Shown here piece by piece: positions 1-64,000 of a DNA stretch of 64,000 nt. Location of the stretch: NCBI RefSeq assembly GCF_032598905.1, contig NZ_CP122458.1, positions 248,001 to 312,000 of the forward strand, in the 5' to 3' direction. The DNA comes from Streptomyces sp. 11x1. GTDB taxonomy: Bacteria; Actinomycetota; Actinomycetes; Streptomycetales; Streptomycetaceae. The notes beneath the pieces were generated by a model. It did no database searches, had not been told where the DNA came from, and saw nothing but the letters and a program-made list of their open reading frames with translations. Positions within the stretch are counted from its first letter, which is position 1. Each line of letters begins with the position of its first letter. The translations under genes and the position numbers were made by a program.

Positions 1-411
1 GCGGTTCTTGTGGCGCATGCCGCCGGTGGTCAGTGCCGCGCGGGTCATCCTGAAGACGCTGGTGAGGTTGGTCTCCAGCACGTCCTGCCACAGGTCGTCG
101 GTGAGGTCGGCGGTCACTCCGCCGCCGGAGCGGCCGGCGTTGTTGACGAGCACGTCGACGGTGTCGAAGCGGTCGACGGCGGCCTGGACGAAGGCGTCGA
201 CGGAGGCGCTGTCGCGGACGTCGACGACCGTGCCGTCCACCTGAAGGCCCTCGGCCTGGAGGTCCTTGACGGTGGCGGCGACGTTGTCGGCGTTGCGGGC
301 GCCGATGAAGACGCGGTGGCCGGTCAAGGCGAGCAGGCGTGCCGAGGCCAGGCCGATGCCGCTGGTGGCGCCGGTGACGACGGCGACCTTCGCGGTGCTG
401 TTGTCGCTCAT
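1..411 (-). CDS. 3-ketoacyl-ACP reductase, ActIII/C9-KR type (3' end off the left edge)
   Basis: Short-chain dehydrogenase that would reduce one keto group (C9 in the ActIII family) of the ACP-bound polyketide with NADPH. About 137 N-terminal residues are visible of a usual 260. They include the cofactor motif TGATSGIG near residue 14, and NNAGRSGGG near residue 90, which is close to the NNAGRPGGG of ActIII. The ATG at 411 follows the ACP stop by 16 bp, so the gene is the last visible member of the operon running leftward from 6045. The catalytic Ser-Tyr-Lys lies outside the window. Family assignment is firm; C9 regiospecificity is inferred from similarity to ActIII. Confidence 0.9.
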   Translation of the reverse strand, partial: MSDNSTAKVAVVTGATSGIGLASARLLALTGHRVFIGARNADNVAATVKDLQAEGLQVDGTVVDVRDSASVDAFVQAAVDRFDTVDVLVNNAGRSGGGVTADLTDDLWQDVLETNLTSVFRMTRAALTTGGMRHKNR

Positions 412-427
412 GTCGCGGGGGCTCCTT

Positions 428-697
428 TCAGGCGGCCTGGGCGGGCGCGAGCTGGGCGTTGACGACGTCGATGAAGGCGCGCGGGGTGTTGGCCTCGCCG
501 ACGGCCTCCTCGTCCAGGCAGATGCCGTACTCGCGTTCGATGAGGCTGCCGGTCTCCAGCAGGGCCAGGGACTCGTAGCCGATCACCTCGAACTCGGTGT
601 CGAGGATGTCGGCGTCCAGGTCGACGCCCTCGGCGACCCCGGCGGCCTCCCGCAGGGTGCGCTTGAGGTCGGCGAGGGTGAAGAGCTTGGCGGTCAT
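428..697 (-). CDS. Acyl carrier protein of the type II PKS
   Basis: An 89-residue carrier that tethers the growing chain through a phosphopantetheine arm. The attachment motif GYESLALLE places the modified serine at about residue 43, and the N-terminal MTAKLFTLADL matches type II ACPs. The ATG at 697 was chosen because the reading frame upstream of it does not look like ACP sequence. It sits 50 bp after the CLF gene and 16 bp before the ketoreductase gene. It is the only ACP gene recognised in the window, so both KS/CLF pairs may share it unless another lies to the left. The phosphopantetheinyl transferase at 9282-10100 is the obvious candidate to activate it. Confidence 0.93.
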   Translation of the reverse strand: MTAKLFTLADLKRTLREAAGVAEGVDLDADILDTEFEVIGYESLALLETGSLIEREYGICLDEEAVGEANTPRAFIDVVNAQLAPAQAA

Positions 698-747
698 GGG
701 TTTGCGTCCTTTCGTCGAAAGGGGGGCGTGGGTGGGTGTCCGGTGGG

Positions 748-1962
748 TCAGGCGGGGCGGCGCAGGACCATGGCGGAGTTGAAGCCGCCGTTGCCGCGGG
801 CCAGGACCAGGGCGGCCCTCACCTCGGCCGGGCGGGGCCGGCCGAGCACGAGGTCGAGCCCGTAGTCCGTGCACGGGTCGCTGTGCACCGTGGGCGGGAT
901 GAGTCCGTCCTGCATCGACAGCAGGGCGGCTGCGAGGTCCAGCGGCGCGCCGCCCGAGTACAGGCGGCCGGTCATCGTCTTGGGCACGGTCACGGGCACG
1001 CCGCGCTGTCCGAACACGTCGTTGAGGGCGCGGGCCTCGGTCAGGTCGCCGGCCGCGTCGCCGGCGCCGTCGGCGAAGACCACGTCGACGTCGCCCGGGT
1101 CGGCGCCGGCGTCGGCGAGGGCGATCTCGACGGCCTTGCGCAGGGCGGGCGGGCGTCCGCTGCCGGGCCGGGGGTCGATCGTGGCGCCGTAGCCGGCGAT
1201 CTCGCCGTAGATTTTCGCGCCCCGCGCGCGGGCGCTGTGGGCGTCCTCGGTGATGAGGATGGCGCCGCCCTCACCGGGCACGTAGCCGCGGGCGTCGCGG
1301 TCGAAGGGCAGGTAGGCGCGGGCGGGTTCGTCGCTGGTGGAGAGTTTGCCGGTGGTCAGCTGTGCCACCCAGCCCCAGGGGCACAGGGAGGCGTCGAGGG
1401 CTCCGGTGACGATCAGGGGGGTGCCCTTGCGGATCTGCCGGCGGGCCTGCGCGACGGCGTCCAGGCCGCCGGCGCCCTCGCTGACGACGACCCCGGCGGG
1501 GCCCTTCATGCCGTTGCGTATGGAGATCTGGCCGCTGTTGACGGCGTAGAACCAGGCGAAGGACTGGTAGGCGGAGACGTACTGGCTGCCCCGGCTCCAC
1601 AGGTTCTGCAGTTCGCCCTGGCCGAACTCGAAGCCGCCGGCGGCGGAGGCCGTGATGACGCCCATGTCGAACTCGGCGAACGCCTCGGGGTCGGCCCCGG
1701 CGTCCTTCAGCGCCCAGTCGGTGGCCACCAGGGCCAGCCGGGTGACCCGGTCGGTCTGCGGCAGCAGCCGGCTGGGCAGATGGTTCTCGGCCACGAAGGC
1801 GGGGATCTCGCCCGCCAGCCGGCTGGGGTAGTTCGAGGGGTCGAAGCGGGTCACCCGGCCCAGTCCGTGCTTGCCGGACAGCGTGGCCGCCCAGTAGTCC
1901 TGCACTCCCAGGCCGTTGGGCGCGGCGACGCCCAGGCCGGTCACCACCACGGAGGTGGTCAT
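748..1962 (-). CDS. Chain-length factor (KSbeta) of minimal PKS 1
   Basis: 404-residue ketosynthase-like subunit that pairs with KSalpha and sets chain length. It has the KS fold throughout ([14 protein letters not shown] at the N-terminus, [20 protein letters not shown] near residue 325) but lacks the nucleophilic cysteine. Unusually, the residue that is normally the conserved CLF glutamine is glycine (SEGAGGLD, residue about 163), whereas the second CLF keeps SEQAGGID. The ATG at 1962 overlaps the KSalpha stop as ATGA, implying translational coupling and 1:1 synthesis. The glycine could alter malonyl decarboxylation and priming; that is inference. Identification as a CLF is secure. Confidence 0.95.
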
Positions 1963-3230
1963 AGAAGGCTCCTTTCCGGGCTGGCGAGCACCATGGCGCT
2001 CTGGAAGCCGCCGAAGCCGCTGCCGACCGTCAGGACGGCGTCGACGAGCTGGTCGCGGGCGACGACGGGCACGTAGTCGAGGTCGCACTCGGGGTCGGCG
2101 TGGTGGAGGTTCGCGGTCGGCGGGACCACGTCGTACTCCATGGCCAGCGCGGAGGCGGCGATCTCGATGGAGCCGATCGCGCCGAGGGAGTGGCCCACCA
2201 TCGACTTGATGGAGCTGACCGGGGTGCGGTAGGCGTGCTCGCCCAGGCTGCGCTTGAACGCGGCGGTCTCGTGCCGGTCGTTCTGCTTGGTGCCCGAGCC
2301 GTGGGCGTTGACGTAGTCGATCGCCTCCGGGTTGAGCCGTGCCTCGGCGAGGGCGAGGTCGATGGCCTCGGCCATCTCCTTGCCGTCCGGGCGCAGGCCC
2401 GTCATGTGGTAGGCGTTGGAGCGGGTGGCGTAGCCGGCGATCTCGGCGTAGATGTGCGCCCCGCGTTCCTTGGCGCTCTCCAGCTCCTCCAGGACGAAGA
2501 ACGCGGCGCCCTCGCCGAGGACGAACCCGTTGCGGGTCCTGTCGAAGGGCCGGGAGGCGCACTCCGGTTCGTCGTGCCGGGGTGTGGTGGCCTTGATCGC
2601 GTCGAAGCAGGCCATGGTGATCGGTGAGATCGGCGCGTCGGAGGAGCCGGCGATCACGACGTCGGCGGAGCCCTCGCGGACCAGCTCGACGGCGTAGCCG
2701 ACGGAGTCGATGCCGGAGGTGCAGCCGGTGGAGACCACCGTGGAGGGGCCCTCGGCGCCGACGGCCCAGGCGACCTCGCAGGCGAAGGAGCTGGGCACCA
2801 TGTAGTCGTAGAGCTGCGGCACCGCGTAGGTGTGGTCCAGCACGTCGAGGCGGCCGCCGTCGCTGACGACCCGGTACTCCTGGTCCAGGCCCATGGTGGC
2901 GCCGACGGCGCTGCCGACGGTGACGCCGACGCGGTGGGGCTCCAGCGCGGCCAGGTCGATGCCGCTGTCGGCGACCGCGCCGCGCGAGGCGACGACGGCG
3001 AACTGCGCGGCCCTATCCAGGCGGCGGACCTCCTGCGGGCTCAGGCCGTGCTCGTAGGGGGCGAAGTCGGCCTCGGCGGCCACCCGGGAACGGAAGGGGG
3101 AGGGGTCGAAGAAGGTGATGCCGCGGGTGGCGGTACGGCCGCTGCTGAGCAGCTGCCAGAAGTTCTCCCTGCCCACACCGCCGGGGGCGATCACCTCGAT
3201 GCCGGTGATGACAACGCGACGCCGGCTCAC
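1959..3230 (-). CDS. Ketosynthase alpha (KSalpha) of minimal PKS 1
   Basis: 423-residue beta-ketoacyl synthase catalysing the decarboxylative condensations of the polyketide chain. The catalytic triad is visible: Cys170 in STGCTSG, His in NAHGSGT and His in SMVGHSLGA. The start is a GTG at 3230 overlapping the stop of the upstream cyclase gene (GTGA), so no ATG is needed. The 3' end overlaps the CLF start by ATGA. The order cyclase, KSalpha, CLF, ACP, KR is classical for aromatic polyketide operons. It differs clearly in sequence from the second KSalpha at 15741-17024, so the two are not a recent duplication. Confidence 0.96.
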
Positions 3231-3556
3231 GCGGACGCCTCCCAGTGGTAGAAGCGGGTGGCCATCGCATCGGCCGGGGAGCGCCAGGTGGCGGGGTCGT
3301 AGGCCTCGATGAAGGGCTTGAGGTCGGCGCTGATCCGCACGAAGCGCGCATCCTGCTTGGCGGCCTCGATCAGCTCGCCGCCGTTGTCCTCGTCGAAGTC
3401 CTGCAGGTGGAAGTACAGGCCCCGGTAGGAGAACAGCTGGCGGCGCCGCGTTCCCATGCGGTGGGGCATCTCGGTCCGGTCGAACTCGGCGAACAGCCGG
3501 GCCACGTCGGTGCTCGAGGTGGCTGTCATCCGGGCGACAATGAGCGTGCTGTGCAT
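3227..3556 (-). CDS. TcmI-family polyketide cyclase
   Basis: 109-residue protein of the TcmI/polyketide_cyc family (dimeric ferredoxin-like alpha-beta barrel) that closes a ring of the poly-beta-ketone. Diagnostic residues are [20 protein letters not shown] at residues 34-53 and [19 protein letters not shown] near 70-90. Length equals the family norm. The ATG at 3556 lies 274 bp after the ABM gene; its stop overlaps the KSalpha GTG start. The preceding 3557-3830 interval is the longest gap in this operon and shows no gene, so it could hold an internal promoter. Which ring it closes cannot be read from sequence. Confidence 0.9.
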
Positions 3557-3830
3557 AGGTTTGGCTCCTCGGCGTGTGCGTGGAGGGGTTCGCTTCGTTC
3601 GGCCGGCTCGGGCGCCGGGTTCTCACGACGCCTCGACAGTGCGGCCCGGCGGTAGCGCCCGGCCCGCGCAGCGCCGGAGTCCGGCCGGAGCCGCCATCCG
3701 CCGGCCCGGGCGTGGTGGTGCGGGCGCGGGCATGCGTACGCCTCCGGAGCGGGCGGCACACCGTGGGCGGCCGGCGGGTGTCCGGAGGCGTGCGGCAGGG
3801 CCGGCGCGTCGCTTGGAGGACGCGCCGGGT

Positions 3831-4526
3831 TCACTCGCCGGCGGAACGGGTGTGGACCACCTGGTAGGTGTTCACGTCCGCGGAGGTGGCGACCGCGCGC
3901 ACCCGGCCCACGGCCTTGGCGCGGCCCTCGGGCCACTGCTCGGCGGCCTGGTCGCGGTAGGCCTCGAAGGCCTCCTTGCTCTCCCACTGCGAGTAGGAGA
4001 CGACGAACAGGCCGTCCAGGCCGCGGGCGCGCAGCCCCTTGAGGACGACGTGCGAGACGAAGCCGGGCACGTCCAGGAACCAGCGCTGGCCCTCGCCGAG
4101 CGCGTCGAGGAGTTCGTCCTGGTCGCCTGCCTCGACGCCGAAGACGCCGATGACGGTGTAGTCGTCGCGGTGCGGGCCGATGTCGGCGACGCCGCCCTGG
4201 CCGGGCTGGGTCAGCACGAAGGCGACCTCGTTCTGCAGCAGGCGGATGGAGGTGGTGATCTCGCCGAAGACCGGCAGGGTGCGGTGCTTGAACTCCTCGC
4301 CCGAGTACCGCTTCTCCAGGTCCTCGCCGCTGCGCCACTGGATGAAGTTGGCGGTGCCCGGGCTCTGCACGCCGGCGTGCACGGTGGAGGACATCCAGCC
4401 CTCGTACGTCGCCGCGTCGACGATTTTCGTCATCTCCTCGATCAGCTTGTCCTGCTTCTCGGGAGCGTCGGTGGTGAACAGGTTGAGGACCGTCAGGTGC
4501 TTGTCCTCGGCGGAGATCTTGGGCAT
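3831..4526 (-). CDS. Tandem antibiotic biosynthesis monooxygenase (ABM) domain protein
   Basis: 231-residue protein with two ABM (ferredoxin-like) halves, residues about 8-105 and 120-225; conserved tracts are VLNLFTTD, NFIQWRSGEDLEKR, TVIGVFGVEAGDQDELL and LFVVSYSQWESKEAFEAY. Members of the ActVA-Orf6/TcmH superfamily are cofactor-free oxygenases that oxidise phenols to quinones; duplicated forms occur in several type II PKS clusters. It follows the FAD hydroxylase gene by 49 bp. A quinone-forming or oxidative ring-modifying role is inferred from the family; a purely structural cyclase role cannot be excluded. Confidence 0.85.
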   Translation of the reverse strand: MPKISAEDKHLTVLNLFTTDAPEKQDKLIEEMTKIVDAATYEGWMSSTVHAGVQSPGTANFIQWRSGEDLEKRYSGEEFKHRTLPVFGEITTSIRLLQNEVAFVLTQPGQGGVADIGPHRDDYTVIGVFGVEAGDQDELLDALGEGQRWFLDVPGFVSHVVLKGLRARGLDGLFVVSYSQWESKEAFEAYRDQAAEQWPEGRAKAVGRVRAVATSADVNTYQVVHTRSAGE

Positions 4527-4575
4527 GGGTCCTTCGCTTCCTTCGGGTGAGGTGAGGCGGGCGGGTCGGCGGCGG

Positions 4576-6045
4576 TCAGGCGGTGGGGCCGAACCAGCGG
4601 GTGAGGGCGTCGGTGAGGCCGTCGGGGCCGGTGCCGGCCGGGCCGACCCAGGCGACGTAGCCGTCGGGGCGGACGAGGATGCCGTCCACGGGCACGTCGC
4701 AGTCGAAGTCGACGGCGACGGTCTCGAGGCGGTCCTGCCAGCCGGCGGCCGCGCGGGCGAGGCCGTGGTCCCCGCCGAGTTCGAGCAGGACGGGCCGGCC
4801 GGCGTGCAGCAGGGTGGTGCTGGAGACCTTCTCGCCGGCGACGACCAGGTCGCGCTCGGGCAGCCGGCGGCCCAGCAGCGGGTGGTCGGCGCCGCCGACG
4901 TCGTGGCGGATGTCCAGGCCGGTGACCATGCCGACCAGGTGGCGCTGGACGCCAGGGTGGGCCCGCACCAGTTCGGAGAAGACCTCGCGCATCGGTTCCA
5001 TGTCGTCGCCGCCGAGGTAGAGGCTGCGCTGGGCGAGGGTGTTGGTCAGGATGCGGGCGCCGACGGGGTGGCGTTCGCTGTGGTAGGTGTCCAGCAGCCC
5101 GTCGGGGGCCTGGCCCTTGATCTCCAGGGCCAGTTTCCAGCCGAGGTTGACGGCGTCCTGGATGCCCGCGCTCATGCCCTGCGCGCCGATCGGCAGGTGG
5201 ATGTGGGCGGCGTCGCCGGCCAGGAAGGCGCGGCCCTTGCGGTACTGGGCGGCCTGCCGGCTGACGTCGGTGGTGGAGCTGACCCACAGCGGGGTGGCGC
5301 CGCTGATGTCCTCGCCCGACAGCCGCCGAAACGCCTCGGCGACCTCCTCGAAGGTGATCGGGCCGTCGGCGGTGCGCACGGGCTGGGTGGCGTCGTAGTA
5401 GATGACGCGGCAGCGGTCCGGGCCGAGCGGCATCACCATGACCATGCCGCCGGGCACGCGTTCGCCGCTGAAGCGGGGGCGCAGGCTCACGCCGGTGATG
5501 TCGGCGAACCGCAGCTCCAGCGTGGGCTCGGTGCCGGGGAAGTCGATGCCGGCGGCCCGGCGCACCAGGGAGCGGGCTCCGTCGCAGCCCACCACGTAGC
5601 GGGCGCGCAGGCGGTCGGCGCCGCCCGCGCCGGCGACGGTGACGCTCACGCCGTCGTCGTCGAGGTCCACGCCGGTGACCTCGACGCCGCGGCGCACCAC
5701 GGCGCCCAGCTGCACCGCCCAGCCGCCCAGGACGCCCTCGGTGCGGGCCTGCGGGACGCCGCGGGCACCGTAGGAGCCGCCCTCGATCACCTGGTAGTCC
5801 AGCGGCACGCCGCCGAAATGACCGGCCGGAATGACGCCGACCTCACCGAACCGGGCCATGAGTCCGCGCTGCGCGAACTCCTCGATGGTCCGCGCCGAAA
5901 ATCCCAGGGCCCGTGATTCACGAATCGGCTCGGCCAGCTTTTCCAGCACGGTAACCGAGACTCCGTTGAGTCTCAGTTCACCCGCGAGCATGAGTCCGGT
6001 GGGACCCGCCCCCACAACAATGACGTCCGCGTCGAAGAAATTCAT
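4576..6045 (-). CDS. FAD-dependent aromatic hydroxylase (RdmE/PgaE-like)
   Basis: 489-residue class A flavoprotein monooxygenase that uses NAD(P)H and O2 to hydroxylate a polyketide ring. The Rossmann motif GAGPTG is at residues 12-17, the DG motif is in VVGCDGARSLVRR near 160, and the GD motif is in RAFLAGDAAHIHLPIGAQG near 285. A roughly 120-residue thioredoxin-like C-terminal domain is typical of the polyketide branch. It is the first gene of the leftward PKS operon, divergent from the SnoaL-like gene across a 167-bp promoter region. The hydroxylated position is not predictable here. Confidence 0.93.
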   Translation of the reverse strand: MNFFDADVIVVGAGPTGLMLAGELRLNGVSVTVLEKLAEPIRESRALGFSARTIEEFAQRGLMARFGEVGVIPAGHFGGVPLDYQVIEGGSYGARGVPQARTEGVLGGWAVQLGAVVRRGVEVTGVDLDDDGVSVTVAGAGGADRLRARYVVGCDGARSLVRRAAGIDFPGTEPTLELRFADITGVSLRPRFSGERVPGGMVMVMPLGPDRCRVIYYDATQPVRTADGPITFEEVAEAFRRLSGEDISGATPLWVSSTTDVSRQAAQYRKGRAFLAGDAAHIHLPIGAQGMSAGIQDAVNLGWKLALEIKGQAPDGLLDTYHSERHPVGARILTNTLAQRSLYLGGDDMEPMREVFSELVRAHPGVQRHLVGMVTGLDIRHDVGGADHPLLGRRLPERDLVVAGEKVSSTTLLHAGRPVLLELGGDHGLARAAAGWQDRLETVAVDFDCDVPVDGILVRPDGYVAWVGPAGTGPDGLTDALTRWFGPTA

Positions 6046-6212
6046 CTGTCCTCTTCCTCACTGGTGTACGGCCAGTATCGCGAGGGTTTTCGACGGCGGT
6101 AAATAGCCATAGGTACAGGTCTTCTGCAAGGAATGCCAGAAGAACGTCGGGAACGTCAGATCTTTGTCAAATACACTTGCCGGTCCTGGGTGTATCGGCG
6201 GCATTCTCAGGC
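6046..6212. promoter_or_regulatory. Divergent promoter region of the first PKS operon
   Basis: This 167-bp spacer separates the FAD hydroxylase (left) from the SnoaL-like gene (right) and is clearly more AT-rich than its flanks. The heptamer GAACGTC occurs at 6142-6148 and 6151-6157, and a related GAATGCC at 6131-6137 lies 11 bp before the first copy. SARP activators bind direct heptamer repeats, usually with 11-bp phasing, so this is the best candidate target for one of the three SARPs here. The spacing is imperfect, so the operator call is tentative. Confidence 0.4.
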
Positions 6213-6704
6213 ATGAAATCCACTCGGACCATCGATGATTCCCATCGGACCGGAGAACACTCCCGCGCCGACGTCGCCGATCTCCTCGCCCGCTATTTCG
6301 TTTCCCTCGACGACGAAAAACTCGACGACGCCTGGGCGGCCGGCCTGTTCACCGAGGACGCCGTCGTGGCGTTCCCGATCAGCCGGCACCAGGGCGTTCA
6401 GGGCATGGCCGCCTACCACCGTGCGGCGCTCGAGGCGTTCGCGGCCACCCAGCACCTGGGCTCCGCGCCCGTGGTGAGGGTGGAGGGCGAGCGGGCCGTG
6501 CTGCGCGCCAACCTGATCTCCACCCATGTGCACCATGCGCGTCATGCCCGCCCGCAGGGGGAGCTGGAGCCGCTGTTCGCCACCGGCACGTTCGTCGACG
6601 GCGAGGCCCGCCGCACGCCCGCGGGGTGGCGGCTGAGCCTGCTGTCGTTCCGGCTGCTGTGGGCCGACGGCACCCCGCCGCCACCGCCGGCGACGGCGGC
6701 TTGA
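6213..6704 (+). CDS. SnoaL-like / NTF2-fold polyketide tailoring protein
   Basis: 163 residues from the ATG at 6213; a TTG further upstream at 6177 is in frame but lies in the promoter zone. The pattern ADVADLLARYFVSLDDEKLDDAWAAGLFTEDAVV followed by G-x-x-A-Y-H-x-A and a C-terminal RLSLLSFRLLWADG strand fits the SnoaL_4/NTF2 alpha+beta barrel. Such proteins act as cyclases, hydroxylases or oxygenase partners in type II PKS pathways. It is the only rightward gene between 1 and 13 kb, and shares the promoter region with the FAD hydroxylase. The exact reaction is unknown. Confidence 0.8.
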   Translation: MKSTRTIDDSHRTGEHSRADVADLLARYFVSLDDEKLDDAWAAGLFTEDAVVAFPISRHQGVQGMAAYHRAALEAFAATQHLGSAPVVRVEGERAVLRANLISTHVHHARHARPQGELEPLFATGTFVDGEARRTPAGWRLSLLSFRLLWADGTPPPPPATAA

Positions 6705-6801
6705 GGCGCGCTGCGGGCCGCGTTCAAGGGGGCGGCACCGGGTCCTGTCCCGGTGCCGCCCCCTGCCCGCGTGCGCCGATTCGCCGCCCCCGGGTGGTGT
6801 G

Positions 6802-7221
6802 TCAGGTGTTGAGGTGCAGGACGCGGTCCACCGCGATCTCGATGACCACCCGGCCGGGCGGGTTGGGAGGGGCGGACCAGTACCGCTTGGCGTAGAGGCC
6901 CGCGCCCAGCGTCACCCGCGCGGGATCGTCGACGACCGTGCCGGTGCCCTCCAGGGTCACCCAGGTGAAGCCGTGGACCTGGCACAGTGCCACCCGGCTG
7001 CCCGGCGCGGCCAGCAGATTCCTCGCCTTGCGCGAGGTGGCGACCGTCATGACCCGGGCCACAGCGGCGGCCGGGTCGAAGGTGAAGCGCACCGGCGCCA
7101 CGTGCGGCGATCCGTCGGGGCGGATCGTGGTGAACGCCGCGACCTCGGCCGGGTCGTTCAGGAACGCCTCGACCTCGGCGGGCACCCGCACGGCGGCCGG
7201 GCGCTGCTTCGACAGCGACAT
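6802..7221 (-). CDS. PPOX-class flavin/F420-binding protein
   Basis: 139-residue split-barrel protein of the pyridoxamine-5'-phosphate-oxidase-like family. The signature runs from VEAFLNDPAEVAAFTTIRPDGSPHVAPV near residue 17 through RKARNLLAAPGSRVALCQV to GLYAKRYWSAPP near 110. Family members bind FMN or F420 and reduce small substrates; in antibiotic clusters they often set a late redox state. It is the last gene of the leftward operon that begins at 13087, 59 bp after the microprotein. The ATG at 7221 has AGGGAACATG-type spacing. Substrate is unknown. Confidence 0.82.
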   Translation of the reverse strand: MSLSKQRPAAVRVPAEVEAFLNDPAEVAAFTTIRPDGSPHVAPVRFTFDPAAAVARVMTVATSRKARNLLAAPGSRVALCQVHGFTWVTLEGTGTVVDDPARVTLGAGLYAKRYWSAPPNPPGRVVIEIAVDRVLHLNT

Positions 7222-7280
7222 GTTCCCTCTCGTCTCCCCTTCGAACGGGCCCTGGACCGGGTTCAGTGGATGCCCGTGTC

Positions 7281-7424
7281 TCAGTCGATGCTGCGGACGA
7301 TGGTGAGGAACTCCTCGTCCTCGTCGTCGGCGCCGGCCAGTCTGAGCAGCGGCGCCACGCCCACCGGCACCATCCCGAACACCGCCATGTCGATCTCCCT
7401 GAACTCCTCGACGCGCTCGCTCAT
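7281..7424 (-). CDS. 47-residue acidic microprotein
   Basis: A short gene between the condensation-domain gene and the PPOX gene. The start ATG at 7424 has a strong ribosome-binding site (GGGAGG, 5 bp spacing), and the reading frame has GC-rich third positions. The product begins MSERVEEFREIDMAV, has a hydrophobic Gly/Pro/Val middle and an acidic run ADDEDEEF before IVRSID. There are no cysteines and no MbtH signature (no conserved tryptophans). I do not recognise the family. Operon position suggests a partner of the condensation domain or a regulator; a leader-core peptide is a remoter option. Confidence 0.6.
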   Translation of the reverse strand: MSERVEEFREIDMAVFGMVPVGVAPLLRLAGADDEDEEFLTIVRSID

Positions 7425-7460
7425 GGGCGCCTCCCTTCGTGTCGGTCGCCTTTGAGGGTG

Positions 7461-8990
7461 TCAAGACTGGCTCGGGGCCCGGTCGACGGCGCCTTGGGAA
7501 TCCGTGGGGCGCGGCCGGGGCCGCACGGTGCGCCGGCCGGGGTGCGGCGGCGCGATGAGGGGCGGTGGGTCGGAGCCGAGCGCGGACAGCACCTCGCCGA
7601 CCCTCGCGCCGCCCGTGGTGGCGGGCAGCAGGCGCAGCAGCCGGGCGCAGTGCGCGGCCAGCAGGCGGGCGTCGCGGTCGCAGACCCGGGCCCGGTCGTG
7701 GGCCACGGTCAGGTGCAGGGAGCCGTCCGCGCCGTGGTGGGCGAGGAGGGCGACGGGCACGGCGGGGTGCGCGCCGTCGGCGTGCTCCAGTTCCAGGCGC
7801 ACCCCGGCCGCGGCCAGCGCGGCCCGCAGCCCGGCCGGCGGGCGGGGGCCGCCGGCCACGGCCACCAGGCTCTGCACCAGCTGTCCGCCGGCCTCCTCGC
7901 CCGCCGCGGCGCGCCCGGTCCACTCCTGGATCTGCCCGAGGGCGACCCATTCGTAGGCCGCCATGTCCAGGGCCCTGTCCCGCAGGGCGGCCAGCAGCAG
8001 GCCCAGCGGCTGTTCGGGGTCGACGGTCACGATCATCGGCAGGGTGGTGCGCAGCGGACCCACCAGCCGCTCGACGCCGTCCAGGGGGATGCCCCGCCCG
8101 GAGACGGTGACGCCGAAGCCCACCGGCAGGCCGCCCGGCACCCGCTGGGCGCGGTGGATCAGCAGCGCCCAGACGGCCTGCAGGGCGCTGGAGTCGGGCA
8201 GGGCCCGGGCGGCGGCCCAGCGGTGCAGCCGCCCGGCCTCGGCGGCGCTCAGCCGTACCTCGGCGCGGCCGCAGCCGCTCTGGCGGGTGTCGGGGCCGGG
8301 CAGCAGCGGCAGGAGCGCGGGCTCGCCGGCCGGCAGGGCCCGGCTCCACAGCTCGCGGGCCGGGGCGGGGTCCTGTTCGTCGAGCCAGCGTGCCCAGTCC
8401 CGCAGGTCGGGCCTGCGTTCGCCGCCGGGCAGCACCCCGCCGGCGAGGTAGGCCCGGCAGAACTCCTCCAGCAGCACGAAGACGCCGGCGGTGTCCAGCA
8501 GCGCGTGATGGAACGTCAGCAGCATCCGCGCCCCGGACGGTCCGCGGCCGGGTGCGCCGCGGCCGGGTGCGTCGAGGAGGGTGACGCGCAGCGGGCCGGG
8601 GCGGCGCAGGTCGAAGCCGCGCGCCCGGTCCTCGGCCAGCACGCGGGCGGCGGCGGCGCCGCCCGCCGCATGGCGGACGACCTCGATACGGGCCCGGTCG
8701 TGGACCACCAGGAGGGGGGCCGGGCCCCGGGTGAGGGCCGAACGCAGGACGCTCTCGCGGGCGGTGACGGACTGCCAGGCGGCGGCGAACCGGCCGGTGT
8801 CCAGCGGCCCCTGCCAGCGCCATGTCAGCTGCTCGACGTGTCTGCCGCTGCGGCGGTGGGCCAGGGAGTCGAGCACCACGTCGTACTGCTGCCGGGGCAC
8901 CTCCAGCGCGGTGCGCGCGGGCCGGGTGGAGGGGGCGGTGGCGCCGCGGACCCGGTCGCGTCCAGAGCGCGGGCGCCTGGGCCTGGCCAT
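7461..8990 (-). CDS. Free-standing NRPS-type condensation domain protein
   Basis: 509 residues from the ATG at 8990, which follows an AGGGGGAAGC ribosome-binding site; codons upstream in frame belong to intergenic DNA. The catalytic motif HHALLDT is intact (His161-His162, Asp166). Other condensation-domain marks are LVGPLRTTLPMIV, which corresponds to the VGPF.NTLP motif, and HHGADGSLHLTVAHDRA near the C-terminus. There is no adenylation or carrier domain. Such lone C domains form amide or ester bonds between an acyl-ACP and a free amine or alcohol. With two KS/CLF pairs nearby it may join a second acyl chain to the aromatic core; this is inference. Confidence 0.85.
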   Translation of the reverse strand: MARPRRPRSGRDRVRGATAPSTRPARTALEVPRQQYDVVLDSLAHRRSGRHVEQLTWRWQGPLDTGRFAAAWQSVTARESVLRSALTRGPAPLLVVHDRARIEVVRHAAGGAAAARVLAEDRARGFDLRRPGPLRVTLLDAPGRGAPGRGPSGARMLLTFHHALLDTAGVFVLLEEFCRAYLAGGVLPGGERRPDLRDWARWLDEQDPAPARELWSRALPAGEPALLPLLPGPDTRQSGCGRAEVRLSAAEAGRLHRWAAARALPDSSALQAVWALLIHRAQRVPGGLPVGFGVTVSGRGIPLDGVERLVGPLRTTLPMIVTVDPEQPLGLLLAALRDRALDMAAYEWVALGQIQEWTGRAAAGEEAGGQLVQSLVAVAGGPRPPAGLRAALAAAGVRLELEHADGAHPAVPVALLAHHGADGSLHLTVAHDRARVCDRDARLLAAHCARLLRLLPATTGGARVGEVLSALGSDPPPLIAPPHPGRRTVRPRPRPTDSQGAVDRAPSQS

Positions 8991-9281
8991 GCTTCCCCCT
9001 CCCCGGCCGCGCCCGGCCGAATCCGGTGCGGGCCCCGCCCCGTCGGGGGCCCGGGAGCCGCCCTGTGGGCGTATCGCTCCGCCGGCCAGCGTGCCGGAGC
9101 GCACTGCCGCACCGCTGACACCGCGCTGACACCGCTCAAGGCCCGCCGGAGCGCCCCCCGCGTCCGGCACGAGCGGCAGGCCGCAGCGCCGGAAGTGCCG
9201 TGCCGTGTGCCCGGCCCCGCGGCGCCCAGGTGTCGCGCCCGGGGGGGCCGGCGCCGCCTGGGGGGGGTGGTGGAGGGGGTG

Positions 9282-10100
9282 TCAGCGCTCCTCGGGGGTC
9301 GGGGGCTGCATGGCGGAGAGGAAGCCGCGGTCGAGCATGGTGTGCACGGAGGTGTCGTCGGCGGTGTTCAGGCCCGCGTCGTGACAGGCCACGCTCAGCA
9401 GATAGCGGTCCATCACCGGATGGGTGGCGAAGTCCCACTCGCCGCGGCTGGCCGCGCTTCCGTCGGGAGCGCGCAGCCTGCCGCCCGGGCTGAAGCCGAA
9501 CTCGTTGAAGCCCAGGCGCAGTCCCTGGCCGAGCGCCTTGCTGTAGGCCTCCTTGAGGGTCCACAGCCGCAGGATGTGGGCGGTGCGCCCGTCCTCGGGC
9601 ATCGCGGCCACCTCGCGTGCCTCGGCGGGGGTGAGGATCTGGCTGTGGAGCAGGTCCAGCCGCACCGGGCGGTCGGCGGGCTCGACGTCCACGCCGATCC
9701 GGCCGGTGCGGCTGAGGCCGACCGCCATCAGGTCCCCGGTGTGACTGAGGCTCAGTTCGATCTGGTCGAAGCCGCGCAGGTAGGGCCGCCCGCCGAGACG
9801 GTAGGCGATCTCCAGGTACTGCGGCGGGGTGGCCAGCGCCGCGGCGGCCGTGTACTTGATCAGCAGCCGTGCGGCGGCGAACCGGTAGCGCACGGCGGCG
9901 TCGGGCGTACGCCGGTAGCGGTGCCAGTCACGGCCGAGCAGTTCCCGCAGCCGGGGGGTGGTCAGGACACTGGGCAGCCACTCGCTCCATGTGGTGTACA
10001 CCAGTGCGTTGCCCAGCCGCGCGAGGTTCTCCTGCACCCCGCGCCAGGGTCCCGCCGGCCGCGGCACATGGAGGGGCACCGCACATCTCACCCGGTTCAT
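9282..10100 (-). CDS. Sfp-type 4'-phosphopantetheinyl transferase
   Basis: 272 residues. It would transfer phosphopantetheine from CoA to the serine of the cluster ACP. Core motifs are present in order: RPYLRGFDQIELSLSHTGD near residue 105, GRIGVDVE near 133 with the Mg-binding acidic residues, and LWTLKEAYSKALGQGL near 180 (the WxxKEA signature). The N-terminal 60 residues are Sfp-like filler. It lies 198 bp downstream of the acyl-CoA-dehydrogenase gene and 291 bp upstream of the condensation gene. A dedicated PPTase inside a type II PKS cluster is consistent with the pathway's unusual carrier requirements. Confidence 0.92.
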   Translation of the reverse strand: MNRVRCAVPLHVPRPAGPWRGVQENLARLGNALVYTTWSEWLPSVLTTPRLRELLGRDWHRYRRTPDAAVRYRFAAARLLIKYTAAAALATPPQYLEIAYRLGGRPYLRGFDQIELSLSHTGDLMAVGLSRTGRIGVDVEPADRPVRLDLLHSQILTPAEAREVAAMPEDGRTAHILRLWTLKEAYSKALGQGLRLGFNEFGFSPGGRLRAPDGSAASRGEWDFATHPVMDRYLLSVACHDAGLNTADDTSVHTMLDRGFLSAMQPPTPEER

Positions 10101-10298
10101 CGTCGTCTCCCTGCGTGTCGTGATTCTCCCGGCCCGCCCGCGCGGAACAGGGAGGCGGCCAGGGGGCGGTGGTGGGCGGCGTCCGCCCCGGGCGGGCCGG
10201 CGCAGCGGGTGGGCGGAGGGGGCGGTTCGCCGTGTCCCGGCGCCGGCGTCATGGGTGGGCCGGGAGGCGCTGGGCAGGGGCGGTGCCGTCCGGGCGGC

Positions 10299-12137
10299 TC
10301 AGCCGGCCAGCTGGGTCGCGTACAGGTCCAGGCTGTGTCCGTCGCGGCAGCGCTGCAGCAGTTCGGCCAGGACGGTGTGTTCGGCCTGGGCCGGTACGTC
10401 GGGGACGTCGGCGCCGAGTCTGCGGCCGATGCGTCCCAGGGCGAGCACCGCCCAGGCGGGGTCGGCCAGGAAGGCGTCGCCTGCGTCCTGGTGCTCGAAG
10501 ACACCGAGGCAGGCCGCCGCGGCCAGGACGAGGGCGTAGCGGTCGGCCAGGGCGCAGGCCTGCGGGTCGAAGGCGGTGCCGCCGGCGGCCGGCAGGGCCG
10601 CGCACCGTGCGCGCAGCACCTTCAGCTCCTGGACGAAGGCCCGCGCCAGGGCGGACAGGACCCGCTCCAGCGGGCCGCCGCCGGCCCGGGCGGAGAGCCG
10701 TTCGGCGGCGCCGATCAGGGACGCGGTGAGCAGGTCGTCGGTGCCGGAGTGCGCGAGCCGGCGGTGGTCGAGGACGGGCAGCGGCGCGCCGGGGGTGAAC
10801 AGGGCGGCAGGCGGCTCGGCGGAGCGGAACCACGTCGTACGGGCCAGCGTGGGCAGCTGGGGCACGAGCACCGCCTGGCACACGGCTGTTCCCGCGTGCC
10901 CGAGTCCGGCCACCGGCAGGTCGCGCGCGAGTTTCTGGAAGCCGCCGTAGAGCGGGCCGCGGTCGTAGCCGCGGGCGCCGAGCACGGCGGCGAGCTCCTC
11001 CAGGTTCTCGCGCAGCAGGTCCGGCATCGTGTACTTGACGGCTGCGGCGAGCAGATAGGCGTCCTCGGGCAGCAGGCTGAGCGCGCGCAGTCCGGTGACG
11101 GCCATCGCGTCGCAGGCCAGCAGGTCGGCGAAGACCCCGGCGAGCGCGCGTTGCCGGCGGCGCGAGGGCCGGCCCTCGGGGCGGTCGGCGGTGGCCGCGC
11201 GCACGGCCTGGCGCAGGACGCTGTCCACGCCGGCCAGGACGGTGCCGGGGATGAGGCAGTGGCTGATCTGGAAGCTGCGCAGCGCCAGCGACACCCCGTC
11301 GCCGACCTCGCCGACCACGGCCGTGGCGGGCACGGGTACGTCGAGGAGCTGCAGTCCGCAAAAACGCGCTCCGCGCATGCCGGGCGTGTGGATGCGCTCC
11401 AGCCGCCGTATCTGTCCGCCGGCGGGCGGTTGGGGTCCCAGCAGCAGTACCGAGTGGCTGTCGGGGCCGTCCTGGGCGCGGGTGCGGGCGTAGGCGACGA
11501 AGGTGTCGGTGCGGTCGGCGTTGATGACGGCGTCCTTGCGGCCGTTGAGGAGGAACCCGCCGCCGGGGGCGTCCACGGCGCGCAGTTCGTGCCGGAGGAT
11601 GGCGTTGGCGTGCGCCACCTCGCGGTGCACGATCGAGATTCGTCCGCCGCCGCTGAGCACCCCGGCCAGGGTGCGGCGCTGGGCGTCGTCGCCGGCGGTC
11701 CACACGGCCGAGGCCGCGAACAGCGAGGTGATGCCGAAGCCGTAGCCGAGCGCCAGGTCACGGCGGAACACCGGGCGCAGGATGCGTGCCAGCCGTTCCA
11801 GGTCCCGAAGGTGCCCGCCGAGGTCGGCGGGGACGAACTCGGCGGCCAGGCCCGCCTCGGCGAGCAGTGTCTCGGTGGCCTCGGGCACCTCGCGGGCGTC
11901 GTCGGCGCGCAGCAGCGCCAGGTGGCCGTGGGGGTTGGCGGGGTCGAAGGGGTCCGCGAGCGCGGCCTCCAGGCGGGCGGCCCGCTCGGGTTCCCCGCCG
12001 CGGAACCCGGCCGGGTGTCCGGCGACCGGGTGTCCGGCGACCGGGTGTCCGGCGACCGGGTGTCCGGCGACCGGGTGTCCGGCGACCGGGTGTCCGGCGA
12101 CCGGGTGTCGGGGGGCCGGGTGTCGGGGGGTGGTCAC
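10299..12137 (-). CDS. Acyl-CoA dehydrogenase/oxidase-like flavoprotein with repetitive N-terminus
   Basis: 612 residues from the GTG at 12137, which overlaps the aromatase stop as GTGA. The ACAD fold is seen from residue about 70: FRRDLALGYGFGITSLFAAS, ISIVHREVAHANAI, FLLNGRKDAVINADRTDTFVAYARTR, RGARFCGLQLLDVPVPATAVVGE and the helical C-terminal domain. The canonical catalytic glutamate was not confirmed. The first 45 residues are a tandem GHPVA repeat encoded by a 15-bp DNA repeat (12011-12130). It may oxidise or dehydrogenate an ACP/CoA-bound acyl chain; it is distantly similar in plan to the acyl-CoA oxidase-like protein at 29919-31835. Confidence 0.82.
   Translation of the reverse strand: MTTPRHPAPRHPVAGHPVAGHPVAGHPVAGHPVAGHPVAGHPAGFRGGEPERAARLEAALADPFDPANPHGHLALLRADDAREVPEATETLLAEAGLAAEFVPADLGGHLRDLERLARILRPVFRRDLALGYGFGITSLFAASAVWTAGDDAQRRTLAGVLSGGGRISIVHREVAHANAILRHELRAVDAPGGGFLLNGRKDAVINADRTDTFVAYARTRAQDGPDSHSVLLLGPQPPAGGQIRRLERIHTPGMRGARFCGLQLLDVPVPATAVVGEVGDGVSLALRSFQISHCLIPGTVLAGVDSVLRQAVRAATADRPEGRPSRRRQRALAGVFADLLACDAMAVTGLRALSLLPEDAYLLAAAVKYTMPDLLRENLEELAAVLGARGYDRGPLYGGFQKLARDLPVAGLGHAGTAVCQAVLVPQLPTLARTTWFRSAEPPAALFTPGAPLPVLDHRRLAHSGTDDLLTASLIGAAERLSARAGGGPLERVLSALARAFVQELKVLRARCAALPAAGGTAFDPQACALADRYALVLAAAACLGVFEHQDAGDAFLADPAWAVLALGRIGRRLGADVPDVPAQAEHTVLAELLQRCRDGHSLDLYATQLAG
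12011..12130. repeat. 15-bp in-frame tandem repeat, 8 units
   Basis: Six perfect copies of CCGGGTGTCCGGCGA (12011-12100) followed by two variants ending TCGGGGGG (12101-12130). On the minus strand the array encodes repeated GHPVA pentapeptides, then RHPAP-like units, at the extreme N-terminus of the flavoprotein. Because the unit is a multiple of 3, copy number can change without frameshift. Confidence 0.97.
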
Positions 12138-13087
12138 AGGACACGCACCGCGCTGAGGGCGTACTGCGTGGCGTACTGCAGCACCAGCATCCCCGCCTGT
12201 CCGATCCGCTCGCGCACGTGCCGGGCGGCCCGTGCCGTGTCGGTGCCGGGGCCCAGGACGGACGGGACGCTGCGCTCGTCGAGGAGGATGTTGTGCCGGG
12301 CGGTGAGGTGGACGCCGCTCTCGTCGGGTTCGAGGAGCCATTCGCCGGTGTGCGCGGTCAGCAGGGGTGAGGTGCGGGTCTGCTTGTAGACGATCCGGCC
12401 GGCGCCGGGAAAGCAGATCCGCACCGACTCCGTCTCGTGCGCGGTGCCGTCGACGGTGAGGCTGCCCATCGACATCACCTGCACGCCGGGGGCCTTCTCG
12501 GACACCTCCAGGGTGCGTACGTGCGGCAGTCCGGCGGGCCAGGACTGGGCCCGGTAGAGGAAGTCGAAGATCAGCTCGGCGGGCGCCCTGACGTGCACGG
12601 TGTCCTCGAAGGACAGGGTGAGGCCGTCCAGGTGCCGCCAGCGCTCGGCCATGAAGGCCAGCCGGTCGAGCTGGGCGCGGCTGTTGGCGGCGGTGACCTC
12701 GCGCACCCAGGACACGTCGGCGGGCGCGTCGTCGGCGACGGTGAAGCTGTGCTCCAGGGTCACCCGGCAGCCGTCGCCGAGCGGTCGGACGGTCCACACG
12801 CCGCTCATGGAGGTGAGGGGGGCCTCGGGCAGGTCCTGGGTGAACTGAACGCGCAGGGCGGAGACGTCCAGGTGCCGGCTGGAGACCCAGGAGCTGACCT
12901 TCTCCCCCGCGACGGCCCACAGGCGCAGCCGCTCCCGGCTGCCGTCGAAGTCCAGTTGCTCCACGTGGACGCACGGAGGGAAGAACAGCGGCCATTGCGT
13001 GGCGTCGGCGATCAGCCCGTACAGCACGCCGGCGGGGGCCGAGGCGGTCACGTCGCTGACGGCACGGTGCACTCGCGGTTCGGGCAT
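12134..13087 (-). CDS. Didomain aromatase/cyclase
   Basis: 317-residue protein with two START/SRPBCC hot-dog-like halves, residues about 1-150 and 160-310. Each half starts with a recognisable helix: VHRAVSDVTASAPAGVLYGLI and FEDTVHVRAPAELIFDFLYR. This didomain layout matches the ActVII/GrisII class that aromatises the first ring after C9 ketoreduction, consistent with the ActIII-type reductase at the left edge. The ATG at 13087 was chosen as the first codon after a GC-rich promoter stretch. It heads the leftward operon to 6802; its stop overlaps the next gene's GTG. Confidence 0.93.
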   Translation of the reverse strand: MPEPRVHRAVSDVTASAPAGVLYGLIADATQWPLFFPPCVHVEQLDFDGSRERLRLWAVAGEKVSSWVSSRHLDVSALRVQFTQDLPEAPLTSMSGVWTVRPLGDGCRVTLEHSFTVADDAPADVSWVREVTAANSRAQLDRLAFMAERWRHLDGLTLSFEDTVHVRAPAELIFDFLYRAQSWPAGLPHVRTLEVSEKAPGVQVMSMGSLTVDGTAHETESVRICFPGAGRIVYKQTRTSPLLTAHTGEWLLEPDESGVHLTARHNILLDERSVPSVLGPGTDTARAARHVRERIGQAGMLVLQYATQYALSAVRVL

Positions 13088-13522
13088 CGTCCACACCCTT
13101 CGTTGTTCGAGGCGGCGTCGCCGCCGCGCCGGCAGGAGGCCCCCGGCTGCGCCTCTCGCCCGTGCGGCGGTCCCGCGCGGCACGGGCGGCATCCGGAGGG
13201 TGGCCCCTTGGTTTCGGCGTTGTCGGCGGCCGTTGCTCCGACCCTGTCCGGAACCGCTCGTGATGCGCACGTGCCCGGCTCGATCCGTGCTGGAGCCCGG
13301 CCGGTAGGGCGCAGGCCGCGGGCTGCGCCGTACCGGCGTGTGGGCCGCAGCACCCCGGCGCGCCACCAGGCAGGTGGCGCCGGCGCGTGCCGGCCTGCCG
13401 CGCCCGGGGGGCGGCGCGCCGGGGCGCCGCGTGCGGGCGCCGCTCCAGCGGGAGGCGGCGCCCGCTCGAGGGCCGCGGCGGACGGTGGCCACCCGGAGAA
13501 CGACGACCGAGGAGGCCCCGCG
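13088..13522. other. Gene-free divergent spacer
   Basis: 435 bp between the aromatase/cyclase gene (leftward) and the DUF6059-like gene (rightward). It must hold the promoter of the operon 13087-6802. I see no ORF with credible codon use and no strong palindrome; very GC-rich runs dominate 13370-13470. Confidence 0.6.
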
Positions 13523-13768
13523 GTGAAGCTGCTGCGCCCCTGCCTGCGTCTTGTGCGGAGCCTGTGGGACGCTCTGGTGGTCTACGGACTGCTGTCGGTG
13601 TGCGGTCAGACGTCGGCGTACGAGGCCGCGGCCCGCCGGGCGCCGCTGCGGGGCCTGCCTCCCGGCCATCCCGAGCGCCTGCGCGCCGATGTGCCCCTGT
13701 CTGCCCTGGAGCGCCGCCTGGCCCGCGAGCTGTCCGATGCCGGGCCCGGTCACCGGGGGCCCGCCTAG
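13523..13768 (+). CDS. Small DUF6059-like protein
   Basis: 81 residues from a GTG preceded by GGAGG at 13511-13515. The C-terminal segment HPERLRADVPLSALERRLAREL matches, from memory, a family of short Streptomyces proteins usually annotated DUF6059 and often found beside SARP or antibiotic regulators. The N-terminal half (LLRPCLRLVRSLWDALVVYGLL) is an amphipathic to hydrophobic helix. No function is established. Its stop lies at the edge of the long palindromic element 13764-13985, which may act as its terminator. Confidence 0.65.
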   Translation: MKLLRPCLRLVRSLWDALVVYGLLSVCGQTSAYEAAARRAPLRGLPPGHPERLRADVPLSALERRLARELSDAGPGHRGPA

Positions 13769-13985
13769 CCAGGCCCTGGCGTCACATTCCCGTCGTCGCC
13801 CGAAGGGCGGCCTGGCGGCGTCGTGGGGGTACCTCCCGGTCGAGCGCAGCCGAGACCGGGGGAGCGTGCTCTCGACGTGCCGGGCACTGACCCGCGTACC
13901 GGACGTACTCGGGTCAGTGCCCGGTGCGTCGAGAGCACGTGCAGGGCGTCGCGGGGCAGGCGGGAATGTGACGCCAGGACCTAGG
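13764..13985. repeat. Long nested palindrome (MITE-like or terminator)
   Basis: The outer arms are an 18-bp perfect inverted repeat, CCTGGCGTCACATTCCCG at 13775-13792 and its complement at 13961-13978. An inner 30-bp arm (13865-13894) pairs with 13910-13939 at 28 of 30 positions around a 15-bp loop. Between them lies the GGGGGTACCTCCC-type motif seen in many Streptomyces intergenic palindromes. Total span is about 220 bp with no ORF. Confidence 0.85.
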
Positions 13986-14010
13986 GCTGCCGCGGGCCCT
14001 GCCGTGCGGT

Positions 14011-14110
14011 GCGCGGTGCCGTGGTGCGCGGTGCCGTGGTGCGCGGTGCCGTGGTGCGCGGTGCCGTGGTGCGCGGTGCCGTGGTGCGGGGTGCCGTGGT
14101 GCGGGGTGTG
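14011..14110. repeat. 15-bp tandem repeat, 6.7 units
   Basis: GCGCGGTGCCGTGGT is repeated head to tail from 14011, the last copies changing to GCGGGGTGCCGTGGT. It is non-coding as far as can be judged: no frame across it belongs to a recognisable gene. The unit length equals that of the array at 12011-12130 but the sequence differs. Confidence 0.95.
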
Positions 14111-14167
14111 GGAGCACCCGCGCCGGCCGGGGCCCTCGGCGGCACGTGAACCGGGCGCGCGGGCCCA

Positions 14168-14442
14168 GACGATCGGCCGGGAGCTCGCCTGGCCGCCTCG
14201 GTCCTGGAGAAGCTGCTCGGCGGGCGGACACCGCTGCTCCCGATCTACCGGGCCATGCTCGTCGACGCCGGACACAACCGGCGGGCCGCGCGCGACCGCA
14301 ACGAGTCCCGGGGCGGCTGACGGCGCAGGATGTCACCGGGCATGTCTTCGACGCCGGCCACGACCTGGCGGAGGACGTGCCGCAGGAGATGGCCGCCGCC
14401 GTTCTTGCGTTCCTGGCCGCGCATCTGCGACCGGCGACGTGA
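14168..14442 (+). pseudogene. C-terminal remnant of an alpha/beta (epoxide-type) hydrolase
   Basis: Two adjacent frames read like the end of an epoxide-hydrolase-type alpha/beta hydrolase. 14213-14310 gives LLPIYRAMLVDAGHNRRAAR, resembling the cap-domain YRAMP..AEHNR pattern. 14314-14442 in another frame gives RLTAQDVTGHVFDAGHDLAE and then VPQEMAAAVLAFLAAHL, resembling the catalytic-histidine GH.LAEE.PE region. The tract between them, expected to hold the PVLALGG strand, is missing, and a stop separates the frames. No start codon or nucleophile elbow remains. Confidence 0.5.
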
Positions 14443-14469
14443 GCGAAGCGTGCCCGGCTCATCGGCAGG

Positions 14470-15744
14470 TCAGGCGTGGGGCGCTTTGAGGACGGCTGCG
14501 GCGTTGAAGCCGCCGCGGCCGCGGGCGAGGACCAGGGCGGTGCGCAGGCCGGGCCGGGGGCGGGGGTGGTCGACGACGAGGTCGAGGGGGCAGTCGGGGG
14601 CGAGGGGGCCGGTGCCGGTGGTGGGCGGGATGACCTGGTCGCGCAGGGCGAGCAGGGCGGCTGCCAGGTCCAGGGAGGAGCCTCCGGCGGCCAGGCGGCC
14701 GGTCATCGTCTTGGGCACGGTGACGGGTACCCCGTGGGGCCCGAACAGTGCGCACAGCACGGCGCTCTCGGCGAGGTCGCCGGCCCGTTCGCCCGCGCCG
14801 TCGGCGAAGACCACGTCGATGTCCGCCGGCGTGAGCCTTGCGTCGGTGAGGGCGAGTTGGGCGGCTTCGCGCAGCCGGGGTGTGTCGGGGCCGTCGAAGG
14901 TGGCGGCGCAGCCGGCGACGATGCCGTAGCCGGTGGCGCCGCGGGCGGCGGCGGCTTCGGCGTCCTCCAGGACGAGCAGGGCTCCGCCCTCCCCCACCAG
15001 GTGGCCGTCGGCGGCGGCGTTGAAGGGCCGGTAGGCGCGCAGCGGGTCGGCGGTGCGGCTCATGCGGCCGTCGGCCAGGTGGGCTGCCCAGCCCCACGGG
15101 CACAGGGTGGAGTCGACGCCGCCGGTGACCATCAGCTGGGCGCCGTCGCGGATGCGGCGCCGGGCGCGGGCGAGGGCGTCGATGCCGCCGGCCTGTTCGC
15201 TGATGATGGTGGAGCCGGTGCCGCGCAGCTGGTGGCGGATGGCGATCTGTCCGGGGCCGGCGCCGTGGAAGAAGCCGGAGGCCTGGTAGACGCTGACGCT
15301 GCGGGCGCCTGTGTCCCACAGGGCGGCCAGCCCGCGCTGGCCGAACTCGGTGCCGCCCGCGGAGCTGGCGGTGATCACGCCGGCCGTGTGGCCGGGCAGG
15401 CTCTCGGGGTCGGCGCCGCAGTCCTGGAGGGCTTCTTGGGCCGCGCAGAGCATCAGGCGGGTGGCGCGGTCGGTCTCGGGCAGCAGTCTGCTGGGGACGT
15501 GGTCGGTGTCGGCGAAGTCGCGGATCTCGCCGGCCAGGCGTACCGGGTAGCGGGTGGCGTCGAAGCGGGTCAGCGCTTTGATGCCGCTGCGGCCGGCCAG
15601 CAGGGCCTGCCACCAGGCGTTGGTGCCCAGTCCGTTGGGGGCGGTGACGCCGATGCCGGTGACCAGGACGCCGGCGGCGGGGTCCGGGCCGGGCCGGGTG
15701 GGGGCTGCGGCCGGGCCGGCCGGGGGGGGCTGGCGCATCGTCAC
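14470..15744 (-). CDS. Chain-length factor (KSbeta) of minimal PKS 2
   Basis: 424 residues from the GTG at 15744, which overlaps the KSalpha stop as GTGA; the ATG at 15738 two codons later is an alternative. A Pro/Ala-rich N-terminal extension of about 22 residues precedes VLVTGIGVTAPNGLG. The active-site cysteine is replaced by the usual CLF glutamine in SEQAGGID (about residue 184). [20 protein letters not shown] marks the C-terminal half. It is clearly divergent from the first CLF, suggesting a different chain length. It ends the TE-KS-CLF operon. Confidence 0.94.
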   Translation of the reverse strand: MTMRQPPPAGPAAAPTRPGPDPAAGVLVTGIGVTAPNGLGTNAWWQALLAGRSGIKALTRFDATRYPVRLAGEIRDFADTDHVPSRLLPETDRATRLMLCAAQEALQDCGADPESLPGHTAGVITASSAGGTEFGQRGLAALWDTGARSVSVYQASGFFHGAGPGQIAIRHQLRGTGSTIISEQAGGIDALARARRRIRDGAQLMVTGGVDSTLCPWGWAAHLADGRMSRTADPLRAYRPFNAAADGHLVGEGGALLVLEDAEAAAARGATGYGIVAGCAATFDGPDTPRLREAAQLALTDARLTPADIDVVFADGAGERAGDLAESAVLCALFGPHGVPVTVPKTMTGRLAAGGSSLDLAAALLALRDQVIPPTTGTGPLAPDCPLDLVVDHPRPRPGLRTALVLARGRGGFNAAAVLKAPHA

Positions 15745-17024
15745 ACCGCCTGCTTCAGCTGCGGCTGGGTCAGGACGGTGGCGCTGTGGAAGCCGCCGAA
15801 GCCGCTGGCGACGCTGAGGACCGTGCTGGTGCGCATCTGGCGTGCGATCAGCGGGGTGTAGTCGAGGTCGCAGGTCGGGTCCGGTTGGCGCAGGTTGGCC
15901 GTGGGCGGCACGGTGTCGTGCTGGATGGCCAGCGCGCTGGCCGCCACGTCCAGGGCGCCGGCGGCGCCGAGGGCGTGTCCGATCATCGACTTGATGGAGC
16001 TGATGGGGATGGAGCGGGCGTGGTCGCCCAGGCCGGCTTTGATGGCGTGGGTCTCGTGGCGGTCGTTGGGCCGGGTGCCGGCGCCGTGGGCGTTGACGTA
16101 CTCGACGTCGACCGGGTTGAGGCGGGCCTCGTCCAGGGCGGCCCGGATGGCGGCGGCCATCTCCTGTCCGCCCGGGCGCAGTCCGGTCATGTGGTGGGCG
16201 CTGCTCAGGGCCGCGTACCCGGACAGTTCGGCGTAGGCGCGGGCGCCGCGGCGGCGGGCGTGTTCGAGTTCTTCCAGGACGAGGACGGCGGCGCCCTCGC
16301 CGAGGACGAATCCGTCGCGGGTGCGGTCGAAGGGGCGGCACGCGGTGGTCGGGTCGTCGTTGCGGGGGCTGGTGAGCCGCATACGGTCGAAGCAGGCCAT
16401 GGTGATCGGGGAGATGGGTGCTTCCGCGCCGCCGGCGACGACGATGTCGGCGCTGCCCTCGCGGATCAGGTCGGCGCCGTGCCCGATGGCGTCCAGGCCG
16501 GAGGTGCAGCCGCTGGAGATGAGGCCCACCGGGCCCTGGGCGCCGATGTCGCGGGCGACGACGGCCGCCAGCGAGCTGGGGACGACGTAGTCGTAGAGGA
16601 AGGCGCCGGCCCTGGTGTGGTCCACCGTCCAGGTGCTGCCGAAGTCGCTGAGGATGGCGTACTGGGTGGCCATGGCGGTGGTGCAGCCGATCGCGCTGCC
16701 CAGGCTCACCCCGGTGCGCAGCGCCCGGGTCTCCGCGCGGGTGTCGGTGGCGTCGTCGAGGCCGCTGTCGGCGATCGCCTCGCGTGCGCTGACCAGCGCG
16801 AACTGGGCGACGCGGTCGAGGCGTTCGGTGTCGGCGAGGGTGAAGCCGTGGGCGGCGGGGTCGAAGTCGACCTCGGCGGCGACCTGGGAGCGGTAGCCGG
16901 AGGCGTCGAAGAGGGTGATGCCGCGGGTGGCGGTGCGCCCGGAGGTGAGCAGGGACCAGAAGCCGGCGGCGCCCACCGCGCTGGGGGCGATGACCCCGAT
17001 GCCTGTGATGACGACGCGTTTCAT
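15741..17024 (-). CDS. Ketosynthase alpha (KSalpha) of minimal PKS 2
   Basis: 427-residue condensing enzyme with the complete triad: Cys173 in SSGCTSG, His in NAHGAGT and His in SMIGHALGA. The ATG at 17024 overlaps the thioesterase stop (ATGA), and its own stop overlaps the CLF start. No second ACP, KR or cyclase accompanies this pair. It could make a short primer or side chain or a second polyketide, using the ACP at 428-697 or one outside the window. Identity as KSalpha is secure; the product is inferred only. Confidence 0.95.
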   Translation of the reverse strand: MKRVVITGIGVIAPSAVGAAGFWSLLTSGRTATRGITLFDASGYRSQVAAEVDFDPAAHGFTLADTERLDRVAQFALVSAREAIADSGLDDATDTRAETRALRTGVSLGSAIGCTTAMATQYAILSDFGSTWTVDHTRAGAFLYDYVVPSSLAAVVARDIGAQGPVGLISSGCTSGLDAIGHGADLIREGSADIVVAGGAEAPISPITMACFDRMRLTSPRNDDPTTACRPFDRTRDGFVLGEGAAVLVLEELEHARRRGARAYAELSGYAALSSAHHMTGLRPGGQEMAAAIRAALDEARLNPVDVEYVNAHGAGTRPNDRHETHAIKAGLGDHARSIPISSIKSMIGHALGAAGALDVAASALAIQHDTVPPTANLRQPDPTCDLDYTPLIARQMRTSTVLSVASGFGGFHSATVLTQPQLKQAV

Positions 17025-17803
17025 CGCTGTCCCCTCGTCGCCGGTGCGGCCAGGCGGTCGCGGCAGGCGCGTGCGACCAGGTGCGGCAGGTCGGGGGAAT
17101 CGGCGAAGAAGTGGTCGCCGGTGACGGTGTGGCTGACGATGGGGCCGGTGGTCCAGCGCTGCCAGTGGGTGAGTGTTGCGGGTTCGGTCAGCGGGTCGTC
17201 GCTGCCGGCGAAGACCAGCACGGGGCAGGTGACGGGGCCGCCGGTGGCGGGGTGGAGGGCGGCGGCGCGCAGGGAGGCGGCCAGGCGCAGGTCGTCGCGC
17301 AGCACGGGCAGGACGCTGCGCCGCCACAGCCCGCCCGGGGAGGCGGAGGTTCCGCTGGGCAGGGAGCCGAGGTTCTCCAGCAGGGGCAGCAGGTCGGCAT
17401 CGGGCAGGTCGGCGGCGCCGACCAGGGCGGTGCTGGTGTGCGGGGGCGGGCAGGCGCCGACGGCGAGGAGCAGCGGCGGCGGGGCCCCGGCGTCGGCCAG
17501 GGCCCGGGTGAGGGTGTAGGCGACGAGGGCGCCCAGGCTGTGCCCGTACAGTGCGTAGGGGCCCAGGCGGGCCGCGGTCAGCAGGGGGGGCAGCAGGTCG
17601 GCCAGGAGGGCGGCGCGGTCGGTGATGCGCGGCTCTCGCCGGCGGTTCTCGCGGCCGGGCAGCGGCAGGGGCGTGACGTCGAGGGTGGTGCCGGCCGCTG
17701 TGGGCCAGCGCCGGTAGCTGGCCACTCCCGCGCCGGCGTGGGCGAGGCAGTAGAGCCTGACCCGCCCCTCGCCCGCCCCGTCGTCTCGCGTCCGGGAAGC
17801 CAT
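17021..17803 (-). CDS. Type II thioesterase
   Basis: 260-residue alpha/beta hydrolase that removes misprimed or finished acyl groups from carrier proteins. Visible marks: LYCLAHAGAGVASYRRWP at residue 18 (oxyanion region), LYGHSLGALVAY with the nucleophile Ser near residue 98, the Asp in FAGSDDPLTEP and the His in GDHFF near 235. ATG at 17803 is the first gene of the TE-KS-CLF operon, all coupled by overlaps. Placement with the second KS/CLF pair suggests editing or release of that chain. Confidence 0.92.
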   Translation of the reverse strand: MASRTRDDGAGEGRVRLYCLAHAGAGVASYRRWPTAAGTTLDVTPLPLPGRENRRREPRITDRAALLADLLPPLLTAARLGPYALYGHSLGALVAYTLTRALADAGAPPPLLLAVGACPPPHTSTALVGAADLPDADLLPLLENLGSLPSGTSASPGGLWRRSVLPVLRDDLRLAASLRAAALHPATGGPVTCPVLVFAGSDDPLTEPATLTHWQRWTTGPIVSHTVTGDHFFADSPDLPHLVARACRDRLAAPATRGQR

Positions 17804-18117
17804 CGCTCGCCCTCCTGAGAATGTGGTCCTGTGCCGCGCAGGGCTCTGCTGCGGCCTGTCTCGCGCCTGGCCCGGTGCCTGCCCGCGCCGGTGCGGACCG
17901 CACCTGAAAGAGCGTGACGTGTGCGACTCGGGCGGCGCTCGACCGGCACCGGCCTCTCCGCGGGCCCCCGCCCCCTCGGTATGCCTGCCGTTGTGCTGCT
18001 CCGGCCGCCTCGGCGTGTGCGTGCCGTTGTGCTGGTCCGGGCCGTTTCCGTGTGCGGGTTCGCCGGTGCGTGTTCGCGGCCCGGGCGGGTGCCGGTTCGC
18101 CGGCGGTTGCGCCGCGT
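17804..18117. other. Gene-free spacer upstream of the TE-KS-CLF operon
   Basis: 314 bp between the thioesterase start and the end of the first SARP gene. It contains an imperfect direct repeat with the core TGCCGTTGTGCTG, once near 17986 and again near 18026, in the expected promoter zone of the TE-KS-CLF operon. Such spaced repeats could be activator sites, but no clean heptamer phasing is seen. Confidence 0.45.
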
Positions 18118-18939
18118 TCAGGCGGCGTACAGGTCGAAGGTGGAGGTGCGCCGGGGGCCGGAGAGGATGTCCAGGTGCGGGTCCACGGCGAGCATCGCCT
18201 GGTGCATGCGCTGCAGTTGGGGGGAGGGCTCCACGCCGAGTTCGTCGATGAGGCGCTGGCGCAGCCGGCGGTAGAGGTCCAGCGCGGCGGCCTGCCGGCC
18301 GGAGCGGTAGAGCGCCAGCATGGCCTGTGAGTGCAGCCCTTCGTGCTGGGGGTGACGGGCGATGAGGTGGGTGAGTTCGGCGATGAGTTCGACGTGCCGG
18401 CCGAGTCGGAGGTCGGCGTCGATGCGGCGTTCCTGGGCGACCAGGCGGCTCTGGTCCAGGCGCATGACCTCGATCTCGAGGATGGGTCCGACGCGGACGT
18501 CGACGAGGGCGGGGCCGTCCCACAGCTGCAGTGCCTGGCGCAGGAGGGTGGCGGAGCGTTCGTCCTGGCCGTCCTCGAAGGCCTGCCGGCCTTCGGCGAG
18601 AAGCCGCTCGTAGCGGTAGACGTCGACGGACTCGGCCGGTATCTGCAGCAGGTAGCCGCCGTAGCGGGTGGCCAGGACGTCCTTGGCGGTGCCCGGGGCG
18701 CCGGGGCCCATGGCGGTGCCGAGCATGCGGCGCAGCTGGAGGATGTACGTCTGGAGCGTGGTGAGCGAGCTCTGCGGCAGGTTGGTGCCCCAGATCTCCT
18801 CCATGAGGGTGGGCACGGGCACGACCCGGCCCGGGTAGAGCGCCAGCAGGGCCAGGATCTGGCGGGGCTTGCCCGCGGTGGGAACGATCGACATTCCATT
18901 GACGTCGGCGTTCAACGTGCCCAGAACTTTTATCTCCAT
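18118..18939 (-). CDS. SARP-family pathway activator 1
   Basis: 273 residues: an OmpR-type winged-helix DNA-binding domain (residues 1-95, MEIKVLGTLNADVNG, then PRQILALLALYPGRVVPV and ELW-like EEIWGTNLPQSSLTTLQTYI) followed by the bacterial transcriptional activation domain (residues 100-255, DVYRYERLLAEGRQAFEDG to DLYRRLRQRLIDELGVEPS). Small SARPs of this size activate antibiotic operons by binding heptamer repeats near -35. It is transcribed toward the TE-KS-CLF operon. No TTA codon was noticed. Confidence 0.94.
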   Translation of the reverse strand: MEIKVLGTLNADVNGMSIVPTAGKPRQILALLALYPGRVVPVPTLMEEIWGTNLPQSSLTTLQTYILQLRRMLGTAMGPGAPGTAKDVLATRYGGYLLQIPAESVDVYRYERLLAEGRQAFEDGQDERSATLLRQALQLWDGPALVDVRVGPILEIEVMRLDQSRLVAQERRIDADLRLGRHVELIAELTHLIARHPQHEGLHSQAMLALYRSGRQAAALDLYRRLRQRLIDELGVEPSPQLQRMHQAMLAVDPHLDILSGPRRTSTFDLYAA

Positions 18940-19684
18940 GATTCCTCCGAGCCGAGTCGTCCTTCGGTTGCGCGTTCGGTTTTCGACTCTGTGAATAGTG
19001 GCCTGCCGCAGCAGCGTTTGTCATTGCCGACAGGCACAGGCTAGAGGAATCTGATCTTCTTTTGAGCCGCGCGCCAGGCAGGCTCGAGAATTTCTTGAGT
19101 CTTTTTGCAGCCGGACCGTTCACCTGTGCTGACGTCCGGCTGATATACCGCTGACATCGTGTTTTCGGGGCGCCTTGGCGGTGGCGGGCCTCTGTCCCGC
19201 AGGGGGCGGGGGCTGTTAGTTTTCCGGCCATGGCGAAGGAAGCTCACGGCACCTGCCCCGGTCGTGGTGCGGCCCCGGCCGCCCGGGAGATGCTGAGCCG
19301 TCTCGCGAAGCCAGCGGGGTCCGCGCCCCCGGACTCCGCCGGTTTCGGCGACGCGCTGCGGGGGTGTGAGTTTCTGCCAGAGGTGCCCGGCAGGACGCTG
19401 CCGGCCCTGCCGGGCGCCTGCCGTCGCCGCAGCCTTCGGGCGGGCTTTTCCGGTCTGGGGGCGGATGCGGCCTGAAGCCCCTCTCGAGGAATCCTTCACG
19501 GGCCCCTGAAAACAGCTGGTGAATCCGGCGCGGCGGCGGCCGGGCAACTATCTTCACCCGAGGAAGAAAGCCCCCGGCGTATTGTCTCCGAGAAATTTTC
19601 CCGGAGATCGTTCCCGGTGGGTGATTCGGCCGCCCCTATCCGGGTCCGGCCGACGTTTCGCTGGTTTTCTCGGGGCAGGACTAG
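18940..19684. other. Long divergent spacer between two SARP genes
   Basis: 745 bp separating SARP 1 (leftward) from SARP 2 (rightward). It is AT-richer near both starts, with an imperfect palindrome around 19083-19100 (CTCGAGAATTTCTTGAG). A short ORF at 19230-19475 lacks a ribosome-binding site and family resemblance and is not called. The length suggests extensive regulatory input. Confidence 0.5.
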
Positions 19685-20845
19685 ATGGAATTTCAGGTTC
19701 TTGGTTCGGTCCAGGTCCACGACGAGCGCTCCGGTGTCCTCGTCGTGCCCACGGGCGCGAAGCAGCGTGCGCTGCTGGGCACCCTGGTGGTGCGGGCCGG
19801 CCATCTGGTGCCCACCGGGCTCCTCGTCGACGAGCTGTGGGGCGAGCACCCGCCGGCGAATGCGGCCAATGCCCTGCAGGCCCATGTGGGCCGGCTGCGG
19901 CGGCTGCTGCCGGGGGCGGTGCCGGGCTCGGGCGAGCGGCATCACCCGTTCCTGGTGACCCGTCCGCTGGGCTATGTGCTCAGTCTGGGCCGCGCCGAGA
20001 CGGACGTGCGGCGCTTTCGCCGTCTGGCGCAGCAGGGGCGGGCGCTGGCCGGCACCGATCCCGCCGGCGCGGCCGAGGTGCTGCGCCGGGGCCTGGCACT
20101 GTGGCGCGGCCCGGCCCTGCAGGGCAGCGGGCGCGGCGCGGTCTGCTCGGCCGAGGCGGCGCTGCTGGAGGAGATGCGGCTGACCGCTCTGGAGCGGCTG
20201 TACGAGGCGGAGGTGCGCACGGGGCGCGGCCAGGAGATCACCGGCGAGCTGGAGGAGCTGACGGCCGCTCACCCGCTGCGGGAACGCTTCTACGAGCTGC
20301 TGATGAGCGCGCTGCACCGCTGCGGCCGGCAGGCGGAAGCACTGGGCACCTACGACCGGGCCCGCCGCGCTCTCGTGCACGACCTGGGCATCGAACCGGG
20401 CCCGGCGCTGCGCGGCTGTCTGCAGACGATCCTGCGCCAGGACCCCTGGTCCCCTCCCCCGGCCCCGGCCCCGTCTGCGGCCCACATCCCCGCGGCGGCG
20501 CCCGCTCCCGGGGCGGGAGCGCCCGGCACCGCTCCGGCGCCGGCACCACCACCGGCGGCGGCCGCGCCTGCGGGGGGCGGGCATCCGGCGGCCGGGCATC
20601 CGGGGGGCGACGTGCTCGGCGTACGGGCGTTGTACGAGGAGCTGCTCCGGCTGCGCGGCCACGTCGAGCGCCTGAGCCGTGAACAGCGGGCTCTGGCCGA
20701 GCGCCTGGACCAGGCGGACGGGGACCGCATGGACGGGGACCGCCCGGACCGGGTGGACCGCATGGCACGGGCCGGCCGCGTGGACGGGGCGGACCGCGTG
20801 GAGGGGGTCACCCGTGTGGAGGGGGCGCGGGCGGTGGGCCGTTAG
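19685..20845 (+). CDS. SARP-family activator 2 with proline-rich and coiled-coil tail
   Basis: 386 residues. Residues 1-95 form the winged helix (MEFQVLGSVQVHDERSG, RALLGTLVVRAGHLVPTG, VDELWGEHPPANAANALQAH) and 100-250 the activation domain (DVRRFRRLAQQGRAL to LVHDLGIEPGPALRG). Unlike the other two SARPs it carries about 130 extra residues: a Pro/Ala linker, a heptad-rich coiled coil (LRGHVERLSREQRALAERL) and a repetitive Asp/Arg/Val tail. The tail may mediate oligomerisation. It is transcribed away from SARP 1 and convergent with SARP 3. Confidence 0.9.
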   Translation: MEFQVLGSVQVHDERSGVLVVPTGAKQRALLGTLVVRAGHLVPTGLLVDELWGEHPPANAANALQAHVGRLRRLLPGAVPGSGERHHPFLVTRPLGYVLSLGRAETDVRRFRRLAQQGRALAGTDPAGAAEVLRRGLALWRGPALQGSGRGAVCSAEAALLEEMRLTALERLYEAEVRTGRGQEITGELEELTAAHPLRERFYELLMSALHRCGRQAEALGTYDRARRALVHDLGIEPGPALRGCLQTILRQDPWSPPPAPAPSAAHIPAAAPAPGAGAPGTAPAPAPPPAAAAPAGGGHPAAGHPGGDVLGVRALYEELLRLRGHVERLSREQRALAERLDQADGDRMDGDRPDRVDRMARAGRVDGADRVEGVTRVEGARAVGR

Positions 20846-21494
20846 AACCCGTCTTTGAACCCTGCTACAGGGCCTGTTGCGGGTCGTGTGGCAAGAATGA
20901 CGATCTCCTTCCGTCCGCCGATGGTCGGCCGTGTGCAGGGACCTGCCCGGCCCGGGAATTCACGAGGAACTTTCCGCTGTCTGAGCAGGTGGACTCCACC
21001 GATACGCCTCACCGCAGAGGTGCCATCATGCGGCACGTCGGCCTTGATCGACAGAAAATCCCGGCCAAGGTGACGCAAAATCAATTGATTGAGCGGCCTG
21101 GACTTGATTGGCGCCATGATGCGTACCGGCGATCAAACGCCTGGCCTGTTTCGGACTGCGGCCGTGGCACTCCGGTACCGAGAGCAGAAACATGGTCACC
21201 GATTTTGAACTGGATCTTCGTATCGACCTCGACGAGCTTCCGGTCCTCGGCCATGATCTCCTCGTACCGCGCCCGGGAAACGCCCGGCCTTCGTGCTCGT
21301 GGGCATGACGCCCACCACCCTTCGGCACGGGACGCCGGCACTCCCTCCGCCGGCGACAAGTCCCGGCCTCTGCGCGCAGCATCCTGCCGCACGAGACCCA
21401 TGGCTGCGGCCGGTGAGGCGGTGCGGCTGGGGTGGCGGTGGTGCGGGCCGGGGGCTGTGTCGGTGGCGCCGGGTGCGGCGCCGCGGAAAACCTC
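20846..21494. other. Convergent spacer between SARP 2 and SARP 3
   Basis: 649 bp of lower-GC DNA between the two convergent SARP genes. No strong terminator hairpin was found. On the minus strand a short ORF (21081-21254, listed separately) is the only coding candidate. Confidence 0.5.
21081..21254 (-). CDS. Possible 57-residue small protein
   Basis: ATG at 21254 preceded closely by GAGGAG, with a product beginning MAEDRKLVEVDTKIQFKIGD. Codon third positions are GC-rich for the first 15 codons and then relax, so it may be a real gene, a truncated gene or chance. No family recognised. Confidence 0.3.
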   Translation of the reverse strand: MAEDRKLVEVDTKIQFKIGDHVSALGTGVPRPQSETGQAFDRRYASWRQSSPGRSIN

Positions 21495-22334
21495 TCAGCG
21501 GCCTGCCAGTTCGGGGCCGCGGGTCATCAGGCGGGCTCCGGCGGCGCCGGCGGGGGCGGGCGATTCGGGGCGGGCCATGAGGACCGAGCGCTGGAGGCGG
21601 CTGAGCGCTGTGGAGGGTTCCAGGCCCAGCTCGGCCACGAGGGTGGCGCGCAGCCGCTGGTAGACGCTCAGTGCCTCGCCGCGCCGGCCGGAGCGGTGCA
21701 GCGCCAGCATGAACTGGCCGTGCAGGCTCTCGTGCATGCGGTACTGCTTGACCAGGACCGTCAGTTCGGACAGCAGCTCCCGGTGGCGGCCCAGCCGCAG
21801 GTCGGCCTCGATGCGCTGGTCCAGCGCGCACAGCCGCGACTCCTCCAGGCGCCGGATCTCCATGTCGATCCGGCCGCCGGCCTGGATGTCGGTGAGCACC
21901 TGGCCGTTCCACAGCGAGAGCGCGTCGGCCAGACGGCGCGCGGCCGCGGTGTAGTCCTCGGCGTCCATGGCCCGGTAGCCCGCGCCCGCGCGCCGCTCGA
22001 ACTCGCGGAAGTCCACCGTGCCGCCGCGGCTCTCCAGGCGGTAGCCGCCGGGGACGGTGGTGAGGACGTCCTTGGCGGTGCAGCGTTCGTTCGCGTCGTG
22101 CGCCAGCGCCCCGGCCATCAGCTCGCGCAGCTGCAGCACGTACGTCTGCAGTGTGGTGCGCGCGCTGCGCGGGGGGTTCTCGCCCCACAGTTCCTCGATG
22201 AGCGTGGCCACGGAGACCACCTGGTCGGCGTTGAGCGCGAGGAGGGCGAGGACCTGCCGCGGCTTGGGCGCCGTAGGGACGACCGACACTCCGTTCTCGC
22301 GCACCGACAGCGCACCCAGCACTTCGATGTCCAC
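21495..22334 (-). CDS. SARP-family activator 3
   Basis: 279 residues with the winged helix (MDIEVLGALSVRENG, RQVLALLALNADQVV, EELWGENPPRSARTTLQTYV) and activation domain (DFREFERRAGAGYRAMDAED to SVYQRLRATLVAELGLEPS), plus a short Ala/Gly tail. It resembles SARP 1 more than SARP 2. Its upstream DNA contains the half-site CGGTTTGT also present in the ARE-like palindrome at 24878-24899, which suggests control by a gamma-butyrolactone-receptor homologue. No TTA codon was noticed. Confidence 0.93.
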   Translation of the reverse strand: MDIEVLGALSVRENGVSVVPTAPKPRQVLALLALNADQVVSVATLIEELWGENPPRSARTTLQTYVLQLRELMAGALAHDANERCTAKDVLTTVPGGYRLESRGGTVDFREFERRAGAGYRAMDAEDYTAAARRLADALSLWNGQVLTDIQAGGRIDMEIRRLEESRLCALDQRIEADLRLGRHRELLSELTVLVKQYRMHESLHGQFMLALHRSGRRGEALSVYQRLRATLVAELGLEPSTALSRLQRSVLMARPESPAPAGAAGARLMTRGPELAGR

Positions 22335-22618
22335 GTTCTCCCCCTGGAGTCAGGCTTCAGGACCGATGCATCTCGACCCGTGACTCCATAAAAAAACAGC
22401 ACAGTCGGTTTGTCAATACCAGACTCGCTTTACTGTTTATGACGATCATCCAGCCACACCCGAGGAAACGATCACGCCACGGAGGGTGATCCGGCACCGG
22501 ACCCGCCGCGAAAACATGCCCTACAGGGGCATTTCAGCCGCGGGAGATCGCAGTGGTTGCCCTTTGAATCAGACTGCCGAGACCATTGAAGGGCAAATAA
22601 AAAGACTGTGTCGTCGGA
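22335..22618. promoter_or_regulatory. SARP 3 promoter region with ARE-like half-site
   Basis: 284 bp between SARP 3 and the TetR gene, the most AT-rich stretch nearby. CGGTTTGT at 22406-22413 equals one arm of the palindrome at 24878-24899. A second inverted repeat, TTGCCCTT at 22557-22564 with AAGGGCAA at 22589-22596, lies just after the TetR stop and may end that transcript. Confidence 0.45.
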
Positions 22619-23227
22619 TTAGTGGGTGCCGTGGGGCTTCAGGGCGGGGAGCAGTTCCCTGGTGGCCAGCGTGGGCAGCAGCAGCTCCCAGAACCTGGCG
22701 ATGGTCTGGCGGGAGAGCCAGTCGCCGTCGCGCCTGGCGAGCACCTCGAATCCCGCGGTCGTGGCCACCACGGCGGTGGCCACGGCCAGGGTGGAGACGT
22801 CCGTGCGCAGTTCACCGGTGCCGGCGGCGCGTTCGAGCAGGTGCTCGACCCAGTCCTGCCAGTGCCCGCAGACGTCGGTGGGCCTCTCGCGGCCGGCGTC
22901 CCGGCCGAGTTCGAACCCCGCGCGCAGCACGACGTCGGCACGCAGCTGGCGCGCGAGCTGGTGGGTGGTGTCCACGAGGTTCTGCAGGCTGCCGCCGGCA
23001 GGGGGCTGAGCCACGATGTCGCGCAGGCGCAGGGCGGCCGCGTCCGCGACTGCTTGCGCCAGCGCGGTCTTGCTGGCGAAGTGGAAGTGCAGGGCGCCGT
23101 TGCTCACCCCGGCCCGCGCGCTGATGGTGGTGAGCGAGGCGAGCGCGTATCCCTCCCGGTCGAAGACCTCGGCCGCGGATCTGATCAGCTTCTGCCTGGT
23201 GCGTGCCGCCCTTTCCTGTTTGACCAT
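22619..23227 (-). CDS. TetR regulator, gamma-butyrolactone-receptor-like (ArpA/ScbR family)
   Basis: 202 residues. The N-terminal helix-turn-helix (RTRQKLIRSAAEVFDREGYA then ISARAGVSNGALHFHFASK) is characteristic of ArpA/ScbR-type autoregulator receptors and pseudo-receptors. The C-terminal ligand domain includes RAGFELGRDAG, WQDWVEHLLERA and WLSRQTIARFWE. It starts 11 bp after the carboxylase beta gene stop, so it is the last gene of that operon. The ARE-like palindrome upstream of the beta gene would make it autoregulatory. Whether it binds the local autoregulator or is a pseudo-receptor is unknown. Confidence 0.9.
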   Translation of the reverse strand: MVKQERAARTRQKLIRSAAEVFDREGYALASLTTISARAGVSNGALHFHFASKTALAQAVADAAALRLRDIVAQPPAGGSLQNLVDTTHQLARQLRADVVLRAGFELGRDAGRERPTDVCGHWQDWVEHLLERAAGTGELRTDVSTLAVATAVVATTAGFEVLARRDGDWLSRQTIARFWELLLPTLATRELLPALKPHGTH

Positions 23228-23238
23228 CGCGTGCTCCG

Positions 23239-24831
23239 TTACTGAGGGGGGTTGCCGTGCTTGCGCGAGGGGAGGTCCGCGTGCTTGGTGCGGAGCACGG
23301 TCAGGGAACTGATCAGCACCTGGCGGGTCCTGGCGGGGTCGATGACGTCATCGACCAGACCGCGCTCGGCCGCGTAGTAGGGGTGCATCAGCTCGGCCTT
23401 GTACTCCTTGACCATGCGCTCGCGCATCGCCTCGGGGTCCTCGGCCTCGGCGATCCGGCGCCGGAAGATGACGTTGGCGGCGCCCTCGGCACCCATGACG
23501 GCGATCTCGTTGGTCGGCCAGGCGTAGCTGAGGTCGGCGCCGATGGACTGGGAGTCCATGACGATATAGGCACCGCCGTAGGCCTTGCGCAGGATCAGCG
23601 AGATCCGGGGCACGGTCGCGTTGCAGTAGGCGTACAGCAGCTTCGCGCCGCGGCGGATGATCCCTTCGTGCTCCTGGTCGACGCCGGGCAGGAAGCCGGG
23701 CACGTCCAGCAGCGTGATGACCGGGATGTTGAAGGCGTCGCACATCTGCACGAACCGTGCGGCCTTCTCGCTGGCCTCGATGTCGAGGACGCCCGCCAGG
23801 GACTGCGGCTGGCTGGCGACGATGCCGACGACCTGGCCGCCGAGGCGGGCGAGGGCGCAGATGATGTTGCGGGCCCAGCGCTCGTGGACCTCCAGGAAGT
23901 CGCCGTCGTCGACGATCTCCGCGATGACCTCGCTCATGTCGTAGGGCCGGTTGCCGTCGGCCGGGACCAGCTCCACCAGCGCGGGCGAGGTCCGGGTCTG
24001 CGGATCGGTGCACGGCGTGCACGGGGGGAACTCGCGGTTGTTCTGCGGGAGCATCGACAGCAGGTAGCGCACCTCGGCGATGCAGGTCTCCTCGTCGTCG
24101 TAGGCGAAGTGCGCCACCCCGGAGGTCTCGGCGTGCACGTCCGCGCCGCCCAGGCCGTTGTGGGTGATCTCCTCGCCGGTGACCGCCTTGACGACGTCCG
24201 GGCCGGTGATGAACATCTGCGAGGTCCCGCGGACCATGAACACGAAGTCCGTCAGGGCGGGACTGTAGGCCGCGCCGCCCGCGCACGGGCCGAGCATCAC
24301 ACTGATCTGCGGGATGACACCCGAGGCCCGGGCGTTGCGCTGGAAGATGCCGCCGTAGCCCGCCAGCGCCGAGACACCCTCCTGGATCCGCGCGCCCGCA
24401 CCGTCGTTGAGCGAGACCAGCGGCGCACCGGCCGCGATGGCCATGTCCATGATCTTGTGGATCTTCGCGGCGTGGGCCTCGCCCAGCGCCCCGCCGAAGA
24501 TCCTGAAGTCATGGGCGTAGACGAAGACCGTACGGCCCTCCACCGTGCCCCAGCCGGTGATCACACCGTCGGTGTACGGCTTCCTGGCCTCCAGACCGAA
24601 CCCGGTGGCCCGGTGCCGGCGCAGCTGCTCGACCTCGCTGAACGAACCCGCATCCAGCAGCAGCCCGATGCGCTCGCGGGCGGTCAGCTTGCCCTTGGCA
24701 TGCTGCGCCTCGGTCGCCTTCCCGCCGGGGCCGGCCAGCGCCTCGGCCCGCACCATCTGCAGCTCGGCCACCCGCTCGCGCGCGCTCGCCGCGTCCGCAA
24801 AAGCCCGGGGAATGTCATTGAGGACCGTCAT
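23239..24831 (-). CDS. Acyl-CoA carboxylase beta (carboxyltransferase) subunit
   Basis: 530 residues from the ATG at 24831 with AGGGAG upstream. It transfers CO2 from biotin to acetyl- or propionyl-CoA to give malonyl/methylmalonyl-CoA extender. Marks are GKLTARERIGLLLDAGSF, the N-oxyanion region LNDGAGARIQEGV, GPCAGGAAYSPALTDF and the C-lobe LLDVPGFLPGVDQEHEGIIR plus KAYGGAYIVM. Inside a type II PKS cluster it most likely boosts malonyl-CoA. Substrate choice depends on one residue that I did not try to assign. The biotinylated alpha subunit is absent, presumably shared. Confidence 0.94.
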   Translation of the reverse strand: MTVLNDIPRAFADAASARERVAELQMVRAEALAGPGGKATEAQHAKGKLTARERIGLLLDAGSFSEVEQLRRHRATGFGLEARKPYTDGVITGWGTVEGRTVFVYAHDFRIFGGALGEAHAAKIHKIMDMAIAAGAPLVSLNDGAGARIQEGVSALAGYGGIFQRNARASGVIPQISVMLGPCAGGAAYSPALTDFVFMVRGTSQMFITGPDVVKAVTGEEITHNGLGGADVHAETSGVAHFAYDDEETCIAEVRYLLSMLPQNNREFPPCTPCTDPQTRTSPALVELVPADGNRPYDMSEVIAEIVDDGDFLEVHERWARNIICALARLGGQVVGIVASQPQSLAGVLDIEASEKAARFVQMCDAFNIPVITLLDVPGFLPGVDQEHEGIIRRGAKLLYAYCNATVPRISLILRKAYGGAYIVMDSQSIGADLSYAWPTNEIAVMGAEGAANVIFRRRIAEAEDPEAMRERMVKEYKAELMHPYYAAERGLVDDVIDPARTRQVLISSLTVLRTKHADLPSRKHGNPPQ

Positions 24832-24877
24832 GGGACAACTCCCTCCTCGCGGTGCGGCCAACGACCCCTACAAAGTA

Positions 24878-24899
24878 ACAAACCGTAAGGACGGTTTGT
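24878..24899. promoter_or_regulatory. ARE-like palindromic operator
   Basis: Perfect 9-bp inverted repeat: ACAAACCGT (24878-24886), spacer AAGG, ACGGTTTGT (24891-24899). It lies 47 bp upstream of the carboxylase beta gene that is followed by the TetR gene. The half-site fits autoregulatory elements bound by gamma-butyrolactone-receptor homologues. Most likely an operator for the TetR at 22619-23227. Confidence 0.7.
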
Positions 24900-24940
24900 A
24901 GGTGGCGCGCACACGAAATTTATCATGCGGAATGCCGGCT

Positions 24941-25135
24941 TCACTGCCAGCTGTACGGAGAGCGGTAGCCCCCTCGCGCCTGCCCGGGGCGCCACAGCGG
25001 GGACTCGGCCTGCCCGGAGTCGGCCTCCGGGCCCGGCGCGGACAGCAGCACCGTCAACACGACGGTGACCGCGGCCAGTTCCTCTGGTGTGGCCCGGCCC
25101 CGCTCCACTCGAAGTACGGCGTCCGTGCTGCTCAT
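24941..25135 (-). CDS. Acyl-CoA carboxylase epsilon subunit
   Basis: 64-residue accessory subunit that stabilises the actinobacterial carboxylase beta-alpha complex. The N-terminal VLRVERGRATPEELAAVTVV and the C-terminal WRPGQARGGYRSPYSWQ match the epsilon family (RG.PT.EELAA...W). ATG at 25135. It precedes the beta gene by about 110 bp; the usual order in Streptomyces is beta then epsilon, so the arrangement is reversed here. The palindromic operator lies between the two genes. Confidence 0.85.
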   Translation of the reverse strand: MSSTDAVLRVERGRATPEELAAVTVVLTVLLSAPGPEADSGQAESPLWRPGQARGGYRSPYSWQ

Positions 25136-25717
25136 CCGGCCGGCTCCCCCCTCGTCAAGCTCCCCGCAACCGTCGGCCACCGGGCTCGAGAACCGCTTCC
25201 GGCCCGGTGGAGAGGGGCCGGCCGGCCACTGCACCGCCGGGAGGGAAGCGAGCGCCGGGAATCTTCCGGGCAACCCGTTCCGGGAATCTGCCGGGGAGCC
25301 GGGGCCGGGGGGCTGGGGGCGGGGAACCAGGGCCGGGTCTCCTGGCGGAGGGCAGAACCTCCCCCGTGGGCCATCGGCGGGCCGGGGCCATCACGCCGGA
25401 CGAACGGCGGGTGCGCATGCCGACACCCGCCCCGCCGTGCTCCGGGACCGCGCGCCGGGAGGGGCCCGGCTGGCTTTGCTCACGAAAGATGACAGCGCTT
25501 CTACGGGGGAGGTTCGGGAGGCGCCCAGGTCCTGGGCAGGGGTCAGCATGTCCACGGGTTTCGACAGCGGGCGGAGCTGTGCCGCCGTTGGGCGTCGTGC
25601 CTGTTCGGTTACGGGGGCTCTGGGTCACGACGGTTGAAGCTGCCGTTGCGGCAGCTTCAACCGTCGTGACCAGGGCCGGAGAAACCGGCCCGGCGACACA
25701 CACGTGCGGGAGTGGTG
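25136..25717. other. Divergent gene-free spacer
   Basis: 582 bp between the epsilon-subunit gene and the MerR gene. It shows no credible ORF. Its one striking feature is the 23-bp perfect hairpin at 25623-25671, listed separately. The rest is GC-rich and presumably holds two divergent promoters. Confidence 0.55.
25623..25671. promoter_or_regulatory. 23-bp perfect hairpin upstream of the MerR gene
   Basis: The arm at 25623-25645 is perfectly complementary to 25649-25671 with a 3-nt loop, and ends 46 bp before the MerR start. It could be a terminator for either strand, or the operator of the MerR protein, which typically binds long inverted repeats in its own promoter. No following T-run is seen on the plus strand. 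Confidence 0.6.
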
Positions 25718-26476
25718 ATGGACTGGCCGATCGCGGAGGTGGCCCGGATGCCGGGCGTGACCGCCCGGACACTGCGCCACTACGACGAGACCGGCCTGTT
25801 GGCGCCGGCCCGGATCGGCACCAACGGTCACCGCTACTACGGGGAACGCCAGCTCCTGCGGCTCCAGCAGATTCTCGTGCTGCGGGCGCTGGGTGTCGGC
25901 CTGCCGGAGATCGGGCGGATCCTGTCCGAGCAGGTCGACGAGGTGGACGCCTTGCGAAGTCACCACCAGCGCCTCCTCGCGGAGCGGGACCGGATCGACG
26001 TCCTGGCCGGCACCGTCTCTCGCACGATCGCCGAACTGGAACAGTCCAGGAAGGACGACCGTGCCATGACCATCAACCGTCCGGAGAACCTCTTCGAGGG
26101 CGTGACGCCCGCCCACTACGAAGACACCATGCGCGACTACCCCGAACTCGCACACGAGATCGGACAGCGCGCCGCCACCATGAGCCGGGCCGACGCCGAC
26201 ACCGCGCACCGTGAGCGCACCGCGCAGATGATCCGGCTGGCCGAACTCATGGCAGCGGGCCACCCGGCCGACGCCGCCCCCGTCCAGGCCGAGATCGACG
26301 CCCAGTACCAGGCCCTGGCCGAACTGCGTGCTGTCTCCGCCAACGGCTACCGGGCCCTCGCACACTCCATCGCCGACAACGAGACACGGCGCGCCGCAGA
26401 CGAGGCCGTCACGCCCGGGCTTGCTGTGTACCAACGCGATGCCATGGTGGCCTACGCCACCACCCGGCTGAACTGA
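25718..26476 (+). CDS. MerR-family regulator with TipAS-like ligand domain
   Basis: 252 residues from the ATG at 25718 (GGGAG at about 25707-25712); two in-frame GTGs precede it. Residues 1-75 form the MerR winged helix (IAEVARMPGVTARTLRHYDE, GHRYYGERQLLRLQQI). A coiled coil at 80-115 follows. A C-terminal TipAS-like domain (LFEGVTPAHYEDTMRDYPE, then ISP-like helices) resembles the drug-recognition domain of TipAL. Such proteins sense antibiotics and switch on export or detoxification genes. It stands alone; its target may be itself through the upstream hairpin. Confidence 0.88.
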   Translation: MDWPIAEVARMPGVTARTLRHYDETGLLAPARIGTNGHRYYGERQLLRLQQILVLRALGVGLPEIGRILSEQVDEVDALRSHHQRLLAERDRIDVLAGTVSRTIAELEQSRKDDRAMTINRPENLFEGVTPAHYEDTMRDYPELAHEIGQRAATMSRADADTAHRERTAQMIRLAELMAAGHPADAAPVQAEIDAQYQALAELRAVSANGYRALAHSIADNETRRAADEAVTPGLAVYQRDAMVAYATTRLN

Positions 26477-26955
26477 ACCACAACGCAGCCGCCGTCGAGG
26501 GCCAACGATGGCGGCTGCACCGCATCACGCCAGGCCAGGCCAGGCCAGGCCAGCGATGTTCGAACCCGGGGGCTGGCGGCCGCACCTCAAACCGGGTGCT
26601 GCCCATTCTCATGAACAACGACTTCCTTCACCGGAGCCAGCCTCCCGAGGAGTTCGACAGCCACTGCCGGAAGCCGTGAACAAAGCCACCCGGCGTTCGG
26701 TCACCGCATCGCGCCGGTGACGAGTGGTCCGCGGCCGCTCCCGCCGGCACCCGGGTGGCGGGTACAAGGACGGGAGGTGTGAGGAGCCGGTTGCCAAGCT
26801 CCGGCAGCACCCGGCGCCGGTGCCGGGATGCTGCGCCGGTGCCGGGATGCTGCGCCGGGTGATCGGCCCGCCGGGTCCGCGGCCCTGGTGCGGGGCGGCG
26901 GGCCGGGCGGGCGGGGCGGGCGGGGCGGGCGGGCGGGGCGGGCGGGCGGGGGCGT
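26477..26955. other. Gene-free convergent spacer with simple repeats
   Basis: 479 bp between the MerR gene and the end of the P450 gene. It contains a short GCCAG tandem near 26527-26551, a duplicated GCGCCGGTGCCGGGATGCT-type unit near 26815-26855, and a long GGCGG/GGGGC run at 26892-26952. No gene is seen. Confidence 0.6.
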
Positions 26956-28185
26956 TCAGGAGCCGAGGAGCACCGGCAGCGAGCGGTGACCGTGGAGCAT
27001 GAAGGTGGGCATCGGCTGCAGCTCGTCCGGCGGGCAGGCCAGGGACAGATCCGGGAAACGCCCGAAGAGTTCGGCGAAGGCGACGCCGGCCTCGATCTCG
27101 GCGAGCGGGGCCCCCAGGCACCGGTGCGTTCCGTGGCCGAAGCCGAGGTGCCCGCCGCGCCGGGTGCGCAGCACATCGAAGCGCGCGGCGTCGGGCCCGT
27201 GGCGTTCGGGCTCCAGGCCTGCCCCGTGGAAGGCGACGATGATGGCATCGCCCTGCTTGATCAGCACCCCGTCCAGGTCGATGTCCTGGACCGCGTACCT
27301 CAGGGGGGCGAACGCCGGGGGTGTGTGGACCCGCATGGTCTCCTCGATCACGTCGCTCCAGCCGGCGCGGCCGGCGCGTACGTGCTCCAGCTGCTCGGGG
27401 TGGGTCAGCAGCGCGGCGACCGCGTTGGTGATCAGGACCGCGGTGGTGTCCTGCCCCGCGGCGATCATCATGAACAGCGTGCCGAGCAGTTCCTCCTCGG
27501 ACAGACGGTCCTCCTTGTCCCGGGCCTCGATCAGCGCGGTGGTCAGATCGTCACCGGGCTCCCTGCGCCTGGTCCTGACCAGCCCGGCGAGCAGCTCGTA
27601 GGCGCGCAGACGCGCGGCGCTCACCTCACCGGCCCCCAGGGTGCTGCAGAAAACCGTGCTCAGGGCCGCGCTCAGCTCGTCGGTCGCGCTCCCCCGGGGC
27701 ACCCCGTACAGCTCGCAGATGACCCGCAGCGGCAGCAGGTCCGCGTAGCAGGTGCGCAGGTCGACCTCCGTCGCGGGCGGTGTGCGGGCCAGGCCGTCCA
27801 GGAGCTCGCGGGCGATCCGGCGGACCTTGGGACGCTGCGCCTGCGAGCGCCGCGCGGTGAACGCCCCGGCGATCAGCCGGCGCAGCCGGGCATGGTCCTG
27901 CCCGTAGGAGAAGAGCATGTTCTCGTTGGCCACCCACGGATACAGCGGCCACTCCTGGGTGATCTTCCCTTCGATGAACGCCGGCCAGTGCCTGCGCGGG
28001 TCACGCGAGACACGGTCGTCGGTCAGCAGCCGCTCGACGTGCTCCTGCCCGACCACCGACCAGGCCAGGACCCCGCCCGGCAGCTCCACCCGCACCGCGG
28101 GTCCCCGCCGGCGCAGCGCCGCCGCCTCCGCGGCGAGGTCCTGCCCCGTTATGTCCAGGGCATGAGGACAGGCAGTCGTTTTCAT
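26956..28185 (-). CDS. Cytochrome P450 (candidate butenolide-autoregulator P450)
   Basis: 409-residue class I P450. The I-helix oxygen-binding motif is AAGQDTTAV, the K-helix ExxR is EETMR, and the haem loop is FGHGTHRCLG with the Cys ligand at about 356. ATG at 28185 after a GGGGGGAA ribosome-binding site. It lies beside a gamma-butyrolactone-receptor-like TetR gene and an acyl-CoA oxidase-like gene, the same trio as cyp17/avaR/aco of the avenolide system. It may hydroxylate an acyl precursor of a signalling butenolide; alternatively it tailors the polyketide. The first role is favoured by position, not by sequence alone. Confidence 0.9.
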   Translation of the reverse strand: MKTTACPHALDITGQDLAAEAAALRRRGPAVRVELPGGVLAWSVVGQEHVERLLTDDRVSRDPRRHWPAFIEGKITQEWPLYPWVANENMLFSYGQDHARLRRLIAGAFTARRSQAQRPKVRRIARELLDGLARTPPATEVDLRTCYADLLPLRVICELYGVPRGSATDELSAALSTVFCSTLGAGEVSAARLRAYELLAGLVRTRRREPGDDLTTALIEARDKEDRLSEEELLGTLFMMIAAGQDTTAVLITNAVAALLTHPEQLEHVRAGRAGWSDVIEETMRVHTPPAFAPLRYAVQDIDLDGVLIKQGDAIIVAFHGAGLEPERHGPDAARFDVLRTRRGGHLGFGHGTHRCLGAPLAEIEAGVAFAELFGRFPDLSLACPPDELQPMPTFMLHGHRSLPVLLGS

Positions 28186-28218
28186 CGGCGTTCCCCCCAA
28201 TGGGCTCGGTCCCCTGAT

Positions 28219-28784
28219 GCGGTGCGACGTATCCATGCGACGTATCCGTGCGGGATGTCCGTGCGGCGTGTCCGTGCGAGGTATCCGTGCGAGCTGTCCG
28301 TCTATCCGCGCGGCGTGTCCGTGCGAGGCGTCCGTGCGGCGTGTCCGTACGAGGTATCCGTGCGAGCTGTCCGTCTATCCGCGCGGCGTGTCCGTGCGAG
28401 GCGTCCGTGCGGCGTGTCCGTACGAGGTATCCGTGCGAGCTGTCCGTCTATCCGTGCGGGATGACCGTGCGGCGTGTCCGTGCGAGCTGTCCGTCTATCC
28501 GCGCGAGGTATCCGTGCGGCGTGTCCGTGCGGGATGTCCGTGCGGCGTGTCCGTGCGAGCTGTCCGCACAAGCTATCCGTGCGGGAGTCCGTGCAAGCTG
28601 TCCGTGCGAGGTATCCGTGCGGCGCGTCCGTGCGGGATGTCCGTGCGAGCTGTCCGTCTATCCGTGCGGGATGACCGTGCGGCGTGTCCGTGCGAGCTGT
28701 CCGCACAAGCTATCCGTGCGGGAGTCCGTGCAAGCTGTCCGTGCGAGGTATCCGTGCGAGGTATCCGTGCGGCGTGTCCGTGCG
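28219..28784. repeat. 13-bp degenerate tandem array with higher-order duplications
   Basis: More than 40 head-to-tail units of about 13 bp of the form TCCGTGCGRSSTR (for example TCCGTGCGGCGTG, TCCGTGCGAGCTG, TCCGTGCGAGGTA), interrupted by 8-bp units TCCGTCTA. Blocks of about 70 bp are duplicated, near 28306/28379 and, with CACAAGCTATCCGTGCGGG, near 28567/28703. Because 13 is not a multiple of 3 and no stop occurs, several frames stay open, which is not evidence of coding. It fills the spacer between the P450 start and the TetR gene. Confidence 0.95.
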
Positions 28785-28853
28785 CGCCGCGGGCCGCCGG
28801 CCGGGTCGCGGGCCGCCGGCGGCCGGCCGAGCCGCGGCCCGGGAGCGGCGCTG

Positions 28854-29534
28854 TCAGTCGAGGGCCAGGGCTTCGGCCTCCTGACGCAGGCGCATCGCCT
28901 GTTCGTAGACGCGGGCGCCGCGGTCCGGCGCCATGTCGAGCTGCAGGAGCACGGCCGGAACCGCGATGCTCGCCATCAGATGCCGCTCCACGGAGGCCAC
29001 ACGCTGCGGCAGGTCGGCATGGCCCGTCATGATCTTCGACAGGATCTGGGCCCCGGTGAAGGCCGCCACGAACACCCGCGCGGCGTCCTGGACATCGGTA
29101 TGGGGCAGCACCTCCCCCTTGGCCTTGGCCCGGCCCAGCAGCTCCACATTGTGCTCGATCCAGCCCGCCATCGGGATCTGCCGGTTCAGACCGTCCTGCG
29201 GGTACCCCTGCTCGACCGTGAGCCTGATACTGCCGCGCACCAGCGGATCACCCACGCTCAGCATGTGGGCGAGCAGGAACGTGGCATCCAGGCCCTCCTG
29301 CAGGACCAGCTCCTGCGAAGGCGGCCGCGGCACCGAGCTGAGCTGATCGGCCAGCACCTCCTGCGCCAGCTCCTCCTTGGAGGAGAAATGGAAGTACAAC
29401 GCCCCCTTGGTGACCTTGGCACGCTGGTGGATCTCCGAGATCGTCGCCGCCTCGTACCCCACTTCCGCGAAGACCGCGGCGGCGGCGGCCACGATCGACC
29501 GGCGTGTTCTGATCGCACGTTCCTGCAACGCCAT
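28854..29534 (-). CDS. TetR regulator, butenolide/gamma-butyrolactone receptor-like (AvaR type)
   Basis: 226 residues. The DNA-binding domain reads RTRRSIVAAAAAVFAEVGYEAATISEIHQRAKVTKGALYFHFSSKEELA, the classic autoregulator-receptor helix-turn-helix, followed by a ligand domain with RLTVEQGYP and WIEHNVELLGRAKAKGEVLP. It is divergent from the acyl-CoA oxidase-like gene, and ARE-like sites lie 32 bp upstream of its ATG and before the oxidase gene. By analogy with avaR1 beside aco, it probably represses both genes and possibly the SARPs until the autoregulator appears. Confidence 0.92.
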   Translation of the reverse strand: MALQERAIRTRRSIVAAAAAVFAEVGYEAATISEIHQRAKVTKGALYFHFSSKEELAQEVLADQLSSVPRPPSQELVLQEGLDATFLLAHMLSVGDPLVRGSIRLTVEQGYPQDGLNRQIPMAGWIEHNVELLGRAKAKGEVLPHTDVQDAARVFVAAFTGAQILSKIMTGHADLPQRVASVERHLMASIAVPAVLLQLDMAPDRGARVYEQAMRLRQEAEALALD

Positions 29535-29565
29535 GCCCCACCTCCGCTAACGGAAACACACCCTC

Positions 29566-29588
29566 AAAAAAACCGGCAGGTTCGTATT
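29566..29588. promoter_or_regulatory. ARE-like site upstream of the TetR receptor gene
   Basis: Contains AAACCGGCAGGTTCGTAT (29570-29587), 32 bp before the receptor start codon. It matches the site at 29844-29861 at 15 of 18 positions. The AACC/GGTT half-sites are ARE-like, so it is probably the receptor's own operator. Confidence 0.68.
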
Positions 29589-29841
29589 CTCCCACCGCCC
29601 GGAGCAAGGATCAAGGGAGCCGCGACCTGCCCGAAATATGGCCATAGGCCAATCTTTCGAGCCCACGCCACCAAAAGAAACCCCGGCGATGGTTTCTCTC
29701 CATCTCCCCCTCACCCCGGTGAGGTGGGACATAGCGGACCTCTCCCCCGCCTGAACCGGGCATTCCGTTCTGGATGCGGGCAGGGATCCGCCGGGAGATC
29801 CGTAGCGGACCGGTCACGCTTTGCATTTCTTTGACTTGTTA

Positions 29842-29864
29842 GAAAACCGGTAGGTCAGTATCTT
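29842..29864. promoter_or_regulatory. ARE-like site in the acyl-CoA oxidase promoter
   Basis: Contains AAACCGGTAGGTCAGTAT (29844-29861). It follows a -35-like TTGACT at 29831-29836 and covers the expected -10 zone, so receptor binding should block transcription of the oxidase gene starting at 29919. Confidence 0.68.
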
Positions 29865-29918
29865 CTTGGCTCATCGCACGCCAGCCTTCCGGATTCCGAG
29901 ACAACGGGGGAGAGGGCC

Positions 29919-31835
29919 ATGGTCCTTCTGACAGCCCAGCCCGAGGAAGACTCCACAGCGTCCAGCAGCACCGCCGCCCCGCCGCAGACACCCGCCGGCC
30001 AGGGCATGCGCCCGGCCGGGGAGCCGGCGCCGGGCGGCTTCGCGCCACCGGCCGCCACGACCGCCGGGGAACTGACCCGCCTGCTCTTCGACCGGCACGG
30101 CGAGCGCGACCTCGTCCACACCCCCTGGCGCCGGCTCATCGCGGACGAAACGTTTCGCCACCGCCCGGGCCTGTCCCCCGCCGAACAGGTCGAGCAGTCC
30201 TACCAGCGCCTGCGCCTGGTCAACGACACCGTGGACGACGCCGAACGCCTCGCCCGCGACCCGGCCCTGCTGGCGAGCCTGCACGAATGGGGCGCGATCG
30301 TGGACGGCGGCGGAGGCCTGTGCACCCTCGCCAGCATCCACTACAACCTCTTCCTCGGCAGCCTCCTGGACCACGCCAAAAGCGCCCGGCGCGACCTGTC
30401 ACCGTTCACCTCCATGCAGCGCACCGGCACCTTCCTGTGCACCGAACTCGACCACGGCAACGACAGCTTCGCCCTTAAGACCACCGCCGAACTCGACCCC
30501 GCCACCAACGAGTTCATCCTGAACACCCCCCACCCCGGCGCCCAGAAATTCATGCCCAACACCAGCACCACCGGCGGCCCCAAGACCGCCGTGGTCGCCG
30601 CCCGCCTCATCACCGCCGGCCACGACCACGGCGTCTTCCTCTTCCTCACCCCCTTAAGCGACGAGACCGGCCTGCTCCCCGGCATCACAGTCCACCGCCT
30701 GCCCCTGCGCCCCGGCGCCCCCGTCGACCACTGCCTGACCTCCTTCACCAACGTCCGCCTGCCCCGCCAGGCCCTGCTGGAAGCCGAACACGGACACCTC
30801 GACGACAACGGCACCCTCCACAGCACCCTGGGCAACCACCGCAAACGCTTCCTGCGCTCCATCAGCCGCGTCACCACCGGCAAACTCTGCATGAGCGCCG
30901 CAGCCGTGGGAGCCTCCCGCGCCGCCCTCGCCCTCGCCGTCCGCTACGGCCAAAACCGCCACGTCAGCGGCCCCAAACCCGGCCAGCGCATCCCCGTCAA
31001 CACCTACCGCACCCACCACAGCAGACTCCTCGACGCACTCGCCACCGCCTACGGCATGACCCTCTGGCACCGCACCCTGACCACCCGCTTCACCCACCCC
31101 ACCGACCCCGACCCCACCGGCACCGAACGCGAAATAGCCATCGCCAAAGCCTGGATCACCTGGCAGGCCCGCACCATCGTCGCCGAAAGCCGCGAACGAT
31201 GCGGCGCCCACGCACTCTTCACCGCCAACGGCATGGCCGGCTTCCCCGACTACATCGAAGGCACCATCACCGCCGAAGGAGACAACCTCGTCATCTGGAC
31301 AAAAGCCGCCGCCGAACTCATCTTCCACACACCACCAAAACCCCCCACCCCACCCACCCCACCCACCGGCCCCGACCAGCTCAACGACACCCGCCACCTC
31401 CGCAACCTCCTCTCCCACACCACCACCATCTGGCAGACCCGAGCCCGCACCGCCCTACGCCAAGGACCCCCCAACGACCCCATCGCCCGCTGGAACACCG
31501 CCTCCCGCCCCGCCCTCCAGATGACCACCACCCACGCCGCCCTCCACACCGCCGACGCCTACCTCCACACACTCGACCACACCACACACCCCCACACCCA
31601 CACCCTCCTCAACCACCTCTGCCGCCTCTTCCTCCTCAACCAACTCACCCCCCACACCGGCGACCTCCTCGCCCACCACCACATCAACACCCAACAAATC
31701 CACACCCTCCCCACCCTCCACGACACCACCACCGCACACCTCCAACCCCACATCACCACCCTCACCCACGCCTTCGACCTCCCCCACCCCTACCTCACCG
31801 CCATACCCACCACCCCCACCCACACCCCCACCTGA
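29919..31835 (+). CDS. Acyl-CoA oxidase-like flavoprotein (Aco-type, candidate butenolide autoregulator synthase)
   Basis: 638 residues, the size of acyl-CoA oxidases rather than dehydrogenases. A Ser/Ala/Pro-rich N-terminus (1-45) precedes the ACAD/ACOX core: IHYNLFLGSLLDH, QRTGTFLCTELDHGND, NEFILNTPHPGAQKFMPN and GKLCMSAAAVGASRAALALAVRYGQNR, then a helical C-terminal domain. In S. avermitilis, Aco is the key enzyme for avenolide and is also adjacent to a receptor and a P450. Codon 246 (30654-30656) is TTA, implying bldA dependence. ATG has a GGGGGAG ribosome-binding site. The 3' half uses C-ending codons to an extreme degree. Confidence 0.87.
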   Translation: MVLLTAQPEEDSTASSSTAAPPQTPAGQGMRPAGEPAPGGFAPPAATTAGELTRLLFDRHGERDLVHTPWRRLIADETFRHRPGLSPAEQVEQSYQRLRLVNDTVDDAERLARDPALLASLHEWGAIVDGGGGLCTLASIHYNLFLGSLLDHAKSARRDLSPFTSMQRTGTFLCTELDHGNDSFALKTTAELDPATNEFILNTPHPGAQKFMPNTSTTGGPKTAVVAARLITAGHDHGVFLFLTPLSDETGLLPGITVHRLPLRPGAPVDHCLTSFTNVRLPRQALLEAEHGHLDDNGTLHSTLGNHRKRFLRSISRVTTGKLCMSAAAVGASRAALALAVRYGQNRHVSGPKPGQRIPVNTYRTHHSRLLDALATAYGMTLWHRTLTTRFTHPTDPDPTGTEREIAIAKAWITWQARTIVAESRERCGAHALFTANGMAGFPDYIEGTITAEGDNLVIWTKAAAELIFHTPPKPPTPPTPPTGPDQLNDTRHLRNLLSHTTTIWQTRARTALRQGPPNDPIARWNTASRPALQMTTTHAALHTADAYLHTLDHTTHPHTHTLLNHLCRLFLLNQLTPHTGDLLAHHHINTQQIHTLPTLHDTTTAHLQPHITTLTHAFDLPHPYLTAIPTTPTHTPT

Positions 31836-31923
31836 CACCCACACCCTCCACTGCAAGGGGCACTGGCGACCTGGCAGGTCTCGGGCTCCCGCAAGCTTGG
31901 CCTGACCGTCGCCCGCGGAGACG

Positions 31924-32832
31924 TCAATGGTGGCTACGGCGACGCCTGCGAGTGAGTGCCGTGGCTCCTGCGCCTACGGTGACGAGGACCGCTCCCGCCG
32001 CCAAGAGATACGGGGTGAGCGCGTTGCCACCAGTCTCGGCCAGGTCGGTCTCCTCGGAGTGGCTGGCCGTGTGCGGGAAGGGCGCTGCAGGCACGGCCGA
32101 GTCGGAAGTGGGTCGGGGGGGCCGACAGGTGGCCTGCGCCAGGGTCACGGTGCCCTCCACCTTCTTGACGCCCAGATTCAACGGGTCCACCGAGACGTGC
32201 AACTGGAGTGACGTGGCGGCGGCCGTGGTGCTGGTCGTCTCCTTGTGGGAGAGGGCGAGCCGGACCCTGCCCACGTTCGGAACCTCCACGGTGCCACCGT
32301 CCGCCATCGGCAACTGCTTGCCCAGGGCCGTGAGGGAACCAAGTACCTGGGACTCCGCGGCCGGCTTGCGTCCGGCGGCGCAGGTCGCTGTGGCAGTCAC
32401 CTCCTCCACCTCCACCACGGGCAGCACCGGCAGCCCCGGCACATGGACCCGGGCCCGCACGAGGTGGGTGGTTCCCTCCGCCCGACCGCTCGCGACATCG
32501 GCTTTCGCCATGGCGACGTCAGCCTGCAGAAGATTGAACGGGCGGTCGCCGTTGACTCCGTCGAGGGCAACGTCGAGGGTCTTCTTCTCGGCGGTCGCCG
32601 GAGCCTGCACCTCGTTGAGCGAGGCATGCAGGGGCGCCGTTCCGGCCAGCCCGACCCCGGAGACGTCCAGCGCGGCGCGGAACGCCGCTGCGGTGGCGCT
32701 GCCCTTCGACACGTCGGCGACCGGAGCGGCGGTGGCCTCCCCGGCGACGGCCGGGCCGGCCACGAGGAAGCCGCAGACCGTGAGGGCGGCAAGGCGGCGG
32801 ACGGATGGGGTCAGGGCCGGGGTTCTGGTCAA
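31924..32832 (-). CDS. LAETG-anchored surface protein (SCO1860-like)
   Basis: 302 residues from a TTG at 32832 with AAGGA upstream; a GTG 17 codons earlier is possible. The N-terminus has a signal peptide (PSVRRLAALTVCGFLVAGPAVAG). A roughly 200-residue beta-rich extracellular region follows. The C-terminus has a sortase motif LAETG, a hydrophobic span (ALTPYLLAAGAVLVTVGAGA) and RRRRR. It should be linked to the cell wall by a class E sortase. It is convergent with the oxidase gene and unrelated to the polyketide pathway. Confidence 0.85.
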   Translation of the reverse strand: MTRTPALTPSVRRLAALTVCGFLVAGPAVAGEATAAPVADVSKGSATAAAFRAALDVSGVGLAGTAPLHASLNEVQAPATAEKKTLDVALDGVNGDRPFNLLQADVAMAKADVASGRAEGTTHLVRARVHVPGLPVLPVVEVEEVTATATCAAGRKPAAESQVLGSLTALGKQLPMADGGTVEVPNVGRVRLALSHKETTSTTAAATSLQLHVSVDPLNLGVKKVEGTVTLAQATCRPPRPTSDSAVPAAPFPHTASHSEETDLAETGGNALTPYLLAAGAVLVTVGAGATALTRRRRRSHH

Positions 32833-33320
32833 CGTGGGCGATCCTTGCGCGCGAAGGGAGTAGCAGAGGTGCCGTTCCTGCACCGGACGGTGATCCGGCG
32901 AGCAGGTGGCAGGGCCTCATCCTGCAAGGACAGGGGGCGGTCGATCGGATGCCACACGAAGGTTCACCGCAAGGAGGAAGCTTGGGGACTGCTGTTTGAA
33001 TTGCGGACGTGTACGGCCGGTGCACACCAGGTCCGCATCGAGGGCCAGACGGTGCTGGCCTCGGGGCGGAGGTCCGGCCAGTCAGGAAGGGTGCGGATGA
33101 CCTTGTGGGCAGGCACTGCGATACCGGAGATCTCCATCAGGAGCCGCACAGCCGTCCGTGATGCCGCAGGGTGCCGGGAGCGCGGACCGCGACCATGTCG
33201 GACAGCGGGAGGGACGGACCTCTGGGCCCCTGATCACTCCTTCTCCTGGATGTCTTACGCTCCGCTGACACAAGCAGTGCCTGGCGTGGCGCTGTTCTGC
33301 CGTTCCAGGGGGGAGCCACC
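32833..33320. other. Gene-free spacer
   Basis: About 490 bp between the surface-protein gene and the interrupted band-7 gene. I see no ORF with credible codon bias, and no strong repeat; GC content drops in the middle. It presumably holds two divergent promoters. Confidence 0.5.
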
Positions 33321-33602
33321 GTGCTCGTACTGTCGATTCTGTTGATCCTCGCCGCTGTGGTGTTGTACTTCGTGGCCCGGGCGCGCGCTTCGTCCCCGTT
33401 GCGCCTGGGTGCCATAGCGGCTCTGGCCGGGGGCGCGTTCTTCGGGATTGCCAGCTGCGTGTACGTCGTCAGCGCCTACGAGGTCGGCGTCCCGGTGCTG
33501 TTCGGCAAGGTGGGTACGCCGATGACCTCCGGCATGCACCTGAAGGCGCCGTTCACGGATGTCACGTCCTTCTCCACCCGCCCGGTGGACCTCAACCTCT
33601 CC
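33321..33602 (+). pseudogene. SPFH/band-7 membrane protein, 5' fragment cut by an IS
   Basis: The GTG at 33321 follows GGGGGAGCCACC. About 94 residues are read: a transmembrane helix (VLSILLILAAVVLYFV), a second hydrophobic segment (GAIAALAGGAFFGIASCVYVVSAYEVGVPV) and LFGKVGTPMTSGMHLKAPFTD, the start of a band-7 (prohibitin/flotillin-like) domain. The frame then runs into the left inverted repeat of the insertion sequence at 33603. The rest of the gene is not found beyond the element's right end, so it is dead or severely truncated. Confidence 0.75.
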
Positions 33603-33714
33603 CTAGCTGTTTTCCAACCGATCACGTGTCTGACCTGCTTGTTTGCAGCTTGTGATCTTCGGGTTCGGGCGTGCAGGGTGCCGGTGTTCTCGTCGTCGAG
33701 CCTGGAGGTCCGCC

Positions 33715-34245
33715 GTGCCCACGCCCGCTGCTGTCATCAAGCGCCGACTGGGTGATCTCGAAGCCCGGGCTGTCGAACTCCACGAGCGGATCGCGGTGTT
33801 GCAACGGGAGGCGGCCCAGGTCGAAGAGCAGGTCACGCGCTGGCGTATCGGCGGTGAGGTCTTCGAGGAGGTTGAACAGGAACTGCGCGAGGGCAGGGCT
33901 GGTGGCCGGGCCACCGGGGCGGACGATGCGTCCGAGGTGGCCGCTGCGGAGGGCGGTGGGGAGTCCTCGCAGGCGGTGACGGGGGCGGAGCCCGCCTCGC
34001 GGTATGTGCCGCAGTGGAGCGAGGGGGCCGATCCGGCCCGGCTGCCCGGCCTGTACGCCAAGATCGTGGAGTTCGTGTCGGGCGCGGACGGGCCGGTGCG
34101 GGTGCCCGATGTGGTGCGGGCCCTGTTCGGCGAGGGCGCCAGCCGCAGTCGGCACGAAGGCGTCCGTGTGCAGCTCAAGCGGCTCGTGGAGCGGGAGTGG
34201 CTGGCCGCCGGCGACGGCCGCTGCTTCACCGCCGTCTCACGCTGA
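33715..34245 (+). CDS. IS accessory protein (coiled coil plus winged helix)
   Basis: 176 residues from a GTG preceded by GGAGG. The N-terminal coiled coil (IKRRLGDLEARAVELHERIAVLQREAA) and Glu-rich linker precede a C-terminal winged-helix-like domain (YAKIVEFVSGADGPVRVPDVVRALFG, GVRVQLKRLVEREWLAA). The same layout occurs at 53918-54394 and 56486-56884 beside different transposases. It ends 9 bp inside the transposase 3' end. The role is unknown; DNA binding or regulation of transposition is plausible. Confidence 0.75.
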   Translation: MPTPAAVIKRRLGDLEARAVELHERIAVLQREAAQVEEQVTRWRIGGEVFEEVEQELREGRAGGRATGADDASEVAAAEGGGESSQAVTGAEPASRYVPQWSEGADPARLPGLYAKIVEFVSGADGPVRVPDVVRALFGEGASRSRHEGVRVQLKRLVEREWLAAGDGRCFTAVSR

Positions 34246-35151
34246 GGCGAGTCGGCGCGTCATCAGCGTGACCATCGCCCACTTCACATACGCCTCGTGC
34301 GCGGCGGCGGTGCGTTCGTAATCACGTACCAGGCGACGGCAGTTGACCAGCCACGCGAACGACCTCTCCACCACCCACCGTCTCGGCAGCACCACGAAGC
34401 CGCTCATGTCGTCGGTGCGGCACACCACTTCGACTTTCAGGGCGAGTTTCTCGCGGGCCCAGTCGGCCAGCGCGCCGGCGTAGCCGGAATCGGCCCACAC
34501 CAGACGCACCCGGGTGAACAGGCGGCGCACGGCACTGAGCAGGGTCACGCCCGCGTCGCGGTCCTGCAGGTCGGCGGCGGTCACCATCACCACCAGGAGT
34601 AGGCCCAGACAGTCCACCGCGATGTGCCGCTTGGAGCCCGACACCAGCTTGGCCCCGTCATAGCCCCGGCGTTCGCCGGTGAGGGTGGCCGCGCCGCGCA
34701 GCGACTGGGAGTCGACGATCGCCGCCGTCGGCTCGGGATCGTCCCGGCCCTCGACCAGGCGGACCTGTTCGCGCAGGCGGTCATGGAGGACGTCGAGGAG
34801 TTCGTCGGCCTGCCAGCGATGTTGGAAGGCGTAGACCGCTGACCAGGGCGGGAAGTCGGCGGGCATCGCCCGCCACTTGATCCCGTTGGTCACGAAATAG
34901 CGCACCGCATCGAACATTTCCCGGTGGCAGTAGCCCTCCGGGTTGCCCCCGCGCCCGCACAGCCAGCCCGGAAGTGGCATCATCCGCCGGATGACCTGCC
35001 ACTCCTCATCCGTCATGTCTGACTCGTAAAACCGGGACCGCAAGGGGCGGTCGCCGGCGTTGCCGTACAGATGGGCGAGACAGTCGCACTCCGCGGCGAA
35101 CCGCAGATCCGGAAGCGGACGATCAGGTGCACAGACGGTACCGTGATGCAC
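34237..35151 (-). CDS. IS5-family transposase
   Basis: 304 residues; translation may instead begin at MTDEEWQVIRRMMPLPGWL, about 45 residues in. An N-terminal DUF4096-like helix domain (GIKWRAMPADFPPWSAVYAFQHRW) precedes the DDE domain. Catalytic residues are visible as Asp in AIVDSQSLRG, Asp in VWADSGYAGA and Glu in WVVERSFAWL. The protein looks complete, so the element may be active. It is convergent with the accessory ORF. Confidence 0.92.
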   Translation of the reverse strand: MHHGTVCAPDRPLPDLRFAAECDCLAHLYGNAGDRPLRSRFYESDMTDEEWQVIRRMMPLPGWLCGRGGNPEGYCHREMFDAVRYFVTNGIKWRAMPADFPPWSAVYAFQHRWQADELLDVLHDRLREQVRLVEGRDDPEPTAAIVDSQSLRGAATLTGERRGYDGAKLVSGSKRHIAVDCLGLLLVVMVTAADLQDRDAGVTLLSAVRRLFTRVRLVWADSGYAGALADWAREKLALKVEVVCRTDDMSGFVVLPRRWVVERSFAWLVNCRRLVRDYERTAAAHEAYVKWAMVTLMTRRLASA

Positions 35152-35314
35152 AACGGGGCTCTGTTCCTTGCGAGTTCGGCGTAGACAACCGACACGCTAG
35201 GCATCGGGGCCCCGTCCTCATGCCCGCTCCCGCCAGCAGATCACCCGATCAAGCTCACCGTACGGACCGCCATCGAACACCCGACGGTTGGAAAACAGCT
35301 AGTGACTGGTTGCT

Positions 35315-35455
35315 TCATCGTGTGGTGCGCAGGCGACGGAGGCAGATAAGACTGCAGGCCAGCTCGAGCAGGCCCTGGTGGAGGTCGGCGCGTCGTTCAT
35401 AGCGGATCCGGAGTCGTTTGAACTGGTGCAGCCAGGCGGTTGGGTCGGCCGCGCG
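35315..35455 (-). pseudogene. IS5-type transposase, C-terminal fragment
   Basis: About 45 residues reading AADPTAWLHQFKRLRIRYER followed by RADLHQGLLELACSLICLRRL, the usual C-terminus of an IS5-type transposase. The upstream part is replaced by the 3' end of a group II intron, and the downstream side abuts the complete IS5-type element. Confidence 0.7.
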
Positions 35456-35504
35456 GCGAGGTGCTCGCCGTGAGGGCGAGTCCTGTTCCGCGCGGCCTCC
35501 CGCC

Positions 35505-35539
35505 GAACCGGACATGACGGTTTCCCGGTCATCCGGCTC
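35505..35539 (-). ncRNA. Group II intron domain V
   Basis: On the minus strand a 35-nt hairpin begins GAGCCGGATG and ends GTCCGGTTC, with a GAAA tetraloop at its tip. It contains the catalytic AGC triad and matches the shape of group II intron domain V. It lies immediately 3' of the maturase HNH fragment, as expected for the intron's catalytic core. Confidence 0.75.
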
Positions 35540-35547
35540 TCCAGTGA

Positions 35548-35940
35548 CTACTGCGTGAATGATCTGGCTGGCCGTTCCGAATGGATACGGTCGTGGCAGA
35601 TGTCGCAGGCCACGACTGTTTTGCGGCGCCGATGGAGCATGACGCGCGCCCAGTCGGAAGGCTGCCATCCGGCATGTGCGAGGTCGGCGAGAGCGCGGAC
35701 GTGGTGCACTTGCACGTTGCCCTTGCTTCCGCAGATCTCGCAGGTATCCGCCAGGAGTCTCGCAATGAGTTCCTTCTGCGGGTAGTCCACCCGGACAGGC
35801 TCACGATCGGCGAGTTCCGCCGCCCGCTGCCGTTGGAGGGGAATCCCACCGAATCGGGCCACCAGTGGCGTCCTGTTCTTCCGCTCGATTCGGGCCTCGA
35901 AACAAACTCTGGGCCCATTGGGGGTGTCGATACGCGACCT
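35548..35940 (-). pseudogene. Group II intron maturase, C-terminal (X/HNH) fragment
   Basis: About 130 residues: PNGPRVCFEARIERKNRTPL and VARFGGIPLQRQR, typical of the maturase region after the reverse transcriptase, then an HNH endonuclease (TCEICGSKGNVQVHHVRAL, then VVACDICHDRIH). The reverse transcriptase domain is absent; upstream sequence switches to an unrelated aldolase fragment at about 35935. Only the 3' end of the intron survives, with domain V following at 35505-35539. Confidence 0.85.
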
Positions 35941-36062
35941 CGCGGCCATCACCGGCTATGCCCACCAGCCGGGCGTCATCCTGGTGCCGAAGACGGAGTC
36001 GCCCCGCGACATCGAGCTCGTCGCCGGCGCCCTGGACACCGGCGAGCACGCCCCCGTCGAGG
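35926..36062 (+). pseudogene. HpcH/HpaI aldolase (CitE-like) fragment
   Basis: About 45 residues, VSIRDLAAITGYAHQPGVIL and VPKTESPRDIELVAGALD, fit the substrate-lyase strand of CitE-like aldolases. No other part of the gene is present; it is bounded by the group II intron fragment and the Tn3 transposase fragment. Confidence 0.45.
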
Positions 36063-36063
36063 A

Positions 36064-36672
36064 CGCTACCGGCATATCGATGCGCTGTTCTCCACCGACC
36101 CGCGCACCTGCATCGACTGGCAGCTCATCGAGAACGGCTGGAAGGACCTCATGCAGGTCGGCCTGTCGGTACGGGAAGGCACCGTGTCCTCCGTCACCCT
36201 CCTGCGGCGCCTGAACAACCACTCCCGTAAGAACCAGATCTACAGGGCCTTCCGCGAGGTAGGCCGCGCTGTCCGGACAACCGTTCTGCTCCGCTACCTG
36301 TCGGACCCGCAGCTGCGGGAACAGATCACCAGGGCGACAAACAAAGCCGAGGCATACAACGGCTACACGAAGTGGCTGCACTTCGGCGGAGACGGCTACC
36401 TGCGCTCCCGCGATCCCGAACTCCAGGAGAAGGCCGTCAAGTTCCTCGACCTGATGGCCAACAGCATCATCTTCTCCACCACCGTCGACATGACCGACAC
36501 CCTGCGCACCATGGCCGCCCAAGGCCGGGAGGTGAACCCCGACGACATCGCCGCGCTCAGTCCGCACCGCAGGGACAACATGCTGCGCTTCGGCGACTAC
36601 GACACCGCCACCCTCCACATCCCGCCCGGCCCGTACGACAGCGCGCTTCGCCTTCCTGCGCATGGTCTCTGA
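36064..36672 (+). pseudogene. Tn3-family transposase, C-terminal fragment
   Basis: Two hundred residues in one frame match the DDE_Tnp_Tn3 C-terminus: YRHIDALFSTDPRTCIDWQL, RYLSDPQLREQITRATNKAE, KWLHFGGDGYLRSRDPELQE, LMANSIIFSTTVDMTD and DDIAALSPHRRDNMLRFGDY. A full Tn3 transposase is about 1000 residues, so four fifths are missing. The true stop at 36672 is retained. No resolvase or 38-bp terminal repeat was recognised. Confidence 0.85.
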
Positions 36673-36701
36673 CACGGGGCCAGCCGTGAGCAGCACCCGA
36701 G

Positions 36702-36796
36702 GCGTCGGCGCGGTCCATCAGCCGCCCGACGACCTCATCCACGAGCTCGTCCTCGACCGGTCCGACGGCCGGGATCTCGTTGTCGTTCATGTCCAT
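36702..36796 (-). pseudogene. N-terminal scrap of an IS256-type transposase
   Basis: About 30 residues starting MDMNDNEIPAVGPVEDELVD and continuing EVVGRLMDRADASG resemble the N-terminus of mutator (IS256) transposases, then stop matching where the Tn3-derived DNA begins. The call rests on a short match. Confidence 0.4.
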
Positions 36797-36957
36797 CCGT
36801 CCCGGCTGGTCAAAGATTGTCCGCCGATCCATCGTGGTTGAAGCGCCGGTCCCGGCTGCGTCCAGCGGTGCCATACGGGACTACTGCGAGACGCTGCCTC
36901 AACCAGGAGAGACGGTGAAGCATTTGGCGTCTCACCACCTCTGCCTACGGTGAAGGG

Positions 36958-37854
36958 GTGAAGAAAATGATTCTCGGTAATGTCGAGGTCTCGCGGGTGG
37001 TCGAGTACCACGGTGCCTTCGGCACCACCGATGTCCTGTTCCCGTCCGTTCCCGGCGAACTGTGGCGCCGGCACGAATCCTGGCTGGCGCCCAACTTCCT
37101 GAACGCCGAGACGGGTGAGTGGCAGTCCAGCGTTCAGACCTGGGTGCTGCGTAGCGCTGGCCGCACCGTTCTGGTCGATACCGGTCTGGGCAGTGACAAG
37201 TCATCGGACGTCGAAGTGTCCGACAAGCACGACGGCGATTTCCTCGACCGGCTGGCGGCGGTGGGGGTGCGGCCGGAGGACGTGGACCTCGTCGTCAACA
37301 CCCACCTTCACGACGACCACGTGGGGTGGAACACCCGGCTGGTCGACGGCGAGTGGGTTCCGACGTTCCCCAACGCTCGATATCTGATCAGCCGTGCCGA
37401 CTTCGACTTCTGGCACCCCGCCAACGGCCCCGCCCCGAGGTTCGCCGACACCGGGGCCAAGTTCAACGACAGCGTCCTGCCCGTCCATCAGGCCGGTCAG
37501 GCGGTGCTGTGGGAAGGCGACAGTCACCGCATCGACGAGGACCTGGTGCTGGAACTGGCACCCGGTCACACGCCCGGCTCGGCTGTGCTGCGGCTTGAAT
37601 CCGGCACGGACCGGGCACTGTTCGTCGGCGACGTCATCCACACCCCGCTTCAGATGATCGAACCCGATCACGACATCTGCCTGAGCGAGGACCAGGCCGA
37701 GGCCGCCCGGTCCCGGCGTCGCGTCCTGGAGCAGGCAGCCGCGACGAACAGCCTGGTGGTGCCGGCACATCTGGGCGGAGCGGGCGCCGCCGAAGTCGTG
37801 AAGTCGAACGGGGCTTTCTCGATCAGGAGATGGGCGCCGCTCTCGGACGCCTGA
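36958..37854 (+). CDS. Metallo-beta-lactamase-fold hydrolase
   Basis: 298 residues; GTG at 36958 or ATG at 36967. The metal-binding motif THLHDDHVGW (HxHxDH) is near residue 116, followed by the second-shell PGHTPGSAVL at about 204, FVGDVIHTPLQ (metal Asp) and the final VVPAHLGG His. This set is shared by lactonases, including quorum-quenching AHL lactonases, and glyoxalase II-like esterases. It lies 22 bp upstream of an AraC regulator gene and probably forms an operon with it. Substrate unknown. Confidence 0.87.
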   Translation: MKKMILGNVEVSRVVEYHGAFGTTDVLFPSVPGELWRRHESWLAPNFLNAETGEWQSSVQTWVLRSAGRTVLVDTGLGSDKSSDVEVSDKHDGDFLDRLAAVGVRPEDVDLVVNTHLHDDHVGWNTRLVDGEWVPTFPNARYLISRADFDFWHPANGPAPRFADTGAKFNDSVLPVHQAGQAVLWEGDSHRIDEDLVLELAPGHTPGSAVLRLESGTDRALFVGDVIHTPLQMIEPDHDICLSEDQAEAARSRRRVLEQAAATNSLVVPAHLGGAGAAEVVKSNGAFSIRRWAPLSDA

Positions 37855-37876
37855 TCCAGTAGGGGAGGATTCTCCT

Positions 37877-38728
37877 GTGGATGTGCTCAGCGACGCGATC
37901 AGCGCCATGCGGGTGGGGCGCCCCTCCATGTCGCTGACGGCGGCGGACCCGTCGTGGGAGATGAAGGTCCAGACCTTCGAGGGTGCCCGGTTCTACGTGG
38001 TCACCACAGGATGCCTCCGGGTAGCAGGGCCGGACGAACCGGCCATCACCTTGGGACCGGGCGACGCCGTTCTGTTCCCGCACGGGACTGCGCACACGCT
38101 CGCGAACGCCACCGATGGCATGGCCCAGTTCCTGTCCGGTGATTACCGGCTTGATCAAGCCCGCCCTCACCCGCTGTTCCAGAACCTCCCCGATCTGGTG
38201 AGTCTTCCCGCGCGAGCGGACCGCTACCCGAGTCTCCAGGCGTCGATTGACTTGTTGCGCAGCGAACTCGGCGAACAGATGTATGGCAGGGACTTGGTGC
38301 TGCCGGCCCTGCTCGACGTGCTCCTCGTGCACCTGATCCGCGCCTGCCTCATCGAACGCGTGGGGCTGCAGGCCACCGGCTGGTGCGTCGCCCTCCACGA
38401 CGAGGTGATCGCACGATCACTACGCGCCGTGCACGAACGCCCCGCCGATCCATGGACCGTGGAGTCGCTGGGCGCGCACGCGGGCCTGTCCCGTGCCGCC
38501 TTCGCCCGCAGGTTCACCGCCATGGTCGGGCAGCCACCGCTCACCTATCTGACGTGGTGGCGGCTCACCACGGCGGCACGCCTGCTCCAGACGACCGACG
38601 CCCCGCTGTCCGCCGTCGCGCAGCGCAGCGGATACGGCTCCGCGTACGCGTTCGCCAACGCCTTCAAACGCGAGTACGGGATCTCCGCCGGCCGGTACCG
38701 GCAGCAACACCGCACCGATCACCAGTAA
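37877..38728 (+). CDS. AraC-family regulator (cupin sensor)
   Basis: 283 residues from a GTG. The N-terminal cupin-type sensor (RFYVVTTGCLRVAG, ITLGPGDAVLFPHGTAHTLA) is joined to two helix-turn-helix motifs near the C-terminus (LGAHAGLSRAAFARRFTAMVG and SAVAQRSGYGSAYAFANAFK, then REYGISAGRYR). It lies directly after the metallo-hydrolase gene and probably controls it. The sensor domain belongs to the AraC_binding_6/cupin group. Confidence 0.9.
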   Translation: MDVLSDAISAMRVGRPSMSLTAADPSWEMKVQTFEGARFYVVTTGCLRVAGPDEPAITLGPGDAVLFPHGTAHTLANATDGMAQFLSGDYRLDQARPHPLFQNLPDLVSLPARADRYPSLQASIDLLRSELGEQMYGRDLVLPALLDVLLVHLIRACLIERVGLQATGWCVALHDEVIARSLRAVHERPADPWTVESLGAHAGLSRAAFARRFTAMVGQPPLTYLTWWRLTTAARLLQTTDAPLSAVAQRSGYGSAYAFANAFKREYGISAGRYRQQHRTDHQ

Positions 38729-38963
38729 CCCTCCGAGAGCTCGGCTTCGCAAGCCTGACGACTACGAGGCCACCTGGCTCACCGAGCCTGACGATCGCAC
38801 CTGGCCAGACACACCACCGAGGTCATGGCGGTCCGTGGACGGACGGAACTGAACGACGTTGCCGGGGGCTGGATCGATGGGCCCTGGTGGGCTAGCGTCC
38901 TCTTCTCGGTCATCACTCTGCGTATTCACTCGCTGAGGGATGTACCACGACAACAGGTCCTGG

Positions 38964-39437
38964 GTCTTTGGAGGAGATACGCCCGGGGTCGGCAAGACCA
39001 TGCTGTCCGTCGCGCTGGGCCGGGCCGCGGTCGACGCCGGGCACCGCGTCTACTTCACCACCGCCGCCGAACTCGCGGCCAAGTGTCACAAGGCTGCCCT
39101 CGAAGGCCGCTGGAAGACCTGCATGCGCTTCTTCGCAGGTCCGAAGCTTTTGATCATCGATGAGCTCGGCTATCTCCCGCTGCCCGAGGACGGGGCCTCG
39201 GCCCTCTTCCAGGTGATCAACCAGAGGTATCTGAAGTCGAGCACGATCCTGACCACCAATGTCGGCATCGCCGACTGGGCCGGCGCCTTCGGCGACGCCA
39301 CCGTCGCCGCGGCGATGCTCGACCGGCTCCTGCACAGGGCCGCGGTCGCCGGCATCGACGGACCCTCCTACCGGCTCCGCAACCACCAGACCCAGGCCGA
39401 CACCATCCGTCAGGGAGTGAACGCCCGTGTCTCCTGA
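38964..39437 (+). pseudogene. IS21 helper ATPase (IstB-like), 5'-truncated
   Basis: About 157 residues of an AAA+ helper that normally has about 250. Walker A GDTPGVGKTMLSVALG, Walker B LLIIDELGYLPL, sensor STILTTNVGI and the C-terminal DRLLHRAAVAGIDGPSYRL are present. The first 90 residues are replaced by unrelated sequence at about 38960, and no IstA transposase gene is nearby. The 3' end overlaps the following zinc-finger ORF. Confidence 0.82.
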
Positions 39438-39918
39438 CCCCGACACCACCCCACTCGCTCCGCAGTCCGCCAACTGTCCTGTCTGCCAGGGTGAGTTCAT
39501 CCCGCAGCCCAGGCAGATCTACTGTTCTCCCCGCTGCAAATCCGCAGCCCACCGACTTCCTCCGGCAGCCCCTGCGGCCCACACCTGTCCGGTCTGCCAC
39601 GGCACCTTCACCGCCAACCCTCGTCTGCGGCAGGTCTATTGCTCACCCAACTGCCGACGCGACGCGGAGAAACAGCGCAACCAGGCCCGCGACGAACAGC
39701 GGGCCATCCGGCTCGGCGAGCAACCGGCACGACCCGCTCCGGCACCCGCGAGCGTCCCCGCCCGCCCCGAGGAGGCCCTGACTCCCACCGCGATCCGCAA
39801 CTGCCCGCACTGCGACCAGCCCGTCACCATCGTCGCCCTGCTGGCCACCCCCGAAGCGGCCCGGCCCTCGATCACAAACCGCGTCCCGGACATCACCCCG
39901 CTCAGACGGACCCCGTGA
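39427..39918 (+). CDS. Small double zinc-finger protein linked to the IS21 remnant
   Basis: 163 residues from a GTG overlapping the IstB stop. Three Cys clusters are visible: NCPVCQGEFIPQPRQIYCSP with RCKSAAHR, TCPVCHGTFT with QVYCSPNCRRDAEK, and NCPHCDQPVTIVAL. The first two resemble zinc ribbons of the CxxC...YCSxxC type. ORFs of this kind follow istB in some actinobacterial IS21 elements. Function unknown. Confidence 0.7.
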   Translation: MSPDPDTTPLAPQSANCPVCQGEFIPQPRQIYCSPRCKSAAHRLPPAAPAAHTCPVCHGTFTANPRLRQVYCSPNCRRDAEKQRNQARDEQRAIRLGEQPARPAPAPASVPARPEEALTPTAIRNCPHCDQPVTIVALLATPEAARPSITNRVPDITPLRRTP

Positions 39919-39959
39919 CCAGCACCCTCAGCGACTCCGCCTGACCGTCACCGATCAAC

Positions 39960-39992
39960 AGGACCCCGGCGGCCTTCGGCCGCCGGGGTCCT
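39960..39992. terminator. Strong bidirectional hairpin terminator
   Basis: A 15-bp perfect stem (GGACCCCGGCGGCC at 39961-39974 with its complement 39978-39991, plus one flanking A-T pair) closed by a TTC loop, 42 bp after the zinc-finger ORF. No T-run follows, as is usual in Streptomyces. Confidence 0.75.
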
Positions 39993-40230
39993 CACACATG
40001 CTCGTCGCTCCCCATCGTCCCCACAACGTTCAAGATCCAACGAAATGGAGGGAAGAGCGCCCCTGGCCGTTTTCAAAGATCCTCATCAACGGCCATCGCT
40101 GTCCACATCGAACGCCTCAGCGGTCTCCCACCAACCGAGAAGGCACCCCCTTCCCGACGACCGACCGCCTTCCAGGACTACCTCGACCGGTGCGGGATCT
40201 CCAGGCCAAAATCCTGGCGCACCCTGGGCA

Positions 40231-40411
40231 CCTGACCTCCCCTGGTGGGGAGGAACGACGGGGGCGAGGTGTCCGTGCGGATCACCACGTAGATTCCGTG
40301 CCCGGTGGGGACGTTGCTATTGGGCAGTTCACGGAACGGGACGAAGCCGTGGAAGCCGCGTTCGGTCAGGGTCTTCTGTGTCAGCTCTGGTGTCGGGCTC
40401 ATGTCAGGCAT
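40231..40411 (-). pseudogene. GIY-YIG nuclease-like protein, N-terminal fragment
   Basis: About 60 residues from the ATG at 40411: SPTPELTQKTLTERGFHGFV then PFRELPNSNVPTGHGIYVVI and PPSFLPTRGG. The GF.GF..F.dLP...VP...GIYVV pattern matches GIY-YIG-like proteins of actinomycetes. The frame then becomes unrelated and stops. Neighbouring DNA is transposon scrap. Confidence 0.55.
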
Positions 40412-40600
40412 GGTGCCAGGCGCATCGGACAGACCCCGGTGTCCCGCCAGACGCGAAAGCGCCCGTAGACCGTCGGCCACGGTCCGTACTCGGACGGCAT
40501 CTCGCGCCACTGGGTGCTGAACCGAACCGCCAGATCGCCCCCTCGAACTGCTCCCGTAGCCGCTCGGGGTACGGACCGTACTCGCCCATCGGCAGGTATG
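40412..40600 (-). pseudogene. IS5-type transposase fragment with frameshift
   Basis: Read leftward, one frame gives GEYGPYPERLREQFEGAIWRF and the adjacent frame continues STQWREMPSEYGPWPTVYGR then FRVWRDTGV. Together they form the DUF4096 N-terminal domain of an IS5 transposase broken by a frameshift. Confidence 0.65.
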
Positions 40601-40717
40601 ACCGATGAACTCCCCTTACTCGACGATGAGTTGCTTACGTGTCACACCCAGCGCCCTGCCAGGTAGTACCCCCGTGCGGGACCAGAAACCAAGATTGATC
40701 ACGACCTCACACTGGCC

Positions 40718-41491
40718 CTAGCACGAAGACGTCGGAACCGCCGTGGCGGAACCATGGCCGTCGTCGCCGGGGACGGGCCGGGTGAAGCGGTAGCACTGCT
40801 TGACTGCTGACTGCGAGCTTGAGACAAGGACGGAGACGGTCATTGTGTCTCCCTGACGCACCACGTTCTTGACGTCGAAGGAACGCCGTGCGGTGGGGTC
40901 GAGGGCATCCTGCACCCCGGCGCGCGTCAAGTCCTCGGCATACATGCTTGAGATGCGCGTCATCGCTAGACGGACCCGGTTGCCGATCTGGGTGCTCGGA
41001 CGGCATACATCATCGTCCCGCTCGGAAGCTCTCGCCGTCCAAGCCTGGCCGGGGCGTTGGGCGAAGGTGAAGACGAAGCACCGGGTCACCTTGACGGGCC
41101 CGCCACCGGGGAGTATGGCCTCGTCGTCGTACTGTGCGGATTTCGCGGCCGTGGCGGTGAACTCGCGGCGGGAGGTGTCGTAGGTGATCACTGGGGCTTC
41201 GGAGTGCTGCCAGATCACGCCGATGAGTGCGTCGGCATCGGTGGTGCCGCTCGTGTCGAGTGCGCGGGCCGTGTCGTCCGCCGTGGCGCGGGCCTGCTTC
41301 CGTATGAGTGCGAATGCCTTGTCGCTGCGCTCGCTGTTGACGTTCCCGTCGTGCCAGTGCTGGTACCACAACCAGGAGACGACGATGCCGAGAACGACAG
41401 ACAAGGCGATCAGGATGGTCAGGCAGCCGGTGGTCACGAGGCGGTTCGCCCGCCTCGTGACCACCGCACTGCCGGTTTTGTCAGGTCCCAC
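40718..41491 (-). CDS. Membrane-anchored hypothetical protein
   Basis: 257 residues from a GTG whose first base overlaps the SGNH hydrolase stop (TAGTG). A basic N-terminus precedes one transmembrane helix at about residues 20-43 (VTTGCLTILIALSVVLGIVVSWLWY). The remaining 210 residues are extracytoplasmic, with three cysteines (VTRCFVFTF, DDVCRPST, KQCYRF). No domain is recognised. Tight coupling to the SGNH gene suggests a joint role at the cell surface. Confidence 0.7.
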   Translation of the reverse strand: MGPDKTGSAVVTRRANRLVTTGCLTILIALSVVLGIVVSWLWYQHWHDGNVNSERSDKAFALIRKQARATADDTARALDTSGTTDADALIGVIWQHSEAPVITYDTSRREFTATAAKSAQYDDEAILPGGGPVKVTRCFVFTFAQRPGQAWTARASERDDDVCRPSTQIGNRVRLAMTRISSMYAEDLTRAGVQDALDPTARRSFDVKNVVRQGDTMTVSVLVSSSQSAVKQCYRFTRPVPGDDGHGSATAVPTSSC

Positions 41492-43627
41492 TAGCTGCCT
41501 TTGTATCCGATACCGGCCAATGCTTGGTCCATGACCCGGGCGTAGCCCGTGGTGCCGGCGTTCTTCGGGTGGAACGACTCAAGGCTGGCGCAGACGTTCT
41601 CCCCGGGCCAGGGGAGGCAGGGAGCCTGGTTGGCCGGGTCACCTTCGTGGAAGTCTCCGTCGCCGTTCGGGCCGGCGACGACACGGTTGATCCACTCGTC
41701 GCTGTCACAGATTCCGTGTCCTCGGAAGGCGGGTATCGGATCGGCGAAAGCCACCCTGGTTCCGGCCCTGTTCAGTTCCGCCACCTTGGCCTTCTGCTTG
41801 TCTCTCACGTAGTCGGCCAGCTGGTTCAGGGCGTCGAAGTCGGCTGTCACGCATTGCTCGTCACTGACGAGGCGAGGGTAGCCCATGAGGACGATCTGTG
41901 CGTTCGGCGCGGCATCCGCGATGTCGTCGATCAGGCCGCCGGTGTCCGCGACCGCTTGGTCGACCTTGCCTGTGTAGTCGGCTGGGTCGCACACTCCGAT
42001 GATGTAGCAGTTCGTGACGGCGTTGGTGAAGTTGTCCCCGTCGTTGCCGCCGATGGTCAGCATGACCAGGGTGGTGTCCGGGCTGAGGACACCGGAGTCG
42101 ATCTGGCTCTTCTCGCGGTAGTTGCCGATCTTTCCCCATGGTGTGGGGTTTCCTGTGGTCAGCTGCCAGGTGTGCGCGCCGGAGCAACTGACGTCCAGGA
42201 AGTCGACGGTGCTGCTCCTGTTGTCCGAGAGTTCGCCGAGGCTGGTGCTTTGACCGGGCAACAGGACCTTGCGCGGCCGGGAGTTGTCGCTGCGTCGGCA
42301 TGCGTTCCAGGTGCTCTTCCCGTGGTCTCTGTCGGACTCGGGTGAATAGGCTCCGGTCCCCTCGCCGGAGGTGTAGGAGTCGCCCATGGCGACGACCATG
42401 TGCTTCGGCTTGCCCGACAGCTTCTGGAAGGCGACAGCGTCCCAGGCGACGTCTTCGTCCGCTGTGCCGTCGTCGGTGGTGTTTGTCAGCTCCACCCGTG
42501 GGGTGCCGGTGAAGCGGTAGACGCCGAGTTCGACCCAGGTGTTCTTACTGAAGTGGGTGTTGACGTAGCGGTGGCGGTCACCGCCTGCGACACCCTTGAT
42601 GACGTAGTGGGCCTGCTGGGTGTGTGCCCCGGTGTCAGGCATGTGAGCGAAGACGCGGGCCCATTCGATGTTGCGGTCGAGGGTCCAGGTGCCGTCGATG
42701 GTCATGCGGCCGCCGGGGCCGCCGAGATGAGCGGTGTCGCGGGTGTGCGTGTACCAGAAGTGGCCGCCGTGTCCACCGCCGATCTGGTGCAGGTCTCCCT
42801 TGGCCTCGAACGGGCCCAGGCCCGGTCCGGTCGCCGCCGGGTTGGGGTGGAAGGTGAACTGGAAGTTGCCGGCGTCGGTGTCGGACGATCCGCAGGAACT
42901 GTACGTGTCCATGTTGTCGGGGACGGACTCGACGATCAGTGCCCCGTCCGGGGCGTCGCACTCAGGCGTGCCGTACTGCAGCCGATGGCCGCGGCCCGGT
43001 TCCTCGCGCAGCGTGGTGTACTTGATGCTTTCGTGGCCGCAGTCGGCGTCGCAGTTCGGCTTCCACGTTACGTTCGAGCCGCGCCACCAGTACTTCTCGT
43101 AGCACTTGGCGTCGGGACAGTCCGGTGGGTTGGCGGCATCGCAGTTGTTGGTGGCGTTGCAGAACGCGTCCAGGGGCGGCTTGACACGGTCGCGCTGCCC
43201 CGGGTTGGTCCACCAGGCGGGCCGGAAACCGGCACTGGAGTAACCTGACTCGCCGGGCCAGTCCTGTCGGCCGTCGGAGCCGTAGGAGTAGCCGGTGTCC
43301 ATGGACCAGGCGGACCAGCCCATCACCTTCTCCTGGTACGGCCATTTCTGGGGCCTCGCGGCGTCACGCGGGTCGGTCATGAACGGGTGCCGCGTGGGCG
43401 GGTAGACGGGGTTCGCGGGGTTGTTGTACCAACCCAGGCCCCACGGCTTGCCGTCACCCTTGTTTTCGTTGAAGCCGAGGTTGTAGTTCCACAGCGCGGC
43501 GAACCAGTTTTCCGGCTTCGACGGGTCGTCGTTGTTGACGGTGATGGTCTGCCCCGTGGTGTGCACCTGGTTCCACTTGTCCGCGAGGATGTACATCGAC
43601 GCCAGGACGCCGATCTGGTCTGGATCG
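41491..43627 (-). pseudogene. Secreted SGNH/GDSL hydrolase with golvesin-like domain, 5'-truncated
   Basis: About 710 residues are left of a large exoprotein. From the N-side: a Cys/Trp-rich region (WYNNPANPVYPPTRHPF, CNATNNCDAANPPDCPDAKC), a golvesin/Xly-type beta domain (HYVIKGVAGGDRHRYVNTHF, WVELGVYRFTGTPRVELTN), then the SGNH hydrolase: VAMGDSYTSGEGTG (Ser), LTIGGNDGDNF (Gly-Asn) and SFHPKNAGTTGY (His). There is no signal peptide, because at 43627 the DNA switches to an integrase fragment on the other strand. The catalytic domain is intact, but translation start and secretion signal are lost. Confidence 0.78.
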
Positions 43628-44266
43628 AGGCCACCCTCGACGCGCTGCCGCAGCCCGTCGCAAGCGAGGTCCGCGCCTGGGTAGACGTGCTGCGCAGCCA
43701 GGGCCGCCGAGAGGGCGAGTTCCGCAGCTGGGACGGCATGCGCCGCTACCTCGCCTACGTCCAGCCGGTGCTCACTGACTGGACGGCGACCGGGGTGGCC
43801 ACGCTGCGGGAGATCACTAAGCAGCAGGTCGAGGACGCCGTGAACGGCCTGTCCGGCCACGCCCGCCGGCAACTCGCCATCGTCCTGCGCAGCCTGTTCC
43901 GCTCCTTGAAACGGCAACGCATCGTCTTTCGCGATCCCGCCCGAAACCTGCCCGTCGGCGACCTGAAGGGGATACCGCGGTCCGTGCCCAGCGACCTGCT
44001 GGCCGGCCTCGACGAACCCGCATCTGCTGGTCAGCCAGAAGACCGCGCTCGACCCCGACCACCCAGCCATCCACGTCGGCACGCTCCGAGGGGTGCTGCC
44101 CAAAGGCGTGACCTTGGACGGCCTGCGCCAGGACCGAATCCTCAACGAGGCGCTCGAGTGCGGCGATCCATTGAAGCTGATGCGCCTGTTCGGCATCACG
44201 GAGAAGACCGCCATGCACTACGTGGGGACCGCCCATCCCGAACGCACGGCCAAGCTACCGAGATGA
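43627..44266 (+). pseudogene. Integrase-type recombinase fragment, frameshifted
   Basis: The first frame (43627-44028) gives TLDALPQPVASEVRAWVDVL then RRYLAYVQPVLTDWTATGVA and LSGHARRQLAIVLRSLFRSL, resembling a core-binding domain. A shift then joins a second frame (44015-44266) giving PHLLVSQKTALDPDHPAIHV and LMRLFGITEKTAMHYVGTAH, the C-terminus of the same kind of protein. The middle is deleted and there is no start codon. It replaces the 5' end of the SGNH gene. Confidence 0.6.
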
Positions 44267-44404
44267 GGCGAGCCTTCAGCCTCCCGGGTCATCCGCATGC
44301 CACGAGTGCGCCTGCTCGGACAGGGCGCGCACCGGCAGCGATCGGCAGTGCGTACACAGGCGCATCGGCGGCGTCCGGTACGGGGCCGAGGTGGTGGTGG
44401 CCGG

Positions 44405-45430
44405 TCATGTAGCATCAGGCGGGCACCTCTTGAGCGCACGCTTAATAAAATCCTCACGGGCTGCGATGGCCGACTGGGAGATGGCGGTGTGCGGAGCCAT
44501 GACGTCGAACCCGTGGAAGCCACCGCCCCAAAGGTGGAGGTCCACGCTGACTCCGGCAGCCGACAGTTTCCTTGCGTAGTCGAGAACTTCGTCACGGAAT
44601 GTGTCGACACTGCCGCAGTCGAGGAAAGTCCTTGGGAGACCGCGGAGGTCGGTAGCACGTGCCGGCGCCGCGTAAGGGGAGACATCGGGGCTTCCGCGTC
44701 GTTCGCCCAGAAGGCTCGTCCAGCCGAAGTCGTTCTCCGCAGCCGTCCAGACTCCCTCGCCCTGAAGCATTCGGCTCGATACGGTGAGCGCCCGGTCGTC
44801 GAGCATGGGGTACATCAGAATCTGATGGCTGAGGCGGGGAAACCCGTGGTCGCGGGCCATCAGGGCGGTTCCAGCGGCAAGTCCGCCGCCTGCGCTGCTA
44901 CCAGTGATCATTATTCGGGCAGGGTCGATGTTCAGGCTGGGCGCGTTGCGTGCCGTCCACAGGAGCCCTTGGTAGCAGTCGCTGACGGGGGCAGGGTCGG
45001 GATTTTCCGGGGCCAGCCGATATTCGACCGAGACGATGACGGCGCCCTGTTCGGCGGCTATCGGCGCGAACTGCTCGAAGCCGGTACGCCGGTTGCCCGT
45101 GACCATCCCCCCGCCGTGAATGTGGTAAATGCACGGCCAGGGCCCGCTGCCCTCGCTCGGTGTGGCGACCAGCAGGATGAGGCCGGGGCTGCCCTGTGAT
45201 TCCGGCACCGCGATGTCTTCGATCCTGAGCCGTCCGCCTGCGGTCAGGTCAGGCGGAGCGACACCGGGAACACCCTCGTCCATGGCTTGCCGCATCTGTC
45301 CGAGTGACTCGGGGCCGGCGGTGCCCATGGCCTGCCGGATCCCGGGAAGAAGCGCGGCGAGTTCAGGATCGAAAGGCGGCCGAAGGGGAGTGACTTCCGT
45401 GCGGCCTTCGGGCTCGGGCTTGGGTGACAT
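44405..45430 (-). CDS. HSL-family alpha/beta hydrolase (esterase)
   Basis: 341 residues from the ATG at 45430 (a second ATG is directly upstream at 45433; GGAAAGGA ribosome-binding site). The oxyanion motif YHIHGGGMV is near residue 95, the nucleophile elbow ITGSSAGGGLA near 175, the Asp in DCGSVDTFRDE and the His in GGGFHGFD near 312. This is a complete hormone-sensitive-lipase-type carboxylesterase. It follows the flavoprotein gene (stop 45525) by about 95 bp, so they may be co-transcribed. Substrate unknown. Confidence 0.92.
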   Translation of the reverse strand: MSPKPEPEGRTEVTPLRPPFDPELAALLPGIRQAMGTAGPESLGQMRQAMDEGVPGVAPPDLTAGGRLRIEDIAVPESQGSPGLILLVATPSEGSGPWPCIYHIHGGGMVTGNRRTGFEQFAPIAAEQGAVIVSVEYRLAPENPDPAPVSDCYQGLLWTARNAPSLNIDPARIMITGSSAGGGLAAGTALMARDHGFPRLSHQILMYPMLDDRALTVSSRMLQGEGVWTAAENDFGWTSLLGERRGSPDVSPYAAPARATDLRGLPRTFLDCGSVDTFRDEVLDYARKLSAAGVSVDLHLWGGGFHGFDVMAPHTAISQSAIAAREDFIKRALKRCPPDAT

Positions 45431-45524
45431 CATGTCCTTTCCATAGTGGTGTGCGGGCAGCATGTTGCCTGTTGACTGCAATGCGCGGTGGCCGTTCGCC
45501 CGCTGCGCGCCTTCTGCGTACGTG

Positions 45525-46550
45525 TCAGGCGGACCAGCGCTCCTCGGCCGTCTGTGCGGCGCGCGCCCGGGCCGCCGCCTGCTCGTTCGCTGCGGTGAAC
45601 ACTCCGGCGCGCCGCTGCTCAGCCGCGCGCTCAGCATCGGTGAAGGTCAGGTTGGCGTTGATGGCGACGGCTGCCCTGTAGCCGGCGCTGGCCGCGTTGA
45701 CGACTTGTTCGGCGGGGCCCGTGTTGTTGCCTGCGGCCCACACCCCCGGCACGCTGGTCATCCCTGTGGCGTCGGTCTCGACGAACGGGCCCAGAGGGGT
45801 GTCGTTCTTCTTCGCGTCGAGCATTGAGAGCAGGTCGTCGCGCGGAACCATGCGGGGAGGTATGACGAGGACGGTTCGAGAAAGAACGTGCTGGTCAGTC
45901 AGTCGCACGCCGGTGAGGCGGTCATCGGTGACTTCTAGGGTTTCGATGCTGCCGCTGACAACGCCGATCCCGGCGGCCTGCAGCAGTTGCCACTCGACAT
46001 TGGGCACCGCGTCCTCGCTCACACCGTCGAGGAAGAGGATGACGTCCTGCGACAGCTGTCGGAACAGCAGGGCCTGGTGCACGCCGCCGCCCTTGGGGTA
46101 GAGGACGCCGATCGGCTGATCACGCACTTCCCAGCCGTGACAGTATGGGCAGTGCAGCACGTCTTTGCCCCACCGTTCGGCGACGCCGGGAATTGCGGGC
46201 AACTCGTCGACCAGGCCGGTGGCCACCACCAGACGTCGTGCGTGGACCTGTCGCCCATCGGCGAGTGTCAGGTCGAGTTCGCCCTGACCGTCCGCGACGG
46301 CTTCGGTGACACGAACTGAGATGATCTGCACGCCGTAGGCGGACACTTCCTCTCGGACGGTGGCGAGGAACTCGGCAGGCGCCATGCCGTCGCGCGAGGG
46401 GTAGCCATGCATATGACCGGCTGGTGCGTTGCGCGGCTCGCCAGCGTCGATCACCAAAACCGAGCGGCGTGACCGCCCCAGTACCAGCGCCGCGGACAGG
46501 CCCGCCGCGCCGCCGCCGACCACGACCACCTCATAGGTGTTGTTCTGCAT
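45525..46550 (-). CDS. Thioredoxin-reductase-like flavoprotein oxidoreductase
   Basis: 341 residues from the ATG at 46550. The FAD motif GGGAAGLSAALVLGR is near residue 12, the redox disulfide HCPYCHGWE near 137, the NADPH region near 160-190 (lacking a clean GxGxxG), and the C-terminal FAD motif GVWAAGNNTGPAEQVVNAA near 280. Family members reduce thioredoxin-like partners or form disulfides in natural products, such as dithiol oxidases. No thioredoxin gene is adjacent. It is probably co-transcribed with the esterase. Confidence 0.88.
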   Translation of the reverse strand: MQNNTYEVVVVGGGAAGLSAALVLGRSRRSVLVIDAGEPRNAPAGHMHGYPSRDGMAPAEFLATVREEVSAYGVQIISVRVTEAVADGQGELDLTLADGRQVHARRLVVATGLVDELPAIPGVAERWGKDVLHCPYCHGWEVRDQPIGVLYPKGGGVHQALLFRQLSQDVILFLDGVSEDAVPNVEWQLLQAAGIGVVSGSIETLEVTDDRLTGVRLTDQHVLSRTVLVIPPRMVPRDDLLSMLDAKKNDTPLGPFVETDATGMTSVPGVWAAGNNTGPAEQVVNAASAGYRAAVAINANLTFTDAERAAEQRRAGVFTAANEQAAARARAAQTAEERWSA

Positions 46551-46670
46551 CAATGATCACCCTGACTTTGTCTGTGCTGTCTTACTGAGGACGATGCGCC
46601 ACTTGCGACGGAAAAGCGAAGTTCCTTGTATTTATCGCAAATCTTCCAAAGCGGGGGCCTTCGGGGTCAT

Positions 46671-47312
46671 TCAAGCGATACGGGTCAGGCGCCATATGTT
46701 GTCCCTGCGCGTGCCGGGATGACCCGTTGGTGACGGGCAGGGGCGCTCGACGGCTTCCAGCGTCTCCACGTGCCAGGCGTCACTTGGCAGGGCGATCGTG
46801 TTCAGCACCTGCTGAAAAGTCGGGAAGGCCGTGTCGGCGGACTGGTCGGTCACTCTGTGCCAGGACGGCCAGCCCCCGTGCATGACCACCAACAGCGTTC
46901 CACCCAGCACCACGGCTCCTGCCGCTCGGCGCAGGACACGGTCCTGGTCCAGCGCGACAGGGGACTGCAGGAACTGGGCGCTGACCAGGTCGTATGCGCC
47001 TTCTGGGAAGGTGCAGCCGAGCTCGTGGCGCTCCCAGCGGACATGTTCGGCGACTCCCTCCGCCGCTGCGTGCGCGGCGGCACGGTCCAGTGCGGTCTGT
47101 GAGATGTCCACGCCGGTGACCTGCCATCCCCGGGTGGCGAGCCATACGACGTCGGCGCCTTCCCCACACCCCAGGTCCAGGGCACTGCCCGGTGTCAGGT
47201 CGCTGACCTCGCGAACCAGCAGAGGGTTAGGCCGACCGCTCCAGATCCGGTCGCTGTCGCGGTAACGGTCTTCCCAGAACTGTCGCGGGTCAGGGGCTGG
47301 TCTGCTGGTCAC
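46671..47312 (-). CDS. Class I SAM-dependent methyltransferase (tellurite-resistance TehB-like)
   Basis: 213 residues from a GTG with GAGGAG upstream. Motif I is ALDLGCGEGADVVWLA near residue 45, motif II VTGVDISQTALDRA near 66, and motif IV YDLVSAQFLQSP near 107. The N-terminal FWEDRYRDSDRIWSGRPNPLLV is typical of TehB/thiopurine-type methyltransferases. The lacking specificity motif leaves the substrate open. It is 38 bp downstream of the transporter gene and likely in its operon. Confidence 0.88.
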   Translation of the reverse strand: MTSRPAPDPRQFWEDRYRDSDRIWSGRPNPLLVREVSDLTPGSALDLGCGEGADVVWLATRGWQVTGVDISQTALDRAAAHAAAEGVAEHVRWERHELGCTFPEGAYDLVSAQFLQSPVALDQDRVLRRAAGAVVLGGTLLVVMHGGWPSWHRVTDQSADTAFPTFQQVLNTIALPSDAWHVETLEAVERPCPSPTGHPGTRRDNIWRLTRIA

Positions 47313-47350
47313 GGAAACTCCTCAGGGAAGAAGCGGTCGCACATCGGATG

Positions 47351-48607
47351 TCAGTTGGCCGGCAGGCCCTCAGCCTCAGCGATGCCTTCGGTGCGTGTGT
47401 CGGTGTCGGGCAACGACCACGGCCGCACCACGATCAACAGGGCAAGGCCGGCCAGAGTGATTGCACCGAACATGCACAGGCCCATCGCGGCTGCGTCGTT
47501 GCCGAGAAGGCCGACCAGCGGAGCGGTCACGGCGCCGATACCGAACTGGAGCGAGCCCAGCAGCGCCGCCGCCGTCCCGGCAGCCTGGCCGTAGCGGATC
47601 AGAGCCAGCGCAGGCGCGTTCGGCTGCACGAAACTGCACGCCAGCATGACTGCCCACACCCCGGCCAGCACCGCGGGCAAGCCACCGAATCCGCTCATCG
47701 CTGTCACTACGAGCAGCAGTCCGGCCACCACACCGGCCGCGATCGCCCAGCTCATCACCTGGACAGGCTCGAACCAGCGCAGCAGCAGCGGATTGAGCTG
47801 ACTGCCCACCGCCAGCCATACCGCACCAGCACCGAATGCAAGACCGAACGTCTGCTGGCTCATCCCGAACTGGTCCTGGTACACGTAAGCGGCGCCTGCG
47901 ATGTAGGAGAAAAGGGCACCCATCGTCAGTCCTGCCACCAGCACCAGACCAACGAAGGCGCGGTCCTTCAGCAAGTGCCCGTAGGTGCGTGCAGTTGCTC
48001 CGAGTCGCGCGCTGCGGCGCTTCTCGGCCGGCAGTGTCTCCGGCAGCCCCGCGGTCACGATCGCCAACATCACGAGTCCGTAGGCGGCCAGGAAAAGGAA
48101 CACTCCACGCCAGGAGACCCAATTGAGAAGCAGGCCGCCCAGCGCGGGTGCCAGAATCGGAAACGCTCCCATGATTAGCATCAGTCGGGACAGTGCGATG
48201 GCGGCGGCGCGTCCCGTGTACACATCACGCACGATGGCCATGCCGATCACAGCGCTTGCAGAGGCGCCGACACCTTGCAGCACGCGGAGTACTGCCAGAA
48301 CTTCGACGGATGGAGCGACCGCGACCAGCGCGGACGCCAGTAGGTGCAGAGCTGTTCCCATCAGCAGAGGCAGGCGGCGTCCCCACACGTCGGACAGCGC
48401 GCCGATCACGATCTGGCCGCCGGCGAGACCGAACAGTGTTCCCGTGAGCGTCAGCTGGACCATGGGGCCGGACGCCGACAGGTCAGCGCTGACGTCGGGG
48501 AGCGCGGGCAGGTAGGTATCGATCGTCAGCGGAGTGAGCGCGACCAGCGCACCCAGGATCAAGATCATGCGGAGTCTGTCGAGCGCCGCATTTGTCGTGC
48601 CAGTCAC
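47351..48607 (-). CDS. Bcr/CflA-type MFS drug exporter
   Basis: 418 residues from a GTG, with about 12 predicted transmembrane helices. The N-terminal LTIDTYLPALPDVSADL and the loop 2-3 signature GALSDVWGRRLPLL, plus RVLQGVGASASAVIGMAIVRD (motif C region), identify the DHA1 Bcr/CflA subfamily. It probably exports drugs or sulfur compounds by proton antiport. Flanking methyltransferase genes and the XRE-cupin regulator suggest a small detoxification locus. Confidence 0.93.
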   Translation of the reverse strand: MTGTTNAALDRLRMILILGALVALTPLTIDTYLPALPDVSADLSASGPMVQLTLTGTLFGLAGGQIVIGALSDVWGRRLPLLMGTALHLLASALVAVAPSVEVLAVLRVLQGVGASASAVIGMAIVRDVYTGRAAAIALSRLMLIMGAFPILAPALGGLLLNWVSWRGVFLFLAAYGLVMLAIVTAGLPETLPAEKRRSARLGATARTYGHLLKDRAFVGLVLVAGLTMGALFSYIAGAAYVYQDQFGMSQQTFGLAFGAGAVWLAVGSQLNPLLLRWFEPVQVMSWAIAAGVVAGLLLVVTAMSGFGGLPAVLAGVWAVMLACSFVQPNAPALALIRYGQAAGTAAALLGSLQFGIGAVTAPLVGLLGNDAAAMGLCMFGAITLAGLALLIVVRPWSLPDTDTRTEGIAEAEGLPAN

Positions 48608-48756
48608 AGAAAGTCATCCCTTCACCGCCCCACACAGGAGGCCGTTCAGCACAGTCGAAGTCAGAAAAAGACAGCAGGGACCTGCGGGCATCGCCGCACG
48701 CGCATGGCCGTGGAAACGGGTGCTTCCCCACGATCGGGGAGGGCTCGGTGCCTGCC

Positions 48757-49356
48757 TCAGGACAGACGCCGAGCGCGCAGGACGCTCTCGTGCACGGACG
48801 GCATACCGGCCCGGGCCGCCTGCTGGAGGGTTTCGTGAACCACCATGCTCCAGCGGTCGCCGAGGAGTTCGGCGACGTCATTGACCTGGCAGAAGCCGGC
48901 CTCGCCCTGGCCGCCCTCCACAGACGCCTGTACAGGATCACGGCCGAAGACCAGCAAGGCCCCGCCGGGAGCGACCGCCGCCAGCAGGCGGCCCCATGCC
49001 CTCTCCCCGCTTCCCCGCGGCAGTAGGAGCTGCCGGACACAGACCAAGTCGAAGGCCCGCGCCGGCGGGGGCGTCAAGGACACATCGGCACGAACCCACG
49101 CCACACTTCCGGAAGCGATACCCGTGGACCGGGCGACGGCGCGCTGCAAACGTGCATGAGAAGTGTCCACTGCGGTGACCAGCCACCCCCGGCGCGCCAG
49201 CCGTACAGTGTCGTCGCCCTCACCGACGCCCACTACGAGCGCCTGCCCAGGCGCCTCGGCCACCAGGCCCCCGCCTGGCGCAGGATCCACGAACACGTCA
49301 CCGCCGCGACACGGGTCGTCCCTGAACTGTGCATCCACCGCTCTCGCCTCGGTCAT
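48757..49356 (-). CDS. SAM methyltransferase-like protein
   Basis: 199 residues. The SAM motif I region reads ALVVGVGEGDDTVRLARRGW near residue 39, followed by VTAVDTSHARLQRAVAR and AFDLVCVRQLLLPRGSGERA, consistent with a Rossmann methyltransferase similar in plan to the one at 46671. The acidic VGVGEGD replaces the canonical LDLGCGEG, so activity is not certain. It diverges from the XRE-cupin gene over a 113-bp promoter region. Confidence 0.78.
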   Translation of the reverse strand: MTEARAVDAQFRDDPCRGGDVFVDPAPGGGLVAEAPGQALVVGVGEGDDTVRLARRGWLVTAVDTSHARLQRAVARSTGIASGSVAWVRADVSLTPPPARAFDLVCVRQLLLPRGSGERAWGRLLAAVAPGGALLVFGRDPVQASVEGGQGEAGFCQVNDVAELLGDRWSMVVHETLQQAARAGMPSVHESVLRARRLS

Positions 49357-49432
49357 CAGGTACTGGAGGACGGCCCGCTTGCGCGGCTACAGCCGTCCCT
49401 GTCCCGTGCAACATGACTCGGCGGGTCTCGGC

Positions 49433-49470
49433 TTGACAAAATTCTTTGAGAAAACTGCAAAATGGAGGGA
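49433..49470 (+). promoter_or_regulatory. Promoter of the XRE-cupin gene, probably leaderless
   Basis: A consensus -35 TTGACA at 49433-49438 is followed 19 bp later by CAAAAT at 49458-49463. The predicted transcript start coincides with the ATG at 49470, which lacks a well-spaced ribosome-binding site (GGAGG ends 1 bp before it). A leaderless mRNA is the simplest reading. Confidence 0.55.
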
Positions 49471-50057
49471 TGGCAGAAGAAATCAACGCCCTGCTCCAAG
49501 CGATCGGACCGCGCCTGCGCTGGCTACGTCACCGCGCCGGAGCGACCCTGACCACCGTCTCGGAAACCACCGGCATCCCGATCAGCACCCTGTCGCGGCT
49601 CGAATCCGGACAGCGCAAACCCGGACTGGAACTTCTGCTGCCCCTCGCACACGCATACCGGGTCCCCTTGGATGAACTGATCCAAGACCCAGCCGCTGAG
49701 GACCCGCGCCTGCAGCCACGCCCCATCCGCCGCGGCCCCATGACCATCATCCCGCTGACCCACAAACCCGGCGGGCTCCAGGCGTACAAACACATTCTCA
49801 ATGCCGGTGTCAGTGCAGGTGAGCCCACCCTCCGCTCCCACGAGGGCTACCACTGGCTGTACGTCCTCAAAGGTAAGCTCCGCCTTGTCCTCGGCGAACA
49901 GGACTTCATCCTCCGCGCCGGTGAAGTCGCAGAGTTCGATACCCACCTCCCACACTGGTACGGCAATGCCGAAGCAGAGGCCGTCGAATACCTCAGCATC
50001 CTCGGGCCACAGGGCGAACGCTTCCATGTCAAAGCCCGCTCGCACCACGGCCAGTGA
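49470..50057 (+). CDS. XRE-family regulator with C-terminal cupin domain
   Basis: 195 residues. The helix-turn-helix (LRWLRHRAGATLTTVSETTG, ISTLSRLESGQRKPG) occupies residues 10-65 and the cupin 95-185 (EGYHWLYVLKGKLRLVLGE, LRAGEVAEFDTHLPHWYGN). Such PuuR/MmsR-like regulators sense a small metabolite in the cupin. It is divergent from the methyltransferase/transporter group, which it may control. Its stop codon is immediately followed by an insertion-sequence end at 50058, but the protein length is normal. Confidence 0.92.
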   Translation: MAEEINALLQAIGPRLRWLRHRAGATLTTVSETTGIPISTLSRLESGQRKPGLELLLPLAHAYRVPLDELIQDPAAEDPRLQPRPIRRGPMTIIPLTHKPGGLQAYKHILNAGVSAGEPTLRSHEGYHWLYVLKGKLRLVLGEQDFILRAGEVAEFDTHLPHWYGNAEAEAVEYLSILGPQGERFHVKARSHHGQ

Positions 50058-50222
50058 CTAGCTGTTTCTCAAGCGATCAGGTGTCTGACCTGGATGTTTG
50101 TCGCTTGTGATCTTCGTGTGTGAGCGTGCAGGGTGACGGCGTCTTCGTCACCGAGTTCGGAGGTCTGCCGTGCCCACGCCCGCCGCTGTCATGAAGCGCC
50201 GCCTGCGCGATCTCGAGCGGTC
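50058..50222 (+). mobile_element. Orphan left end of an IS5-type element
   Basis: 165 bp homologous to the left end of the element at 33603: CTAGCTGTTTCTCAAGCGAT, then the shared GTGTCTGACC and TGTGATCTTCG blocks, and the first codons of the accessory ORF (GTG at 50170, MPTPAAVMKRRLRDLERS). The element stops abruptly at about 50222, where the amidohydrolase fragment starts. The transposase and right end are absent, so this is a deletion scar. Confidence 0.8.
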
Positions 50223-50602
50223 ACTCCACTGGTCGGCTGACCGGTGCTGCCCAGTTCGGCGGCCGCTGCCGGGTCCGGGGTGGGGATCGCGGCGAAGCCC
50301 TGGAACCGGTCAGGGTGTGCGGCGGCGACGTCGGCGAGGGCGTCGTTGGCCTGCCGCGCGAGGCTGACCGCGTCCGGAGCGGGCAGGTTCTGCACGCCGG
50401 GCGAGGTGAGCGAGAGGACCTGCACGTCGACACCCGGGTCGTCCATGTCGGCGATCCGCTGCTCACCGGTGTCGAGCAGTGCCCGCTGCACGCGGCGCGC
50501 CCGCTCAAGTGCACTGTCTTCCTCGGCTTTGTCCGGACCGTCCTGCCACGCGTCCATGAGCTCGGGGACGACGAAGTGCTCTTCCAACGCGATGATCTTC
50601 AT
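50222..50602 (-). pseudogene. Amidohydrolase (ACMSD-type), 3'-truncated
   Basis: About 125 residues from the ATG at 50602: MKIIALEEHFVVPELMDAW at the first metal-binding strand (the EEH replaces the usual D.H.H), RIADMDDPGVDVQVLSLTSP, and DRFQGFAAIPTPDPAAAAEL. A complete member has about 320 residues; the rest is cut off by the IS scar at 50222. It is not expected to be functional. Confidence 0.78.
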
Positions 50603-50705
50603 GATGGTGCTGCCATTCTCTGGAGGCCGGGTCGGTCGGCCTCATTGGTTCTGTCGCTGTCCGACAGCGGAGGGGCCGGCTGCGGGACTGCCTCGCGGCG
50701 GTGCC

Positions 50706-51329
50706 TCAGCGTCGTGCGGTGAAGACCGCGTGCGCGTAGCGCTCAAGGAGCGCTGCCTGTGCCGCCGCGTCCGGTGGCGCGGGCACATGCAGCCACGCGT
50801 CGACCAGGGTTGTCATCCCTCCAGCGGCGAACAGCGCTGCTTCCCTGTCGGCAGCGGCCGATTCGTCGATGTCCGGATGTCCGCTGACGAGTTCGGAGAA
50901 CACCCGTGCGAGCAGCGCGGTGGTCTGTCCGTGGGCGAGTTCGCGCAGTGCGAGGAACACGTCCCGGTCACGCTGGATGAACGCGAGGAACGGAGCCAGT
51001 CCATCGCGCCGCACCGCGTCGACGATTGCTTGCAGCGCGGCCTCCGGTTCCGGCGGGGCCTCCTGCCCGGCGCCTTCGAGCATGCGACGTACGAGCACTT
51101 GCGCTGCGAGGGGCTCGATCGAGTCGTAGTGGTTGTGCAGCACCTGACGGCTCAGTCCCGCGCGTTGCGCCACCGCGCTCATCGTCACCGGTGCTGCCTC
51201 CTCGACGAGGCTCGCCATCGCTTCCTGCAGGGAGCGGCGAGTCCGCCGGACCCGCGGGTCGGAGCCGCCGGTCCGGTTGCGTGGCGTCGCGACGTGTTCC
51301 ACCAGGTCTGTCGACTGACTCGTTACCAT
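50706..51329 (-). CDS. TetR-family repressor
   Basis: 207 residues from the ATG at 51329. The helix-turn-helix is DPRVRRTRRSLQEAMASLVE and MSAVAQRAGLSRQVLHNHYD. The C-terminal domain ends LDAWLHVPAPPDAAAQAALL-like helices (read as VDAWLHVPAPPD). It is divergent from the flavin/F420 oxidoreductase gene, and an inverted repeat in the 127-bp spacer is the likely operator. The inducer is probably a substrate of that oxidoreductase. Confidence 0.9.
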   Translation of the reverse strand: MVTSQSTDLVEHVATPRNRTGGSDPRVRRTRRSLQEAMASLVEEAAPVTMSAVAQRAGLSRQVLHNHYDSIEPLAAQVLVRRMLEGAGQEAPPEPEAALQAIVDAVRRDGLAPFLAFIQRDRDVFLALRELAHGQTTALLARVFSELVSGHPDIDESAAADREAALFAAGGMTTLVDAWLHVPAPPDAAAQAALLERYAHAVFTARR

Positions 51330-51361
51330 GTCCAGTAGTTTACATGTGACAATAACTGGAC
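51330..51361. promoter_or_regulatory. Candidate TetR operator
   Basis: GTCCAGT at 51330-51336 is inverted as ACTGGAC at 51355-51361, with partial symmetry in between (CCAGTAGTT against AATAACTGG). It lies directly upstream of the TetR start and overlaps the promoter zone of the divergent oxidoreductase gene. Confidence 0.5.
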
Positions 51362-51456
51362 TGCTGTCAAAGAGTTGACAATGAGGTGGACGGGTCTTGC
51401 TCCCGTCCCCGCCACCGAGAACTGACCTGTCCCGCAACGACATTCGGGAGTACAGA

Positions 51457-52353
51457 GTGCGTATCGGATTCACCCTGCCGCAGATGGGCGATCTTGCCCG
51501 CCGGCCCGGCGAAGTCACCCGCTTCGCGCAGGAGGCCGAAGCCCTCGGCGCCGCGAGCCTGTGGGTCGGAGACCGCCTTCTGTCGCCGGTCGACCCTGCC
51601 ATCGGCTGGAACGGCAGCGATTCCTTCCCCGCCTACGCCCGCAACGTCCTCGACCCTTTCGCCCTCATGGCGATCGCAGCGGCCACCACTGAGCACGTCG
51701 GGATCGGCGCCAACATCCTCCAGGCACCCCTGTATCCACCGGCACTGCTCGCCCGCTCCCTCACCACCATCGACCTGGTCAGCAACGGCCGTCTGCTGCC
51801 CGGCTTCGGCATCGGCTTCTCCCCCGACGAGTACCAGGCGGCAGGCGTGCCGATGAACGAGCGAGGCGCCCGGCTGGACGAGTGTCTGGACGTGCTGGAA
51901 GCCTGGTGGACGACCAACCCGGTCGAACACCACGGCAAGCACTGGGACATCCCGGCCACCCACGTCGACCTCAAACCCGCCCAGACCCCGCGCCCCCCGA
52001 TCCACCTCTCCGGCTTCGCCCCCGCTGCCCTGCGCCGGGTCGCCCGGCGCGCCGACGGCTGGCTCCCCGCCTTCTTCGCAGGCACCGGGCCCTTCGACCC
52101 CGACTCCATCAACGTCCCCATGGCCGAGATCCGGCGCCTCGCGACCGAGGAAGGCCGCGACCCGGCCTGGATCGACATGATCCTGCGCATATACCCTGTC
52201 GGCGAAGCGGGCTTCGACGACATTGTGGAAGCCATCACCCGCGCCGAAGCGGAGACCGAGGTCACCCACTGCTTCGTCGATCTCACGAACGTCGCCGGCG
52301 ATGTCGACCAGGCCCTCGACATCGCCGACCGCGTGCTCAAAGCGACCCGGTAG
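51457..52353 (+). CDS. Luciferase-like (LLM class, F420-dependent type) oxidoreductase
   Basis: 298 residues from the GTG at 51457 with CGGGAG upstream. The TIM-barrel pattern is typical: RIGFTLPQMGDLARRPGEVT, AASLWVGDRLL, VGIGANILQAPLYPPALLAR (after ATTEH), GRLLPGFGIGFSPDEYQAAG and RADGWLPAFF. Family members use F420H2 or FMN to oxidise or reduce diverse substrates. It is controlled with the divergent TetR gene. No F420 biosynthesis gene is nearby. Confidence 0.9.
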   Translation: MRIGFTLPQMGDLARRPGEVTRFAQEAEALGAASLWVGDRLLSPVDPAIGWNGSDSFPAYARNVLDPFALMAIAAATTEHVGIGANILQAPLYPPALLARSLTTIDLVSNGRLLPGFGIGFSPDEYQAAGVPMNERGARLDECLDVLEAWWTTNPVEHHGKHWDIPATHVDLKPAQTPRPPIHLSGFAPAALRRVARRADGWLPAFFAGTGPFDPDSINVPMAEIRRLATEEGRDPAWIDMILRIYPVGEAGFDDIVEAITRAEAETEVTHCFVDLTNVAGDVDQALDIADRVLKATR

Positions 52354-52526
52354 GGACGTCAGCCCGATGTGACGGAGCAGTGCTGCTCAAGGGGCTGTGC
52401 CGCTCTGGCCCGGCAACACGTCCGTCGGCTCGACGACAGCGATCCGGATTCTGGCCGACGGTGATCATCGGCTACCGCGATCACCCGACCCGGTCGAATC
52501 GCGGACCAGTCGGACAGCGAGACGGC

Positions 52527-52890
52527 CCCCTACGTCGCGCACGCTGACGACCTCGCCCGGACCCGGGCGGCGGTGGGTGACGAACACCGGTCTCCGCGTA
52601 CGGCCCTTGAGCAGCCGGGGCAGAAGGCGGGCCGTGCCGGCGTCCCAGTACACGGGCTCCAACACGAAATCCTCGCGAACCTGGCCGCGGCGGCGGGTGC
52701 GTGGGCGGACGCCCTTGGCCTTGACCGGGCAGCGGCGGCCGGCGAGGTCCAGGTCCTCGATATTGACGCCGAGGATCTCCTCCGCCCGCGCGCAGGTCTC
52801 GTAGAGCATGCGCCACAGCGTCTTCTCCCTCAGGTGCACCTCCCGCCGCGCGATCAGCCGGTCGATCGCCATCTTCGAGCGGGCCGGGGT
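52527..52890 (-). pseudogene. Tyrosine recombinase (integrase) catalytic fragment
   Basis: About 120 residues: [20 protein letters not shown] then [20 protein letters not shown] (containing the first catalytic Arg in the ARAEEIL context), [20 protein letters not shown] and [13 protein letters not shown]. The C-terminal HxxR and Tyr nucleophile are missing because the frame becomes unrelated at about 52525, and the N-terminus is replaced by IS1182 DNA. Not functional. Confidence 0.72.
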
Positions 52891-52949
52891 CTCCGAGTCC
52901 GGCGGAGTCATCCGCTTTGCCCAGGCAGGTGACTCTGTTGCTGGATTCG

Positions 52950-53780
52950 TCAGCTGGCGAGTTGGTGGCTGAGGCGTTCCAGTCGGCTGGTGCGAGGCTT
53001 GCGTAGGGGGTCGGTGGTCCACCAGGCGTCGAGGCGGACGATGTTGACAGCGGTGGCGGAGAAGGCGTGTTGGAGGGTGACTTTCGGCAGGCCGCGGTAG
53101 CGGGCCCGGCGGATGCCGGTGACGTCGAGGGCCTGGTTGACGGTGCTCTCGATGCCCGCGCGGAGGGCGTACTTGGCCCTCCAGGACTCGGTGTCCTGCT
53201 CGGCGCGGGCGGTGGTGGTGCGTTCGTGGAGTTCACGGGGCCGCAGGGTGAGCATGCGGGTGCCGCGGATGGAGGTGGTGCATGTGGCCTGGGAGGGGCA
53301 GGGACGGCAGTCGGCTCGGGCGAAGTCGATCACGATGGCGTCGCGGCCGTGCTGGACGACCGGGTACCAGCCGGCGCTGGTGGCCCCCTGGGGACAGTGG
53401 ACCTGGCGGGCCCTCCAGTCGACGCGGAACGCGCTCTTGTCGAAGCCCTCGGCGGCCTTGGCCTGGGGCGAGTGGTCGGCCAGGAGTGGGGTGACCATGC
53501 TGATGCCCTGGCCCGCCGCTTCCACGACCAGGTCGACGGAGGCGTATCCGGAGTCGGGGTAGTGCTCGTCCGCTGCGACCTGCCGCTCGGCCAGGTTCTG
53601 CTGGACGGGCGCGGTGGCCTTGACGTCCGGAACGGTCGCCTCGGTGGTGTGAACGTCCCTGATCAGCCGTAATGGAAGCCTCACGGCTTCGGCTGCGGCT
53701 TCGGCTTCGGCTTCGGGGAGGGTGTCGCAGGTCTCGGTGAGGTGGACCTTGTATCCGAGCCAGAAGAGGTCATCGCCTTT
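52950..53780 (-). pseudogene. IS1182-family transposase, C-terminal fragment
   Basis: About 275 residues: DLFWLGYKVHLTETCDT, RDVHTTEATVPDVKATAPVQ, HYPDSGYASVDLVVEA, the Cys-rich DFARADCRPCPSQATCTTS and [19 protein letters not shown] with the [20 protein letters not shown] ending. The N-terminal half is lost where the ISKra4-type element begins at 53781, and it is not found on the element's other side. The stop at 52950 is intact. Confidence 0.85.
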
Positions 53781-53917
53781 GGGTGTAGATCTTCTGAGGG
53801 TGCCTCGTTGGGGTGATTCGCAGGGGTTCGGGGTGTGGCCGGTTGTGCCGACTTTTACCGTCGCTGGGGTCGAGCGTGCCGTGAGGCGTGCGGGTGCTGA
53901 GCGAGGGTGGGTGTGGT

Positions 53918-54394
53918 GTGCCGTCGTTGATGGAAGCGTTGGAGGCCAGGCGGGCTGAGGTGCTGGGCCAGGCCGAGCGGCTTCGTGAGCAGATCGCTGG
54001 TCTGTCCGAGGAGTTGTCGCGGGCCGAGGAACGGCTGGCGCGGTTGCAGATCGCGCGGGAGACGGTGGAGGAGGTGCTGGCCGCACCGTCTTCTCCGGTG
54101 CCGGGCACGGACGCTGGCGAGGGCGCAGGCGGGGTCGCCGTGGCGCTGGTGAAGGCCGAGGCGGAGCTGGACGTGACGGTGATGTCGCAGGAGTACCGGG
54201 AGATCATCGCCTTGTTCGCGACCTCGGGGGCGGCGATGCGCTGCAAAGAGGTCTGCCGGCACCTGGGTCTGGGGGCCGAGCCGCGGCATGTCGAGGGGAT
54301 GCGTTCGAAGCTGAAGCGGCTGGTGGAGCGCGGGATCCTGGCCGAACCTTCGTCCGGGCTGTTCAAGGTCGACGGCAGGAAGCAGGGGTGGTGA
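53918..54394 (+). CDS. IS accessory protein (coiled coil plus winged helix)
   Basis: 158 residues from the GTG at 53918. Coiled coil LMEALEARRAEVLGQAERLREQIAGLSEEL, Pro/Gly linker, then a wHTH-like domain: EYREIIALFATSGAAMRCKE, VCRHLGLGAEPRHVEG and MRSKLKRLVERGILAEPSSG. It shares architecture and the SKLKRLVERG-type motif with 33715-34245, although the neighbouring transposases belong to different families. Its TGA overlaps the transposase GTG. Confidence 0.8.
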   Translation: MPSLMEALEARRAEVLGQAERLREQIAGLSEELSRAEERLARLQIARETVEEVLAAPSSPVPGTDAGEGAGGVAVALVKAEAELDVTVMSQEYREIIALFATSGAAMRCKEVCRHLGLGAEPRHVEGMRSKLKRLVERGILAEPSSGLFKVDGRKQGW

Positions 54395-55935
54395 GCGTGG
54401 TGGGGCCGGCCCAGAGCGCGCTCGCGGAGTGTGAGGACGCCTTCGCTGCCTCGGCGGGTCTGTTCGCTGCGGCGTGTGCGGAGTTGGCTGCCCCTCAGGC
54501 GGCGGTGATGACGCACGCGCAGTTGGAGGATCTGCTGGGAGCGCGGATGCGCGAGGTCACCCGGCAGTTGTTCCAGGACCACCTGACGCTGCGGGCCAGG
54601 GACGAGGTGCGTCGGCAGGAGGTCGTGGACGCCACCGGTGTCGAGCGCTCCCGGATCGAGCGGGACCGACGCCGGAGGCTGGCCACGGTGTTCGGCAAGG
54701 TCACCGTGGTCCGGATCGCCTACCGCGGCACCAGGGTGGCGGACCTGCACCCGGCCGACGCGACGCTGAACCTTCCGGACGGAATGCACTCGCACGGGCT
54801 GGCCAGGCTCGCCGCGATCGAGTCCGCCCGCGGCAGCTTCGCCGACGCCTGTGAGCGGATCAACGCCCACACCGGCTCCGGCATCGGGCACCGGCAGGTC
54901 CAGGAACTCGCTGTCAGCGCCGCGGCGGACATCGACGCGTTCTACGACGCCCTGGTCCCCGCCCCCTGCACCGACACCACGCCACTGATCTTGTCGGTGG
55001 ACGGCAAGGGCGTGGTGATAAGATCCGAAGCCCTGCGCGAGGACACCGCCAGGGCCGCGGCCGCCAAGGGTGGCAACGCGATGAAGACCCGGCTGGCGTC
55101 CGGGGAGAAGCACGGCAGGAAACGGATGGCCACCCTGGGAGCCGTCTACGATGCCGAACCCGCGCCTCGCACAGTCGACGACATCATCGCCGACCCCGAC
55201 CGGCACGACGCCGGCCACGGCGCGGCGCCCGAGCGCCGCCGGGGGCCCAAGGCCCGGTCGAAGTGGCTGTGCGGCTCGGTGAACGACACCGCCGCGCAGG
55301 TGGTGGCCGCCGTGTTCGACCAGGCGGAGCACCGCGACCCCGGACACCGCCGTTGCTGGGTCGTCCTGGTCGACGGGGCCCGCCATCAGATCGACCTCAT
55401 CAAGGCCGAAGCACTACAGCGCGGCGTGGACGTCCACATCATCGTCGACCTGATCCACGTGCTCGAATATCTGTGGCGAGCGGCATGGTGCCTGCACGAC
55501 AGCGGCGATGCCTCCGCCGAGAGCTGGGTCGCCCGTCACGCCCGCGTCCTGCTGGGCGGCGGCGTGCAGCAGACCGCCGCCGCACTCGAGGAAGCCGCCC
55601 GCACCGCCCAACTGCGCGGCGCCCAGCGCAAGGGCATCGACGAGGCCGTGAACTACCTGACCGGCAAGGCCGAGTACCTGCGCTACGACACCGCCCTGGA
55701 ACGCGGCTGGCCGATCGCCACCGGGATCATCGAGGGAGCATGCCGGCACCTGGTCAAAGACCGCCTGGACATCACCGGCGCCCGCTGGGGCCTCTCCGGA
55801 GCTGAAGCCGTACTCAAGCTGCGTGCCGTCCGCGCCAACGGCGACTTCGACGCCTACTGGACCTGGCACCAGCAGCAGGAGTTCATCCGCAACCACCAGA
55901 CGCGCTACCGCGACCAGGTCATACCCACCGCCTGA
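54391..55935 (+). CDS. ISKra4-family transposase
   Basis: 514 residues from the GTG overlapping the accessory ORF stop. The N-terminal DNA-binding part contains RMREVTRQLFQDHLTLRARDE. The DDE triad is visible as Asp in LILSVDGKGVVIRSEALRED, Asp in VVLVDGARHQIDLI and Glu in GIIEGACRHLVKDRLDITGA; ISKra4 transposases share the GARWGLSGAEAVLKLRA ending. The frame is intact, so the element could be mobile. Confidence 0.92.
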   Translation: MSVVGPAQSALAECEDAFAASAGLFAAACAELAAPQAAVMTHAQLEDLLGARMREVTRQLFQDHLTLRARDEVRRQEVVDATGVERSRIERDRRRRLATVFGKVTVVRIAYRGTRVADLHPADATLNLPDGMHSHGLARLAAIESARGSFADACERINAHTGSGIGHRQVQELAVSAAADIDAFYDALVPAPCTDTTPLILSVDGKGVVIRSEALREDTARAAAAKGGNAMKTRLASGEKHGRKRMATLGAVYDAEPAPRTVDDIIADPDRHDAGHGAAPERRRGPKARSKWLCGSVNDTAAQVVAAVFDQAEHRDPGHRRCWVVLVDGARHQIDLIKAEALQRGVDVHIIVDLIHVLEYLWRAAWCLHDSGDASAESWVARHARVLLGGGVQQTAAALEEAARTAQLRGAQRKGIDEAVNYLTGKAEYLRYDTALERGWPIATGIIEGACRHLVKDRLDITGARWGLSGAEAVLKLRAVRANGDFDAYWTWHQQQEFIRNHQTRYRDQVIPTA

Positions 55936-55964
55936 TCAACAGCCCCCTCATTGGATCTACACCC

Positions 55965-56489
55965 ATCCTCGATACCCAGTCCGTGCGCGCGGCCGCGGGT
56001 GTCCCGAAGACCACGACGGGGCTGGACGCCAACAAGAAGGTGTCGGGCCGCAAGCGGGGACTGGCCGTGGACGTGCTGGGGTTGGTCATCGGCGTCGTGG
56101 TGCTGGCCGCCTCGGCCCACGACAACACCGCCGGCACCGCCCTGCTCGACCAGGTCGCCGAGCGGTGCGGGATGCGGCTGGAGAAGGCCCTGGTGGATCA
56201 GGGCTTCAAGGACGAAGTTCTGATCCATGGCGCGTTGTTGGACATCGACGTCGAGATCGTCCGCCGCAACCCCGATGACCAGGGCAAAGGCTTCGTCCCG
56301 CAACCGAAAAGGTGGATTGTGGAGCAGGTCAACGGCACGTTGATGTTGCACCGGCGTCTGGCCCGTGAGTACGACCACCGGCCCGACACCTCTGCCTCAC
56401 GCGTCTACTGGGCCTCCATCGCGAACATGACCCGCCGCCTCACCACCCCGAGTCCGGCCTGGCGCGACACTCTCGAGCTGGCTGCGTGA
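55965..56489 (+). pseudogene. IS5-type transposase, 5'-truncated
   Basis: About 175 residues from ILDTQSVRAAAGVPKTTTGL through KVSGRKRGLAVDVLGLVIGV, ALVDQGFKDEVL and KRWIVEQVNGTLMLHRRLAR to the stop. The second Asp and the Glu of the DDE triad remain (the Glu in WIVEQVNG), but the first 110 residues were removed at the ISKra4 right end. A coupled accessory ORF follows. Confidence 0.82.
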
Positions 56490-56884
56490 ACGTCCTCGAG
56501 CTCCTGGCAGACCTCCAGGCGCAGCACGAGAAGGCCACGGCCCGGGCCGGTGAACTACGCGACCAGATCGAGCACTTGACCGCCGCCTTGGCCGAGATCG
56601 AAGCACGACTCACGGACCTGGCCACCACCCGGAAAGTCATCGCCGAACTCGCACCGACCCAGGAAGACACCGAAGCGCCCGAGACGAACAGCGTCTACCA
56701 GGCCATCGTGAACGCCTTCAACCAGCACCCCGACCAGGAGTTCCGAGCCCGCGAGCTGCACGAACTCCTCGGCATGCCCACCGACGAGGCATCCGTCAAC
56801 ATCACCCGCAGCCGCCTCGGACGCCTCACCCGCCAAGGCTTCCTCACCCAACCCGGACGAGGCCGCTACCAGAAACGGACTTAA
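56486..56884 (+). CDS. IS accessory protein (coiled coil plus winged helix)
   Basis: 132 residues from a GTG overlapping the transposase stop (GTGA). Coiled coil LLADLQAQHEKATARAGELRDQIEHLTAAL, then IVNAFNQHPDQEFRARELHE and RSRLGRLTRQGFLTQPGRGR. It is the third member of the coiled-coil/wHTH family here and the shortest. Its partner transposase is truncated, so it is probably a relic. Confidence 0.72.
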   Translation: MNVLELLADLQAQHEKATARAGELRDQIEHLTAALAEIEARLTDLATTRKVIAELAPTQEDTEAPETNSVYQAIVNAFNQHPDQEFRARELHELLGMPTDEASVNITRSRLGRLTRQGFLTQPGRGRYQKRT

Positions 56885-56893
56885 CGTCCACTC

Positions 56894-57994
56894 AGAGGGC
56901 GTTTATGCAGGTCAAGCCCTATATGCGGCTCTCGCCACTGCCCTGCTTTGAGGGTCTTCATCCCATAGGCGACGAATGGTGCTCCCCAGGTCGAATGCTC
57001 GGCCATCCATCTCGTTCGCTTCTGTACCTGGAAGTCCGTCTGGTTTGAAGTTGCCGCGGAATCGCCCAATGAACAGCGGAACCAAGCCCTCCGCCTCGCC
57101 CGTGATCACGCTACGCCGTGAGCGAGCGCAAGCCGTACCCCAGCGACCTGTCCGACGCCCGATGGGCCCTGATCGAGCCGACGTTGACGGCCTGGAGAAA
57201 GGCCCGACTCGACCGCAGGCCAACCGGACAGCCGGCCAAGGTCGATTTACGGGACGTCTTCAACGCGATCCTCTACGTGAACCGCACCGGAATCCCCTGG
57301 AAATATCTCCCGCACGACTTCCCGAACCACGGCACCGTTTACGCCTACTACGCCGCCTGGCGCGATGAGGGAATCTTCGCCCAGCTCAACTATGACCTGA
57401 CCGGACTGGCGCGCGTGAAAGAGGGGCGCAAGCCCGAGCCGACCGCATCCGTGATCGACACCCAGAGCGTGAAGACTTCCACCAACGTGCCCGTGACCAG
57501 CCAGGGAACGGACGCCGCGAAGAAAATTGTCGGCCGGAAGCGCGGCATCCTCACGGACACGATCGGCCTCATCCTCGCTGTGACCGTCGCCGCCGCGGGC
57601 CTGTCGGAAAACGCCCTGGGAATCCGCCTGCTCGACCAGGCGAAGGAGACGTACCCGACCATCTCCAAGAGCTGGGTCGACACCGGCTTCAAGAATGCCG
57701 TCGTCGAGCACGGCGCCACCCTCGGAATCGACGTCGAAGTCGTCAACCGGAATCCGGAGACCCGCGGCTTTCAGGTCGTGAAAAGGCGCTGGGTGGTAGA
57801 GCGGAGTATCGGTTGGATCATGATGCACCGCCGTCTCGCCCGCGACTACGAGACCCTCACTGCCAGCTCCGAGGCCATGATCCACATCGCCTCGATCGAC
57901 AACCTCGCCAGGCGCATAACGGACGAGACGACACCCACCTGGCGAGGAACGCACTAGGACGTAAACGGCAATCTGCCCACTTCAGACGCCCTCT
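56894..57994 (+). mobile_element. Complete IS5-type insertion sequence (1.1 kb)
   Basis: Starts AGAGGGCGT at 56894 and ends with the complement ACGCCCTCT at 57986-57994. One transposase fills 57118-57957. No target duplication is obvious. It sits between the accessory ORF and the AraC gene. Confidence 0.75.
57118..57957 (+). CDS. IS5-family transposase
   Basis: 279 residues from a GTG. An N-terminal DUF4096 domain (YPSDLSDARWALIEPTLTAW, GIPWKYLPHDFPNHGTVYAY) is followed by the DDE domain with Asp in ASVIDTQSVKTS, Asp in WVDTGFKNAV and Glu in WVVERSIGWIMMHRRLARDY. Complete by length and catalytic residues. It is about as similar to the fragment at 55965 as to general IS5 members of Streptomyces. 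Confidence 0.92.
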   Translation: MSERKPYPSDLSDARWALIEPTLTAWRKARLDRRPTGQPAKVDLRDVFNAILYVNRTGIPWKYLPHDFPNHGTVYAYYAAWRDEGIFAQLNYDLTGLARVKEGRKPEPTASVIDTQSVKTSTNVPVTSQGTDAAKKIVGRKRGILTDTIGLILAVTVAAAGLSENALGIRLLDQAKETYPTISKSWVDTGFKNAVVEHGATLGIDVEVVNRNPETRGFQVVKRRWVVERSIGWIMMHRRLARDYETLTASSEAMIHIASIDNLARRITDETTPTWRGTH

Positions 57995-58134
57995 AAGAAC
58001 GCCGTGAAGGACCGAGGCTGGACCATCAAGATCCATTGCCAGGGAGTCCACTCCGAAGGATCAGCCTCAGGAGCCGCTGCAACCCCCGCCGAACACCGTG
58101 CGCGAGCAGAAGTGCCGCCACCTATCATTGACTG

Positions 58135-59115
58135 GTGATCGGCAACCTTGAGTCGTTCCAGGACGAGCTGGCCGCCAGCGGGTTTCCGCCGCTGGTCAAC
58201 AAGCTGGCCGGGGCCGGCTTCCGGGGCAAGATCGCCACCCGTGGCCTCGGGCCGCTGCGGCTGGTCTCCCTCGATACGCCCGAGAGCGCCTGCATCGGGC
58301 GGGAGCGCGACGCCGTCGACGGCGAGAACCTGGCGGTCAAGGTGATGACCCGGGGCCGGACGCGGATCGAGCAAGGGCGTGGCGACGCCGAACTCGGGCC
58401 GGCCGACCTGGTACTGCTCGATCCCACGCGTACGCTCCGGTTCGAGAGCACAGCCGCGGCGCACGTCACCATCCTGGTTCCGCGCCGGGAACTTCGGATC
58501 CGGCCCGCGCAGATCGACCGGCTCATCGGCGTACGCATCGACGGCAGCCACGGCCCGGGCGCTCTCGTCTCCGTGCTGGCCCGGGAGTCGGCGCGGTCGG
58601 CGAGCGAGTTTCGCGAGGCGGAGGCGCTGCGGTCGGCGGCGGCCGTCGTCGAGCTGATCGCGGTCGCGCTGGAGGCCCGGCTCGGCGACGAACGACCGGC
58701 CCCGGACGAGTGGTTGCGGAGCCGGATCGCCGGCTACATCGAGACCCGGCTGGCCGATCCCGCTCTGTCCCCGCCCGGCATCGCCGCCGCCCACCACATA
58801 TCCGTACGCCGGCTACACAAGCTGTTCGAGGACCAGCCGCTCACCGTCGCGGCCCTGATCCGCCGTCGCCGCCTGGAGCGCTGCCGGGCCGAGCTGACCG
58901 GAAGCGGACATACGGTCACCGCCGTGGCCGCCCGGTGGGGATTCTCCGATCCCACCCATTTCAGCAAGCTCTTCAAGGCGACGTATGGCTACAACGCCCG
59001 CGCACTGGTAACCAGCAACCGTGCACGGACAACCAAGACGCGCACAGCCGGCCCGGACAAGGATGGTGGTGACCAAGGCAGACAAGAGCAGCAGGAGAAG
59101 TCGTGGCGAAGGTGA
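58135..59115 (+). CDS. AraC-family regulator
   Basis: 326 residues from a GTG. An N-terminal AraC_binding_2-type sensor (residues 30-140, including RLVSLDTPESACIGRE and DLVLLDPTRTLRFES) precedes the AraC DNA-binding domain (PPGIAAAHHISVRRLHKLFE, then VTAVAARWGFSDPTHFSKLF and KATYGYNARA). A basic, Gln-rich tail ends the protein. It overlaps the cupin gene by 13 bp, so regulator and enzyme genes form one operon. Confidence 0.9.
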   Translation: MIGNLESFQDELAASGFPPLVNKLAGAGFRGKIATRGLGPLRLVSLDTPESACIGRERDAVDGENLAVKVMTRGRTRIEQGRGDAELGPADLVLLDPTRTLRFESTAAAHVTILVPRRELRIRPAQIDRLIGVRIDGSHGPGALVSVLARESARSASEFREAEALRSAAAVVELIAVALEARLGDERPAPDEWLRSRIAGYIETRLADPALSPPGIAAAHHISVRRLHKLFEDQPLTVAALIRRRRLERCRAELTGSGHTVTAVAARWGFSDPTHFSKLFKATYGYNARALVTSNRARTTKTRTAGPDKDGGDQGRQEQQEKSWRR

Positions 59116-59564
59116 ACATCGTCCGCCCCGGTGAGGGCGAGATCCTCGGCAGCGGGGCGCAGCAGATTCGCATCCTGGAGAACGGCGAGCACACCGACCA
59201 CCGGCTGGGGTTCGCCGAGGTCACCATTCCGCCGGGCACCCCGAGCCCGTTGCAGCATCGCCACGCCCAGCATGACGAGGGCTTCTACGTGCTGGCGGGA
59301 ACTTTCCGGTTCACCGTCGGCGAGGACCACTACGACGCCGGGCCGGGCACCTGGGTCATCGTGCCGACCGGGGCGCCGCACACGTTCGCCAACGTCGGCG
59401 ATGAGAACGCGGTCATGCTGAACACCTTCACGCCGGACCTGTATGTGCAGTACTTCCGCGACTTCAAGGCCATGATCGATTCCGGGCAGCCGGTCAACGC
59501 CGAGACCATGCAACCGCTCTGGAAGAACTACGCCACCGAGATATCGAACGAATACGCCTCGTGA
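59103..59564 (+). CDS. Cupin-domain protein
   Basis: 153 residues from a GTG. Cupin motif 1 is PLQHRHAQHDEGFYVLAGTF with metal ligands His-His-Glu, and motif 2 PGTWVIVPTGAPHTFAN with the third His. Small single-domain cupins of this type act as dioxygenases, isomerases or sensors. It lies between the AraC gene and a quinone-reductase-like gene, with GTGA coupling to the latter. Substrate unknown. Confidence 0.85.
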   Translation: MAKVNIVRPGEGEILGSGAQQIRILENGEHTDHRLGFAEVTIPPGTPSPLQHRHAQHDEGFYVLAGTFRFTVGEDHYDAGPGTWVIVPTGAPHTFANVGDENAVMLNTFTPDLYVQYFRDFKAMIDSGQPVNAETMQPLWKNYATEISNEYAS

Positions 59565-59880
59565 AGCGCCTTCAATACGACCGCTACGGCGGTCCGGAGG
59601 TGATGCGGCTCGCTGAGTTCGAGCCACCACGCCCGGGTCCGGACGAGGTTCTTGTCCGCGTCCGAGCGGCGGCTTCCAAGGCGCTGGACTGGAAGATGCG
59701 CAACGGCGAGATGAAGCTGATGACCGGCCGCTCCTTTCCCCGGGCGATGGGGCACGACTTCGCCGGAGTCGTCGAGGCGGTCGGCGCCGGCGTCACCCGT
59801 CTGAAGGCCGGCGACGCGGTACTCGGCCACGCTCGGTTCCGGCAGGCGGGGGCGTTCGCCGAGATGGTGACGGCCCCCTA
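59561..59880 (+). pseudogene. Medium-chain reductase (quinone oxidoreductase-like), 3'-truncated
   Basis: About 107 residues from a GTG overlapping the cupin stop: RYGGPEVMRLAEFEPPRPGP, DEVLVRVRAAASKALDWKMR, MGHDFAGVVEAVGAGVTRLK and FAEMVTAP, the catalytic GroES-like domain of MDR enzymes. The NAD-binding domain is missing because an IS630-type transposase 3' region, itself incomplete, starts at about 59882. Not functional. Confidence 0.82.
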
Positions 59881-59881
59881 T

Positions 59882-60820
59882 CTGATTCAGCCAGGAGGCG
59901 TGGACGGGTGTGTGGACCATGACGGCGTTTGGAAACCGGTCGGCCAGGCGGTCGATGGCCCGCTCGCCGCGATGCGAGGAGCCGTTGTCGACGATCCAGA
60001 ACACGCGTTTCGAGCTGGCGTAGGGCTCGCTGGTCATCACCTGCTCGACGAGTTTCATGAACGGCACGATGCCGGTGGTCTGTTCACAGCGGCCGAAGAC
60101 TTCGGCCCGGTGGATGTCGTAGGCGGCCAGGTAGGCCAGGGCGCCGCCGCGCCCGTAGGTGTGGTTGACGCGCATCACACGGGCCTGGCCCGGGGCCAGG
60201 GTGGGATGGCAGCAACAGCGGGCTTGGATGGAGGTCTTCTCATCCGCGGAGATGACGTACTCGTCTTCCCCGGGCGGGGTGTCCTCGAAGTTGCCGACGT
60301 GCAGGTCCAGGACCCGTTGAGCGGTGTCGCGGAAGTTCGGGTCGCGGATGAAGATCCAGGAGCGGCGCTGCCAGGGCTTGAGCGCGTCATCCTTGAGCCA
60401 GCGGTGCACCGTGGAGGCGGAGATCATCTCGGTGATGTCCCGTGTGACGGCCTCACGTGCGAGCTCGGGGCAAGACCAGCGGGAGAGCGGAGTCCCGGAC
60501 TCGGTGGGCAACTGGCAGGCCAGCGCCTTGGCTTCGGCGACCTGCAGCGCGGTGAACGTCGGCGGCCGCCCCGACCGCTTGCGGTCGGCCAGGGCAGCCA
60601 TCCGGCCGGCTGCGAAGCGGCCGCGCCAGCGGCGCACGGTATCCACGTGCAGGTGGGTATTGGCAGCGATCCGGGCGTTGCCGCGGCCTCGGGCAGCCAG
60701 GAGTACGATCGTCGCGCGCTGTCGTGCCTGGTGCGGGGTCTTGTGGCCGTAGGCCATCTTCTTGAGCCGGTGGCGCTCGGAAGCAGTCAATTCCACAGGC
60801 ACGGCGGAGCACACGGGCAT
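59882..60820 (-). pseudogene. IS630-family transposase, 3'-truncated
   Basis: About 313 residues from the ATG at 60820: two helix-turn-helix domains (MAYGHKTPHQARQRATIVLL, DTVRRWRGRFAAGRM, SASTVHRWLKDDALKPWQRR) and most of the DDE domain (ISADEKTSIQARCCCHPTLA, FWIVDNGSSHRGE, HTPVHASWLNQ). The final Glu-containing segment that normally follows SWLNQ is gone, fused instead to the MDR fragment. No inverted repeats were found. Confidence 0.85.
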
Positions 60821-60976
60821 GAAGGGGAGGCGACCCATCTCTCCGGGACTGTGGGCGGGAGCGACGGCGCCAGCTTTTCGTACCCGCCTGCACGGGAAGC
60901 CTTCGTCGCTAGGCCGTCTCCTCGATCACGAGGTGGGCCGGTGACCTGAGTTGGTGCTTTGAGCCTTGCCCTTGTG

Positions 60977-61897
60977 TCAGAGATTGACCACGACCTTTCC
61001 GTGTACGCGGCGTCCGGCTTGCAGCTGTACGGCTTCCCGGATCTGCTCGACAGGAAAGGTGGCAGCGATAGGCACGGTGAGCTCACCGGCAACGATGGCG
61101 TCGGCGATCCGCCGCAGGTCCTCCTGCTGCGCGTCGATTCCGCCGGTAGCGCGCACGCCCTCGGGAGGGTTGGGGGCCGCGATTGTGGAGATCCGCTCCG
61201 AGGGAACGCCGAGCGCGAGCGCCGCCTCGGCTGCTTCCGTGCCGAACAGGTCAGCCGCCGCGCTGATGCCGTCGGGAGCCATCGCGCGCACGCGGTCCTC
61301 CAGGCCGGGCCCGTAGGCAACCGGGTCGACGCCGAACTGCCGCAGGAAGTCGAAGGTGCCTTGGGAGGCTGTTCCGATCACCCGGGCGCCCGTGAGCCTG
61401 GCGAGCTGGACGGCGAACACGCCCACACCGCCGGCCGCGCCCCCGACCAGGATGGTGTCGCCGGCCTTCAGGTCAACCGCTGTCAACGCGGCCGAGGCAG
61501 TCATTCCCGCAACCGCGAGTGTGCTGGCCACCTCGTCGCTGATCTCTGCTGGAGTGTGACGGAGCGTATCCGCCCCGGAGGGGTCGACCACCACCCAGTC
61601 TGCGGCGGCCCGGCCCGTCGCGGTGCCGTAGACACGGTCACCCACCGCAAAGCCGAAAACGCCTTGACCGATCTCGTCCACGGTGCCGGCGAAGTCGGAG
61701 GCGAAACGGGACGGCAGTGTGATGCCGAACTGCTGCGCCACCTCCGGCATGGAGGTGAGGACCCAGTCCATGGGGTTGAGGCCGACGGCAGCCACACGGA
61801 CGCGGACCTCACCTGCTTCGGCATGCGGCTCCGGAACCTCGCGCAGCTCCAGTACCTCGGGTCCTCCGAACGTGTCGTACATATCGGCCTGGCTCAT
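60977..61897 (-). CDS. NADP-dependent medium-chain oxidoreductase (quinone reductase type)
   Basis: 306 residues from the ATG at 61897, with GGAGG 8 bp upstream. The GroES-like domain is FGGPEVLELREVPEPH to AAVGLNPMDWV and FASDFAGTVDEIGQGV, followed by the cofactor-binding GGAAGGVGVFAVQLARLTGA near residue 148. Zinc ligands are absent, as in QOR-type enzymes that reduce enones or quinones. It is divergent from a TetR gene across an 82-bp spacer with a clear operator. Confidence 0.92.
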   Translation of the reverse strand: MSQADMYDTFGGPEVLELREVPEPHAEAGEVRVRVAAVGLNPMDWVLTSMPEVAQQFGITLPSRFASDFAGTVDEIGQGVFGFAVGDRVYGTATGRAAADWVVVDPSGADTLRHTPAEISDEVASTLAVAGMTASAALTAVDLKAGDTILVGGAAGGVGVFAVQLARLTGARVIGTASQGTFDFLRQFGVDPVAYGPGLEDRVRAMAPDGISAAADLFGTEAAEAALALGVPSERISTIAAPNPPEGVRATGGIDAQQEDLRRIADAIVAGELTVPIAATFPVEQIREAVQLQAGRRVHGKVVVNL

Positions 61898-61916
61898 GGT
61901 GTACGCCTCCACAGTA

Positions 61917-61941
61917 AGTGATGGGACTTTGTCCTATCACT
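61917..61941. promoter_or_regulatory. TetR operator between the reductase and TetR genes
   Basis: AGTGATGGGAC (61917-61927), TTT, then GTCCTATCACT (61931-61941): an 11-bp inverted repeat with a single mismatch. It is centred in the divergent promoter region and is the probable binding site of the TetR encoded from 61980. Confidence 0.72.
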
Positions 61942-61979
61942 GTACACCGTGACGAGACCGAGTCCCGTAAGCTGTGCTC

Positions 61980-62549
61980 ATGGCTCGCTGGGAACCCAAC
62001 GCATCACGACGGCTCGCCGAGGCAGCCCTCGAATTGTTCGCGGAACGCGGTTACGACGACACAACCGTGCTCGACATCGCGCAACGCGCCGGACTCGCCA
62101 AGAGCACCTTCTTCAGGCACTTCCAGAACAAGCGGGAGGTGCTCTTTGGCGAGGATGCGTTGACCGAGCAGCTCGTCACCGCGATATCGGAGGCACCCGC
62201 CGAGGCCACCCCACTTGAAGCGGTAGCGCGCGGTATCGACGCGCTCAGCCGGAACGTCTTCACCCACGCTCTCCGCGAATTCAGCGCCCGAAGGCGAGCG
62301 GTGATCGAAGCCCATCCCGACCTTCAGGAACGCGAAGCTCTGAAGGGCATCAGCCTCACCGCTTCGGTCGCTCGGGCCCTCGCTGCCCGCGGGACCCCCA
62401 CCCTCAGCGCCCGAGTGGCCGCAGAACTGGGCACCCTCGCCGTGAAAGTCGCCTACGAGCGGTGGAGCGACATGGACAACACCGACGAGTACGGCGACCT
62501 TGCCCGCCAAATCCTCAGCGAAGTGCGAGCCGCTGTCCCGGACGTGTAG
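61980..62549 (+). CDS. TetR-family repressor
   Basis: 189 residues from the ATG at 61980; an in-frame GTG two codons earlier is possible. The helix-turn-helix is ASRRLAEAALELFAERGYDD and IAQRAGLAKSTFFRHFQNK. The effector domain includes VAYERWSDMDNTDEYGDLAR. It should repress itself and the divergent quinone reductase gene, responding to an electrophile or quinone by analogy with QorR-like systems. Confidence 0.92.
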   Translation: MARWEPNASRRLAEAALELFAERGYDDTTVLDIAQRAGLAKSTFFRHFQNKREVLFGEDALTEQLVTAISEAPAEATPLEAVARGIDALSRNVFTHALREFSARRRAVIEAHPDLQEREALKGISLTASVARALAARGTPTLSARVAAELGTLAVKVAYERWSDMDNTDEYGDLARQILSEVRAAVPDV

Positions 62550-62661
62550 GCCCGCCTCGCCAGCCGGCGACTCGTTGTTCTGGTCATGCCCAGCGGACGA
62601 GACCTTGCCGACGGCGAGTGGGCGGTGCTGAAGCCGCCGCCGGGCCGCCCGGCCGCGGAAG

Positions 62662-62830
62662 GCCGCCACCTGCTGCGTGGATGTACACCGACCCTGACGC
62701 CGGTCAGGTGATGGCCGACTGGCCGGCCGAAGCACCAGCGCTGCTCCACCGATTCCCCACTACCGCGGCACGGCATCCGGGCGACTCCGGCTGCAGCACG
62801 CTGCTCGACAGCGCCATCCCGCCCTCGGAT
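62662..62830 (+). pseudogene. MmyB-type regulator ligand-domain scrap
   Basis: About 45 residues in one frame, MYTDPDAGQVMADWPAEAPA then LLHRFPTTAARHPGD, resemble the C-terminal ligand domain of XRE/MmyB regulators (YDDP.A...DW...A...V..LR..AGRHP.D). No DNA-binding domain precedes it. A short upstream ORF at 62586 (MPSGRDLADGEWAVLKPP) looks like the N-terminus of an IS5-type transposase. Confidence 0.35.
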
Positions 62831-62859
62831 AGATCGAGTTGGAACACGTTGTGCTCCAA

Positions 62860-63515
62860 CTCCCCGACACCCCAGGACCCTCGACGTCGGGAAAGTGCTG
62901 GAAGCAGTCGGCGATGCCTTCGTTGCGGGCCGCCGTGGCGTCGTGCATCCGTTCAGGTCGCAGGGCATCGGTCCATAACGTGCGGCCCCGCCAGTCCGCG
63001 ATGACGGTGGCTTTCATGGTGTTCTGCTTCTTCTTGCCCGACACGAATGCGCGCCGCCCACCGCGGCCGGCCGGTGGTCGGTGGACCTGGATCTCGGTGG
63101 CGTCCAGCCGCAACTCGATGCCCTCGGCCCGGGCGTAGGCGAACACATCCGTCAGCGTCCCCAGCCGCAGGCCGGGACGGTCAGGGACCGCGCACCCCCG
63201 TGCGGCCGGGAAGGGCCGTATCTCCGCAGTCGGACGGGTGATGGTGGAGCGGTCGACGCCGAACAACAGTCCCAGCACGGCGTGCGGCAGGTCGTGGCGC
63301 AGATGGATCAGTGCGGCCACCGGCCGGTCGACCAACACCAGCCGGTGGCGGGCCCCGGCACCGTTCGCCCGCTTTCTGGCCCCGCCCCGCGCAACATGGC
63401 GGCGGCCTTCGAGGTCGGCTTGCCATGGCGCCGCCAACTCCTCAGTCAAGCAGGCGAGATGACGCCGAGAGATGCCCGTGAACAGCCGATGCGCCAGCAC
63501 CGCCCGATTGACCAT
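62860..63515 (-). pseudogene. DDE transposase (DDE_Tnp_4-like), 3'-truncated
   Basis: About 215 residues from the ATG at 63515: LAHRLFTGISRRHLACLTEE, HRLVLVDRPVAALIHLRHDL, LGLLFGVDRSTITRPTAEI, ELRLDATEIQVHRPPAGRG (first catalytic Asp), RAFVSGKKKQNTMKATVIAD and RPERMHDATAARNEGIADCF. The sequence stops matching after FPDVE at about 62880, before the last acidic residues. It resembles transposases of the IS5/HARBI-like branch common in Streptomyces arms. Confidence 0.75.
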
Positions 63516-63609
63516 GATCGCCACACCCGGATCATGCCACCAGCCAGGCACAACACCTCGCCCGCTCTCACGCACCGACTCGTAACCCGCCGAGGCGGGG
63601 GGGGAGTGT

Positions 63610-63996
63610 TCAATGACACACCCGGTCGGGGTGGTGGGCGTGGATGGTCAGTCCGGTGATCCGGCCTGATTGGATGACTGGGCCGTGGTGTACACCGCCT
63701 TTGACGTGGTTGTGTACGGTGTCCGGCCGAGCCGCTGCGCTCTGGAGATGCTGCAACGACGTGAGCAGTTCCCGCAGTTCGGCGCCGGAGACGGCGCGGG
63801 CCTCCAGTAGATGTCGTAGGTATGCGTCCCACTGTTCGACGGTCTCGCGGGCCTCGTGTGGATGGCCAGTGGACTGGGAGGCGAGGAGCCTGCCCCGCGC
63901 GGCGTCCAGATCGGTGATCGTGGAGTTGCCTGCATCGTTGCGTGAAAGGAACCGCCGCAGGAGTTCGCGGGCGTGCGTCCAGGAATCGCTGACCAT
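63610..63996 (-). CDS. Hypothetical protein with C-terminal GGVxHGPVIQ motif
   Basis: 128 residues from the ATG at 63996, close to the window edge, so a longer upstream start is possible. An N-terminal helical part (WTHARELLRRFLSRNDAGNS, DAYLRHLLEARAVSGAELRE) is followed by NHVKGGVHHGPVIQSGRITG and LTIHAHH. This tail recurs in short Streptomyces proteins of unknown function, often encoded beside signalling or STAND-ATPase genes. No enzymatic motif is visible. Confidence 0.68.
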   Translation of the reverse strand: MVSDSWTHARELLRRFLSRNDAGNSTITDLDAARGRLLASQSTGHPHEARETVEQWDAYLRHLLEARAVSGAELRELLTSLQHLQSAAARPDTVHNHVKGGVHHGPVIQSGRITGLTIHAHHPDRVCH

Positions 63997-64000
63997 GAGT

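Follow-up and report, generated by a model that had tools for sequence, protein, structure and literature searches.

We analysed a 64,000-nt window of the Streptomyces sp. 11x1 genome (GCF_032598905.1, NZ_CP122458.1, positions 248,001 to 312,000 of the forward strand), within which three neighbouring genes encode a P450 of the Cyp17 type (P0001, a 426-aa ORF at 26956-28236 on the minus strand with a likely start at Met18, 28185), an AvaR1-type butenolide receptor/repressor (P0002, 226 aa, 28854-29534, minus strand) and, divergently, an acyl-CoA oxidase and putative butenolide synthase (P0003, 638 aa, 29919-31835, plus strand), here called aco. An earlier note on this DNA had proposed that the trio matches the composition of the avenolide locus of S. 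avermitilis, and the proteins are indeed 60%, 62% and 63% identical to their respective counterparts. When they were compared with these by BLASTP and phylogeny, as the same note had advised, all three grouped with aco-linked homologues. Many transposase genes lie in the window from 34 kb onward.

The oxidase carries the ACOX_C_alpha1 and ACOX domains and is the sole PF01756 match in the genome. It is 63% identical over residues 48-469, where the BLASTP alignment ends, to P0145 of S. avermitilis, and 56% identical across the whole multiple alignment; we take P0145 to be Aco itself from its species name and tree position. The earlier note held that a hormone role would fall if the oxidase grouped away from Aco. 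In a tree built by a quick method with SH-aLRT support only, and with a composition warning on the row from this window, a single branch (SH-aLRT 100) separates 45 Aco-type proteins from 14 other actinobacterial ACOX of assumed catabolic role, and our oxidase sits on the Aco side with the presumed S. avermitilis Aco. The tree gives no support to a polyketide-tailoring or other-ACOX enzyme. Glu453 of the AEGDN motif is invariant (38/38), and the AF2 model adopts an ACOX fold (mean pLDDT 85.6, pTM 0.86) with pLDDT values of 91-98 per ten-residue block across residues 491-620, to which the alignment contributes. The gene has a single TTA, at codon 246.

The receptor contains TetR_N and TetR_C_45 domains and matches the AvaR1 structure 6wp7 with a phmmer E value of 7e-87. 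The receptor tree has a group of 47 rows (support 99) that contains every one of the 45 aco-linked rows plus one that is afsA-linked and one that is unlinked; the other 33 afsA-linked and 2 unlinked rows lie outside it. The AvaR1 residues Q64, T108, W127, T162 and Q165 are all conserved, including the three coupling residues of AvaR-class receptors (Q64, T108 and W127); T108 is found in 45/45 aco-linked rows against 11/37 others and T162 in 44/45 against 2/37. At residue 131, which in AvaR1 makes contact with the C10 hydroxyl of avenolide, this receptor has Asn in place of Thr, as do 24 of the 45 aco-linked rows, and the ligand may therefore differ from avenolide.

The P450 (Pfam p450) is 60% identical over 406 aa to P0252 of S. 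avermitilis, which from its tree position is probably Cyp17, and its tree agrees with those of the oxidase and receptor. Between receptor and P450 lies a minisatellite in which a degenerate 13-bp unit is repeated about 45 times (28222-28784, 563 bp, plus strand); no further copy was found in the genome. This array may uncouple the two genes, which in the related locus L031 are 79 bp apart (ORF edges). The association of the three genes exceeds chance. Among the best 80 loci with AvaR1 relatives, 43 have aco divergent beside the receptor, and in 38 of these a P450 of at least 50% identity follows the receptor; the other five comprise L003, L039 and L044, where the contig stops, and L017 and L019, which lack such a P450.

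The locus adjoins a type II polyketide cluster. Two KSalpha/KSbeta pairs bear out the dual ketosynthase of the earlier note: KSbeta1 and KSalpha1 at 748-3761 (minus strand; ORF ends, with the true starts inside) and KSbeta2 and KSalpha2 at 14470-17030 (minus strand; upper edge set roughly by the match to the KS domain). Both KSalpha proteins have the Cys in GCTSG and find their best solved-structure match in the actinorhodin KSalpha. An acyl-CoA dehydrogenase-like ORF lies in the same cluster at 10299-13094. Three SARP genes follow, SARP1 (18118-18939, minus), SARP2 (19685-20845, plus) and SARP3 (21495-22334, minus, with BTAD and Trans_reg_C domains). Beyond them an acyl-CoA carboxyltransferase (23239-24831, minus; Carboxyl_trans E value 8e-202, start read from the sequence) is the first gene of a putative operon in which a second AvaR/CprB-like TetR gene (P0224 or TetR2, 22619-23227, minus) follows 11 bp downstream. 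The best PDB match of P0224 is AvaR1 (E value 9e-21), and relatives of 46-59% identity occur in aco loci; by position we infer it to be AvaR2/AvaR3-like. Two further species have the whole block aco-receptor-P450-carboxylase-TetR-SARP3 in the same order, and others have part of it.

Predicted operators (AREs) were defined as matches to the published AvaR1 consensus with at most two mismatches. There are 19 such matches in the window at 15 distinct sites, four palindromic ones being scored on both strands. The aco promoter has one at 29844-29861 and the receptor promoter one at 29570-29587, both on the plus strand with one mismatch and at offsets identical to those in L031. A third, weaker candidate between the two genes (29678-29695, minus) matches the genome-wide ARE-like pattern and is absent from the consensus matches at two mismatches; it lies at offset 143, and the middle site of L031 at 145. 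The carboxyltransferase start (24831) has, about 50 bp upstream, an ARE with perfectly palindromic arms (AAACCGT/ACGGTTT, 24880-24897) and no mismatch on the minus strand, and at SARP3 an ARE with two mismatches (22394-22411, minus) fills the spacer between TTGACA and TTTTAT. The genome-wide pattern gave 9 matches at 8 sites, 4 of them at 3 sites within the 64 kb (receptor promoter, 29678 and 24880), and 0 for the reversed-pattern control; the aco and SARP3 sites fail it. Further consensus matches lie at 29753 and 25263 (two mismatches each), at 35506, where the surroundings are mobile-element sequence, and at 31226, 36619, 41461, 43501, 46678, 54768, 56301 and 59479.

Conservation of these sites is high. 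At least one ARE occurs in 43/43 receptor-aco gaps and at least two in 35/43 (shuffle expectation 4.3 and 0.12), upstream of SARP3 orthologues in 7/7 (expected 0.6), upstream of carboxyltransferase orthologues in 5/7 (0.3) and at TetR2 in 28 of 32 matches (1.6). The predicted AREs occupy those promoters at which a hormone circuit that controls itself and acts on a SARP would be expected to have them, and the site at the SARP3 promoter suggests that the signal triggers secondary metabolism. The earlier note had the hormone controlling all three SARPs; the three genes are present as it described, and operator support for such control is confined to SARP3, no ARE within two mismatches being found at SARP1 or SARP2.

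The hormone-making genes, their sensor and its DNA switches all appear to be present, in a kind of circuit that is already known. In such a circuit Aco and the P450 would make a 4-alkyl butenolide, as their orthology implies. Without it a receptor dimer on the AREs would repress aco, its own gene with the downstream P450, the SARP and the carboxyltransferase-TetR operon, as operator position and conservation indicate. Accumulating butenolide would then fill the receptor pocket and release the receptor from DNA, amplifying hormone synthesis, and the SARP together with malonyl-CoA supply would switch on synthesis of the aromatic polyketide. Three of these steps are presumptive: a butenolide as the product, its role as the ligand of this receptor and the action of the SARP on this polyketide. 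Wiring of such systems varies, as ScyR1 of S. cyaneogriseus was reported to bind the scyA1 promoter without regulating scyA1 (PMC7670052).

Since receptors for butenolides and gamma-butyrolactones are similar, at about 40% identity (PMC7347384), a gamma-butyrolactone-type receptor eavesdropping on a ligand made elsewhere has to be considered. The receptor however falls within the aco-linked group with T108 and T162 in place, and a candidate synthase lies adjacent under a matching operator, which makes eavesdropping very improbable. The earlier note saw no AfsA-type synthase in the window and this extends to the whole genome, where PF03756 has 0 matches. Of 24 genomes from the same genus, 21 do have a match in this search; these 24 were used as the control because another 14 control genomes gave none. 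The lack of an AfsA match, the receptor tree and the ligand residues together give no support to a gamma-butyrolactone-type system. It is harder still to credit a role of the oxidase and P450 in polyketide tailoring or starter-unit formation, with the receptor an accidental neighbour: both do adjoin an aromatic polyketide cluster that has its own acyl-CoA dehydrogenase-like ORF, but the recurrent association of aco, receptor and P450 across loci, the three trees and the shared operators speak against it, and a KS occurs in the fetched flanks of only 2/43 loci (flanks of at most 10 kb, often cut by contig ends).

Decay of the hormone genes into a non-functional relic is also unlikely, albeit less remote. 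The strongly recoded 3' part of aco, the minisatellite separating receptor from P450 and the abundance of transposase genes would all fit it. Against this, the three reading frames are intact, AEGDN is retained, the C-terminal residues are modelled with high confidence (with help from the alignment), the operators are present, and other lineages also have skewed aco genes with open frames. We consider this locus very probably to be a butenolide hormone system of the avenolide type (Aco/Cyp17/AvaR), set within the regulatory section of the type II polyketide cluster. What the sequence itself supports is the orthology of the three genes, the conserved ligand-coupling residues, the presence, placement and conservation of the operators, and the finding of no AfsA gene.

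The recoded part of aco belongs to an unexpectedly G-depleted tract (30350-31850, plus strand) that ends approximately at the aco stop, with GC skew of about -0.4 deepening to -0.84 and A over T. No G occurs at the 124 fourfold sites of the last 200 codons. Over 900 bp the GC skew is -0.60 and the AT skew +0.43, and none of the 300-bp windows across 1.59 Mb of the genome exceeded |0.6| GC skew. Against L031 just 107/198 of codons 440-640 are identical, and at comparable fourfold sites all 33 G of L031 are altered, 29 to C and 4 to A, which disfavours deamination as the sole cause. The tract recurs in aco of relatives, with three state changes by parsimony on the receptor tree, in a count that leaves out L021 (short aco ORF), includes L006 and L019, whose aco is cut by a contig edge so that the last 200 codons are not the gene end, and has a wrong aco frame end from the ORF script for L002 (121/158). 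Trees of whole aco and of its C-terminal part place the gene among the skewed aco genes of other loci. In a tree of residues 45-245 the shortest path leads to L031, and we therefore read the former grouping as a composition effect. A genome search recovered only the tract itself and no second copy (40 of 269 candidates scored), and by title no report of skewed aco was among the matches listed from the open-licence literature, where skew papers include PMC11907408, PMC10394414 and PMC9899208. We tentatively raise the possibility, which we hold at less than even chance, that Streptomyces aco has been hit repeatedly by a strand-specific process, of mutation or of selection, which removes coding-strand G and to a lesser extent T and has its edge at the stop codon. 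Having no detectable repeat partner, lying outside PKS genes and recoding a hormone synthase with its fold kept, this would be a GRINS-like skew without the gene-conversion partner invoked by current GRINS accounts.

If the skew reflects a process and not an accident, the G-poor aco offers a small single-copy gene for studying the origin of such skew. For the aromatic polyketide cluster, the locus provides a short testable list for activation: one hormone class, one receptor, a few operators and one SARP. As the block is wholly or partly kept in other species, one experiment would inform several clusters.

An open-licence literature search for avenolide together with type II PKS matched PMC10054333, in the available part of which avenolide appears in the reference list only, and PMC7311520. 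Like GRINS, the aco tract combines intense GC and TA skew, above the 25% used to define them, across about 1 kb of coding DNA. GRINS are repeats within assembly-line PKS genes, highly identical to a second region of the PKS that contains them, whereas aco is not a PKS and no repeat partner was found, so that membership is not indicated. S. albus J1074 has orthologues of the acyl-CoA oxidase and P450 (XNR_2339/2340), and the oxidase is required there to activate secondary metabolism, but that system is described as repressed by XNR_3174, deletion of the AvaR1-like XNR_4681 being without effect (PMC5575351). The ScyA1/ScyR1 pair of S. cyaneogriseus is likewise an Aco/ArpA-like pair with a P450 neighbour, ScyR1 being 70% identical to AvaR1, but the nemadectin cluster is about 310 kb away and the wiring differs (PMC7670052). 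The avenolide system of S. avermitilis (aco sav_3706, cyp17 sav_3704 and avaR1; PMC5744401) shares with the window the same three genes at 60-63% protein identity, AREs at the aco and receptor promoters and extra AvaR-like genes nearby. It differs from the present locus with its receptor-P450 minisatellite, Asn at residue 131 and G-depleted aco, and the target described there is the avermectin activator aveR, whereas the nearest target here is the SARP of a type II polyketide cluster.

The P450 (26956-28236, minus strand), AvaR1-type receptor (28854-29534, minus strand) and oxidase (aco; 29919-31835, plus strand) genes were confirmed at these coordinates of the earlier note by reading frames and Pfam domains, within a window at 248-312 kb on the 10.54-Mb contig of a 10.67-Mb, two-contig genome, placed in Streptomyces by its nearest named proteins. 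On the lower-coordinate side of the P450 lie a MerR/TipAS regulator (25712-26476), an ACC epsilon ORF (24941-25273), a carboxyltransferase (23239-24831), a second AvaR-like TetR (22619-23227), three SARPs (SARP3 at 21495, SARP2 at 19685 and SARP1 at 18118) and below these two KSalpha/KSbeta pairs, with actinorhodin KSalpha the nearest solved structure for both KSalpha. Downstream of aco on the chromosome arm (34237-63575) there are many transposase genes and fragments of IS4/5, Tn3, IS21 and other DDE types.

The system is best read as an avenolide-type hormone locus, a known kind. Identity to AvaR1 is 62% for the receptor. The S. avermitilis oxidase P0145 was retrieved by name with S. glomeratus aco as the query and is taken as Aco; the 11x1 oxidase shares 63% identity with it across 422 columns (residues 48-469) and 56% across the full multiple alignment. 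The S. avermitilis P450 (P0252, retrieved in the same way) shows 60% identity over 406 columns. The oxidase falls with Aco and apart from other ACOX, one branch of a quick tree dividing 45 Aco-type from 14 other sequences (SH-aLRT 100). In a receptor tree of 82 rows (45 aco-linked, 34 afsA-linked, 3 neither) the labels need 3 changes against a possible minimum of 2, and the 11x1 receptor pairs with that of Streptomyces sp. JHA26 (L031; support 99 in one tree and 100/99 in another), as does the P450 (support 100). Receptor matches at E <= 1e-60 occur in 58 of 392 genomes of the genus. Among 80 loci kept from 291 receptor relatives aco divergently adjoins the receptor in 43, and 38 of these also carry a P450 of at least 50% identity; of the other five L003, L039 and L044 end there and L017 and L019 show none. 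Both aco and P450 were present in 12/12 best AvaR1-like loci of additional genomes.

An AlphaFold2 model of the oxidase (mean pLDDT 85.6, pTM 0.86, 38 aligned sequences) retrieved acyl-CoA oxidases as top Foldseek matches (5ys9_A, TM 0.77 by query length), and all 38 aligned oxidases carry the AEGDN motif, whose Glu we take to be the ACOX catalytic base. The receptor keeps Gln64, Trp127, Phe161 and Gln165 as well as Thr108 and Thr162, the latter two marking the aco-linked set, and has Asn at residue 131; roles of these residues in AvaR1 are described in PMC7347384.

In order to locate operators (AREs) we scanned the window with the AvaR1 consensus of PMC5744401, allowing up to 2 mismatches. 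This gave 19 matches at 15 distinct sites where 6.7 matches were expected, 19 being reached in 0/100 shuffles, with predicted AREs at the promoters of aco, the receptor, SARP3 and the carboxyltransferase; that of SARP3 occupies the 17-bp spacer of TTGACA / TTTTAT. Genome-wide, the pattern AAACCRNNNNNNNSGTWT is matched 9 times at 8 sites, including 4 matches at 3 sites in the window (24880, 29570, 29678), and is not fitted by the aco and SARP3 AREs. Relative to shuffles preserving base content only, AREs recur in 43/43 receptor-aco gaps (expected 4.3), two or more in 35/43 (expected 0.12), the gap being measured from the oxidase match so that some include the first oxidase codons. Among hits in L001-L044 filtered by identity and length, AREs lie upstream of 7/7 SARP3 orthologues (0.6 expected, again from shuffles preserving base content only), 5/7 carboxyltransferases (0.3), 28/32 second-TetR hits (1.6) and 1/3 SARP1 (0.2). 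In loci with the TetR immediately behind the carboxyltransferase (L017, L018, L021, L027 and the window) the ARE is found in front of the carboxyltransferase and not of the TetR, which fits the expectation for a single operon.

By analogy with the avenolide circuit, the receptor would sit on these AREs as a repressor until released by a butenolide, upon which aco would come under positive feedback and one SARP would be de-repressed together with a carboxylase that would supply malonyl-CoA. SARPs activate biosynthetic genes, and on this basis we infer the step from SARP to KS. Judged from sequence, the earlier proposal of a hormone locus attached to a type II cluster is supported overall, with the regulation of SARP1, SARP2 and polyketide genes as its inferred part. 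TTA codons confer bldA dependence; the single one in aco (codon 246) suggests this for the oxidase, and none occurs in the receptor, P450, second TetR or three SARPs.

L018 and L027 carry the whole block aco-receptor-P450-carboxyltransferase-TetR-SARP3 in this order; in L017 the P450 is missing from it, and L036 and L042 have it reordered. In L027 (S. cacaoi) it continues into SARP1, one KSalpha and the first part of a KSbeta. At least in those lineages, then, the neighbourhood is shared by descent and not by accident. KS genes were seen within flanks of up to 10 kb in 2/43 aco loci (L009, L027). Since the flanks of most aco loci in the set show no polyketide genes, the tie to type II clusters is not a general one.

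What would surprise a specialist is the recoding of aco. Its coding strand is strongly depleted of G over 30350-31850, increasingly toward the stop codon, near which the skew ends; GC skew by sixths runs -0.18, -0.29, -0.38, -0.38, -0.51, -0.82 and the G share of fourfold sites in 107-codon blocks.33,.23,.14,.03, 0, 0. Relative to L031, over codons 440-640 all 33 comparable fourfold G are changed (29 to C, 4 to A) and 30/32 C are kept. None of 31,360 300-bp windows over 1.588 Mb of this genome exceeded a GC skew of |0.6| (largest 0.56). In L001-L080 (1.38 Mb), a sample biased by its selection for receptor relatives, tracts beyond |0.6| turned up within the aco genes of L012, L016 and L019; L017 has one in a flank, and its aco reaches 0.58. 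Outside aco, tracts of 0.56 and 0.52 are present in L011 and L071. Over the last 200 codons read, fourfold G numbers 0/124 in the window, 0/122 in L019, 1/122 in L012, 2/122 in L016 and 16/118 in L017, and makes up at least 23% in the other 38 loci counted, one of which (L002) has a wrongly set frame end. Mapping the four loci below 10% onto the receptor tree takes 3 changes, also across the 5-95% range of bootstrap trees, and at least 2 if only well-supported branches are considered; aco might, however, have moved independently of the receptors. Thr/His/Asn/Gln enrichment like that of the 11x1 oxidase is seen in P0010, P0012-P0015 and P0060, of which P0060 has a different position in the aco tree. 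L017 has a second stretch of strong skew (11151-12450, to 0.78) that adjoins the receptor and runs into the carboxyltransferase gene, and no P450 was found there at the expected place. Two of the loci with skewed aco, L017 and L019, are also the two that could have held a P450 yet yielded none, perhaps by chance.

Between P450 and receptor (28222-28784) lie about 45 degenerate 13-bp units, of which no further copy was found in the genome, where the L031 gap is 79 bp. Other skewed aco genes also have tandem repeats toward their 5' side (L016:8541-8985, the N-termini of P0013 and P0060), as if repeats and skew went together.

Decay of aco looks unlikely, the frames being open and residues 491-620 modelling well. 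Rho loads on C-rich, G-poor RNA, which the tract near the stop codon resembles, although it is far longer than such loading needs. Its composition is also common to GRINS, which as described in PMC10394414 and PMC9899208 are however repeats in PKS genes.
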